IMG/VR virus record: IMGVR_UViG_3300005915_000047
Coordinates: 1-39,443 of that record
Reading direction: 5' to 3' (one strand)
From: a virus
Length of the DNA stretch: 39,443 nucleotides
Part shown: positions 1-39,443 of the stretch, piece after piece
Numbering within the stretch: position 1 is the stretch's first letter
How the letters are laid out: every line of letters starts with the position of its first letter
Notes under the pieces: generated by a model
What the model was told of the DNA's origin: nothing
Database searches by the model: none
Seen by the model: only the letters and a program-made list of their open reading frames with translations
Position numbers and translations under genes: made by a program

Positions 1-214
1 ACTACAGGAGGAGGGAGTGATGTGGCATTTCACCTACATCACTATGGGCTGGTGTTCTGTCTGCTGTGAGTGGAAGTTCAAAATCTTCTGCTGGAGAGAA
101 TGGGAAGGAGGACTCCAGTTCGTAGAACTCTGCACATCGTGTAGCTACGCCGATGTAGTAGAGACACCTTTTGTCTAGCCTCACCAAGCGTTCCTGTTCG
201 CTTCATAAACAGGA
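1..214. other. Inverted-repeat-rich, GC-elevated leader region
   Basis: This stretch is visibly richer in G and C than the rest of the window and is dense in inverted repeats: AGTGATGT/ACATCACT (16-23/36-43), AGTTC-gta-GAACT (117-129), ACATCG/CGATGT (134-139/151-156), AGACA/TGTCT (162-166/172-176) and TCCTGTT/AACAGGA (192-198/208-214). It could be a structured RNA, structured control DNA near an origin, or a coding segment of different origin (see 20-178). The strand of any RNA cannot be decided. Confidence 0.35.
20..178 (+). CDS. Candidate small Cys/Trp-rich zinc-finger-like protein
   Basis: This is a 52-codon frame whose ATG follows a purine-rich GGAGGAGGGAG tract, which is the strongest Shine-Dalgarno-like sequence in the window. 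The product is rich in Cys and Trp, with CSVCC near residue 12 and CTSC near residue 38, a spacing compatible with a Cys4 zinc knuckle. Codon choice (TTC, CTC, GTC, TGC) differs from neighbouring genes. The complementary strand is also open here, and the region is full of inverted repeats, so the frame may be fortuitous. If the window ends are joined, the same frame continues without a stop back to an ATG at 39353. No family was recognised. Confidence 0.3.
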   Translation: MWHFTYITMGWCSVCCEWKFKIFCWREWEGGLQFVELCTSCSYADVVETPFV

Positions 215-282
215 TTCATTCTTTATTCATTAGCTTTATATATGAAGAAACTACTACAAAAATAGAAAAATTAAAATAAATT

Positions 283-705
283 ATGCCAATAAAAAATTAC
301 ACAACAAAAATGCCAGTATCTCAGAGCTTGGCAAAAATACAACAAAATCTAGTTGATCATGGCGCTACCGGTTTTATGGTTGAATACGAAAAAGGAACTG
401 GTAGAATTGAGGCATTGAAATTTTTATTAGATATAAATGATAATAGACTATCTTTTAATTTGCCAGTTGATTGGCGTGCGTTTCAAGAAGTTTTGAAAAA
501 GGATAATGTGAGACGTTGGGATGAAGATGATTACTGTTACCGTGTTGCTTGGGCTAATTTGAGAGACTGGGTCGATAGCCAGATGGCTTTATTCGAAACA
601 AGGATGGTGTCGTTACCACAGATTTTTTTGCCTTATGTTGAGACTAAGGATGGTACAACCCTATTTCAGAAGATGGCGAATAATCCAAAACTATTACTAG
701 AATAA
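283..705 (+). CDS. Conserved phage hypothetical protein, 140 aa
   Basis: I do not recognise a function. The protein opens with MPIKNYTTKMPVSQSLAKIQ, followed by a segment reading as 'LVDHGATGFMVEYEKGTGRIEALKF', where a short peptide mentions sequence-independent features: a basic N-terminus, a predicted alpha/beta core and acidic patches near residues 80-90. Its style resembles small conserved accessory proteins seen in phages and mobile elements. No SD is present upstream; the start context is A/T-rich (taaatt before ATG). A weak promoter might lie upstream (TTCATT at 215-220, TATATA at 237-242, spacing 16). It is the first gene of the plus arm, 4 bp before the next small gene. Confidence 0.7.
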   Translation: MPIKNYTTKMPVSQSLAKIQQNLVDHGATGFMVEYEKGTGRIEALKFLLDINDNRLSFNLPVDWRAFQEVLKKDNVRRWDEDDYCYRVAWANLRDWVDSQMALFETRMVSLPQIFLPYVETKDGTTLFQKMANNPKLLLE

Positions 706-709
706 ATAT

Positions 710-862
710 ATGAAAGAATGTCCTCATTGCAAAAAACCACTTGTCTGTATAAATGTATGCAAATGGTGTTACGAACCAATAGATCCTATTAAAACATCTA
801 CTTTGTTATGGATTGTCGGCGGAATTTTAATCGTAGGTTTTTTATTAGGAGCCTCTCTATGA
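710..862 (+). CDS. 50-aa zinc-ribbon plus single-TM protein
   Basis: Reading from ATG at 710 gives a 50-aa protein with CPHC (residues 4-7), C13 and CKWC (17-20), which form two Cys knuckles of a zinc ribbon, followed by a hydrophobic helix at about residues 32-48 (LLWIVGGILIVGFLL). The architecture is a cytoplasmic or periplasmic Cys4 ribbon tethered to the membrane. The stop overlaps the next start as ATGA (859-862), so the two are probably translationally coupled. The gene is short, but its motif content and coupling argue that it is real. The function is unknown. Confidence 0.65.
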   Translation: MKECPHCKKPLVCINVCKWCYEPIDPIKTSTLLWIVGGILIVGFLLGASL

Positions 863-1047
863 TTTTTGAAAAATGGGATATGCCATGGAAATTAACTATC
901 CGAAGAACAGAAAGCAACGAAGTTTTTGATTATTATAAATCCACAACTGAATATTTAGCATTTGATGATGAAAAATACGAGGTGGTAGCCAGAATAGAAA
1001 CTAAACCGGCCCCATTCAATCCACAGATGAAACTTGACAACCTTTAA
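859..1047 (+). CDS. Small hypothetical protein, 62 aa
   Basis: I start this at ATG 859 (MIFEKWDMPW...) rather than the upstream codon at 808, because 859 overlaps the preceding stop as ATGA and has a GGAG tract (848-851) just upstream. The frame from 808 would also run through the preceding gene. The product is a mixed-charge soluble protein with a likely beta-rich N-terminal half (WKLTIRRTESNEVFDYY). No family was recognised. It ends just upstream of an operator-bearing promoter. Confidence 0.55.
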   Translation: MIFEKWDMPWKLTIRRTESNEVFDYYKSTTEYLAFDDEKYEVVARIETKPAPFNPQMKLDNL

Positions 1048-1062
1048 CTAATATGGTACAAT
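1034..1062 (+). promoter_or_regulatory. Sigma70 promoter with extended -10
   Basis: TTGACA (1034-1039), a 17-bp spacer ending in TGG, and TACAAT (1057-1062) match the consensus -35 and extended -10 almost exactly. It lies partly inside the end of the preceding gene. Transcription is expected to start near 1068-1070, within the palindrome at 1063-1088. Confidence 0.85.
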
Positions 1063-1088
1063 GGCAGTCAATTTACCGTTTGACTGTC
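1063..1088. promoter_or_regulatory. Probable repressor operator (9-bp inverted repeat)
   Basis: GGCAGTCAA (1063-1071) and TTGACTGTC (1080-1088) form an inverted repeat, with one G/T position, around an 8-bp centre. It sits directly on the expected transcription start of the promoter at 1034-1062, so an RNA hairpin would lose most of its left arm. This favours a DNA-level operator. No other copy was noticed. Confidence 0.55.
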
Positions 1089-1150
1089 TAACGTTATCAC
1101 CGGCTCAGGCTGGAGGTATCGAATCGACGTAATCAGGCGGTTTTTTTAGT
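1089..1150 (+). other. Structured leader with T7 tract (attenuator-like)
   Basis: Between the operator and the next ATG the transcript can form CCGGC-UCAG-GCUGG (1098-1111) and a smaller CGUU/AACG hairpin that begins in the operator. It ends with GGCGG followed by seven T (1141-1147), only 3 nt before the start at 1151. The T tract looks like a terminator end, but I find no strong stem immediately before it, so this may be an attenuator or a short RNA rather than a plain 5' leader. Confidence 0.4.
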
Positions 1151-1285
1151 ATGAAACATATAAAAACAATCATAAACCAAAAGAAAAAAGAAATGGTCGA
1201 AGAATTACTAGGTTTTTCTGTCGAAGAATGGACTGCGGATCAGATTGACTTAGAGTTTTTTAGACTGATGGAAATTGAAGCATAA
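1151..1285 (+). CDS. 44-aa acidic/helical small protein
   Basis: The ATG at 1151 opens a 44-aa frame: a basic start (MKHIKTIINQKKK) followed by an amphipathic acidic helix (EELLGFSVEEWTADQIDLEF). It is the first reading frame after the operator-controlled promoter at 1034, which supports a regulated early product. Its size is compatible with a host-takeover peptide, but nothing in the sequence shows its role. No SD is present. Confidence 0.5.
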   Translation: MKHIKTIINQKKKEMVEELLGFSVEEWTADQIDLEFFRLMEIEA

Positions 1286-1306
1286 TTAATTAACATATAT
1301 AAATAT

Positions 1307-1543
1307 ATGAGCAAAACTAAAACATTTTATTTCGTCCCACTTGGATTTGACGACGAAGATAGAATACAAAGGGCAACTGAAGGTAAAATTGAATCAGGAA
1401 AAGCAATTACTGGTTATATGCTGACCAAAAGCCAGATAGCTAACAGAGTAGCAGAAGGTATTTTTTTGGAAGATGAAACAGACTTTTATAAATTTAAAAC
1501 GGCTGGAAAAGTAGTTCGTAAATTAGAAATAAAATTTAAATAA
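1307..1543 (+). CDS. Small hypothetical protein, 78 aa
   Basis: A soluble 78-aa protein with a beta-strand start (KTKTFYFVPLGF), a central segment (GYMLTKSQIANRVAEGIFLE) and a basic C-terminus ending in lysines. No family was recognised. The start follows an A/T-rich stretch (atataaatATG) without SD, like most genes here. It is 21 bp after the 44-aa gene and probably shares the promoter at 1034. Confidence 0.6.
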   Translation: MSKTKTFYFVPLGFDDEDRIQRATEGKIESGKAITGYMLTKSQIANRVAEGIFLEDETDFYKFKTAGKVVRKLEIKFK

Positions 1544-1700
1544 CTAACAATAGCGCGGCGGGCTAACCCGTCGAGATTAAATAGCACCCCCTCCTGACAA
1601 CTTCTACAATTGATTATTTATAATTTAATTATTTCTCTTCGTGCTATTTTCTGGTGGTGAATTAACATCTCCCGTCGTTCTTTTTTCTAGTTATCCACTA
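1544..1700. other. Intergenic region with two inverted repeats
   Basis: No gene is supported here. CGGCGGG-ctaa-CCCGTCG (1556-1573) is a 7-bp hairpin with one G-U, best formed on the plus strand. It could end the operon started at 1034, but lacks a T tract. AAATAGCAC (1579-1587) and GTGCTATTT (1641-1649) are perfect 9-bp inverted arms around 53 bp. TTATCCACT (1691-1699) is one mismatch from a DnaA box and abuts the -35 of the next promoter. Confidence 0.45.
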
Positions 1701-1729
1701 TTGACAAAACGAAAACAATGTGCTATAAT
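1701..1729 (+). promoter_or_regulatory. Consensus sigma70 promoter of the recombination operon
   Basis: TTGACA (1701-1706), a 17-bp spacer ending in the extended -10 TGC, and TATAAT (1724-1729) are a perfect consensus. The start would be near 1736, leaving a leader of about 25 nt before the gene at 1761. It probably drives the recombination genes downstream. Confidence 0.92.
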
Positions 1730-1760
1730 AAACAGACTTAATAAATTGTATATAAAACCT

Positions 1761-2234
1761 ATGACACACGAAAAACTACTACAAGTGAAGGGTTCATTAA
1801 AAGGTCTAGAGGATCAAATGGCTGTTAAAAAAGCTGCCTTTGAAGAAGATACCAAATTCTTGAAAGCCCAAATCAGTGATCTAGCTGATGAAGAGAACAT
1901 CCTAAAAGCAGAAGTCATGGCTGACATGGTAGAAAATAGCCAAGACAGTATTACTTGTGAAGACAAAGTTATTATTAAATCAATAAGAACAACTAAAAAG
2001 GTCGAGAATACCAATGATTTTTTCGAATCATTATCTGACGAAAAAGTAATGTCCGAGATAAAAGACTTTGTGGATATAGATAAAGTAAAAGAATCTATTG
2101 CCCAAGAATATGTTATCAAAGATAAAAAAACAGTAGAGAATATGTTTAATGAATACGAAAAATTGACTGGTAAATTACTACCTGGTGTAGTAAAAAATGA
2201 AACACAATATTTAACAATTAAAGATAAAGTATGA
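1761..2234 (+). CDS. Coiled-coil Gam/Gp157-like recombination accessory protein
   Basis: I start at ATG 1761 because upstream frame extension would run through the promoter at 1701-1729. The 157-aa product begins MTHEKLLQVKGSLKGLEDQM, continues as a long charged coiled coil to about residue 60, then has a conserved-looking C-terminal part (YVIKDKKTVENMFNEYEKL). Phages commonly place a host-nuclease inhibitor of the Gam type or a siphovirus Gp157-like protein immediately before SSB and annealing genes. Size, coiled coil and position fit, but I see no diagnostic motif. The stop overlaps the next ATG (ATGA), so translation is coupled. Confidence 0.55.
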   Translation: MTHEKLLQVKGSLKGLEDQMAVKKAAFEEDTKFLKAQISDLADEENILKAEVMADMVENSQDSITCEDKVIIKSIRTTKKVENTNDFFESLSDEKVMSEIKDFVDIDKVKESIAQEYVIKDKKTVENMFNEYEKLTGKLLPGVVKNETQYLTIKDKV

Positions 2235-3109
2235 ATGATGAAAAGCAACTAGACACAAAAGTTAATAATGAATTAATCAACCAAGATGCCATTAACGAAG
2301 CTAAAATGTTATCTGGTGAAATGGGAGGAAATCGTATGCCCTATATTCCAGTAATTAAAGTTAGCAATACTTGGGAAAAAATGGAAGACAATTCAAAAAA
2401 ACCACCAAAGAAAGGTTTTTTGATGACTAACAAAGAGGGCAACGATTATAAGACAGATTTTTGGAAAGAAAATTTAAACGCGGTAATTCTAAAGGTACGA
2501 TACTCAATCGCCTCTAAATATAAATTAGATGCTACTGATATTGATAGATTTTATAGCCGTGAATTTGATCGCTTTGATGAAATTATAGAAATTAAAAATG
2601 GTAATGGCGATGAAATCGCTAAAGGAAACTACAAACACTTATGTCATGAATTTGCTACTGGTCAAATGAACTCAATGGGCAAACCCCAAAAGAACTTTGA
2701 TCTTATGTTAATTATCTATGTGAATGTAGATGGAACTGTTTACAGACTAAAACTTAAAGGAAATAGCCGTAATAATTTCTTCGAGTATAAAAATTCCTTC
2801 GGCGATAGTGAAACCTTCGTTGGTATTAAAACAAATTTCAACTTAGAATGGGCAGAAAATGGTGATACTGCTTATTGGTTCATTAATTATGAGCGTGGAG
2901 AAGTGGTTAATTTAACTGAACAGCTTGAGGTTTTGAAAGAGTTATCTAAATATTTCAAGGTAATAGAAAAAATAGATGACAACAGAAATGGGATGCCACT
3001 TGAAAAAATAGCAACCTATGTTCAAGACGCTCCACCTGATGATGGATCACAACCCGAAGAAAAAGTAGAAGAAGAAGGCGCTATCGACGTAGAAGATATT
3101 CCATTTTAA
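2231..3109 (+). CDS. ssb: Phage single-stranded DNA-binding protein with SSB-type acidic tip
   Basis: The 292-aa protein has a folded, beta-rich core (about residues 30-240) and an acidic, flexible tail ending DVEDIPF. That is the signature of the SSB C-terminal tip (DDDIPF in bacterial SSB), through which SSB recruits repair and replication partners. The core is not an obvious canonical OB fold by eye, as in other divergent phage SSBs of this size. It overlaps the preceding gene by ATGA and is followed by the Rad52-type annealing gene, so it likely coats ssDNA for annealing. Both genes start with the same MNDEK peptide and similar DNA, hinting at copied start regions. Confidence 0.72.
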   Translation: MNDEKQLDTKVNNELINQDAINEAKMLSGEMGGNRMPYIPVIKVSNTWEKMEDNSKKPPKKGFLMTNKEGNDYKTDFWKENLNAVILKVRYSIASKYKLDATDIDRFYSREFDRFDEIIEIKNGNGDEIAKGNYKHLCHEFATGQMNSMGKPQKNFDLMLIIYVNVDGTVYRLKLKGNSRNNFFEYKNSFGDSETFVGIKTNFNLEWAENGDTAYWFINYERGEVVNLTEQLEVLKELSKYFKVIEKIDDNRNGMPLEKIATYVQDAPPDDGSQPEEKVEEEGAIDVEDIPF

Positions 3110-3120
3110 ATTAAAACAAT

Positions 3121-3831
3121 ATGAATGATGAAAAAAAACCTGTGAAAAAAAACCCAATCGAACTAGTGGCGAAAGCAATAAAAGAAGCTACAAAAGATAC
3201 AGTAGTTGAAATTAAAATGGGTGAACCACCAAAGAAAAAACTAACTTTATATGGAGATTCCTTATATTCAAAATTAAGTGTTCCAGTACCAAAAGAAATG
3301 CTTATAACTTTTACTATCAAGGAAAAAACATTTACTGGTTACCATGCGCAATATGCAATTGATCTTCTAAATAAAGAAGTTGGAATAGGTAAATGGTACA
3401 CAGAAGAAGAGGTCTTAGTACAAGAAATGTTAAAAAAAGGTTGGATGGTGGCCATGAGATTATCAATCTTTATTGATGGTTGCGATAAACCAGTTACTGG
3501 TTACGGTGGATTTTATGCTCGTAAAATTGAAGATGTATTCAAGGGAGCCAAAACCTCTGCCTTTAAAAATGCTTGCCGTTACTTAGGCATTGGAAAAGAA
3601 CTTTATTCTAAGGGTTTTGAAGATGATATTAAAGAAGATGAAGAAGAACCCGAAATTAAAGAAGATGTTGATATGCCTACAGAATCACAAGATTTATCTG
3701 ATAAAATCAAAAATGCAAAGACAATAGACGAAGTAAAAAAATTCGACAATATAATAAAGAACCTCAAGGCAGGTAATTTAAAAAACATTATTGTTGATGT
3801 GTATAACAAAAAACTGCTTGAATTACAGTAA
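3121..3831 (+). CDS. Rad52-family single-strand annealing protein
   Basis: Residues about 60-165 carry the Rad52/Rad22-like core: a GYHAQYAIDLLNKEVGIGKW segment, a central strand pair (GWMVAMRLSIFIDG), then GGFYARKIEDVFKGAKTSAF continuing into KNACRYLGIGKELY. The last part corresponds to the conserved 'KGAxTDALKRAxRxLGxxLY' helix of Rad52-type annealases. The C-terminal 70 residues are acidic and helical. Role (family knowledge): anneals complementary ssDNA during phage recombination. SSB upstream and an exonuclease-type nuclease downstream make a classic recombination module. Confidence 0.85.
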   Translation: MNDEKKPVKKNPIELVAKAIKEATKDTVVEIKMGEPPKKKLTLYGDSLYSKLSVPVPKEMLITFTIKEKTFTGYHAQYAIDLLNKEVGIGKWYTEEEVLVQEMLKKGWMVAMRLSIFIDGCDKPVTGYGGFYARKIEDVFKGAKTSAFKNACRYLGIGKELYSKGFEDDIKEDEEEPEIKEDVDMPTESQDLSDKIKNAKTIDEVKKFDNIIKNLKAGNLKNIIVDVYNKKLLELQ

Positions 3832-3840
3832 ATTATTCCT

Positions 3841-3863
3841 CTAGGGATTTAAAAAGTCCCTAG
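3841..3863 (+). other. Intercistronic hairpin, 10-bp stem
   Basis: CTAGGGATTT-aaa-AAGTCCCTAG pairs over 10 positions on the plus-strand RNA with one U-G wobble. On the other strand the same position would be an A-C mismatch, so this is likely a plus-strand RNA element. It lacks a T tract, so it may shape mRNA stability or relative expression between the annealase and the nuclease rather than terminate. Confidence 0.55.
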
Positions 3864-3878
3864 TGATAATTATTTACT

Positions 3879-4592
3879 ATGGAAATAAAAACTATTTCAG
3901 CCTCAAAGATGAATTCTTATGATCTTTGTCCGTATGCTTTCATGCTTAGATATAAACTAGGTTTGATACAACCTGATAGCAACGCACTTAGAATAGGAAG
4001 TTTGTGGCATAAGGGACTATATTTATTTCATAGTGGGCAAAGCGAAGAAAGTGTACTTGAAGAAATAAAATCAGAAATATTTGTTGATAAAACTAACGAG
4101 GAATTAAATCTTTGGGGAGAAATAAGGCCAATGTTGGAATTTTATTTTAATAATAAATATGAAAAAGATAACATTGCTTTGGAAGAAAAATTTTCAGTCA
4201 CTCTAGATGATCTACCTCCAATAGTAGGAATATTAGACAGAAGAATGGAAGATGAAGTGCTAGATTACAAAACTACTTCAAAAGATTATATCGAAGCCGA
4301 CATCATTAAAAATAACCAAACAATGCTATACGCCCTAATTCATTTTATAAGGACTGGTGAAATACCACTTGTAAGCTATTATATCGTGAATAAGGCCAAA
4401 ATAAAGAGAAAAGGGTATAAGCCTCAGATAATACAAGTAAAGCCCACAGAAGAGCAATTAGAGGCCTTTAAGGCGAAGATATACTCCTTTTACGACAATG
4501 TTTTAAACGATAGGTTCGAACCTAAGTTTGGATCACAATGCTACTGGTGTTCATTCAGAAAAAATTGCGAATATGTTAAAAAAAAATCTTAA
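3879..4592 (+). CDS. PD-(D/E)XK nuclease with Cas4/AddB-type Fe-S cluster
   Basis: The 237-aa protein has the RecB-like nuclease layout: G-SLWH with H44, GILD with D120, LDYKT with D129 and K131, and the QxxxY helix (Q147, Y151). Four cysteines, C17 plus C221, C224 and C230 (CYWCSFRKNC), are spaced as in Cas4 and AddB, where they bind a 4Fe-4S cluster that clasps the nuclease fold. The length matches free-standing Cas4-like phage exonucleases. It sits right after the annealase, so it probably makes the ssDNA on which the annealase acts. No cas genes or CRISPR array are nearby. Confidence 0.88.
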   Translation: MEIKTISASKMNSYDLCPYAFMLRYKLGLIQPDSNALRIGSLWHKGLYLFHSGQSEESVLEEIKSEIFVDKTNEELNLWGEIRPMLEFYFNNKYEKDNIALEEKFSVTLDDLPPIVGILDRRMEDEVLDYKTTSKDYIEADIIKNNQTMLYALIHFIRTGEIPLVSYYIVNKAKIKRKGYKPQIIQVKPTEEQLEAFKAKIYSFYDNVLNDRFEPKFGSQCYWCSFRKNCEYVKKKS

Positions 4593-4830
4593 CCCAAAAA
4601 TAAAAATATTCTTTGAAATGCTCGCCGAATTAACGGAACGTGAGTGGGATATTATTAACCAACGCTTTAATCATGATAAGTCTATTTATAATTTGGCTGA
4701 TAAATATAAAATATCTGGACAAAGAGTCAAGGCCATTGAAGATCGTATTGTAAGAAATTTAGAAATTGCCTTTGACGAGCCTGTTACTGTAAAAAAACCC
4801 GGGGCTAAAAAAGTAATTATTAATCTATAA
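4573..4830 (+). CDS. Sigma region 4-like HTH regulator
   Basis: I begin at ATG 4573; starting farther upstream adds only residues read inside the nuclease gene. The 85-aa product contains LTEREWDIINQRF, then NLADKYKISGQRVKAIEDRI. This matches the sigma70 region 4 helix-turn-helix pattern (LTxRExxVLxLR...TLxEIGxxxxxSxxRVRQIExxA). There is no region 2, so it is not a full sigma factor. It may be a transcription regulator that contacts -35 elements or the polymerase, possibly controlling early-late switching. It overlaps the nuclease gene by 20 bp. Confidence 0.72.
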   Translation: MLKKNLNPKIKIFFEMLAELTEREWDIINQRFNHDKSIYNLADKYKISGQRVKAIEDRIVRNLEIAFDEPVTVKKPGAKKVIINL

Positions 4831-4832
4831 AT

Positions 4833-5066
4833 ATGGATAATTTAAAAGAAGATGCCAATGGCATCCAATACACAGAAGGAAATAGAAAGACTAGAAGAAT
4901 GCTTGCCTTTCAAAAGAAAATTAAAGAGGATGAACTTAGACCACCAAAGAAGGTGAAATTAGTAAAAGAACTGTGGGAAAAAAATAAAAGTAAATTTTTA
5001 CACCCAAGGTTAAAACAAATATTTGGTAATATGTGGTTCATGAAAAATATTAATGATATTCAATAA
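4833..5066 (+). CDS. Basic hypothetical protein, 77 aa
   Basis: A Lys/Arg-rich soluble protein with a helical central part (NRKTRRMLAFQKKIKEDEL). No family was recognised. It starts 2 bp after the sigma-4-like gene and its stop is followed by one T and the next ATG (TAAtATG at 5064-5070), so it lies inside a tightly coupled operon. Confidence 0.55.
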   Translation: MDNLKEDANGIQYTEGNRKTRRMLAFQKKIKEDELRPPKKVKLVKELWEKNKSKFLHPRLKQIFGNMWFMKNINDIQ

Positions 5067-5067
5067 T

Positions 5068-5571
5068 ATGCATAATATAGCCTTAGAACAATTTCAAAAA
5101 GCAGCAGATAAATTTAATCTTAGAGATGATATTAAAAACTCTGCTGAAAGTATCGTCAAAATCAAGAACATCATTGATGATATTGTGAAGAACTTCAATA
5201 CCTTAGATGGGGCTGAATTATCAGAAGCCCAAGTAAAATTATCTGGCTACAAATTTTATTTAGCTGATGTAATAGCAGACCTACTTTCTAAATCTAAATA
5301 CCTAGAGAATTGGCTCAAAGAACAGAGAGCCAGAAAGTGGAAAGAATATACTGAGATTATTGTAGAGACAGAAGGTAAAGTCAAGAATAAAGAGCAAATT
5401 GAAAACATGTTTTTAACAAATCACAGCGAAGTAATCAGTATGCAGTCTATGTACGAGGCCGAGCATTCTAAATTGAGATTGAAGTCTTATGCTATCGATG
5501 ACATTTTGACTGCTCTTGTGCAATGTCGTGCCGCGCTAAAACGTGAGGTAGAATTAAGCAAAAGCCTATGA
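5068..5571 (+). CDS. Helical hypothetical protein, 167 aa
   Basis: ATG 5068 is chosen over the upstream in-frame ATG 5053 because it gives the recurrent TAAtATG junction with the preceding gene. The product is almost entirely alpha-helical and coiled-coil-like (heptad patterns around residues 20-80 and 100-165), with no catalytic motif. It overlaps the next gene by ATGA. Its setting in the recombination operon suggests a DNA-metabolism accessory role, but this is inference. Confidence 0.65.
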   Translation: MHNIALEQFQKAADKFNLRDDIKNSAESIVKIKNIIDDIVKNFNTLDGAELSEAQVKLSGYKFYLADVIADLLSKSKYLENWLKEQRARKWKEYTEIIVETEGKVKNKEQIENMFLTNHSEVISMQSMYEAEHSKLRLKSYAIDDILTALVQCRAALKREVELSKSL

Positions 5572-5768
5572 TAAAAAAATTTATACCAAATTGGAAAATA
5601 GCAGGTTTAAAAAACAGAAATGAAGCCTTTAAACATATGGTCGAGTGTTTATTGAAAAATCCAGCCTGTGCTGGTGCTGATGGATGTCTTGATATACATG
5701 TACTAGGGAAATGGTGGAAACTAAAGCCAATCAAACGAGCGCCTAAAGAAAATAAATATGTTACGTAA
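5568..5768 (+). CDS. Small basic Cys-containing protein, 66 aa
   Basis: A basic protein with three Cys in the middle (VECLLKNPACAGADGCLD) and a Trp pair (GKWWKLK). The Cys spacing does not form an obvious zinc finger. It begins with an ATGA overlap and ends 11 bp inside the next gene, so it is part of a chain of coupled small genes. No family was recognised. Confidence 0.55.
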   Translation: MIKKFIPNWKIAGLKNRNEAFKHMVECLLKNPACAGADGCLDIHVLGKWWKLKPIKRAPKENKYVT

Positions 5769-6084
5769 TAATTTCCCAAGCTATGTCAAAGAATTATTTG
5801 ATCAAGGCGGTTGGATGAATGACTGGGAAGATGGTAGAAATGACGCGGACAGTCTACACCACATAATAGGTAGGGACTCTAACAGTATTTATAACGCCGC
5901 GCCTTTGAATAACTGGCGTAGTCACCAACCAGAAGGACGCAAGAATCTACCTGATATCCATTCATTTGAGGCCGAGAGTAAATATCTTAAAAAAACAAAG
6001 AGATACTTAGACAAAATCGAGTACAAACCTAAATCAAAAGACCTCCAATTTTTGGAGGAATATAAAGAATATTATACAGAGTAA
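5758..6084 (+). CDS. HNH-like (beta-beta-alpha metal) nuclease, small
   Basis: The 108-aa protein carries H34-H35 (DSLHHIIGRDS), N46 (IYNAAPLNN) and H56 (RSHQPEG). This HH...N...H spacing is that of HNH endonucleases such as phage Ref/NinG-type nucleases. The usual Cys4 zinc knuckles are absent, and the remainder is a basic helix-rich tail. It could cut DNA during recombination or packaging. The call rests on motif spacing only and a non-nuclease role is possible. A 1-nt gap (TAAcATG) leads to the next gene. Confidence 0.55.
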   Translation: MLRNNFPSYVKELFDQGGWMNDWEDGRNDADSLHHIIGRDSNSIYNAAPLNNWRSHQPEGRKNLPDIHSFEAESKYLKKTKRYLDKIEYKPKSKDLQFLEEYKEYYTE

Positions 6085-6085
6085 C

Positions 6086-6247
6086 ATGAAAGAAGAAACC
6101 ATAGAAATTAAGAAACCCATAGACATTCTTAACCACAAAAACTGTCCTAAGTGTGGTACAGAACTCAAGGTTAAGAAATATAAGGGTTATATTTTCTGTG
6201 ATAAATGTAAAATCGAGTACACCTTTATAGTAAAAAAGCGGACTTAA
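6086..6247 (+). CDS. 53-aa zinc-ribbon protein
   Basis: An ATG one base after the preceding stop opens a 53-aa frame with CPKCG (residues 20-24) and CDKC (38-41), a complete Cys4 zinc ribbon, flanked by lysine-rich segments. Such ribbons usually bind nucleic acid or protein. The TAAcATG junction and the intact motif support a real gene. Its substrate is unknown. Confidence 0.7.
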   Translation: MKEETIEIKKPIDILNHKNCPKCGTELKVKKYKGYIFCDKCKIEYTFIVKKRT

Positions 6248-6267
6248 CCGCTGTAGCCATATACAAT

Positions 6268-6786
6268 ATGAAACTAAGTTATAGTGCCATGCGTCTACTA
6301 AAGCATACATTGCTTTATACAGGCGAAAAAGAGATCCAAATTGTTCAAGGAAAAGAAAACGAAATATTGTCTTCTCGAAGATTAAACGTAGACGAAGCAT
6401 CTCAACGTCGTCATTTCCTTAAAATTGCAGATCCAATTGAAGAAGAGACAGATAAAAAACTTAGAGAATTGGCTGAAGAGCATAATAAAAAAGTTGAAAC
6501 TAAAAAAGCAGAAGTTAAAAAAGCTTTACCAGTAATCAAAGATGAAACAGATGAACAAAAAAATAAAAGAGTAGATAAATTGATAAAAGGAGACACAAAA
6601 TTAACAGACTCTATTAAAAATGTTCAAGAAGATTCTATTAAAATAGCCACAGAAATTCATGAACTTAAAATAACAGACAAGACTAAAAAAGTATGTAACA
6701 AATACTTCGAAGAGTTTGGAGAAAAAAATGGATTTACTCCAGCAGACGACGAGTCATTAGAGGAATTAACTAATGCATTAAAATAA
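6268..6786 (+). CDS. Charged coiled-coil hypothetical protein, 172 aa
   Basis: The N-terminal 60 residues look folded (MKLSYSAMRLLKHTLLYTGE). Most of the rest is Lys/Glu-rich helix with heptad character up to about residue 145, ending with an acidic tail. No recognisable domain was found. It is followed by a TAAtATG junction to a small membrane protein, so it shares the operon with the recombination genes. Confidence 0.65.
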   Translation: MKLSYSAMRLLKHTLLYTGEKEIQIVQGKENEILSSRRLNVDEASQRRHFLKIADPIEEETDKKLRELAEEHNKKVETKKAEVKKALPVIKDETDEQKNKRVDKLIKGDTKLTDSIKNVQEDSIKIATEIHELKITDKTKKVCNKYFEEFGEKNGFTPADDESLEELTNALK

Positions 6787-6787
6787 T

Positions 6788-6952
6788 ATGAAAACAGCAT
6801 TAAAAGTAATGTCAATTATCTCAATTGTTATAGGTGGTTTAGCTACATTAGGTTGTGTTTATGAATTTGAAAGTGCCGCATTTATCGGAGGGTTATTTTA
6901 TATAGCCCAAGGTACTTTAGCTTTAATTTATATCAAACAAACTGCTAAGTAG
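6788..6952 (+). CDS. 54-aa protein with two transmembrane helices
   Basis: A TAAtATG junction precedes it and TAGtATG follows, so it is bracketed by coupled genes. Two hydrophobic stretches (about 8-25 and 31-49) flank a short acidic loop (YEFESA), with a basic start and end. This is the topology of small class II holins, but it lies among early recombination genes, far from the lysis cassette, so a superinfection or membrane-modifying role is as likely. Confidence 0.62.
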   Translation: MKTALKVMSIISIVIGGLATLGCVYEFESAAFIGGLFYIAQGTLALIYIKQTAK

Positions 6953-6953
6953 T

Positions 6954-7376
6954 ATGACTACTATTCATTTAAAATTGGGGTTGGTGTGTATTGGGAAAAA
7001 AAAACCAATTTGCCGAAGATTGCCACACTCCCCCAATTTTTTGAATACCAAACATTGGGGAACAAAGTACGCATGGAAGACGGCTTGGCAAGATGAAGTC
7101 TGGGCTAGATGGCAGGAAATAAAAAGACTATACAAAGGTATAGAATTTCCACTTAAAAAAGTTACGATCACTCCAATCGTTTATTGCATATCACCACAAG
7201 ACGAAGATAATTTCGCGGGCAGTTTGAAACCGATCTTTGATGGGCTTAGATACGCCAAGGTGATAGAAGACGATACGCCCAAACATGTAAACCTGAAACC
7301 CCCAAAGTATTTCCTAGTACACAAAAGAAAAGAAGAACATCTAGAATTAATGATAGAAGTAAAACAGCCTAATTAA
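6954..7376 (+). CDS. rusA: RusA-type Holliday junction resolvase
   Basis: The 140-aa protein has the RusA signature D83-E-D-N-F (acidic pair followed by Asn), K92, D96 (LKPIFDGLRYAKVIEDD) and D106-D107. These are the acidic metal-binding residues and the conserved Lys of RusA resolvases. A Cys pair and a Pro-rich start precede the core. The role would be to cut Holliday junctions left by annealing or to trim branches before packaging. The start is fixed by a TAGtATG junction with the preceding gene, and it ends in the bidirectional terminator. Confidence 0.85.
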   Translation: MTTIHLKLGLVCIGKKKPICRRLPHSPNFLNTKHWGTKYAWKTAWQDEVWARWQEIKRLYKGIEFPLKKVTITPIVYCISPQDEDNFAGSLKPIFDGLRYAKVIEDDTPKHVNLKPPKYFLVHKRKEEHLELMIEVKQPN

Positions 7377-7391
7377 AGGCTGTTTCTTTTT
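7362..7391. terminator. Bidirectional intrinsic terminator
   Basis: AAACAGCCT (7362-7370) and AGGCTGTTT (7377-7385) form a perfect 9-bp stem around a 6-nt loop, followed by ctttttaaa on the plus strand and by TTTTAC on the minus strand. It lies at the convergence of the early and late arms and overlaps the end of the resolvase gene, so it should stop transcription in both directions. Confidence 0.85.
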
Positions 7392-10300
7392 AAAACTTTA
7401 ATTTTATTTTTCCTCTAGAAGTTGATGCTTTACCTTTCTCAAGATCTTTTTCCATCTGTTTTCTAACCTTATCCATTTCAGCTTTTTGCTTATCCATTTC
7501 TCTTTCAATATCAGAAGTAGTAGTTTTATAATAAATACCTTCAGTAGCATCTTCTAATTGCTTTGCTCCTCTTACACCATACAAAATGGCAACAGCCTCT
7601 ACCATTTTAATAAAATTCTTAAATTTAGCTTCTGGTGTTACGGATGTTAAAGCTCCTGCACCAAATTTAAATATATTAGTAAATACACTTATTATGGCAA
7701 TAGATGATGTACTTCTATATCTAATTCCATTTATTAAATTACCAAACACTGGTATTCTTTCTGGGAAATACCACAACATTGTTTCTTCTAAAGTATCAGG
7801 CTCATAATAAGTTCCTCTTACTTTATTATTAATAGCTGTTCTTGTTTTATCTTCTAGATATGCTTGACTAAATAATAAACCTAAACCAATTATTGCCATC
7901 ATTCTTGCTGAATAAGAATTAGAATCAACATCTTCTGGTCTAAATTTACCACTTGGCAATTCCTTAGCTTTGTTATAATCAAGTCTTTTACCTTTAATTA
8001 ATCCTTTTCTAATAACATCTTCAGTGGCGATTCCCCATTCATTTAAAACAAATGTTTGAAATGTAACCATAGCTCGTCCCATTTCGCCCTTATTCATTAT
8101 TCTTGGTCTGTAAGCTATATTAGACGATCCTGATACTAAATCCATTATAAAATCAGCTTCTGCTATCATTTGTTCTTCAGACATATTTGGAGCATACTTT
8201 TTTAAAGTATCCATAACTGTTTTTTGTACCGCCGCCGCTGTTCTAATATCACCAAATTTAAGCATTTCAAATGGATTAACTAACTTTCTAACTGCTTTAG
8301 TGTATTTGTTTTCAGATAATTCTTTAGGTACTTTATCTCCGATCAAAGCAATTACTTCTTCACCACCCTGTCTTGTTTGTAATGCAGGAGATTGTTTTAT
8401 AATTGACTTAGCAAATCCGGGTCTTAAAAATGATTGTGCAAAATTAGCAGCCAAATTAACCACAGCTTCTGGTGGTAAAAATGCTGACATATATCCGGCA
8501 GCATCAAAAATAGCTCCTGGCTGTATAGCCGCAGTAACAAAACTAAAATCCAATAAACCACTAGAAATATTCATTCTACCTTTTCTCAATATATTATCCA
8601 TTGGTGTTCTTAAAGCATTTGAAGAAAATCCGTAATTACTCATTTCATCTATCCAACCAACCCATTGAGTTGTGTTAACTATCCCAGCTTTTTCTTGATA
8701 TTCTTTTGACCTAAAGACAGTACCCTTTTCAATTAATATTGGTTGTAAATTCAAAAATAATCTTCTACGAGCAATATGTTCTTGTAACATCTTATAAACA
8801 TCTGTTCGTGGAGTCATTTTTATTCCTTCTTTTCTGCCCTTAGCTTGCTGGTAAATCATTTTTGATTGCTCTCTCCAATTAGTGGCAATAGAATAAACTC
8901 CTAGATCAGATCCTTTTTCTTCATATAAGAATGGGAAATAATCATCAGTTAATTCAAAAAATAAGGGCTTTCCATTAGCATCTACCATTGTAGTTTCTGA
9001 TAAATATTTTACTTCTTCTAAATCATTCCCAGCATATTCTCTAAGAAGTCCTTTTAAAGCCTCTTGTTCTTTTGTTAATTCAGGTAATTCTTTTAATCCT
9101 AAATCATCAAGTATTTGTTTAGTCTGTATTTCACCACCCTGTTCACTATACAAATGTACAGCTACTTCTTTTTGTCCTATTTTATTCTCAGTAAAATTAC
9201 TAAACTTTTTATGTTCTTGCATGAAATTAGCTAATTCTATACTCTCTTCTATTTCAGCTTTATTTATGGCTTTACCAGCCTCCTGTACTGTTTGCACATG
9301 CCAACCTCTATACAATTTATCGCCGTCAGATCTGTCACCAACTCTAAAACCAAATTGAAATAATTGTTCAACTTTTTGCATATCTTCCAATCCCTTTTTA
9401 TCCCGATTGACTACAGAATTAGTAGCTTCTTTAATATTTTTTTCAATTTCTCTTTTTGCTTTTTCGCCTCTTAATCTCATTAATCTTTTACCATTTTCAA
9501 TTAATTCTTTCAAAGTTTTATTTAACTCTTGTTTATCGGCCAAAGATAAAGTCCCAACAGGAATTTTATCAAGTCTCTTTATTTTTTCTACATATTTTAT
9601 TGATATAGGAGCATCAGATTCTCTATCTAAATAATCTCTAAGAGAATTTAATTTATGCTTAGTACGCTTAGTCATATTTACCCAATCATAAGTTGAAACC
9701 AAATCATTGATCTTTCTTACATATTCAGAAGCTATCTTTGATTTTGAAGCAATTTCAATCAAAACTTTTCCTTCACTGATAGCTTGCTGATCTTGTAATT
9801 TTTCTAATTTTCTTTGCACTCTAATCTCTAAATCAGTCAAACGTGCTTCTGTAGTTGATTTTACAATTGCTTCCTTCATTCTTCCTTGTATTTCTTTAGG
9901 TAATTGATCTACAATTTCTAATGCCTTTTCCTGTCTGACTTTCATGTCATCAAATTTTTCTTTAAATCGAGCTGTTTGAGCTGCCAATTTTTCTCTTCTA
10001 ACCTTTCTTTCTTCACCCCTAACTTCTCTGGCCGTTTCTCTTGAAATCTTTGACATTGATTTAGCTTTAATTTTTAACAATGTTCTTTCATTACTTATAA
10101 CTCCTTTTGGTTTTTCTATTCCAAGTAATCGTTGAGGAGAAACAGTTTTTCCTTCTGCAGTAACATCAAAACCTCTCTTAATATCTTCTGCTAATTGTAC
10201 TAATTCATTTCTGACTTGTTTAGATACTTTACTCATTGCATCTGTTGCTATTTTATCAATAATAATTTTTTGTGGTTCAATATTTTCTAAAATATTTATA

Positions 10301-11910
10301 GTTGTTTTTATAGAAGCTTCATCACCATTATTTATTCCATCCAAAAGTCCAGATAATTGTTTAAAATTATTATCTTCTTCTAAAAGTATCTCAGTGACAT
10401 ATCTACGCATATCTTCAGCTTGTGTACGCATGCTTTTCTTTGCCTTTGCGAGACTAAAATCTTTTGCTTGCCATTGAAAATTACCATTAGCATCAACTAT
10501 ATTTCTATAAGTAACACCAGCTCCTTCTTTTTGTGCCATTAAACCCATTTCTTTTCTAGTACTATCAACCATTTGTGTAATTTTTCTTTCTAATTCTGTT
10601 TTTATATTTTTTACTTCTGGAGATTCATTTGTTTTAAATTCTTTACTAATAAAATCTTCAAATGAATCAACCAAAGTAGCCTGCTCCATTTTTACAGGTT
10701 CAATAATTTCTCTACCAACTTTTTCTGCCGTTGCTTGTATGATAGGTACTTCTTGTACTAGAGGTTCTATTGTTTTAGCTACTGGTTGTACTACCTCACT
10801 AGAACCGCCAACAGATTTTAATTTTATCATTCCAGGTATTGCTCTTGCTCCAACCTGTTCTGGTATTGGTTTCGGTATCGCTGGTAATTTTTCAGTAGGT
10901 ACTACTCCTGTTACTGGTTCTTCAGGAATACCTGGGACTTTAACCATACCTCGATGATCATTTTGCAATCTACGTGCTTCTTCTAAAACTAAATCACCAA
11001 GAGTTTTTTGCTTTCCAGTTTTAACATTTATATCTCCTTTTTTAAGCAATTCACCAATTTTAAAACCATCCCCTGTAAGTTTTTTAATAGCTGCTGTTTT
11101 TTCAGCAGATAAAGGTTGTTTACCTTGTCTAATCAATGCTTCATCACCAATTGTAGCATTTTTAATATCTTTAAAAGTTAATTTAATAATCTTTGATTTT
11201 CCTACTGGAATTTTACCAACTTGTTTTGCACTTAATTTAACACCTTCTGCAAGACCACCAACAATTAAAACATCACCAGCTGCTCTAGAAGTAGTAAGTA
11301 CTGATGACATTAAAGGACTCAAACCAGCCGCCCTAGCATCTTCATAAGTTTTTAATAAGGTTGATGCATTTGAATCTGTAAAAGGTATTTTAACTTCTGT
11401 AGGAACTTCTTCTCCTTTTATCAAAGCATTCAAAGTTACGAAAGGAGTTGCAACCATACCAAATCCACTTTTGCCAAATTCTTTTAATATTTTTAAAGCA
11501 GATCCAGGTACTTCTTTTAGAAAAGCAATTCTACGTTCACCTTCTGAAAGTTGTTCAAAAGGTTCTGTATCTGGTACATCTAATGGAGTTAGACCAAAAG
11601 ATTGCAATGTTTCTTTAGTTGCTTCTGGGAGAAATCTAACAAAAGAAGATGTCGGCAAAGGCTTGACTTCTTTATTCATTTCAGTAACCACCCTTTCCGT
11701 GGTTGTCATTTGGGGAATTGACGATCTAGTAACAACCTGAGTTGGAGTAGCAATTGGTTGTGTTCTAGCCTGAACAACTGCCTCAGGACTGATATTTAAT
11801 TTACCAGAAATATCGCGACCAGTAACACTTTCCAATCTTTTTGCAAGAGCTGGATCTATTTTTTCTTCTACCCCAAGTACTTTTGATTTTAATAATTTTA
11901 ATAATGCCAT
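7390..11910 (-). CDS. Giant virion / DNA-ejection protein, 1506 aa
   Basis: The last gene of the late arm, this is by far the largest predominantly helical protein. It has a low-complexity, Pro/Thr-rich N-terminal region, coiled coils at about residues 430-880, a soluble middle domain, and C-terminal hydrophobic segments (for example ARMMAIIGLGLLFSQAYL) before a basic tail (KGKIKLKF-like). I start at ATG 11910 (MALLKLLKSK), because the frame extends to 11964 but this ATG makes a TAAtATG junction. Phages of this morphology carry one or more giant internal or ejection proteins that leave the capsid with the DNA, sometimes with polyvalent domains. The function within that group is inferred from size, position and architecture. 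Confidence 0.55.
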   Translation of the reverse strand: MALLKLLKSKVLGVEEKIDPALAKRLESVTGRDISGKLNISPEAVVQARTQPIATPTQVVTRSSIPQMTTTERVVTEMNKEVKPLPTSSFVRFLPEATKETLQSFGLTPLDVPDTEPFEQLSEGERRIAFLKEVPGSALKILKEFGKSGFGMVATPFVTLNALIKGEEVPTEVKIPFTDSNASTLLKTYEDARAAGLSPLMSSVLTTSRAAGDVLIVGGLAEGVKLSAKQVGKIPVGKSKIIKLTFKDIKNATIGDEALIRQGKQPLSAEKTAAIKKLTGDGFKIGELLKKGDINVKTGKQKTLGDLVLEEARRLQNDHRGMVKVPGIPEEPVTGVVPTEKLPAIPKPIPEQVGARAIPGMIKLKSVGGSSEVVQPVAKTIEPLVQEVPIIQATAEKVGREIIEPVKMEQATLVDSFEDFISKEFKTNESPEVKNIKTELERKITQMVDSTRKEMGLMAQKEGAGVTYRNIVDANGNFQWQAKDFSLAKAKKSMRTQAEDMRRYVTEILLEEDNNFKQLSGLLDGINNGDEASIKTTINILENIEPQKIIIDKIATDAMSKVSKQVRNELVQLAEDIKRGFDVTAEGKTVSPQRLLGIEKPKGVISNERTLLKIKAKSMSKISRETAREVRGEERKVRREKLAAQTARFKEKFDDMKVRQEKALEIVDQLPKEIQGRMKEAIVKSTTEARLTDLEIRVQRKLEKLQDQQAISEGKVLIEIASKSKIASEYVRKINDLVSTYDWVNMTKRTKHKLNSLRDYLDRESDAPISIKYVEKIKRLDKIPVGTLSLADKQELNKTLKELIENGKRLMRLRGEKAKREIEKNIKEATNSVVNRDKKGLEDMQKVEQLFQFGFRVGDRSDGDKLYRGWHVQTVQEAGKAINKAEIEESIELANFMQEHKKFSNFTENKIGQKEVAVHLYSEQGGEIQTKQILDDLGLKELPELTKEQEALKGLLREYAGNDLEEVKYLSETTMVDANGKPLFFELTDDYFPFLYEEKGSDLGVYSIATNWREQSKMIYQQAKGRKEGIKMTPRTDVYKMLQEHIARRRLFLNLQPILIEKGTVFRSKEYQEKAGIVNTTQWVGWIDEMSNYGFSSNALRTPMDNILRKGRMNISSGLLDFSFVTAAIQPGAIFDAAGYMSAFLPPEAVVNLAANFAQSFLRPGFAKSIIKQSPALQTRQGGEEVIALIGDKVPKELSENKYTKAVRKLVNPFEMLKFGDIRTAAAVQKTVMDTLKKYAPNMSEEQMIAEADFIMDLVSGSSNIAYRPRIMNKGEMGRAMVTFQTFVLNEWGIATEDVIRKGLIKGKRLDYNKAKELPSGKFRPEDVDSNSYSARMMAIIGLGLLFSQAYLEDKTRTAINNKVRGTYYEPDTLEETMLWYFPERIPVFGNLINGIRYRSTSSIAIISVFTNIFKFGAGALTSVTPEAKFKNFIKMVEAVAILYGVRGAKQLEDATEGIYYKTTTSDIEREMDKQKAEMDKVRKQMEKDLEKGKASTSRGKIKLKF

Positions 11911-11911
11911 A

Positions 11912-13507
11912 TTATTCACGTAAATTTTGCCATTTTTCTTGCAATGATTTATATATTTTACCAAATTTGCTCATTTCTACAACTGTTTCTTCATCTGTAG
12001 TATCAATATTTTCTTGTAGAGCTAATAAAACCTGTTCTCTTATCTCTTCTGGAATTTTATTAGTATCAAGTTTTGGTTCTAATGCTCCTGATTTATCTTT
12101 TATATATACTGTTCTTCCATTAACTTCAGTAGGTACAATTGCTTCTTCAAAAACAATATATTGATTTTTTGTAGAATAACCACCTTCTAATTCTTTCTGT
12201 ATTTGAGTTACTGTATCAGTAACTTTTTTACTTGAAGACATTGTAGATTCAATTATAGCTTTCTTTTCAGTTTCATTTAAACTTAAATCTGCTTTACCCA
12301 AAGCTAAATATTTTTCATTTTCTGTTGCATCTGGAATACTAGCTAATATTGATAAAGCCTTATCCCAATTACTTTCGGATGCTTGCAAAGATGTTCTATA
12401 AGCACCATAAATATTAGGATTATTCAAATCAAGTTTTCTATTGTTAGTTACTTTTTCGTCTCCTTTCCAATTACTTTCTGTCAAAGTGACAGTACCATCG
12501 GAATTTACAGCGTTAACAACTGCCGCATGACCTTCTGGCATCCTAGTTTTAAATATTAAAACATCACCAACTTGAGGATTTGTTCTCCATTCCTCTGCAG
12601 AAATTCCATAGTTATCGATCATGGCTCTCTTGGTTTCAATAGTGTCTCCCATAGGTGGAACACTTGGGACTAATCTGCGAGTAAATGTACCACATTGACC
12701 ACCAGTCGCCCCATCATCAAATCTTGTGATAGCCTCTGTAGTGAAACCTAAATCTTCAGCAGTAATAGGTATTCCATTTTTCTTTTTATCACTAATAAGT
12801 TTTTGCTGTTTAATAGCATTATCTAAATCTTCTTTGGTAGCATCTTTTGATTCTTTTATAAAATCAGTCAAACTATCTATCATATCATCGACTCTAGCGC
12901 CGCGGTATTCTTCTTCTGTTCTAAGATCACCCAAATAAGATTGAGCAGTTGAATATTGATTAAGACGCATATTAGCTTGCTGCGATGGACTTAGTTCACG
13001 AAGTCTTGGATCATCATAATCAAATGTATTGCGAGCCTGGCCTTCCCAATATTCTCTTGATTTGGAAATATCTTTATTATAACCTTGTTTACGTTGAATA
13101 ATTTCTTTTGCAGCATCTAAAAACGCAGTGCTACTTTTTAACTTATCTAATGGAGATGTCAAAACAGCAGGACTTCCATCTTCTGCGCGAGTTATTATTG
13201 GTGAAGTTGGAGTAACTGGTGGAACTGGAGCTTCAATTTTAGCTGGAGTAGAGGGTAAAGTATAAGTAGATCTCGCTGGAGTACTATACGCAGGTTTACT
13301 CGAATCAACATAAGGCTGACGAGTAGAAGTAATCTCTTGAACCTTCTTTTCTGCCGTAGCCTTATCATAACCACCAGCGACGTACCTTGAAATAAGAGCC
13401 TCATATTCTCCTTTTTGCATAGGAAGAGGTTCTTGTTTTGGAGTTGCATATCTTGCCCAAGGATTGGTGGCTTCATTGGCTGCAGGCGGTGTGTAACGTA
13501 ATACCAT
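11912..13507 (-). CDS. CHAP-domain virion-associated cell-wall hydrolase, 531 aa
   Basis: A CHAP (NlpC/P60-superfamily) peptidase domain is visible at about residues 265-375: C272 (GGQCGTFTRR), H327 (EGHAAVVNAV) and the E/N dyad ESNW (344-347), followed by YGAYR. The N-terminal part is Pro/Thr-rich with predicted helices and the C-terminal part is helical. It sits between the repeat protein and the giant late protein, so it probably is a virion component that opens peptidoglycan locally during DNA entry, separate from the M23 lysin in the lysis cassette. It forms a TAAtATG junction with the next gene. Confidence 0.78.
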   Translation of the reverse strand: MVLRYTPPAANEATNPWARYATPKQEPLPMQKGEYEALISRYVAGGYDKATAEKKVQEITSTRQPYVDSSKPAYSTPARSTYTLPSTPAKIEAPVPPVTPTSPIITRAEDGSPAVLTSPLDKLKSSTAFLDAAKEIIQRKQGYNKDISKSREYWEGQARNTFDYDDPRLRELSPSQQANMRLNQYSTAQSYLGDLRTEEEYRGARVDDMIDSLTDFIKESKDATKEDLDNAIKQQKLISDKKKNGIPITAEDLGFTTEAITRFDDGATGGQCGTFTRRLVPSVPPMGDTIETKRAMIDNYGISAEEWRTNPQVGDVLIFKTRMPEGHAAVVNAVNSDGTVTLTESNWKGDEKVTNNRKLDLNNPNIYGAYRTSLQASESNWDKALSILASIPDATENEKYLALGKADLSLNETEKKAIIESTMSSSKKVTDTVTQIQKELEGGYSTKNQYIVFEEAIVPTEVNGRTVYIKDKSGALEPKLDTNKIPEEIREQVLLALQENIDTTDEETVVEMSKFGKIYKSLQEKWQNLRE

Positions 13508-13512
13508 ATAAT

Positions 13513-15357
13513 TTAAATAAAGGGTTTATAAGATCTTAAATATTCTGATTCATAATCTTTAATTGCTTTCAATCTATCTAACGTCAAATCTCCCGTAGTA
13601 GTATTTCCTGTCGGTGTGTATAATTCTCTTTGTCCATAAGGAGTAGACAGTTTACCAAAATCCACACCTTGTATTGTTTCAGATCCTAAAGTTCTTTCTG
13701 CTGGAGTACCAAGTTCTCTAGCTTTCTGTTGATACTGTGCAGTTAAATCTTCATACCCCAATCTTCTTTCAGCTGGTAATACACCTTCCACACCTTTTGC
13801 TTCTATAGCACCCTCAGCACCTAATGTTTTTCTTGATGTTCCAGAAAATGTTAAACCTCTAGAACGTAAATTTTGTTTAGTCTTTGCTAAGGTATCTTTA
13901 TAATTCATTGTCTCTTGTTCTTTGTATCTTTCAGCAGAACCTCTTAAATCAGCCATTGATTGTTTCAAATCATCCATTGTTCTTCCTGTTATCTTTTCAT
14001 AATAAGGTGAAAGATTTTGCTCAGCACTTACTGCGGCATCAGTAACTATTTTACCAATATCATCTTTTGTTAAAATTGTATTACCAGTAATATAATTATC
14101 TTCACTGTCTATCATTTCAAATAATATAGCCTGATACTCTATTGGATAATTTTGGTTTTTAACATAATCTCTTAGCTCTTGTTTCCCTGCATCATCTAAA
14201 CCTGTAGTAGTTTCTGGTGTTGTTTCATCAGTAGGATCAGTTGTCTCATCAGGTGGTGTTGTCTCATCAGGTGTTACACCATCATTTACATCAGCACCAG
14301 CAGGAACAAGAGGAGTACCAGAAGGAAGTGCTTGATTATTAGTAGCATAATTCCAATTATCAATATCTGTCTGTGACCATTGATCACTAGAAAGTCTAGT
14401 TGTTAGATTTATAATACTATTCTTTTGTTCTTGTGTAAGACCACTAATGAAGTTAATATTGTTATTTTGAGTTTCATCGGTAGTGGTTGATCCAACGGTG
14501 CCAGAAGATCCCATTTCTTGATACTGTTCAAAAGTAGCAGCTTTATTAGCTTCACTCTTTTCAAATGTAGGGTTTAAATTAGCCCAAAGTCTTTCAAATT
14601 CTGTAGTATATTGAGTTGATCCTGTTTGTGTAGTAGGTTGCTCTGTTGTAGTAGGTTGTCCTGTTGGTAATGCTTGACCATTAGTAGCATAGTTCCAGTT
14701 CTTAATATCTGTATCAGACCATTGACTTGAAGGTCTAGAACTCATTAGATTAGTGATAGATTGTTTTTGAGCATCTGAAAGACCACCTATAAAGTTAGGT
14801 GTTTGAGTTTCTTCTTGTGTAGGTGCGAAAGTCTTTTTTCTTCCTGCTTCTCCTACAATAGTAAAACCTGCTTTAGCAAAACTATCACTTAATTGTGAGC
14901 GAGATGCTTCTCTTTGTTTTCCGTTCTTTTCTATTATAAATATATCGTTAGGGTCTCCACCTGCTCGGATGTCAGCGAAAGACTGTCCACCACCAAAATT
15001 ATAAGCATCAAATTGTGAAGTATCAGGAGCTTTATTTGGTAATAAAGAACCTTGTAAATAATCAGGTAGTGAGGATATATTGCCTTGTATCCTTCCTTGC
15101 ATTCGTGTCGCAATTCTAGTCGCTTCATCTAATTGATTTTGAGAACCCCAAGTATTTTTTGGGTTAGTTAATTCAGCAATATCTTGTAGAGACTGATTGA
15201 GTTGTTTCTGGTCTTCTTGGATTTGAGTAAATTGACCACCACCACCGTAGTAGTTAGACTTAAAACCTTTGGATTGTGATATCTTTTCAGCACCACTAAT
15301 ATCAAAAGATTGATAAGCTAGTAATTTTTCTTGTTCGGGGGTTAGTGTTAGAGCCAT
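13513..15357 (-). CDS. Repeat-containing virion protein, 614 aa
   Basis: Two diverged copies of a roughly 45-residue module are present: residues about 188-233 (NFIGGLSDAQKQSITNL...) and 302-346 (NFISGLTQEQKNSIINL...), each ending in WNYATN(G/N)QALP. Between and after them are Thr/Pro/Asp-rich linkers (DETTDPTDETTPETT). The N-terminal 170 residues and C-terminal 200 residues look folded. Placement next to CHAP and giant proteins suggests a tail or internal virion component. Nothing recognisable identifies its job. The start context is aaaaatATG. Confidence 0.6.
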   Translation of the reverse strand: MALTLTPEQEKLLAYQSFDISGAEKISQSKGFKSNYYGGGGQFTQIQEDQKQLNQSLQDIAELTNPKNTWGSQNQLDEATRIATRMQGRIQGNISSLPDYLQGSLLPNKAPDTSQFDAYNFGGGQSFADIRAGGDPNDIFIIEKNGKQREASRSQLSDSFAKAGFTIVGEAGRKKTFAPTQEETQTPNFIGGLSDAQKQSITNLMSSRPSSQWSDTDIKNWNYATNGQALPTGQPTTTEQPTTQTGSTQYTTEFERLWANLNPTFEKSEANKAATFEQYQEMGSSGTVGSTTTDETQNNNINFISGLTQEQKNSIINLTTRLSSDQWSQTDIDNWNYATNNQALPSGTPLVPAGADVNDGVTPDETTPPDETTDPTDETTPETTTGLDDAGKQELRDYVKNQNYPIEYQAILFEMIDSEDNYITGNTILTKDDIGKIVTDAAVSAEQNLSPYYEKITGRTMDDLKQSMADLRGSAERYKEQETMNYKDTLAKTKQNLRSRGLTFSGTSRKTLGAEGAIEAKGVEGVLPAERRLGYEDLTAQYQQKARELGTPAERTLGSETIQGVDFGKLSTPYGQRELYTPTGNTTTGDLTLDRLKAIKDYESEYLRSYKPFI

Positions 15358-15361
15358 ATTT

Positions 15362-15493
15362 TTAAAAGTTTCGTGTTTTTATTATTATTAGTAATTCTTT
15401 TATTATTTCTTCAAGTGCTTCAATTCTTTTTTCAATAGTCTTTTTCTTATCTATTTTATCTTCCATCTTATCAAAGTTGTTTTTAGTTTTCAT
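15362..15493 (-). CDS. 43-aa coiled-coil micro-protein
   Basis: The frame starts exactly one base after the stop of the fibre gene (TAAtATG) and ends 4 bp before the next gene. The product is a charged, leucine-rich amphipathic helix with heptad spacing (KTIEKRIEALEEIIKELL). No Cys or TM segment is present. It could be a fibre-assembly chaperone or oligomerisation peptide; that role is inferred from position only. Confidence 0.6.
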   Translation of the reverse strand: MKTKNNFDKMEDKIDKKKTIEKRIEALEEIIKELLIIIKTRNF

Positions 15494-15494
15494 A

Positions 15495-18400
15495 TTAAGA
15501 ATTTAAGATTAAGAGTTCCGTTGCTGTTATTGACAAACCAATCTTCTTGCTTACAGTTCCTGCACTTGTTGAAATTGCACCACGAGTATCACTTTGATAA
15601 TAAGGGACTTCAGGAGTAAGACCAGTTAGTCCTAAATAATTAGCAGATAATTGAATTGGTACTTGGCTTCCAGCAGAAGTGGTTGTTGTACAAAAACCTA
15701 ACCATTTACCAGCAGAATTAGAAGTAATTGCAGTTGCTTTATATACTTTACCAGAAGCAAAGGTAATTGTTAGATATGGTTTATTTGTTCCTTCTTTTGT
15801 ATCAATAGAAACTGCAAAAGCTGTATTCTGTATTTCAAATCCATAATTAGTCCAAGTTCCATCAATCCAGTTTTTTACTTGAGTAGTTATATCAGCTGTT
15901 TGATAACTTACACCAGTTAAAGACCCTGATGTATAAAAAGCAGTTGAGTCCCAAGTTGGTTTAGTATTATAAGTTACTGTTCCTTCTGCCCAAGTTGATG
16001 TAATTTGTCTGAATGTCATTGTATTTGTATTACCTTGGTTATTTAGATAATAACTTAGAACAGCACTTGTAATATTATCCCCAATATTTGTAAAAGAACT
16101 TAAGTCAAATATCATTAAACCAAAACTACTATTAGTAGTATTACAAGTCATAGTTGTTGCAGAACCAAAATTACTTGTTGGGTCTCCGCTAGAAACATAG
16201 GTGTCTCCGCTAGAAATAGGAGCATAATTACCACCAATTTGTATGCTATTTCCTGCTGTTAGGTTTTCTCCTGCTGTTTGAAAAGATAATGTTTGAACAT
16301 TACCAGCAATTATAAGGTTAGATTCAGATTTATCCCACTTAGCAAATTGACCTACACTTTCAGAACCCATTACAACATCACCTACATCAGTACCACCTAC
16401 AACAGTTTTAAATACATCATTAGAAGCATTATCTATTACTTGAATACCTGTATTAGCGTCTGGGAAGATACGAACCCTAGCACCACTTGAAGCACTATCG
16501 TAAGAACCACCAAGTAAGTTAAGTTTGTTTTCATCTGGTACAGCTACCCAATCACCAACTCCAATAGTTGTATCACCTATTCCAGTAGCCCTATAAAGTT
16601 TATTATTATCATCTGTGTCTACCCACAAATCACCAGCAGAGGTAGAAGTAGGTATTCCAGTTTGGTAAAATGTTACTATCTTTCCGTCAGCTGTAGCTTG
16701 AGCTGTCCCAGCGTCACTTATAGCTGTAGCAATACCATCATCTTGTATTTCAACCCAAGCAGAACCAGACCAACGATATAACTTATTTCCATTATCTGTA
16801 TCAACCCATAAATCACCTACACCTTCGGCTGTTGGCTCTGAAGCGTCATAAAAGGTAGTTACTTTGCCATCTGCTGTCCCTTGAGCTGTAGCAGCGTCTG
16901 TGATAGCGTCAGAAGCGTCTGAGAGGGCTTGTGCTATGTCTGTATCTCTTACAAGCTCCCATTCTCCTACAGCTATAGTAGTAGCACCAATAGCACCAGC
17001 TCTGTAAAGTTTGTTTTTATCATTAGTGTCTGTCCATAAATCACCAACCGCAATAGATGTTGGTATACCATCTTGAGCAAAAGTATTTGTTTTTAAAATT
17101 GGGTCATAACCAGAAGTAAATGTAGTTGCAGCACTTATAGTTAAGTTATCAGCGTCAATAGTAATTCCTTCAGCAGAAGCATTGATTGAAGCTACAACAT
17201 TTGTATCTTGAACAGGAGTAAAGTTAAGCTCTGTAGTTGTTATAGTACCAGAAGAAATCTCAGAAGCAGTAATAGTATTAGCCGCTATCTCGTTTGCTGT
17301 TATTGTATTAGCTGTAATTTCGTTAGCAGTAATCGTATTAGCAGCGATTTCATTAGCAGTCAAAGTGTTAGCAGCTATTGAAGAGGCTGTGATAGTATTA
17401 GCTACAATATTATCTTCTGAAATTGTATTTCCTGCAATCTTTCCACTAGCACCACCAGTAATTGTAAGATTCGCAATTTGTGCAGCGGTGATTGTTAAAT
17501 TTACTATGTTTCCAGCTTGTATTGTTTGATTAGCGATATTTCCTGATTCAATAGTTCCTGAGTCAATATTACCACCTGTAATAGTGCCTGACGCTATATT
17601 ACCACTTGTAATAGTCGCTGAGTCTATTTTAGCCCCTGTAATGGTTGCGTTGGCTATCTGTATGCTTGTAATCGTAGCGTTTGCTATATTAGACGCTATT
17701 ATAGTTGCACTAGCAATCTCTGTACTTGTAATAGTAGCTGCGGTTATATTAGTAGCTGAAATAGTAGCTAGGGCAATATTTGTTCCTGTAATAGTAGCAT
17801 TCGCAATCTCAGTAGATGTTATAGTCGCAGCGGTAATTTGTGTGGCTGTAATAGTGGCGTTTTCTATACTACCACCTGCTGTTTTTAGTCCACCTGCACC
17901 GCTAAATACCTCAAAATTAGCTTCGTTAGTAGAGTTAATAGCAGTTGCAATAAGTAATTTATTACTTGAGCTGACAGGAGTTGTGTTTGTTGTAGTTGTT
18001 TGAAAAGTTGTACTAGACGAAGAACTATCCCAATAAATCCAATTCCTAGCTGACATGTTACCTGTATTTCCTGCTACTATGGAATAAGAATCATTACCTG
18101 AAATTGTAAATGTTCCTGAAGTCCAAGCTACTGTATCATCGTCTGTTGCAGAAAAAGTACCTGTAAAATTCCAACTCTTTGCAAAACCTTGTGTGTTCCC
18201 TGCTGTAATAGTAGCACTAGCGATATTTGAACCTGTTATTGTTGCACTGTCTATCTTTCCGCCAGTTATTGTGGTATTAGCAATATTTGCCGCTGTAATT
18301 GTTAAAGAAGCGATATTAGCACCAGTGATAGTTGCTGAATCAATCTGAGTCCCAGTTATAGTTGCATTAGCGATATTAGCACCAGTGATAGTTGCTGAGT

Positions 18401-20264
18401 TAATATTTCCACCCTCAATGGTAGCACTTGCTATGTTTGCTCCTGTGATAGTTGCATTTGCTATCTCTGTTGAAGTGATAGAAGCACTTTCAATAGAATC
18501 TTGTGCTGATATCATAATACCTCCAATACCACCAAATACTTGGAAAGTTGCTTCTGTTGTCCCAGGTTTTGCTACCGCTACAATAGACTTTGTGTCTCCT
18601 ACTGCTGTTGTAAAACTTGTTGTTGTTTTATAAATAGCTGTTCCATCATAATAAATATATGTAGTAGCACTAATATCCCCTGTATTTCCTGCCACCATAT
18701 TATGTGCTGAACCACCAGTGGGGTAAAAGTAACCAACACCCCAACTTACAGTGTCGGCATCTGTTGCAGAAAAAACACAAGTTTGATTCCAGTTCTTTAC
18801 TCCTACTGTTACTTTAGCACCTATTACTGTTCCATCTGTTAAATATTGTCCATCTAAATCTGAACCTGACTGTAGGCCAGATACTGTAACATTTTGAAAT
18901 TTAGCAACCCCAGTTTTTAAAATAAAAGCATTAGCATTATCATTATCATTTGTAAAATTAGTTTGAGTACAACCCCACCAAGTATTACCAATAGAATCAG
19001 CATGGAAACTATCAGCTGTAGTATCTGAATCAGGAATATGAAGTGAACCTGCTTCAACAGAACCAACAAAAGTAGCATTACCTGCTTGGTCTAAAGTAAT
19101 TTTATCAGTAGTACCTGATCTAATTCTAATACCATTTGTAGGATCAATTGTTATATTTGCAGCAGTCCCTGCAGAACTACCAACAGCAAAACCATAAATA
19201 TCAGCTACATAATCTAAATAGCCATTAAGATTTCCAAACCTTAACCTCTCAATAGAATCTGTCCATGGCTGCCCACTGTGTGTTTGAATATTATAATAAG
19301 GTGCATTTATTTGATCAGATGTCATCTCTAACCAACCATCCCCTGATTGTCCTAAATTAATCGCGGCATATCCAACCCTAAATAATAATCCAGCAGTACC
19401 AGATTTTAATTCACATTCATATTCATAGTAAGACCCTCTATCTCTTGCTGTTTTAACTTCAACATAATTTTCAGCACCAGCCTCATTAGACAATAAAATA
19501 ATATCGCCAACAGAGAATATAGATGGAAGACCACTCGGAGAATCATCAACAGAGACATCAAATAACGTAGGCGAGGCAATTGAGTAAACATTACCATGAA
19601 GTTTACCACCAGTCTTAGATATAATTTGTGTACCAGCAGTTACTGATTTTTGTAAATAACTAAATACACTTGATTGAATTTCACCTCGAACAACAACATT
19701 ACCAAATTCAGCAAAATTAGGATCTATACTAAAACCACTTCTACCAGTAGAATAATTACTTGTTCTAATTCTAGCGTTAACACCATCAATATCCACGTGA
19801 TTACTGGTGGTAACTCCAACTTGAAGATTTTTTCTCGTATAACCAGTACCAGAACTTGAAAAATAAACAGCAGCATTTTGAGACGAACTATTAAAACTAC
19901 TTTCAGTACACCCAAGCCACATATTACCAGTAGAATTTACATGAAAACTATTAGCTGTTGTGTCCTCGTCGGGAATGTGAATAGCTCCAGCAACTACAGC
20001 TCCTCTAAAAGTACCATCATTAAATTCAACAGAACCATCTCCTTTTATTTGCCAACCAGCAGATCCCGTAGCAAAATTATCAGTTTGCATGTCTTGATTT
20101 TCAAACAAAAGCCCCATGTTTGTAGCAGTAAAAGGAATAGAACTAGACCCAAAAATAGCACCTGCATTAGCATTATTTATACCTTCACTTATATTAGGTA
20201 TTAATGAATTTATCGAAAGATAATTATCAAAACCTAAGTCTGTATAAACTGTTCTTATTCCCAT
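15495..20264 (-). CDS. Giant repeat-rich tail fibre with DNRLRE-like carbohydrate-binding domain
   Basis: The 1589-aa protein has an N-terminal fold of repeated strands, then roughly residues 590-1020 made of an imperfect 10-11 residue repeat (xxxATITGANI-type, e.g. NATITGANIASATIEGG). These are compatible with a parallel beta-helix or triple-stranded fibre shaft. Residues about 1068-1240 contain three GDLWVDTDDNNKLYR-type repeats, as in tail-tip proteins. At about residues 1345-1500 is a module matching the DNRLRE/CBM96 pattern (AEGTVTYNTKPTW, VKNWIDGTWTNYGFEI and a final PYLTITF). The C-terminal 80 residues look like a knob. It probably is the host-recognition fibre; its start gives a TAAtATG junction. 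Confidence 0.75.
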   Translation of the reverse strand: MGIRTVYTDLGFDNYLSINSLIPNISEGINNANAGAIFGSSSIPFTATNMGLLFENQDMQTDNFATGSAGWQIKGDGSVEFNDGTFRGAVVAGAIHIPDEDTTANSFHVNSTGNMWLGCTESSFNSSSQNAAVYFSSSGTGYTRKNLQVGVTTSNHVDIDGVNARIRTSNYSTGRSGFSIDPNFAEFGNVVVRGEIQSSVFSYLQKSVTAGTQIISKTGGKLHGNVYSIASPTLFDVSVDDSPSGLPSIFSVGDIILLSNEAGAENYVEVKTARDRGSYYEYECELKSGTAGLLFRVGYAAINLGQSGDGWLEMTSDQINAPYYNIQTHSGQPWTDSIERLRFGNLNGYLDYVADIYGFAVGSSAGTAANITIDPTNGIRIRSGTTDKITLDQAGNATFVGSVEAGSLHIPDSDTTADSFHADSIGNTWWGCTQTNFTNDNDNANAFILKTGVAKFQNVTVSGLQSGSDLDGQYLTDGTVIGAKVTVGVKNWNQTCVFSATDADTVSWGVGYFYPTGGSAHNMVAGNTGDISATTYIYYDGTAIYKTTTSFTTAVGDTKSIVAVAKPGTTEATFQVFGGIGGIMISAQDSIESASITSTEIANATITGANIASATIEGGNINSATITGANIANATITGTQIDSATITGANIASLTITAANIANTTITGGKIDSATITGSNIASATITAGNTQGFAKSWNFTGTFSATDDDTVAWTSGTFTISGNDSYSIVAGNTGNMSARNWIYWDSSSSSTTFQTTTTNTTPVSSSNKLLIATAINSTNEANFEVFSGAGGLKTAGGSIENATITATQITAATITSTEIANATITGTNIALATISATNITAATITSTEIASATIIASNIANATITSIQIANATITGAKIDSATITSGNIASGTITGGNIDSGTIESGNIANQTIQAGNIVNLTITAAQIANLTITGGASGKIAGNTISEDNIVANTITASSIAANTLTANEIAANTITANEITANTITANEIAANTITASEISSGTITTTELNFTPVQDTNVVASINASAEGITIDADNLTISAATTFTSGYDPILKTNTFAQDGIPTSIAVGDLWTDTNDKNKLYRAGAIGATTIAVGEWELVRDTDIAQALSDASDAITDAATAQGTADGKVTTFYDASEPTAEGVGDLWVDTDNGNKLYRWSGSAWVEIQDDGIATAISDAGTAQATADGKIVTFYQTGIPTSTSAGDLWVDTDDNNKLYRATGIGDTTIGVGDWVAVPDENKLNLLGGSYDSASSGARVRIFPDANTGIQVIDNASNDVFKTVVGGTDVGDVVMGSESVGQFAKWDKSESNLIIAGNVQTLSFQTAGENLTAGNSIQIGGNYAPISSGDTYVSSGDPTSNFGSATTMTCNTTNSSFGLMIFDLSSFTNIGDNITSAVLSYYLNNQGNTNTMTFRQITSTWAEGTVTYNTKPTWDSTAFYTSGSLTGVSYQTADITTQVKNWIDGTWTNYGFEIQNTAFAVSIDTKEGTNKPYLTITFASGKVYKATAITSNSAGKWLGFCTTTTSAGSQVPIQLSANYLGLTGLTPEVPYYQSDTRGAISTSAGTVSKKIGLSITATELLILNS

Positions 20265-20265
20265 A

Positions 20266-21744
20266 TTATGTTAGTTCTTCTTTTAAGTCTGTCTCTATCA
20301 CAAAACCATCAAACTCCCAAGATTTTTGATCAGACTTTTCATAAAACTTATATCTGAATTTATTCCCGGAAGCACTAATATCAAAATCTTGTACATTTTT
20401 TTTAACGATTTGTTTACGATCTTCACTGAATACTCCTTTGTTATCTACTTCAATCGCCATTTTCATACCTTGACAATTTCTATTATGAACAGTCATGTGC
20501 GTATTTTGCTTCACAGTAGAAGCATCACCATCATCCAAAGTATTTGTTATAAAGAAACTATCTATTTCTTCTCCATCATCATCATAAATTTCATCAACGG
20601 CTGTAGCAAATTTACGAACATAACCATCATCGTCACCAAAATAGGCTCTCTTTTTACCACTAACTACAAAATTAGTGGCTGATTTAGCAATATCATAACT
20701 ACAACGAACATACCATTTTTCTCTTCTAACATCAAAACAAAGCCAAGCGTTGGTATAAGTGATACCTTCAATGGTCATAGTACCAATAAAAACACGATAT
20801 TCATGAGCATGTTGAATAGCTACTACATCTTTTAGTGAAGTCTGAGTAATAGCATTTATAAAAGGTTCAATTTTATTAGAAATCATTTGTGGTTGACCAC
20901 CAGTCCATCTCCAAATACCATCACGATTGAACCAATAAATAGTACCATAAATATTTACAATGGATCTAAATGAATCACAACCAACATCAGCTATTTGTTC
21001 TCTAGTTGATTCATCGTACTTCCACATGGAGAAATGCTTAAACACTATGAGGCGATCAGAGGCCGCTACAGCGCCTGTAATCTCATCACCGTCATCATAT
21101 CCAAATTCGATAAAATCAGTCGCTACGGTCCACGTGATGGCTCCTGCGGTAGGCTCACCACAGAAGTACGCTCTGCTCGGATACAATGTGGCAGATTCAT
21201 AGGCATGCAAGACATATAAAAGATCTCTATACCTAACAATAAATTTACCTTGTGGCATACTTGATAAATCAGTATCAGCTGCTGAAAAAGTTGCTCCTGA
21301 TACTGTGGCATTTGTTAAAAATGAACTATCAGAACTTTTATAACCAACAACAAAAGTCTTGTCCAAATAATTGACCATTGATGGTTGTGCCCCCGCCTTT
21401 GCAGCATAAGTAGTACTTATACCAGTTAAAGCAGTCCATGAAGTTACCGGAGTACCAGCATTGGGGGAAATGTATTTTAAAGTATAAGCAGTACTGGAAT
21501 CAGATCCTGCTATTAAATAATCAATCTTAGTGGAAGGTCTATGATAATAATGAAGACTATTTACATCCTTGGCATTTATAACCTGAGAACTAGAAGCCTT
21601 ATCATATCCAGGAACTTTTTTCAATGGCCCTAATTTTTCACAGTAAATATTTTTACATGCACTAAGTTCATTTTTAGGTTTCAAGAATTCACCTGCTCCT
21701 AAATTTAGAAGTCCAGAAAAATCTAGGTATTCTTTTTTTGCCAT
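20266..21744 (-). CDS. Tail nozzle/hub-like protein (P22 gp10 / T7 gp12 role)
   Basis: The 492-aa protein is almost all beta, with repeated aromatic strands such as RLIVFKHFSMWKYD and YGTIYWFNRDGIWRW, in keeping with a beta-propeller-type tail hub. It ends TAAtATG before the fibre gene. In short-tailed phages the order portal, adaptor, nozzle, fibre is standard, and the protein fits that slot in size and fold type. A distinctive motif is not visible, so the label is by position and architecture. Confidence 0.6.
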   Translation of the reverse strand: MAKKEYLDFSGLLNLGAGEFLKPKNELSACKNIYCEKLGPLKKVPGYDKASSSQVINAKDVNSLHYYHRPSTKIDYLIAGSDSSTAYTLKYISPNAGTPVTSWTALTGISTTYAAKAGAQPSMVNYLDKTFVVGYKSSDSSFLTNATVSGATFSAADTDLSSMPQGKFIVRYRDLLYVLHAYESATLYPSRAYFCGEPTAGAITWTVATDFIEFGYDDGDEITGAVAASDRLIVFKHFSMWKYDESTREQIADVGCDSFRSIVNIYGTIYWFNRDGIWRWTGGQPQMISNKIEPFINAITQTSLKDVVAIQHAHEYRVFIGTMTIEGITYTNAWLCFDVRREKWYVRCSYDIAKSATNFVVSGKKRAYFGDDDGYVRKFATAVDEIYDDDGEEIDSFFITNTLDDGDASTVKQNTHMTVHNRNCQGMKMAIEVDNKGVFSEDRKQIVKKNVQDFDISASGNKFRYKFYEKSDQKSWEFDGFVIETDLKEELT

Positions 21745-21748
21745 ATTT

Positions 21749-22927
21749 TTAAATTAAATAAGTATCATCATCATAGCCATTTGGATCATCAAATTCAATT
21801 GATTCTGCATCACCAGCTTGTGCTGGTCCAGAATATTCAATGACCTGTTGTTCAAGTTGATTAGTAAATAAAGTAAACATTTTATCTCCACGCTTATCAT
21901 TCCCACGAATAAAAGCAAATTGAGATGCACAGTAATAAATAAGTATTGTAATAAATTCTCTATTTATAACATCTGTTAAAGCATCCACAGTTGTAGGATA
22001 AGCATAATATTCATAAATTACATCCCAAGCTGCACTTGGCGTAGGATAAAGATAATATTTATTATTCTTTATTGTGTAATTAGTTGGGTTTCCCGATGAT
22101 AAAGTTGTACCAGAATAAATATAATAATCGTAAGATTTTCGTGACATCCAAGTTAATCTTTGATTGTTTACAATTAAATGTTCTAATTCAGATACCCCAC
22201 TTGGAATAGCAATATAAGCAGTACTAGCAACAGTATCTGTAGTAGTAGTATCGATTGTGTGTAAAAATTGCCATTTTCTTTTTCTTGTCATTATTTCACC
22301 TAAACCATCATTCAAGATATCCATGGCAACACTCCAACTCAATTTAGATGTTTGAGATTCATCAATCTTAGTCATGGCCTTTCTAGCGGCTGATTCGATT
22401 ACTTTTCTGACTGAAGTTCTACCATAAGTAGTAGATGTAATTTCATCAGAATAAGAAGAAAATTTATCAAGATCAGAATTATAATATGCTGTTACAAAAA
22501 TAGCATAAGTAGATCCGTCATAAGTATACTCTGTATGTTGCTGACTTGGATCAACATCAATTGTAGTAATCAATGTCTTTGTTCCATCAGAGGCAGACAA
22601 ACCATAAATTTGAATCTGATTATATTGAATATAAGTTATAGGATCAGAAGCACTATGCGAGAATAAAAATGCATCTGTTTTGAAAGCAGTGTCAGTAGTA
22701 CCAGCATCACTAGCATCTACTAATCTTAATTCTGATTTCTCTTCACCATAATCTCCGACTAAAATATAATAGTCTGCTGTACCTGATGTAAGAAATTGTT
22801 CTCCCTTTGCATCTAAAACACTTGCACTTGTACCAGCTGCGTCAATATCAGCAGTAAGGTATGTACGGTTATTGTTTTCTAGAGAAGGGTTAGCTACTCT
22901 AATTTTCGTGATATTTTGTTGTGCCAT
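21749..22927 (-). CDS. Head-tail adaptor protein (SU10/T7 gp11-like)
   Basis: The 392-aa protein has an N-terminal helical/beta domain, a helical stretch with basic RKW (ILNDGLGEIMTRKRKWQFLH), a beta segment with YIAIPSGVSELEHL, then GNPTNYTIKNNKYYLYPTP, and a strand pair leading into a helix. The pattern IPxxxxxLxxL...P.NY.I....YLYP is the adaptor signature of short-tailed phages that bridges portal and tail. It precedes the nozzle gene, separated by 4 bp. An A-rich spacer before the start shows no SD. Confidence 0.72.
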   Translation of the reverse strand: MAQQNITKIRVANPSLENNNRTYLTADIDAAGTSASVLDAKGEQFLTSGTADYYILVGDYGEEKSELRLVDASDAGTTDTAFKTDAFLFSHSASDPITYIQYNQIQIYGLSASDGTKTLITTIDVDPSQQHTEYTYDGSTYAIFVTAYYNSDLDKFSSYSDEITSTTYGRTSVRKVIESAARKAMTKIDESQTSKLSWSVAMDILNDGLGEIMTRKRKWQFLHTIDTTTTDTVASTAYIAIPSGVSELEHLIVNNQRLTWMSRKSYDYYIYSGTTLSSGNPTNYTIKNNKYYLYPTPSAAWDVIYEYYAYPTTVDALTDVINREFITILIYYCASQFAFIRGNDKRGDKMFTLFTNQLEQQVIEYSGPAQAGDAESIEFDDPNGYDDDTYLI

Positions 22928-23118
22928 ATTTTTTTATTAAATCATTCCTGCTCTTTAGTCAAAACCTACATTACTGTAGAACTAAAGAGCAGATAGATCT
23001 CCAGACTTATAGTCTGGAACTTTCACTCTATTTGTCGTACCCGTATTGTGGATATTTAGGCTTCACTAGAGGATCATCTCTATCACACCATAATGGCCAC
23101 TAGGTCGTGCAGTTGAGT
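22928..23118. other. Structured intergenic region between holin and adaptor genes
   Basis: No gene is supported in these 191 bp. Perfect inverted repeats include TGCTCTTTAGT/ACTAAAGAGCA (22949-22959/22981-22991), enclosing CTACA-ttac-TGTAG (22966-22979), then CCAGACT-tat-AGTCTGG (23001-23017) and TAGAG/CTCTA (23067-23071/23078-23082). It may be a structured RNA element, processing site or promoter region at the boundary between lysis and tail genes. I could not identify a convincing consensus promoter. Confidence 0.6.
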
Positions 23119-23301
23119 TTACGAATATTTAACACCGAACTTTACTTTCAGCAAATTGACCAAACCAACCAATACAACACCTACTGATAATTGAGCATAC
23201 TGTGGATATTCCACAATAAACTGATTTACTAAAAATGGTGCCCCAAATAAAACTAAATACTTTGCCATTTTTAATAGTGTCTTCTTGAATGAATATTTCA
23301 T
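23119..23301 (-). CDS. Holin-like protein with two TM helices, 60 aa
   Basis: ATG 23301 is chosen (4 bp after the endolysin stop, aaatATG) instead of the upstream in-frame 23334, which would overlap the endolysin. The product is basic at both ends with hydrophobic segments at about 11-29 and 35-52 separated by a short EYPQYA loop. Next to an M23 endolysin this is best read as a holin, though small two-TM proteins have other possible roles. Confidence 0.65.
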   Translation of the reverse strand: MKYSFKKTLLKMAKYLVLFGAPFLVNQFIVEYPQYAQLSVGVVLVGLVNLLKVKFGVKYS

Positions 23302-23305
23302 ATTT

Positions 23306-23974
23306 CTATAAATTAAGATTATTATATTCTTCACGAGTTATTTCTTTCCCCCTATAAAACCATTTATGGTGGTCTCCACCAAACCATCTGTGGTAAGCAA
23401 CGCTTCTGTCGTCTAAATATAACATGGGATCCAAGTCAATCCATTTTCCCCAACTTCCATTATAGAATTCTCTTACTCGTAATCCCAAGTGTAAATGTGG
23501 ACCTGTAGATTGACCGTTATTTCCACCTATGGCAATAATAGCTCCTTGTCTAACTTCTGTCCTTCGTAGAATCTTCAATATATCTCCCCACCTAAATTTC
23601 TTTAGTGACGACCAAGGAGATTCTATGTGCCAATAAATAGTTTTATATTGTAGGTTGTCTATAATAGGGGAAGTGACTGTTACTCCCCAACCTAGTCCTT
23701 TCTTGTCATCATATAAAATTGCCTTTACAGTACCTTCATGACAGGCAACTATTGGTATTCTTCCATATTCTTCTTCTATGGTTCTCGGCACTCTAGTCCA
23801 GCTGCCATATCGTATCTCGTATTTATATGGTCTTGCTGTCGCAAAATCTACTCCTAAATGCCCTTTGCTTCCGTAAAAATACTGATTTGGATGTTCTCCG
23901 AATAACTGTGTACATTCACAAGATTTCCCGTTCAAGATAAACTTCTTCAATAAAGGTATCTTCATTTTGAACAT
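23306..23974 (-). CDS. M23 peptidase endolysin, 222 aa
   Basis: The zinc-binding residues of LytM/M23 endopeptidases are all visible: H39 and D43 in GHLGVDF (HxxxD), H116 in YWH, and H160-L-H162 in GPHLHLG. The core occupies residues about 35-170; the C-terminal 50 residues are aromatic-rich (HRWFGGDHHKWFY) and may aid wall binding. No signal peptide is obvious, so export likely needs the neighbouring holin. It cleaves peptide cross-links in peptidoglycan. The start could also be the in-frame ATG at 23965. Confidence 0.88.
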   Translation of the reverse strand: MFKMKIPLLKKFILNGKSCECTQLFGEHPNQYFYGSKGHLGVDFATARPYKYEIRYGSWTRVPRTIEEEYGRIPIVACHEGTVKAILYDDKKGLGWGVTVTSPIIDNLQYKTIYWHIESPWSSLKKFRWGDILKILRRTEVRQGAIIAIGGNNGQSTGPHLHLGLRVREFYNGSWGKWIDLDPMLYLDDRSVAYHRWFGGDHHKWFYRGKEITREEYNNLNL

Positions 23975-23980
23975 ATGTTT

Positions 23981-24070
23981 TTAATTACCCCAATTAACTA
24001 CGATTGAGTAGATAAATACAAACCAGATTATCAACATTAATCCTGTAGCAAATTTTTGGTACCATCTCAT
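23981..24070 (-). CDS. 29-aa single-TM micro-protein
   Basis: The frame begins after a TAGtATG junction and ends 6 bp before the endolysin ATG. The sequence is a short basic start (MRWYQK) followed by a hydrophobic helix (LMLIIWFVFIYSIVV) and a short polar end. It is plausibly a lysis-cassette membrane peptide. Tight stop-start coupling on its 5' side and the clean TM helix argue that it is translated. Confidence 0.6.
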   Translation of the reverse strand: MRWYQKFATGLMLIIWFVFIYSIVVNWGN

Positions 24071-24071
24071 A

Positions 24072-24167
24072 CTAAGCGTATCTACTTCCTCTTGATTTAA
24101 GTTTGTTTTCCCTTTTCTTAATTATTTTTGCTTTCTTGATTTTAAGTTTTCTTTTTTTAATCTTCAT
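24072..24167 (-). CDS. 31-aa strongly basic micro-protein
   Basis: A TAAtATG junction precedes this frame and TAGtATG follows it. About half of the residues are Lys or Arg (MKIKKRKLKIKKAKIIKKRE...), with no acidic cluster. It could bind nucleic acid or membranes, or serve mainly as a coupling leader for the 29-aa TM peptide. Function unknown; existence is supported by the exact junctions on both sides. Confidence 0.5.
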   Translation of the reverse strand: MKIKKRKLKIKKAKIIKKRENKLKSRGSRYA

Positions 24168-24168
24168 A

Positions 24169-24453
24169 TTATTCAGTTATTTCTGCTCCATCTAAGATAC
24201 CACTCATATATGAAACAGAATTACTTATCTCTTGCACACTTTGTTGTGTATGTTTAACCTCTAAATAAAGCAAAGACCACATTCCTCCAACAATACCTAC
24301 CAACAACATTACAATACTCCAAAAGACAACATAAGTAACTTTTCTACCCATTTCTTTCCACAAAGATTTTACATCATCTTGCAATGTCTTATTTGCTAAA
24401 TCACGTGCTTTACAATGGTCTTCAAACCTCTTAATTGTTACAAATTCACTCAT
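24169..24453 (-). CDS. 94-aa single-TM, coiled-coil protein (XhlA-like lysis accessory)
   Basis: The N-terminal 38 residues form a charged helix (RFEDHCKARDLANKTLQDDV), residues about 39-64 are a strong TM helix (VTYVVFWSIVMLLVGIVGG...), and the remainder is polar helix. This resembles hemolysin XhlA-type lysis accessories, although in XhlA the TM is nearer the C-terminus. It stands at the 5' end of the lysis cassette and ends TAAtATG. Confidence 0.6.
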   Translation of the reverse strand: MSEFVTIKRFEDHCKARDLANKTLQDDVKSLWKEMGRKVTYVVFWSIVMLLVGIVGGMWSLLYLEVKHTQQSVQEISNSVSYMSGILDGAEITE

Positions 24454-24457
24454 AAGA

Positions 24458-24574
24458 TTATCCTATTTTAAATATTAACCAAGCACCATTATTTATATCT
24501 ATATTACTATCTGATGTTGTGTTCCTAAGTCCGAAATGTAAATGCGCACCTGCTTTTTTTATTAGATTGCTGTT
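24458..24574 (-). pseudogene. Vestigial C-terminus of an M23 endopeptidase
   Basis: An open stretch of 38 codons without a start codon lies between the appendage gene and the XhlA-like gene. It reads AGAHLHFGLRNTT in its first half and ends GAWLIFKIG. The AHLHFGLR segment is the HxH motif of M23 peptidases, and the rest matches an M23 C-terminus in style. A TAG stops the frame upstream, so it cannot be a full gene. It overlaps the last codons of the gene at 24562-25941 in another frame. This looks like a recombination scar left from a second lysin. Confidence 0.65.
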
Positions 24575-25941
24575 CTAGCTGTTTCTCTCCACCACGCACC
24601 ATCAAAGACTAGTGTCAGTGTATCTCCAGCTGTAGCAGAAAAATTACCTGCACCTGCTAATTGAAAGCCAAAATAGCTGGAACCAGCAGCAGTATTGTGA
24701 GTTACCTGTACACTTCCATCAAATTGTAATGTTACCTCTGAACCAGCAGTCCACCCAGTACCAAGTATTCTTTGAGTTTCTGTTGTTCCAGTAATATCAA
24801 AGTAATTACCTTGCAAAAGTGTAATATCGTTTGCAGAAGCTACATCAGTTCCTTGAACTCCCAGAATACGACCAACTATACCCAAATTACCATCATCATA
24901 AAGTCTAAATTTTTCATCACCAGCATTATTCAAGAAAGCTAAATCAGCACTTGGACTAGCACCAGCATTTGCCAAAGCTTGCATTGAATAATAAACACCC
25001 TGTCCTTCTTCATCACCAGTATTCCAAGCATTTGCTTCAAAAGAAATTAAATTACCATCTACTTCCTGTGTACCAACTTCGGCTTCTCCAACTATATCAA
25101 AAGTCAAACCATTATCACTAAAGGCGATAAATGCTTTTTCTAAAGAAAAGTCATCTGAAAGCCATCTAACTTTAAATTCACCAAAAGCCCCTGAACTATT
25201 ATCCCCATCTTGACCCTCTACTAAAAATGCAAAAGCACCATTAACCGCTGCTGTAGTATCAGTATTCCAAGCTGAAGTTTCATACCAAGGTAAAACTGTA
25301 CTAGAAGCATCATCTGCTCCTGTGGCTAAACCGCTTCTACCATAGATTATTTTACTTGGCAAACCATCGCCTTCTGTACTACCAGAAGCTGCATATTTGT
25401 ATTCATAAGACCCTCCATTGTCGTCACTATCCGTTCCTGCTGCGGTTTGATAAATAATATTTTTACCATTACCAGAAGCATCGTGAGCAGAATTAGCAAT
25501 TACCAAATCGTATAAACCACTCTTTGTGATGTCAGCAGAGAAGTTACCTACTAATGATAATCCTAAATGTTGACCAGAACCACCAAGAGCATCGTCTAAT
25601 TGAGCACCAAAAGCATAAGTATAAGAATTAGCATTATCTGTGGCATCCGTTGTAATCAAAGCTCCATAAGCACCCCTACCGCCAGCCACTCCTAACCCTT
25701 TGGATACTAGGCTTACTTGTTTAACCGCTGATACTCCTGTACCAGAAAAATAACCAGTAGAGTAGTCTGTATAATAAGCACCTGTGACTGGTGTAGCTGA
25801 AGCTCCTAATTGGAATGTTGCAAGATTAGAAACTCTTGCTGTTGTATCTAAAAAAGATAAACCATCGCCAGCTATTCTTTGTGTAATTGTAGTCCCTGAC
25901 CTCTTAAAAGGTGGCCATGGTCTTGTTACTATATTATCCAT
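24562..25941 (-). CDS. Tail appendage/fibre-like protein, 459 aa
   Basis: The beta-rich, Gly/Thr/Asp-rich protein ends in a module (about residues 375-459) containing FDITGTTETQRILGTGWTAG and HNTAAGSSYFGFQLAGAGNF before TLVFDGAWWRETART. This C-terminal pattern recurs in many phage fibre and appendage proteins. The N-terminus is Pro/Trp-rich (VTRPWPPFKRSG). It lies between a structural 379-aa protein and the lysis genes and probably is an external virion component. Confidence 0.62.
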   Translation of the reverse strand: MDNIVTRPWPPFKRSGTTITQRIAGDGLSFLDTTARVSNLATFQLGASATPVTGAYYTDYSTGYFSGTGVSAVKQVSLVSKGLGVAGGRGAYGALITTDATDNANSYTYAFGAQLDDALGGSGQHLGLSLVGNFSADITKSGLYDLVIANSAHDASGNGKNIIYQTAAGTDSDDNGGSYEYKYAASGSTEGDGLPSKIIYGRSGLATGADDASSTVLPWYETSAWNTDTTAAVNGAFAFLVEGQDGDNSSGAFGEFKVRWLSDDFSLEKAFIAFSDNGLTFDIVGEAEVGTQEVDGNLISFEANAWNTGDEEGQGVYYSMQALANAGASPSADLAFLNNAGDEKFRLYDDGNLGIVGRILGVQGTDVASANDITLLQGNYFDITGTTETQRILGTGWTAGSEVTLQFDGSVQVTHNTAAGSSYFGFQLAGAGNFSATAGDTLTLVFDGAWWRETARTAI

Positions 25942-25981
25942 ATAAATTTAATATAAACCGAATGATTACGGTATAAATGAA

Positions 25982-27121
25982 TTATGACATTGCAAGATAG
26001 TCGACACCTTCACCATTTGTTGTGGCGTCGATATAAACTGTTGCCCTATCAGCGATATTCAAAGTTACACTATCATTTGCTGAAAGTATAATTTGTTGAC
26101 TTGTTGTTTTATCCACAGCACTATCTCCGACATAAATATCATTTGTATTTCCTGCTTTTGCTCTAATGTAGATTGACTTAGTAGCTAAAGTGGTCCCCAA
26201 GGCTTCGGCTGTTCCTCCAGTTGTAACTGTTTTATTGCCACCTGTAAGAGTCGTGGGAATGTCGTTAACACTACCATCCGCATTAACATTTTGAACTGCT
26301 ATTACTTTTGTAGCTGTTGTCCGTGCTGTATCTGCTGCTTCTATCGAAGCTCTTTCATCGGTCGATGCATTTTTTAATTCTACAGCACCTATCTGAATAT
26401 CAGCTGCCAAAACAATTCTACCATTAGCATCTAAAAGAATTGGTAATGCATCTCCGTCATCATAAGTTGTAGGAGTTGACATATATTTACCAGCAATCGG
26501 CACAAGAGGAGTCGCAGTTCCAAAAGCGGCATTCATAGCTGGAACATCTGTTCCACCAACTTCATCTATATTTACATCCGAAGCTATGATAGTTGTACCA
26601 CCAGCTTGATTTTGTAATACCATGTATGAAACAGAAGTCAAAGTTGTAGTTACAGTTTTCTTTACACCATAAATCATACCTGTCGAATAATCAACACAAT
26701 ATTCTCCATTAGAAAATCCAGCTGTAATTTGTTCTGCCCTTGTTGTACCAGCAACTGTATCATTTAATTCTCCTATATTCCAAGGGAATTCTACCTCTGT
26801 TGTTAAAGCTGTGGATGTGAAAGCAAGCGAAGTATCATTATAAGTCGCCTGTAAAAATCCAGCTTCATTTTTTATATTATCGTAAGTCAACTTTGCTTCA
26901 ACTACAACACCAGCAGCTTGGCCAGCGTCAGAAGTTCTAGTACCTGTACTCCAGTAATATAGTTGAATTGCTGCAGGTTCAGTTACTGAAACTATGCTTG
27001 AAGAAGCCCCTTTATCATCTACAGGCATGCCACGTTGATTGCTTACCTGGTTCTGTTCCTTTAATAACATATTAATCACATTATTAGAGAGATAACGCAA
27101 TGGTTGCCCCAATCTCTCCAA
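25982..27121 (-). CDS. Structural protein, 379 aa (start ambiguous)
   Basis: A beta-rich, Thr/Ala/Asp-rich protein with Tyr/Trp strands (AAIQLYYWSTGTRTSD) and a C-terminal half typical of phage head or appendage proteins. No diagnostic motif was found. The frame opens with TTG at 27121, 2 bp after the upstream stop; the first ATG is at 27070 (attaatATG context, MLLKEQNQ), which would give 362 aa. I keep the longer form but regard the ATG start as nearly as likely. Confidence 0.6.
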   Translation of the reverse strand: MERLGQPLRYLSNNVINMLLKEQNQVSNQRGMPVDDKGASSSIVSVTEPAAIQLYYWSTGTRTSDAGQAAGVVVEAKLTYDNIKNEAGFLQATYNDTSLAFTSTALTTEVEFPWNIGELNDTVAGTTRAEQITAGFSNGEYCVDYSTGMIYGVKKTVTTTLTSVSYMVLQNQAGGTTIIASDVNIDEVGGTDVPAMNAAFGTATPLVPIAGKYMSTPTTYDDGDALPILLDANGRIVLAADIQIGAVELKNASTDERASIEAADTARTTATKVIAVQNVNADGSVNDIPTTLTGGNKTVTTGGTAEALGTTLATKSIYIRAKAGNTNDIYVGDSAVDKTTSQQIILSANDSVTLNIADRATVYIDATTNGEGVDYLAMS

Positions 27122-27123
27122 AA

Positions 27124-27438
27124 TTAAATTAAAACTCTATCTACTAACATTAAATCTGCCATTTCCCTATGAATTTCTCGATCACCCACGGTTGTTCTAA
27201 GTCGTTTATTATTTTCCATAATCTCGCCTATAGTGTCGTGTCTTTGATGATCCATGGCAGACAATTTTTTAATTACCCAATCTCCACTACCTATAAATGA
27301 ATTCTTTATTGTAAGGACATCATTTATCTTTTTTTTAAAGTATGGACTTGTACGAGTGATAATAACTTCACCACTCATTGCTTTCCTTACCTCAAGAAAG
27401 TTATCATACATCTTCAATTTTTTGGATAATTTTTTCAT
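27124..27438 (-). CDS. Basic hypothetical protein, 104 aa
   Basis: Lys/Arg-rich, alpha/beta soluble protein (SKKLKMYDNFLEVRKAMSGE start), probably a head-to-tail or head-completion factor by position only. No family was recognised. It follows the KVEE repeat protein after 2 bp. Confidence 0.55.
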   Translation of the reverse strand: MKKLSKKLKMYDNFLEVRKAMSGEVIITRTSPYFKKKINDVLTIKNSFIGSGDWVIKKLSAMDHQRHDTIGEIMENNKRLRTTVGDREIHREMADLMLVDRVLI

Positions 27439-27440
27439 AC

Positions 27441-27821
27441 TTATTTTTTAGCAGGTCGGCCTCTTTTTTTAGGGGCTTCGACTACTGTTTCGTCAACTAT
27501 TTTATCTTCCTCTTCTACTTTTTCTTCTACTTTTTCTTCTACTTTTTCTTCTACTTTTTCTTCTACTTTTTCTTCTACTTTTTCTTCTACTTTTTCTTCT
27601 ACTTTTTCTTTTTTAAGTTTTGTAATCACTTCTTCTATTGGTTCTACATCTAATTTTTCTTTGTCGCTTAACATAACAACATCCATCCCCCATTTTCTTG
27701 CCGTCTTTTTAATATGTGTAGCAACTTCAGTTCTGGTCACTTCAAATTCACCAGTTGGAACATGAATATCTTTTCCAGCAAATGTCATGTCAAATGCTTC
27801 AGAATCATTTCTTAATTTCAT
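27441..27821 (-). CDS. Protein with (KVEE)8 charged repeat and AT-hook-like tail, 126 aa
   Basis: Residues 1-70 look folded (beta strands around DIHVPTGEFEVTRTEV). Eight exact KVEE units follow, forming a highly charged, probably single alpha-helical rod, then an acidic stretch. The C-terminus is KKRGRPAKK, an AT-hook-type GRP core that may touch the minor groove of A/T-rich DNA. It sits among head and appendage genes. The repeat number is likely to vary among relatives because it is encoded by an exact 12-bp tandem repeat. Confidence 0.72.
   Translation of the reverse strand: MKLRNDSEAFDMTFAGKDIHVPTGEFEVTRTEVATHIKKTARKWGMDVVMLSDKEKLDVEPIEEVITKLKKEKVEEKVEEKVEEKVEEKVEEKVEEKVEEKVEEEDKIVDETVVEAPKKRGRPAKK
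27511..27606 (-). repeat. Eight perfect tandem copies of a 12-bp unit
   Basis: The unit TCTTCTACTTTT is repeated eight times without a mismatch from 27511 to 27606, encoding KVEE units on the minus strand. The perfection at the DNA level indicates recent expansion or slippage, which could change copy number quickly. Confidence 0.95.
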
Positions 27822-27826
27822 AAGTT

Positions 27827-28210
27827 TTATATTAAAGTATAAGAGAATCCTACAACTGCTGTACCAGTACCAGCTTTGGAACCAGCGTGAGATATAAGAA
27901 TTGGAGTATCTTTTGGAACTTTTGCCAAAACCATACTACCAATATCGTATTCTTTTGAGTCTAAAGCATCCTTACTAACTTCAGATGTTGCAGTAAAATA
28001 AGCATCATCATTGGATGAACTACCAATTTTAATGGCTACACCAGTATCAGCAGAGGTTGCTTCAATATATTTCACCCATACTTTATGAATTAATATTTCG
28101 TGATTTTTGTTGTAAAGAACTATTTCTTCAGCTGCAGAACCAGATAAATCAAATAAGGTTGTATTGCAAACTGTTAATAATTCTTTATCTATATCTAATC
28201 CTGTAATCAT
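27827..28210 (-). CDS. Small structural/decoration-like protein, 127 aa
   Basis: A beta-rich, mildly acidic protein with strands such as EILIHKVWVKYIEA and VVGFSYTLI, size and composition like phage head-decoration or minor capsid proteins. It is preceded by a strong hairpin after the beta-helix protein. No motif specifies its role. Confidence 0.55.
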   Translation of the reverse strand: MITGLDIDKELLTVCNTTLFDLSGSAAEEIVLYNKNHEILIHKVWVKYIEATSADTGVAIKIGSSSNDDAYFTATSEVSKDALDSKEYDIGSMVLAKVPKDTPILISHAGSKAGTGTAVVGFSYTLI

Positions 28211-28223
28211 ATAATCTATATTT

Positions 28224-28249
28224 CCCCTCCCCTATAATTAGGGGAGGGG
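28224..28249. other. Perfect 11-bp hairpin between structural genes
   Basis: CCCCTCCCCTA-taat-TAGGGGAGGGG is a perfect 11-bp stem with a 4-nt loop, between the stop at 28260 and the start at 28210. Neither side has a terminator-like T tract, so this is more likely an mRNA-stability or partial attenuation element setting the level of the small protein downstream. Confidence 0.7.
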
Positions 28250-28259
28250 TTAATTAAAT

Positions 28260-29255
28260 CTAGGTTAAATTTGTAGCTAAACCACCAGCTGCAGCGGCAG
28301 TACCACCACTATTAGCGATTTGTACACCATCACTAGCATTATCAATTACACCAGTAGCTCCAAAGAAAGCTGGGTCTATTAGACACAACACACCTTTAAC
28401 TATAGTGCTTGGAGCAAGAACTGCATCAGTTAAGATTGTATTTGTTCCTGAAACTACTTGATGATAACCTCTAAATCCATCAATAACATTATTACATAAC
28501 ATTGCATTAACATCTTTAATTTTGATGAAACATGAAGTAGCGGCTACTCCAGTAGCTACTTTCATATTTACTCTTACATTTTCCCACATTAATTCATGTA
28601 CAGTAGTAGTAGCCCCACCAGTTTTACCATCAATTAAGATGCCATATGCTGCGGCTGAACTTGTAACGGTTGAATGACCAAATGTAAGATTTCTACCTGA
28701 ACAAGCATCTCCAGCCATCCAGAAATGAGCATGTCCAGCATCATCCAAACCTGCTGTCTTTACAGACATAAAGTTCTCGTAATATGTTCCTTCACCATTT
28801 TCAATCCAACCATAAAGAGATTCATTAGTAGTAGAAGCATTTTCTGCTTTAATATTAACAAATGAATTTCGTGTACCAGTAACAAGAACTGGAGCTAAAT
28901 CAGTAGCAACACCAGTTACTCCCATTACTATTCTTGCACTTTGTTGGATACTTCTACCACTAGCGCCAACTCCAATAAACTGAATTCTATTTTTAGCGAT
29001 AGTTAACATTGATGTCACTGTATGTTGATCTGGACTTAGTATAATTACATCATTTCTATTTGTAACTGTTTGTGCATAAGCTGCAGCAAGAGTTGTATAT
29101 AGATCGCTTGATGGAACTTTACCATTCCAATATGTATACATATTTGATGTAGCTGGAGCAACATAAAAAACTCTACCAGCTCCAACTAAACCACCACCTA
29201 AAATTTTAGATGGACTTATAGCTGCATCATTTGCAACATTTTTGTTCTTTATCAT
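28260..29255 (-). CDS. Beta-helix-like structural protein, 331 aa
   Basis: After an N-terminal arm (IKNKNVANDAAISPSKILGG), the sequence shows repeated strands and turns of a right-handed parallel beta-helix or similar fold (RNSFVNIKAENASTTNESLY, MWENVRVNMKV). The Gly/Ala-rich end resembles virion proteins. It follows the major capsid gene and may decorate the head or form an appendage. An A-rich spacer precedes its start. Confidence 0.6.
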   Translation of the reverse strand: MIKNKNVANDAAISPSKILGGGLVGAGRVFYVAPATSNMYTYWNGKVPSSDLYTTLAAAYAQTVTNRNDVIILSPDQHTVTSMLTIAKNRIQFIGVGASGRSIQQSARIVMGVTGVATDLAPVLVTGTRNSFVNIKAENASTTNESLYGWIENGEGTYYENFMSVKTAGLDDAGHAHFWMAGDACSGRNLTFGHSTVTSSAAAYGILIDGKTGGATTTVHELMWENVRVNMKVATGVAATSCFIKIKDVNAMLCNNVIDGFRGYHQVVSGTNTILTDAVLAPSTIVKGVLCLIDPAFFGATGVIDNASDGVQIANSGGTAAAAGGLATNLT

Positions 29256-29403
29256 ATTTTTTTGTTTAATTATTTAAGTGCCAAATTTATAGTTTACCCT
29301 CTTTCTAATCGACCTTTTGTAAAAAGAGATACTTAGGCCTACATTTTTTGAAGTCACATTTTCATCACTGCCCCCGTAAAGGAGCAGAGTGAAAATACTA
29401 CTT
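29256..29403 (-). other. Intergenic region after the capsid gene with a long hairpin
   Basis: No gene is supported. On the minus-strand RNA, AUUUUCA pairs with UGAAAAU outside and CUGCUCC with GGGGCAG inside, with a short bulge, spanning 29358-29396 just after the capsid stop. A T tract is absent after it, so it is either a read-through-prone terminator or a 3' stability element for the abundant capsid message. A weak TATAAA is seen upstream of the next gene, without a good -35. Confidence 0.6.
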
Positions 29404-30615
29404 TTATTTTACGACATCGCGTAAACTAGCATTTTTGTTCGGTGCGCTACATGCAAGATTTGAGTAATATCTCAAAGTTGCTTGCCATGCAGGAGTAGTA
29501 GAACTTCTATCTAAGATAGAACCATCTTCATTCAAGAATGAAATTGGAGCCAAATCTTCTACAGACATTGTAGTTGGATCGATAAAGTTCATTTCATCAT
29601 AAGGATGATCATAATCTGCTACTACTGGAATGCCACTGAAATCTACGCCTTTGAAACCACCTTTAAGTTCCATAGTTTCAGTATAACGTCTATCCGGTGT
29701 CAAAAGTTGACCATAAGCGCTAAACACATCGAAATGAGTAAGAGCATATTTTGGAGAACCTTTCTTCATTGATTCTAACATGGTTGTGTACATCAATGCT
29801 TCAGTCAAAGAACGTTGACTTGTAGAATCACTAACATAACTATTCCACCAAGTATAAGAAGAACGAGCCAAACCTTGGAATGTATCTAAATTAGCTTGAT
29901 CATCAATCAAACCTTTAAGACCCATTACTTCAACTCCAATATTAGATACAGTTGGAGTAGTACCATTGGTATGAGCTAATATGACATAATCATTATCAGC
30001 TACACCAGCATCAGAATCAACAGTAAATGTATCACCATCAGTGATAGTAGATACTAAAGAAAAAGATGTTGAAGTGGCAGTAGTTTCTGAACTTGTGAAC
30101 ATCACACCATTGCCGATTTCTAAATAATCGGTTGGATTTTTACCTACCATTGGAGTATCCAAATCAAAAGTTGGAGTACTACCTATACCATCAACACGAG
30201 CAATAGTACCGGTACCGTAACCATAACCTTGACGTGAAAGTTGGCGTTGCATATCTTCCTTTGCGCCCATGTATTCTGATTCAAGAGCATTTACTAAGTA
30301 CTCTTTTGAACGTTTTGATGCTTGCAAAGCTACATCAGTCAAAGAAATAGTTTGGAAATTATATTTCATTGTAACGTTTGCTTGTAAGTATCCTTGGTTT
30401 CCTGCTGTTGGTAAGACAACAGATTCGCTACCAGCGGCTGAACCTACATTACGAAGGTAATGTACAGTTAAGTATTTGGTAGTTGCGCCCTGGTTCTGTG
30501 CTACATTGCGTAAGATATTGTTCCACAAAACATTCTTTTCAAAGACTTGTTCGTGTACAACTTTATCATAGATACGCATCGCAGCATTAGCCAGAGTACT
30601 GTTTGTTGCACCCAT
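29404..30615 (-). CDS. Major capsid protein, HK97-fold-like
   Basis: The 403-aa protein starts with an N-arm, then VLWNNILRNVAQNQGATTKY and a spine-helix-like segment (VALQASKRSKEYLVNALESE), and ends in beta strands (TLRYYSNLACSAPN). It lies right after a scaffold-like gene and 3' of the portal. Size, position and the spine-helix/beta pattern fit an HK97-fold capsid protein. The fold was not confirmed. A long hairpin follows the stop. Confidence 0.75.
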   Translation of the reverse strand: MGATNSTLANAAMRIYDKVVHEQVFEKNVLWNNILRNVAQNQGATTKYLTVHYLRNVGSAAGSESVVLPTAGNQGYLQANVTMKYNFQTISLTDVALQASKRSKEYLVNALESEYMGAKEDMQRQLSRQGYGYGTGTIARVDGIGSTPTFDLDTPMVGKNPTDYLEIGNGVMFTSSETTATSTSFSLVSTITDGDTFTVDSDAGVADNDYVILAHTNGTTPTVSNIGVEVMGLKGLIDDQANLDTFQGLARSSYTWWNSYVSDSTSQRSLTEALMYTTMLESMKKGSPKYALTHFDVFSAYGQLLTPDRRYTETMELKGGFKGVDFSGIPVVADYDHPYDEMNFIDPTTMSVEDLAPISFLNEDGSILDRSSTTPAWQATLRYYSNLACSAPNKNASLRDVVK

Positions 30616-30634
30616 ATATTTTTATTTTACTGAA

Positions 30635-31444
30635 TTAAATATCAGCATCTGCACTGTCAATAGCTTCCACTACAGCTTTTCTAATATCAACTGGATCAGT
30701 AGAAATTTTATTTTCTCCTGGTTCGTGAACATCACTTCCAACTGAAGGTTTTTCTACATCTTGAACGTTTTTCTTACCAGAAAGTCTTTGTTTAACTTCC
30801 CAGTCAATAATCTCATTACGTTTCATTTCATTAAAAGCTTCTTTAGGTGTCAGATACAATTTACCTTGTTCTTGCTGCCATTCTAAAACCTCATTATCTT
30901 CATAAGATGGTTTGCCTTCAGCACCGTCCCACTCAGTAGAAAGTTCAGAAATCTCTTGTTTGATCATTTCTGCTTTCGATTGATTGGTAGATTCTTCTTG
31001 CTTGGCTTTTTCTTTGTCAGCCCACATTTGTTCAGCCTGTTCTTTTGTAAAAACCTCTGGTTCAAATGGAACCTTAGATTCTTCAGGTGGAACAAACACA
31101 TCTTTCAATTTACCGATAGTTTCATTGGCGGCAGATAATTGCTCTTCAAGTTCAGACATTTTTGTAGTAGTACCCTTACCAGATTCTCTTTCAATTTGAA
31201 GAGCCTTGGTAAGATTTGCTACTTGTACTTGAAGTGTGCCCTCATCTTTACTATTTTTTATATCTTCTACTTTTTCGTCAGGGGTTTTATTTGGAGCAGT
31301 ATCAGGTTTAACTTCTGGTACTACTTCAGGTGCTACCTCTGGTTTTACTCCTTCTGGAGATACTATTTCAGGTGTTTCTACTGGGGAAGAACCAGCACCG
31401 TCACCGTTAACGGCTTCTTCTACTTCCTTTCTAACATCGTCCAT
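30635..31444 (-). CDS. Capsid scaffold protein, 269 aa
   Basis: A very acidic, Pro/Val/Glu-rich first part (VAPEVVPEVKPDTAP) is followed by a coiled coil at about residues 75-115 (TTKMSELEEQLSAANETIGK) and a charged helical rest, typical for a scaffold just before the capsid gene. I place the start at ATG 31444 (MDDVRKEVEEA, ttatATG context). The in-frame ATG 31480 would add a basic 12-residue leader that clashes with the acidic N-terminus. Confidence 0.72.
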   Translation of the reverse strand: MDDVRKEVEEAVNGDGAGSSPVETPEIVSPEGVKPEVAPEVVPEVKPDTAPNKTPDEKVEDIKNSKDEGTLQVQVANLTKALQIERESGKGTTTKMSELEEQLSAANETIGKLKDVFVPPEESKVPFEPEVFTKEQAEQMWADKEKAKQEESTNQSKAEMIKQEISELSTEWDGAEGKPSYEDNEVLEWQQEQGKLYLTPKEAFNEMKRNEIIDWEVKQRLSGKKNVQDVEKPSVGSDVHEPGENKISTDPVDIRKAVVEAIDSADADI

Positions 31445-31529
31445 ATAAATACGTTTACATCTTCTAGTACTAACGACCATTTTTTAACGAGGTTGCCGTT
31501 CCTCGATATACTATCAGAATTTAATAATT

Positions 31530-31721
31530 TTATTTTGTGTAATCAAATTTTCCTTTTCTCAATCTCTTCTTCTCTGATCTTTTCATGCTAATATAATCTT
31601 TTGATTTACTATCTAATTTACCACTTTCCGCCATTCCTTTTAAATACGACGGTTTCATTTTTTCACCATATTTTTTCTTGTATTTTTTTTGCGCCCTTTT
31701 AACAGCCAATTCTCTCCTCAT
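31530..31721 (-). CDS. Strongly basic small protein, 63 aa
   Basis: Around 40 percent of residues are Lys or Arg, with no acidic stretch, so it likely binds nucleic acid or the acidic scaffold. It lies between portal and scaffold genes. In the same frame upstream, the 20-aa ORF at 31743-31805 is separated from it only by a TAA and seven sense codons. The two may once have been one gene. Confidence 0.5.
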   Translation of the reverse strand: MRRELAVKRAQKKYKKKYGEKMKPSYLKGMAESGKLDSKSKDYISMKRSEKKRLRKGKFDYTK

Positions 31722-31742
31722 TTTTGGAGTTTCAATATAATC

Positions 31743-31805
31743 TTACTTGGCCGTCTTCAATCTTGTTTTGATTGTCTTGATAAAATCACTTTTGTTTATT
31801 GCCAT
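31743..31805 (-). CDS. 20-aa micro-ORF, possibly broken N-terminus of the next gene
   Basis: The ATG at 31805 follows an aaaaatATG context after the portal gene and encodes MAINKSDFIKTIKTRLKTAK, then TAA. The same frame is open from the TAA through to the basic 63-aa protein. Either this is a leader peptide, or a nonsense change (for example CAA to TAA) has split one gene of about 91 codons. Confidence 0.4.
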   Translation of the reverse strand: MAINKSDFIKTIKTRLKTAK

Positions 31806-31826
31806 ATTTTTATAATTAGTTAATTA

Positions 31827-33686
31827 TTATTGATAATTTTCTTCAGCTTGTATATGCTCATCGAATATCTCTTGGTTTTGTTGGTAAGCATCTTGATTTT
31901 CCTGAATGAATGCCATATGGAGTTGCGTATGTTCTGGAGTCCATAAAGCTTGAGGTGTCAACGGAGGAGGTGTGCCAGCGGCCATACTCATATTTTCTTG
32001 ATCAGCTAAATCAGCCGTATCTGCCGGGCCTTCTCCTTCAGTTCTATGGCTTTCCTTTTGTTTAACCATCTCTTGTTTAAATTCTTCCTGTTTCTGTTTA
32101 TTCATTCTCTCAATAATATCACCAACATTTGAAAAGTTTAATTGCTCCAATACTGTTTGTGGATCAATCAATTTAGCTTCAGCTAATCTCATCATTCTAT
32201 CCATCTTACCCTCTTCAGAATAAGCAATCTCTGGAACAACAGTAACTCTTACAGTGCTAGGTTTAATAACAAGAGCATTCTCAGGTGCATTTTCAACATC
32301 ACCAATGAATTTAATCTTTTGACCATCTTCAATAATTTCATCAGATGCAATCTGATAATCAGATAATATCTCCAAACAAAATTCACCCATTTCAGATAAC
32401 ATTAACTCTAAATTCTCAACAGCTTCCGCTACAGTACTTGCATCAGCAGCCTGCAATGCTTCCACACCCTTACCAGACTGCAATGACCCGGGAACACGCC
32501 CTAGACTAGCTTCACGCATTCCACCTAATTCTTCAATCCATCTTTCAAGATTTGCAGTATAAGCAAATGGAGTTGACGGGAGTGGCTGTAAAGATTGCTG
32601 TGAAGGAGCAATATTACCTTTGTAATATATTTTCTCGGCTCCTTTATCAGTAATACTAGATACTTCTACACCCTGTTTAATAAGCCATTTACCTTTTAAC
32701 ATTCTTTGAATATAAGACTCAACTTGTGAAACTGTTTTATCCAAAGATTTGTTAATAGAAATAAGATCTTTTATCCATGCTTCACTATAAATAGAATTGG
32801 AAGCTTTTTCTGGGTTATAAACAAAAAATGGATAGCGTCTATAAGATGGCTCATAAACTCTAAGCAATTGATTGCCAGAGACAGTTATAACTTTCATCTT
32901 TACTTTCCCACCCTCAACCCATTTCATCCATATTTCCTTTACCAATGTAGAATCTAGTTCATCTGTACTATTGGTCCCCTCATTGTTATATTTTTCTTGC
33001 TCTAGTAATTCTTTATAATCAGAGGCTTCTTTTTTACTATCAGCTGTTATTTTTACTTTATACTTTGCATTCAAAGTAGAAATTGGTTTTTTGTAAGTTT
33101 TTATAATAAATCTACACTCTTGTACTGTGGGAGAACAAGGATCAAAAAATACATTGAAAGTATCATCTACCCAAAAATCTAAGTAATCTTCCCCATTCTT
33201 TTTAACAACTCCAGCTTCTATAATACCCACAGAGTATTTCAAAGAATTTACGATCTGGTCTGTTAGTAAACCTTTAATACCTCTAGTACGATAAACATAT
33301 TGTAAAATCTTGTTTTTTTTCTTTGCCTCATCATAAGCTTCATCAGTAACATCATCTGGATGCACTTCCCAGCGAGGTTGACTACGTTTAATAAAATTCT
33401 TAACACCACGAATTTGTGAACGAATCTTATTTACTGTACGACGAATTTCTCCATCAGAAACTGGGAGTGTTTGTACTTTATTCAAAGTTTTATTATAGAC
33501 AATCCAGTGATCACCACGAGCATAACGCTCATTAATATACCAATCACGATGTTGTTTCAAATAATATTTAACAGTACTATCACAAAGACTATCAATAAAT
33601 TTGACGACATTTTTGTCATCCTTTGTTTTTATTTTACCTTCTTTGTCTGTTTTAAATTGTATTTTCTTTAATTGTTCTAAATCCAT
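31827..33686 (-). CDS. Portal protein (P22-like), 619 aa
   Basis: Features typical of podovirus-type portals: YARGDHWIVYNKTLN near residues 54-70, then GEIRRTVNKIRSQIRGVKNF, a central beta/clip region, and a long helical C-terminus (MREASLGRVPGSLQSGKG segment before helices) ending in a Gln/Pro/Glu-rich tail. The size (619 aa) is in the usual portal range. It lies downstream of SpoVG-like and GroEL genes and its start gives TAAtATG. Confidence 0.85.
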   Translation of the reverse strand: MDLEQLKKIQFKTDKEGKIKTKDDKNVVKFIDSLCDSTVKYYLKQHRDWYINERYARGDHWIVYNKTLNKVQTLPVSDGEIRRTVNKIRSQIRGVKNFIKRSQPRWEVHPDDVTDEAYDEAKKKNKILQYVYRTRGIKGLLTDQIVNSLKYSVGIIEAGVVKKNGEDYLDFWVDDTFNVFFDPCSPTVQECRFIIKTYKKPISTLNAKYKVKITADSKKEASDYKELLEQEKYNNEGTNSTDELDSTLVKEIWMKWVEGGKVKMKVITVSGNQLLRVYEPSYRRYPFFVYNPEKASNSIYSEAWIKDLISINKSLDKTVSQVESYIQRMLKGKWLIKQGVEVSSITDKGAEKIYYKGNIAPSQQSLQPLPSTPFAYTANLERWIEELGGMREASLGRVPGSLQSGKGVEALQAADASTVAEAVENLELMLSEMGEFCLEILSDYQIASDEIIEDGQKIKFIGDVENAPENALVIKPSTVRVTVVPEIAYSEEGKMDRMMRLAEAKLIDPQTVLEQLNFSNVGDIIERMNKQKQEEFKQEMVKQKESHRTEGEGPADTADLADQENMSMAAGTPPPLTPQALWTPEHTQLHMAFIQENQDAYQQNQEIFDEHIQAEENYQ

Positions 33687-33687
33687 A

Positions 33688-33945
33688 TTATTCTTTCATT
33701 TTTTCATTAACTACGGTTTCTAATAAATAATATAATTCTTTGGTTAATGGATAGTAAAGTGAAATTACTTTCTCATTCACCTTTTTGTTTGGGAAAACCA
33801 AACGAATTTTTCCTTCTTGATTTAACTTAGAAAAGATAGCAATATTTCCTAAGTATAACATGTCATCAAGTACTACAGAGCAGAATGCTATCAAACCTTT
33901 ATTATCTGGTGCTACTTTTTTTATTTTCACGTTAGTGATTTTCAT
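33688..33945 (-). CDS. spoVG: SpoVG-family protein, 85 aa
   Basis: The sequence begins MKITNVKIKKVAPDNKGLIA and continues with strands and a C-terminal helix as in SpoVG (MKITDVRIRKV...), a small nucleic-acid-binding regulator first known from Bacillus sporulation and also carried by phages. It sits between the small membrane protein and the portal gene, coupled by TAGtATG on its 5' side (with a GGAG tract) and TAAtATG on its 3' side. A role in regulating late transcripts is inferred. Confidence 0.8.
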   Translation of the reverse strand: MKITNVKIKKVAPDNKGLIAFCSVVLDDMLYLGNIAIFSKLNQEGKIRLVFPNKKVNEKVISLYYPLTKELYYLLETVVNEKMKE

Positions 33946-33946
33946 A

Positions 33947-34210
33947 CTATTCTCCTTTTAAACTATTCAAAAGTTTATCTGCTGGAACCTGATCCAAATC
34001 AATCAACTCATTTTCTTCAACTTGAATTAGAGGTTCATCGTTTGTTTCACTCTCGACATATTCAGTTATATCTTTCGACTTTAACGAACGAGTCAACTCT
34101 CTAATTAGTTCTGTCTGCATGAAGTAAAAGTCCTTATCTTTTTTACTCAAGAGAAGATATATGAAAACTAGAGTTAGGAGAAATACTACTGCTAAAATAA
34201 TTAATTCCAT
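33947..34210 (-). CDS. N-anchored single-TM protein, 87 aa
   Basis: I start at ATG 34210 (MELIILAVVFLLTLVFIYLL), one base after the GroEL stop (TAAtATG); an upstream codon at 34237 would overlap GroEL. The N-terminal 20 residues are a strong TM or signal-anchor, followed by a charged cytoplasmic tail with helix-rich acidic segments. No family was recognised. Its coupling to the chaperonin gene suggests a head- or membrane-related role. Confidence 0.62.
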   Translation of the reverse strand: MELIILAVVFLLTLVFIYLLLSKKDKDFYFMQTELIRELTRSLKSKDITEYVESETNDEPLIQVEENELIDLDQVPADKLLNSLKGE

Positions 34211-34211
34211 A

Positions 34212-35774
34212 TTATTTTTTTTCTGGTTTAATTGCAATCGCTGTGGCAGAAGTAATCAATATTCCTGCGGTTGCTACTGAATTAATAATCTCATTCTTAA
34301 CAACTTTGAAAGGATCTATAACGCCAGTTTCTATCATGTCACAATATTCATCTGTCAAAGCATTGTAACCTTTTTTAGAACTAAGAATCTTATCAACAAT
34401 AGTCTCACCATTCTTTCCAGCATTCTTCGCTATAGAACTTACTGGTACCTTTAGAGAACTGCACACAATTTCCATGCCCGCGTCAATTTCTTTGATTCCA
34501 GTCTTTTCTATATCAAATATACATTTAAGCAAAGCTACTCCGCCGCCTTCTACAATTCCTTCTGCTATGGCTGATTTTGTAGCATTCAATGCATCCTCAA
34601 TACGATATTTAATTTCTGTCTGTTCTGTTTCACTAGCCCCACCAACTCTTATGTTAGCGACTGAACCAGTTATCTTACCCAATCTATCCTTCAACATTTC
34701 TGTTTTAAAAGTATCCTTTTCAACTTTCATTAATGATTTTATTTCTTCTACTCTCTCTGTGATGTCTCCCACTCCACCTACCACGACTGTATTATCACGG
34801 CTAACTACAATATTCTCACAAGTACCACAGTGCTCTAAACCAGCGTCTTTAAGCTTTACAGCATCTTCATCACCAACTACTGTAGCAGTAGTAAGAGCAG
34901 CCAAATCATATACTACATCACGTCTATAATCATTTAAGGATGATAATCTCACAGGAACACAGCTAAACTTTCCTAACATTTGATTCTGAGCTAGAAAAGC
35001 CATACCAGCACCTTCAATAGAGTTCACGAATAGAACAATTTTAGTCCTTCCTGCCTTAACCAATTTTTCAATCAATGGTAATAATTGATCTTGATTTACT
35101 ATAGTATCAGTACAGATAACTATAGTTGGTTTTTCAAAAACCGCAGCCAATTTTTTCCTATCATTTATAAAGATGTGTGATTCATAACCATTATCAGTTT
35201 TAGTTCCTTTGACATACTCAACTTCAGTCTCTAATGAATTTGAATTTTGCACTGTTATAATTCCATCAATGCCCACAGTATCAATTACATCATGAATCAT
35301 TTTACCAATCTTATCATCATTATTAGCTGAAATAGTAGCAATTTGAATCTTTTCTTCCTTAGTATCTATTTTTTTAACCTGTTTGTTTAGTTTTGAAAGA
35401 ACTTTCTCTAATCCTTTATCCATGCCTCTTTTCAAAAGTATAGGATTCATTCCTGTCGCTATAAATTTATTAGCTTCATTCACCATATTGGCGAGTAAAG
35501 CAACGGTTGTAGTAGTTCCATCACCAGCTTCTCTGTTGGTATTCTCGGCAGCTTCTCTGGCAATCATTACTCCCATATTCTCAAACTTATCTTCAAGAAA
35601 TATTTGTTGGACCACTGTTACACCATCCTTTGTAATAGTTGGGTAAGAACTATCCTCAAAGATAACGTTCTGTCCTTTAGGACCTAGTGTTGTAACTACA
35701 GCCTTGGCGACAATATTCAATCCTTTTGTTATTCTGTCTCGTACCTCTTCGTTGAAAATTACTTCTTTATACAT
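34212..35774 (-). CDS. groEL: Phage-encoded GroEL-type chaperonin
   Basis: The 520-aa protein is full-length group I chaperonin: VTTLGPKGQNVI and TKDGVTV (D50 aligns with E. coli D52), GDGTTT (residues 84-89, ATP binding), apical GYESHIFIN region, and ALNATKSAIAEGIVEGGG (contains the D398 equivalent), then DPFKVVKNEIINSVATAG. The usual C-terminal GGM tail is absent; it ends IKPEKK. Divergence is clear in the apical domain (LSSLNDYRRD where hosts have APGFGDRR). It follows GroES by 16 bp. It probably folds the capsid or another virion protein; that client is inference. Confidence 0.93.
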   Translation of the reverse strand: MYKEVIFNEEVRDRITKGLNIVAKAVVTTLGPKGQNVIFEDSSYPTITKDGVTVVQQIFLEDKFENMGVMIAREAAENTNREAGDGTTTTVALLANMVNEANKFIATGMNPILLKRGMDKGLEKVLSKLNKQVKKIDTKEEKIQIATISANNDDKIGKMIHDVIDTVGIDGIITVQNSNSLETEVEYVKGTKTDNGYESHIFINDRKKLAAVFEKPTIVICTDTIVNQDQLLPLIEKLVKAGRTKIVLFVNSIEGAGMAFLAQNQMLGKFSCVPVRLSSLNDYRRDVVYDLAALTTATVVGDEDAVKLKDAGLEHCGTCENIVVSRDNTVVVGGVGDITERVEEIKSLMKVEKDTFKTEMLKDRLGKITGSVANIRVGGASETEQTEIKYRIEDALNATKSAIAEGIVEGGGVALLKCIFDIEKTGIKEIDAGMEIVCSSLKVPVSSIAKNAGKNGETIVDKILSSKKGYNALTDEYCDMIETGVIDPFKVVKNEIINSVATAGILITSATAIAIKPEKK

Positions 35775-35790
35775 ATTTTTACATTATTAA

Positions 35791-36048
35791 TTAATCTTCT
35801 TTATAATCACAGAAACCTACGATGTCTTCTTTGTCTAGGAAATAATGCTCTTTGCCCTGAAGCTTCAGGACATAGATGGCATATTTTCCAAAGATCGCAG
35901 TTTGACCTACATGCTCTTCACCAGCTAAAATTTCACCAGTGATAAGATTTTTGTCTGACTCTGATTCCTCTAGAATAATATCTGAGTCTATTTTTGTGTT
36001 CTTGTGCTTTTTAATCAGGAGCACACCTGTGCGGGGTTCGATGTTCAT
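35791..36048 (-). CDS. groES: Phage-encoded GroES-type co-chaperonin
   Basis: The 85-aa protein matches GroES by MNIEPRTGVLLIKK at the start, a mobile-loop-like SDIILEE (IVL motif equivalent), GEILAGEEHVGQ, IFGKYAIYVLKLQGKEHYFL and EDIVGF at the end. It is about 12 residues shorter than the E. coli protein; the roof-loop region appears reduced. It overlaps the previous small ORF by ATGA and precedes GroEL, so the two make a phage chaperonin system. Confidence 0.9.
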   Translation of the reverse strand: MNIEPRTGVLLIKKHKNTKIDSDIILEESESDKNLITGEILAGEEHVGQTAIFGKYAIYVLKLQGKEHYFLDKEDIVGFCDYKED

Positions 36049-36221
36049 ACTTTTTTATTTACGATTTTAATATCTGGAATAAATACTAAGTTGTATTTTC
36101 CTTCCAGTTTTTTTATTTCTTTTAAAAATTCTTCCACACGTTTTCTGAAATCATCTGTTTCTACTTTCTCGGATACTTTGATCAATATCTCTTCCGCTGC
36201 TTTTGTAAATTTCTTATCCAT
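36045..36221 (-). CDS. 58-aa charged helical protein next to the terminase
   Basis: The start at 36221 is one base after the TerL nuclease stop (TGAtATG), preferred over an in-frame ATG at 36242 that lies inside TerL. The product is amphipathic (FTKAAEEILIKVSEKVETDD, then a basic end). It overlaps GroES by ATGA. It may be a small regulator or packaging accessory; nothing in the sequence decides this. Confidence 0.5.
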   Translation of the reverse strand: MDKKFTKAAEEILIKVSEKVETDDFRKRVEEFLKEIKKLEGKYNLVFIPDIKIVNKKV

Positions 36222-36222
36222 A

Positions 36223-37215
36223 TCAATCTTGATCAAAGGCATCCATTATAGATGCTTTCGGTTTACATAAATCTTCAATATCCTTCTGGATTCTAGTCTT
36301 TTCCATCGGAGGAACAACAGGTTCAATCGGTCGTGTCTGAATCAGATATCTCAAGGCATCAATCCCATGCTCGTCTTTTTTTATTGGTGTCTCGGATTGA
36401 TTTTTACTTCTCGCGATTACTTCTGTATTCTCCTTATAACGATAATTCTTCAACTGTCGGCAAAGATTCGGACATTTATCTTCAAAAATATACAACTTGG
36501 TTTGACCATCAACTATCTGCATGAACTCTCTTATCTTAGTAATCCCAGAACCTATATCATTTATACCCGGGAAAAAATCCCAACCATTGTCATAGAACTC
36601 TTCTTTCACTGAATAAGGAATCTCCTCGCCTTCAATTACCTTTGAACGATTCTTCGAGGCTGTTGAAGGGTCAATCACTGCTATCTGAAATGTATTATAT
36701 ACCAAATTTCTTTTCTCTTCCATGGACATAAAGTTTATATCCTTGGTCGAGTTGAAAATGTAATCAAACTTGGCAAACATTTCACGGGAAGCCTTACTAG
36801 GTAAAGCTGGTTTATAATATTCATCTATAATATACAGCGTGCCATCTTCAGTCCACTTACAAACTAAAGCATGATTCGGGTTTCTTTGGCCGAAATCTAA
36901 AGTAATTAGATTCTCAGTCAAGCCTCCTATCTCAAATGAATCGATGTAATGAATATTAGTATCGAAATCACAATACTCTTTACCAAAAACTAATTTACCA
37001 GACTTAGTGGTGAAATCAATCTCATGCTCTTTGTCCCAGACAGCTTTTGGAGTCCCGCGTCGCTCGGCTTCATACCAATCCTTACCATCGCGCTCTGGAT
37101 CTTTTTCTGGATCAGAGGAGTAGTGAATCATGAATACCTTAAACTTATTCCCGGGATTTTTCCATTCCTTGATTCCGCGGACCGTTTCTTCGTGTTCAAT
37201 GTCAGCATACTTCAT
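36223..37215 (-). CDS. terL: Terminase large subunit, nuclease half
   Basis: The 330-aa product carries the RNase H-like nuclease of TerL: D107 in LDFGQRN, D182 in VIDPS, and D286 in DEHGIDALRY, plus the linker segment with KAVWDKEHEIDF. It starts at an ATG that overlaps the stop of the ATPase half as ATGA. TerL is usually a single protein; here ATPase and nuclease are encoded by two ORFs, both with intact key residues. A sequencing frameshift cannot be excluded, but the coupled start looks functional. Confidence 0.85.
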   Translation of the reverse strand: MKYADIEHEETVRGIKEWKNPGNKFKVFMIHYSSDPEKDPERDGKDWYEAERRGTPKAVWDKEHEIDFTTKSGKLVFGKEYCDFDTNIHYIDSFEIGGLTENLITLDFGQRNPNHALVCKWTEDGTLYIIDEYYKPALPSKASREMFAKFDYIFNSTKDINFMSMEEKRNLVYNTFQIAVIDPSTASKNRSKVIEGEEIPYSVKEEFYDNGWDFFPGINDIGSGITKIREFMQIVDGQTKLYIFEDKCPNLCRQLKNYRYKENTEVIARSKNQSETPIKKDEHGIDALRYLIQTRPIEPVVPPMEKTRIQKDIEDLCKPKASIMDAFDQD

Positions 37216-37910
37216 ACGATTTCTAATAAATCAAAACATAATTCTTGAAAGTAAGTATTGTCCTCGGCTGTACTAACGCAAGTCATACGCCCGCCATTTG
37301 AAATAGTAGGACGTGCAGCTGTAAAGGAAGACTTGGCTTCGTTCTGAAAGGCCATCTCATCTGAAAATAACCCAGATAAGGTGTGCATTCGAACGATATC
37401 CCCACCTTGAGGAACGCCACGAATCTCGGAATAGATGTCAGGGAAGCACATCTTACAAGAGATATGCTGGCCTTTGTTCTGTGGGTTGCATGTAAGTTCC
37501 TTGAAAATACCATCTTCTTGATATCTCTGAAGAAACTTAGGGAGATTATCCCAAATAAATTTGCAACGCTTGATCAAATCATCAGCGTCTTCTTCTTTTT
37601 TACTTTGAAAGAACGTGAGTTTTCCTTTGTGGAACATCGTGTCCCAAAGATAAAGTCCTACACATAACCAGGTAAGCATCATCTGCCTAGATTTTGGTAT
37701 GAGTAAGAGTTTCTCTTCGAGCCAGACTTCAACAAATCTTTCTATATAATCTTTTTCTGGGAAAGTTTTGATAGGATTTATGTCGTCATGTACATCCAAA
37801 GTTTTTGCCCAAGTAGTGAGAAAGTAGTAAGGATCTGACTGACAGATACCCCATTCAGCATCTTGCAGTTCTGGACTATTTTTTAACTTTTCTAGATATC
37901 CTACTTCCAT
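37212..37910 (-). CDS. terL: Terminase large subunit, ATPase half
   Basis: The 232-aa product has a Walker A-like LIPKSRQMMLTW (73-82), Walker B LFSDE (181-185) and the coupling motif CVSTAED (211-217), then runs out at FDLLEIV. These are the ATPase motifs that power DNA packaging. The nuclease half follows in a -1 frame with an ATGA overlap. The gene is preceded by the structured element with 16-bp repeats. The long A/T-rich spacer has no SD. Confidence 0.85.
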   Translation of the reverse strand: MEVGYLEKLKNSPELQDAEWGICQSDPYYFLTTWAKTLDVHDDINPIKTFPEKDYIERFVEVWLEEKLLLIPKSRQMMLTWLCVGLYLWDTMFHKGKLTFFQSKKEEDADDLIKRCKFIWDNLPKFLQRYQEDGIFKELTCNPQNKGQHISCKMCFPDIYSEIRGVPQGGDIVRMHTLSGLFSDEMAFQNEAKSSFTAARPTISNGGRMTCVSTAEDNTYFQELCFDLLEIV

Positions 37911-37979
37911 AAAATTTTTTATTTTTTAGCTGAATGAAAATACTCTATAAGTTTCTTCTAACATACTAACTGACTTAAC

Positions 37980-37995
37980 TTGACCCTGAATTGTA
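37980..37995 (+). repeat. 16-bp repeat TTGACCCT..., copy A
   Basis: TTGACCCTGAATTGTA. It differs from copy C at 2 of 16 positions and lies at the terL-proximal edge of the structured element, inverted relative to copy B. Confidence 0.7.
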
Positions 37996-38204
37996 AAAGT
38001 ACTAACACCCCAACATATTTGAGTATGTTTTTCCAAGTATCAAAGACAGGTTGGGGTATCCGGAATTCGCCATACAGGGGAATATCCGCTATTTGTTGCC
38101 TTTTAATATGTCGGAATGTTAGGTACTCTTATCTGGACCATTGATGATCCAGAACCATGCTTTGTTCATAGGACAAGCATATCCATGAACCAGACAAGAA
38201 TAAC

Positions 38205-38220
38205 TATAATCTAGGGTCAA
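38205..38220 (-). repeat. 16-bp repeat TTGACCCT..., copy B
   Basis: On the minus strand this reads TTGACCCTAGATTATA, one mismatch from copy C. It lies just after the stop of the 125-aa gene and is inverted relative to the other two copies, so it can pair with either of them in RNA or single-stranded DNA. Confidence 0.75.
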
Positions 38221-38228
38221 AGAATGAA

Positions 38229-38606
38229 TTAGTATGTTTGTATGGTAGTAAAACTCGACTGATCCCCTCTAACTAAATCTACATCAGTCATGGTTCCATT
38301 TAGTGGTATTGCACCTGCATAATTGTAGGAAGTAGACCATACCTGATATGGCTGATACCAAGGTTGAGTGTAATTTCTCTCCTGGATAATCTCAATTATT
38401 TTAGTCTCACTATTATTAGATAACTTCTCTACTAAACCCCGAAGGAATTCAATTTCTTCTTTGAAAGATTTTTCATCTCTCTCGTCAACTTCTCCAAAAA
38501 GGATATCTTTTGCTTCGTCTTGAGTAATAAGCTTGAAATTTACAAGCTCCATAACCTCTTGAGGTGTCGGCAGCTTACTCAACCGCCATTTAAGTTTCTT
38601 CGTCAT
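38229..38606 (-). CDS. Hypothetical protein between TerS and TerL, 125 aa
   Basis: The start at 38606 (MTKKLKWRLSKLPTPQEVME, aaaaaatATG) is preferred over 38699, which would overlap TerS. The segment LPTPQEVMELVNFKLITQDE with EAKDILFGE looks like a conserved helix pair; a Lys/Glu coiled coil follows and the last 40 residues are aromatic and polar (YTQPWYQPYQVW). Its place inside the terminase region and the flanking inverted repeats suggest a packaging-related role, by inference only. Confidence 0.62.
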   Translation of the reverse strand: MTKKLKWRLSKLPTPQEVMELVNFKLITQDEAKDILFGEVDERDEKSFKEEIEFLRGLVEKLSNNSETKIIEIIQERNYTQPWYQPYQVWSTSYNYAGAIPLNGTMTDVDLVRGDQSSFTTIQTY

Positions 38607-38619
38607 ATTTTTTAGATTG

Positions 38620-38635
38620 TTGACCCTAGATTGTA
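38620..38635 (+). repeat. 16-bp repeat TTGACCCT..., copy C
   Basis: TTGACCCTAGATTGTA. It lies just after the TerS terminator and immediately upstream of the 125-aa gene. It is inverted relative to copy B, so B and C flank that gene. Confidence 0.75.
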
Positions 38636-38641
38636 ATGAAC

Positions 38642-38668
38642 AAAAAAACTGACTACAAATTAGCCAGT
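38642..38668 (-). terminator. Intrinsic terminator at the end of terS
   Basis: On the minus-strand RNA, ACUGGCUA-auuug-UAGUCAGU forms an 8-bp stem (one G-U) followed by a run of seven U. The TerS stop codon lies in the stem. Transcription of the remaining late genes must either read through or be started by another promoter. Confidence 0.8.
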
Positions 38669-39165
38669 AACTTTTTCTTGTACTCTTCTTTTTCTTCAAC
38701 TGTCATTTTTGAGAAATCAGGTGCAGTCTGATCATCCATAGTAACTTTATGAAGTTCAGGTGAGAAATCTCCTATCAATTTCGCAAGGGTATTTATAGCC
38801 GATACAATATCTTTAGGATCATGTTTCACTCTCACTTCTTTCTCAACCAAAATAACTTTACCTTTAGCATCCAACTCCTTAACCTTCTTCAGTATAATTT
38901 TTTCACCATTAATAATTTCCGCCAGTCTTTCCGTTACTTTCTTCCTATCAACTCCTTCTTCCCGCGCAATCCTTTTATAGTCACCCTCAGCTACTTCAAT
39001 AGCCTCAAGTATCTTTTCATTCTTCAATGCTTTACAGGCATTCACTCTAGCAGCTTGATCACTATCACAATTCTCGTAAGCTTCTTTATAAGCATGAAAA
39101 CCATCGAATCCATTCGACATGTAAAGCTCTACAAACTTTTCCTGTTGTTTAGTTAAATTTGTCAT
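38653..39165 (-). CDS. terS: Terminase small subunit
   Basis: The 170-aa protein starts MTNLTKQQEKFVELYMSNGF and continues with DGFHAYKEAYENCDSDQAAR, the helix-turn-helix pattern of phage TerS proteins (LTxxQxxFVxxYxxxxxxxxAxxxAGY). Coiled-coil and acidic helical C-terminal parts follow, ending KKKLLANL. TerS recognises packaging DNA and loads TerL. The promoter at 39193-39221 lies directly upstream and the terminator at 38642-38668 directly downstream. Confidence 0.82.
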   Translation of the reverse strand: MTNLTKQQEKFVELYMSNGFDGFHAYKEAYENCDSDQAARVNACKALKNEKILEAIEVAEGDYKRIAREEGVDRKKVTERLAEIINGEKIILKKVKELDAKGKVILVEKEVRVKHDPKDIVSAINTLAKLIGDFSPELHKVTMDDQTAPDFSKMTVEEKEEYKKKLLANL

Positions 39166-39192
39166 ATTAAAGAAACAATTACGCCTACTCTA

Positions 39193-39221
39193 ATTATCTC
39201 ACAGAAATCAAGTTTTGTCAA
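39193..39221 (-). promoter_or_regulatory. Sigma70 promoter for the late arm, extended -10
   Basis: On the minus strand, TTGACA (39221-39216), a 17-bp spacer ending in TGA, and GATAAT (39198-39193) match consensus with the same extended -10 type as the two early promoters. Its start would lie near 39186, about 20 nt upstream of TerS. Confidence 0.88.
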
Positions 39222-39443
39222 GGATAGTATATACAAACAAGAATAGACTTTAAACATTCCCCTTAACCTAGCGAAATAATCAAAGCAAAGAAAGAATAAA
39301 GCCCTAACATTAGCGAATAAAAGTGATGGGTTATCCACAGTAACAAATGTTATGCTCCATAACACATCTACCCAAATTTTTTATGAGTATTTTTTTTGGA
39401 TTCATTTTTTTTTGAGAAAGGGTTTGGGGTTGGGAGGTTACAT
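39222..39443. other. Control/origin-like region at the window end
   Basis: No gene is supported in this stretch. It contains a perfect DnaA box TTATCCACA (39331-39339), two short direct repeats TAGCGAA(A)TAA (39269-39279 and 39311-39320), a palindrome TGTTATG-ctc-CATAACA (39348-39364) and T-rich runs followed by GGG-GGGG-GGG-GG tracts (39420-39437). If the genome is circular this continues into 1-282, making a divergent control region between early and late arms. Confidence 0.5.

Follow-up and report, generated by a model that had tools for sequence, protein, structure and literature searches.

The window analysed here is the 39,443 nucleotides at positions 1 to 39,443 of IMG/VR record IMGVR_UViG_3300005915_000047, from an uncultured phage. 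It contains a late operon on the minus strand, in the order small terminase subunit (TerS), split large terminase subunit (TerL), 65-aa ORF, GroES, GroEL, two small ORFs, portal and major capsid protein (MCP). The features of this region, with the evidence for each, are as follows.

38653-39165, minus strand: terminase small subunit (Pfam Terminase_2, 5.1e-9; PHROG 51)
37212-37910, minus strand: terminase large subunit, ATPase half (PHROG 2, 8.3e-11)
36223-37215, minus strand: terminase large subunit, nuclease half (Pfam Terminase_3C, 5.2e-7)
35791-36048, minus strand: GroES, co-chaperonin Cpn10, 85 aa, roof hairpin absent (Pfam Cpn10, PHROG 3188, AlphaFold2/Foldseek, alignments)
34212-35774, minus strand: GroEL, group I chaperonin Cpn60, 520 aa, GGM tail absent (Pfam, PHROG 5725, model, ATPase residues)
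35625-35627, minus strand: codon of GroEL D50, equivalent to E. coli D52 (alignment to E. coli)
35520-35522, minus strand: codon of GroEL D85, equivalent to E. coli D87, metal/ATP site (alignment to E. coli)
34593-34595, minus strand: codon of GroEL D394, equivalent to E. coli D398, ATP hydrolysis (alignment to E. coli)
33947-34237, minus strand: small protein with a hydrophobic N-terminal stretch, conserved neighbour (ORF list, synteny)
33688-33945, minus strand: SpoVG-like protein, conserved neighbour (Pfam SpoVG, 3e-9; syntenic in relatives)
31827-33686, minus strand: portal, P22 type, conserved downstream neighbour (Pfam P22_portal, 2.5e-23)
30635-31480, minus strand: putative scaffold (late operon, between portal and MCP)
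29404-30615, minus strand: MCP, putative chaperonin client (PHROG 14242, 1.7e-52)

As a sequence-only reading of the same DNA had proposed, GroES and GroEL are both present, intact and adjacent, on the evidence of their ORFs, Pfam and PHROG matches and predicted folds. The flanking genes, identified by Pfam and PHROG, place the pair between the terminase and a P22-type portal in the head operon, again as that reading had it. Judged by its genes, the region is a P22-like podovirus head module, with a P22-type portal, the terminase pair upstream and the MCP downstream. The small protein at 33947-34237 more probably starts at an ATG near 34210 than at the listed TTG. The SpoVG-like gene between groEL and the portal is kept throughout the clade of relatives described below. 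The division of TerL (36223-37910) into separate ATPase and nuclease ORFs is also clade-wide; the halves are separated by other ORFs in several relatives, and by a tRNA gene in L004. Elsewhere in the window, a tandem array of 12-bp repeats occupies positions 27473-27637, within a minus-strand ORF at 27441-27821.

The sequence-only reading had placed the pair in a genome of roughly 40 kb. The window is contained in a longer contig of 50,215 bp (G001): the first 9,269 bases of the reverse complement of this contig match without mismatch, and window positions 1-6000 match at 100%. The window is therefore a fragment, and the 40-kb estimate is wrong. The genome measures at least 50.2 kb here and 62.85 kb in a complete relative (G003, 62,850 bp), completeness being indicated by an exact 127-bp terminal repeat. 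Two further relatives, G004 and G005, measure 63.9 and 54.6 kb.

The GroEL protein was matched by Pfam Cpn60_TCP1 (E=1.3e-54, residues 22-508 of 520) and by PHROG 5725 groEL (E=5.6e-124), and its model, which has a TM score of 0.93 against E. coli GroEL, predicts a full-length, three-domain Cpn60 fold. Alignment to E. coli shows that D52, D87, D398 and the ATP/Mg motif are all retained in the window protein; the loss of key ATP-binding residues, which the sequence-only reading had named as an observation that would refute it, was not found. Among 18 aligned clade GroELs, T30, G32, D52, G53, G88, T89 and D398 are invariant, and D87 is present in 17. The GroEL at 2450-4060 of contig L009 has A in place of the conserved D87 (AGAGTTTT), and is either an ATPase-altered variant or the result of a sequencing error.

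Other parts of GroEL have changed. The window protein ends in AIAIKPEKK, with no GGM tail, and the tail is absent from every aligned clade GroEL. In the apical domain, V264, a residue that matters in E. coli GroEL for the binding of both GroES and substrate, is replaced by Q in 16/18 clade sequences, and T261 by F in 17/18. The residue type at Y199/F, F204 and L259 of the apical groove is largely retained across the clade, positions 234, 237 and 263 are mostly non-polar and L200 is mostly polar; in the window protein, four of the five GroES/substrate groove positions L234, L237, L259, V263 and V264 are non-polar. The inter-ring residue E461 is lost in all 18 sequences, position 463 being acidic in all; R452 at the ring interface is variable, and the D83-K327 pair is gone.

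By sequence, GroES was matched weakly, by Pfam Cpn10 with E=1.3e-4 (22.4 bits, the cut-off being 21.1) and by PHROG 3188 with E=2.1e-5. As the Pfam score barely exceeds the cut-off, the assignment was checked further by predicted fold and homologue alignment. An AlphaFold2 model (pLDDT 84.6) predicts a Cpn10 beta-barrel, its confident Foldseek matches in the PDB were to the Cpn10 family or to T4 gp31, and 20 homologues align along the full length of the protein. The predicted fold and these homologues secure the identity of GroES despite the weak sequence matches. The mobile loop has the E. coli length, with IIL in place of IVL, and the low model confidence of loop residues 20-29 suggests that it is flexible; in relatives the hydrophobic tripeptide is looser. 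Alignment to E. coli shows that the roof hairpin, about 14 residues, is missing, as it is from T4 gp31. GroES is roofless throughout the clade, with the stretch partly refilled in L134. The alignments thus bear out the earlier description of a GroEL without a GGM tail and with a divergent apical surface (V264 to Q, T261 to F), and of a GroES shortened at the roof loop. The changed groove, the absent tail and the absent roof are common to nearly all relatives.

To survey these relatives, contigs were retrieved both with GroEL and with the portal alone, since a set retrieved with GroEL would be biased; apparent duplicates were counted once. GroEL lay between TerL and the portal in 16/16 distinct portal-baited contigs, and GroES was adjacent to it in all 13 that reach the site. 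The GroES-GroEL pair is therefore core in this clade, to which the statement is confined because every baited portal is at least 60% identical to that of the window. Mean pairwise identity across the clade was 63% for GroEL, 63% for TerL and 65% for the portal. In close pairs, some of which have a dS at or close to saturation, dN/dS was 0.09-0.17 for GroEL and 0.05-0.16 for GroES; both genes are under purifying selection.

Several relatives carry inteins or intein-like inserts in this region. The groEL gene of L007 (IMGVR_UViG_3300033064_004544), whose product is about 75% identical to the window GroEL, contains an in-frame, intein-like insert of 327 aa (DNA 1880-2860) located exactly inside the ATP motif, AGDG^TTTT. 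The insert has a LAGLIDADG domain (Pfam, 1.2e-5) and no N-terminal Cys or Ser, and ends in HN followed by Thr. Its residues DHLW, MQC and ILTHN would fit the W-C-T pattern of class 3 inteins (PMC7664689). The literature searched yielded no published description of a GroEL intein. The L007 portal (4758-6398) also has an intein-like stretch, and terminase inteins were recognised at L123:1588-3615 (with an HNH domain) and L125:2302-3819, and probably at L130:951-2456 and L006:3-1130. Packaging genes of the clade thus appear, from their sequences, to be rich in inteins. In L008, the gene directly after groEL (3727-4317) encodes a free-standing HNH endonuclease that has NUMOD3 motifs. MCP homology is split into separate ORFs at L125:11002-13727, L130:9913-12738 and L134:10068-12018, separated by gaps of roughly 0.7-0.9 kb, a pattern that introns or homing elements could produce; an Rfam scan of the loci with interrupted MCP genes found no self-splicing intron.

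The origin of the pair was addressed by a GroEL phylogeny, a check that the sequence-only reading had itself suggested. The tree sampled few bacterial phyla, with Bacteroidota and most others outside it. Clade GroELs were monophyletic (bootstrap 100, SH-aLRT 100), their stem measured 1.1-1.4 substitutions per site, and the closest bacterial GroEL was only 42% identical. In a first tree the chaperonins of phages EL and AR9 had very long branches, far from the clade, and the clade lay near Patescibacteria GroEL; the latter grouping was lost when more Patescibacteria were included and the longest branches removed. The pair could in principle be cargo, bacterial groES-groEL captured recently, or the product of a misassembled or bacterial contig. 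The monophyly, the long stem, the low bacterial identity, an identical locus in two other contigs and the same phage neighbours in all relatives refute these explanations, to which we give practically no weight. The clade support, the low bacterial identity and the phage genes on both sides point instead to an old phage lineage. Separately, a second group of viral contigs (L033, L034 and L035, 25-40 kb) encodes very divergent GroELs of 504-509 aa (33-35% identity), and in L035 a short GroES-like ORF lies directly upstream of GroEL.

As to function, we lean towards an open-topped cage of the GroEL type, dedicated to virion proteins that the phage encodes in the same late operon. The anatomy of the genes and proteins fits a canonical GroES-GroEL cycle, and we infer that the GroEL assembles into rings and that the GroES is its partner. 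The phage would make its own group I chaperonin, whose rings would bind non-native phage protein. ATP would raise the apical domains, the phage GroES would cap the ring via its mobile loop, and folding inside would be followed by release. Without the roof hairpin of GroES, the top of the cage would be more open than with E. coli GroES, as has been argued for gp31 (PMC6318259). The main clients would most likely be late-operon virion proteins, the operon position suggesting the MCP and perhaps the portal. Their masses are 44 kDa and 71 kDa respectively, and a 71-kDa portal exceeds the usual capacity of a closed GroEL-GroES cage.

The intact ORFs with both predicted folds, the retained ATP/Mg residues, the constant location of the pair between TerL and portal, the conservation of GroEL to the same degree as TerL and portal, and the low dN/dS of both genes all favour such a dedicated cage. 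So does the missing roof, a feature shared with gp31, the T4 co-chaperonin required for the T4 capsid protein, which likewise has a Cpn10 fold without roof loops (PMC6318259). Gp31 differs in using the host GroEL as partner and in having a longer mobile loop, whereas the window GroES has a loop of E. coli length and its own GroEL is encoded beside it. On the other side, the 44-kDa MCP fits an ordinary cage, V264 has become Q, and the operon position may reflect timing only. In addition, no Cpn60 was present anywhere in the records of Microbacterium phage Shocker and MW202554, whose MCPs belong to the same family (28-30% identical), which speaks against any simple dependence of this capsid fold on a chaperonin. 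The earlier suggestion that the capsid protein requires a dedicated chaperonin stands as a plausible best guess, qualified by these distant phages of the same MCP family.

Other phage pairs occur in different settings. Cellulophaga phage phi38:1 (KC821614, 72.5 kb) likewise has Cpn10 and GroEL in one operon, but with one ORF between them and beside exonuclease and DNA polymerase genes; its GroEL is about 31% identical to that of the window. The pair of phage immuto adjoins DNA polymerase, unlike the window pair in its head operon. These locations away from head genes are what would be expected of a general-purpose chaperonin, supplying extra or replacement GroEL-GroES capacity for many phage proteins, for a wider host range or under stress, with operon position a matter of timing. 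The in vitro folding of endolysin by the EL and AR9 chaperonins (PMC9598537) and the occurrence of the MCP family without Cpn60 are also in keeping with it. The fixed TerL-portal position and the clade-specific changes in the apical groove suggest few clients, and we consider a general-purpose role fairly unlikely, though deserving of attention.

The chaperonins EL gp146, OBP gp246 and AR9 gp228 are likewise phage GroEL homologues (about 24% identical). They function without a co-chaperonin (PMC9598537), and no GroES is annotated beside GroEL in the EL or AR9 records, whereas the window clade co-conserves groES. Single-ring phage chaperonins also exist (PMC9598537). With this precedent, the loss of E461, the variable R452, the V264 to Q change and the absence of the D83-K327 pair and GGM tail could indicate a divergent role, in which GroEL works by itself or in a single ring, or forms mixed complexes with host subunits and so redirects or inhibits the host chaperonin, rather than completing a closed cycle with its own GroES. 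Such a role seems unlikely given a GroES that is adjacent and co-conserved in every contig reaching it and is under purifying selection. The same features (V264Q/T261F, loss of E461, no GGM tail or roof) allow a bolder, tentative version of the dedicated cage, possible but on balance doubtful: an orthogonal, open-topped, perhaps single-ring machine that does not cross-pair with host subunits and is obligate for the phage's own head proteins.

It had also been suggested that the host has no suitable GroEL, as in some reduced bacteria, so that the phage must supply its own. Among the reduced Patescibacteria, 15 of 145 genomes gave no Cpn60 match, these being incomplete drafts. Cpn60 was found in the other 130 and in all 14 control genomes, Bacteroides included. 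Among 31 window ORFs, Shine-Dalgarno-like sequences precede 3%, T occupies position -1 in 94% and A position -3 in 65%. Cellulophaga and Flavobacterium phages are similar (SD 0-11%, T 58-73%, A at -3 in 53-55%), whereas Patescibacteria have more SD sequences (22%) and less A at -3 (33%). This start-codon context points weakly to Bacteroidota as the better guess, and Cpn60 is present in the control genome of that phylum. The promoter motif TAnnTTTG was mildly enriched (74 versus 56, s.d. 8). The clade portal had no match in 380 Patescibacteria genomes, in a search run without a positive control. A host lacking GroEL thus finds no support, and we regard it as improbable.

The sequence-only reading had treated a paired system as striking in a genome of roughly 40 kb. 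Phage GroES-GroEL pairs are already known, both genes being carried by phi38:1, elemo, immuto, MW202566 and Maribacter phage Panino (PMC11590407). The elemo podoviruses of Flavobacterium (elemoB_14-3B, NC_062741, 60.9 kb) likewise have adjacent GroEL and GroES genes and a similar genome size, but there GroEL comes first, on the opposite strand, among hypothetical and tail-fibre genes and not between TerL and portal, and the GroEL is about 31% identical to that of the window. Their GroES is also short (83 aa) and roofless, so the missing roof is not unique to the window clade. MW202566 (Manatee Spring, circular, 38,956 bp) is a true 39-kb genome with a pair: a groES-like gene, annotated 'mhsp60', lies directly before groEL, upstream of the terminase. 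It belongs to another lineage, annotated as a myovirus, and its GroEL is 33% identical. A tblastn search of GenBank phages with the window GroES gave no match even at E=1, and it was only by looking beside GroEL that GroES genes of other phages were located.

According to the account of Marine et al. 2017 in PMC9611531, virioplankton contigs carry phage GroEL genes linked to a gene for the small subunit, the gene order follows GroEL phylogeny, and the genomes concerned are likely to exceed 70 kb. The window clade, at about 50-64 kb, lies below the size linked to viral GroEL in that account. The present case adds a well-supported new lineage to the phages with such pairs, and no new phenomenon: within an unclassified clade, the pair has a fixed place in the head operon and shows coordinated interface changes. 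A complete chaperonin pair is in this clade a constant component of that operon, not an occasional extra. The clade is a natural test case for which features of GroEL and GroES, among them the roof, the GGM tail, V264 and the inter-ring salt bridge, are dispensable when clients may be few.
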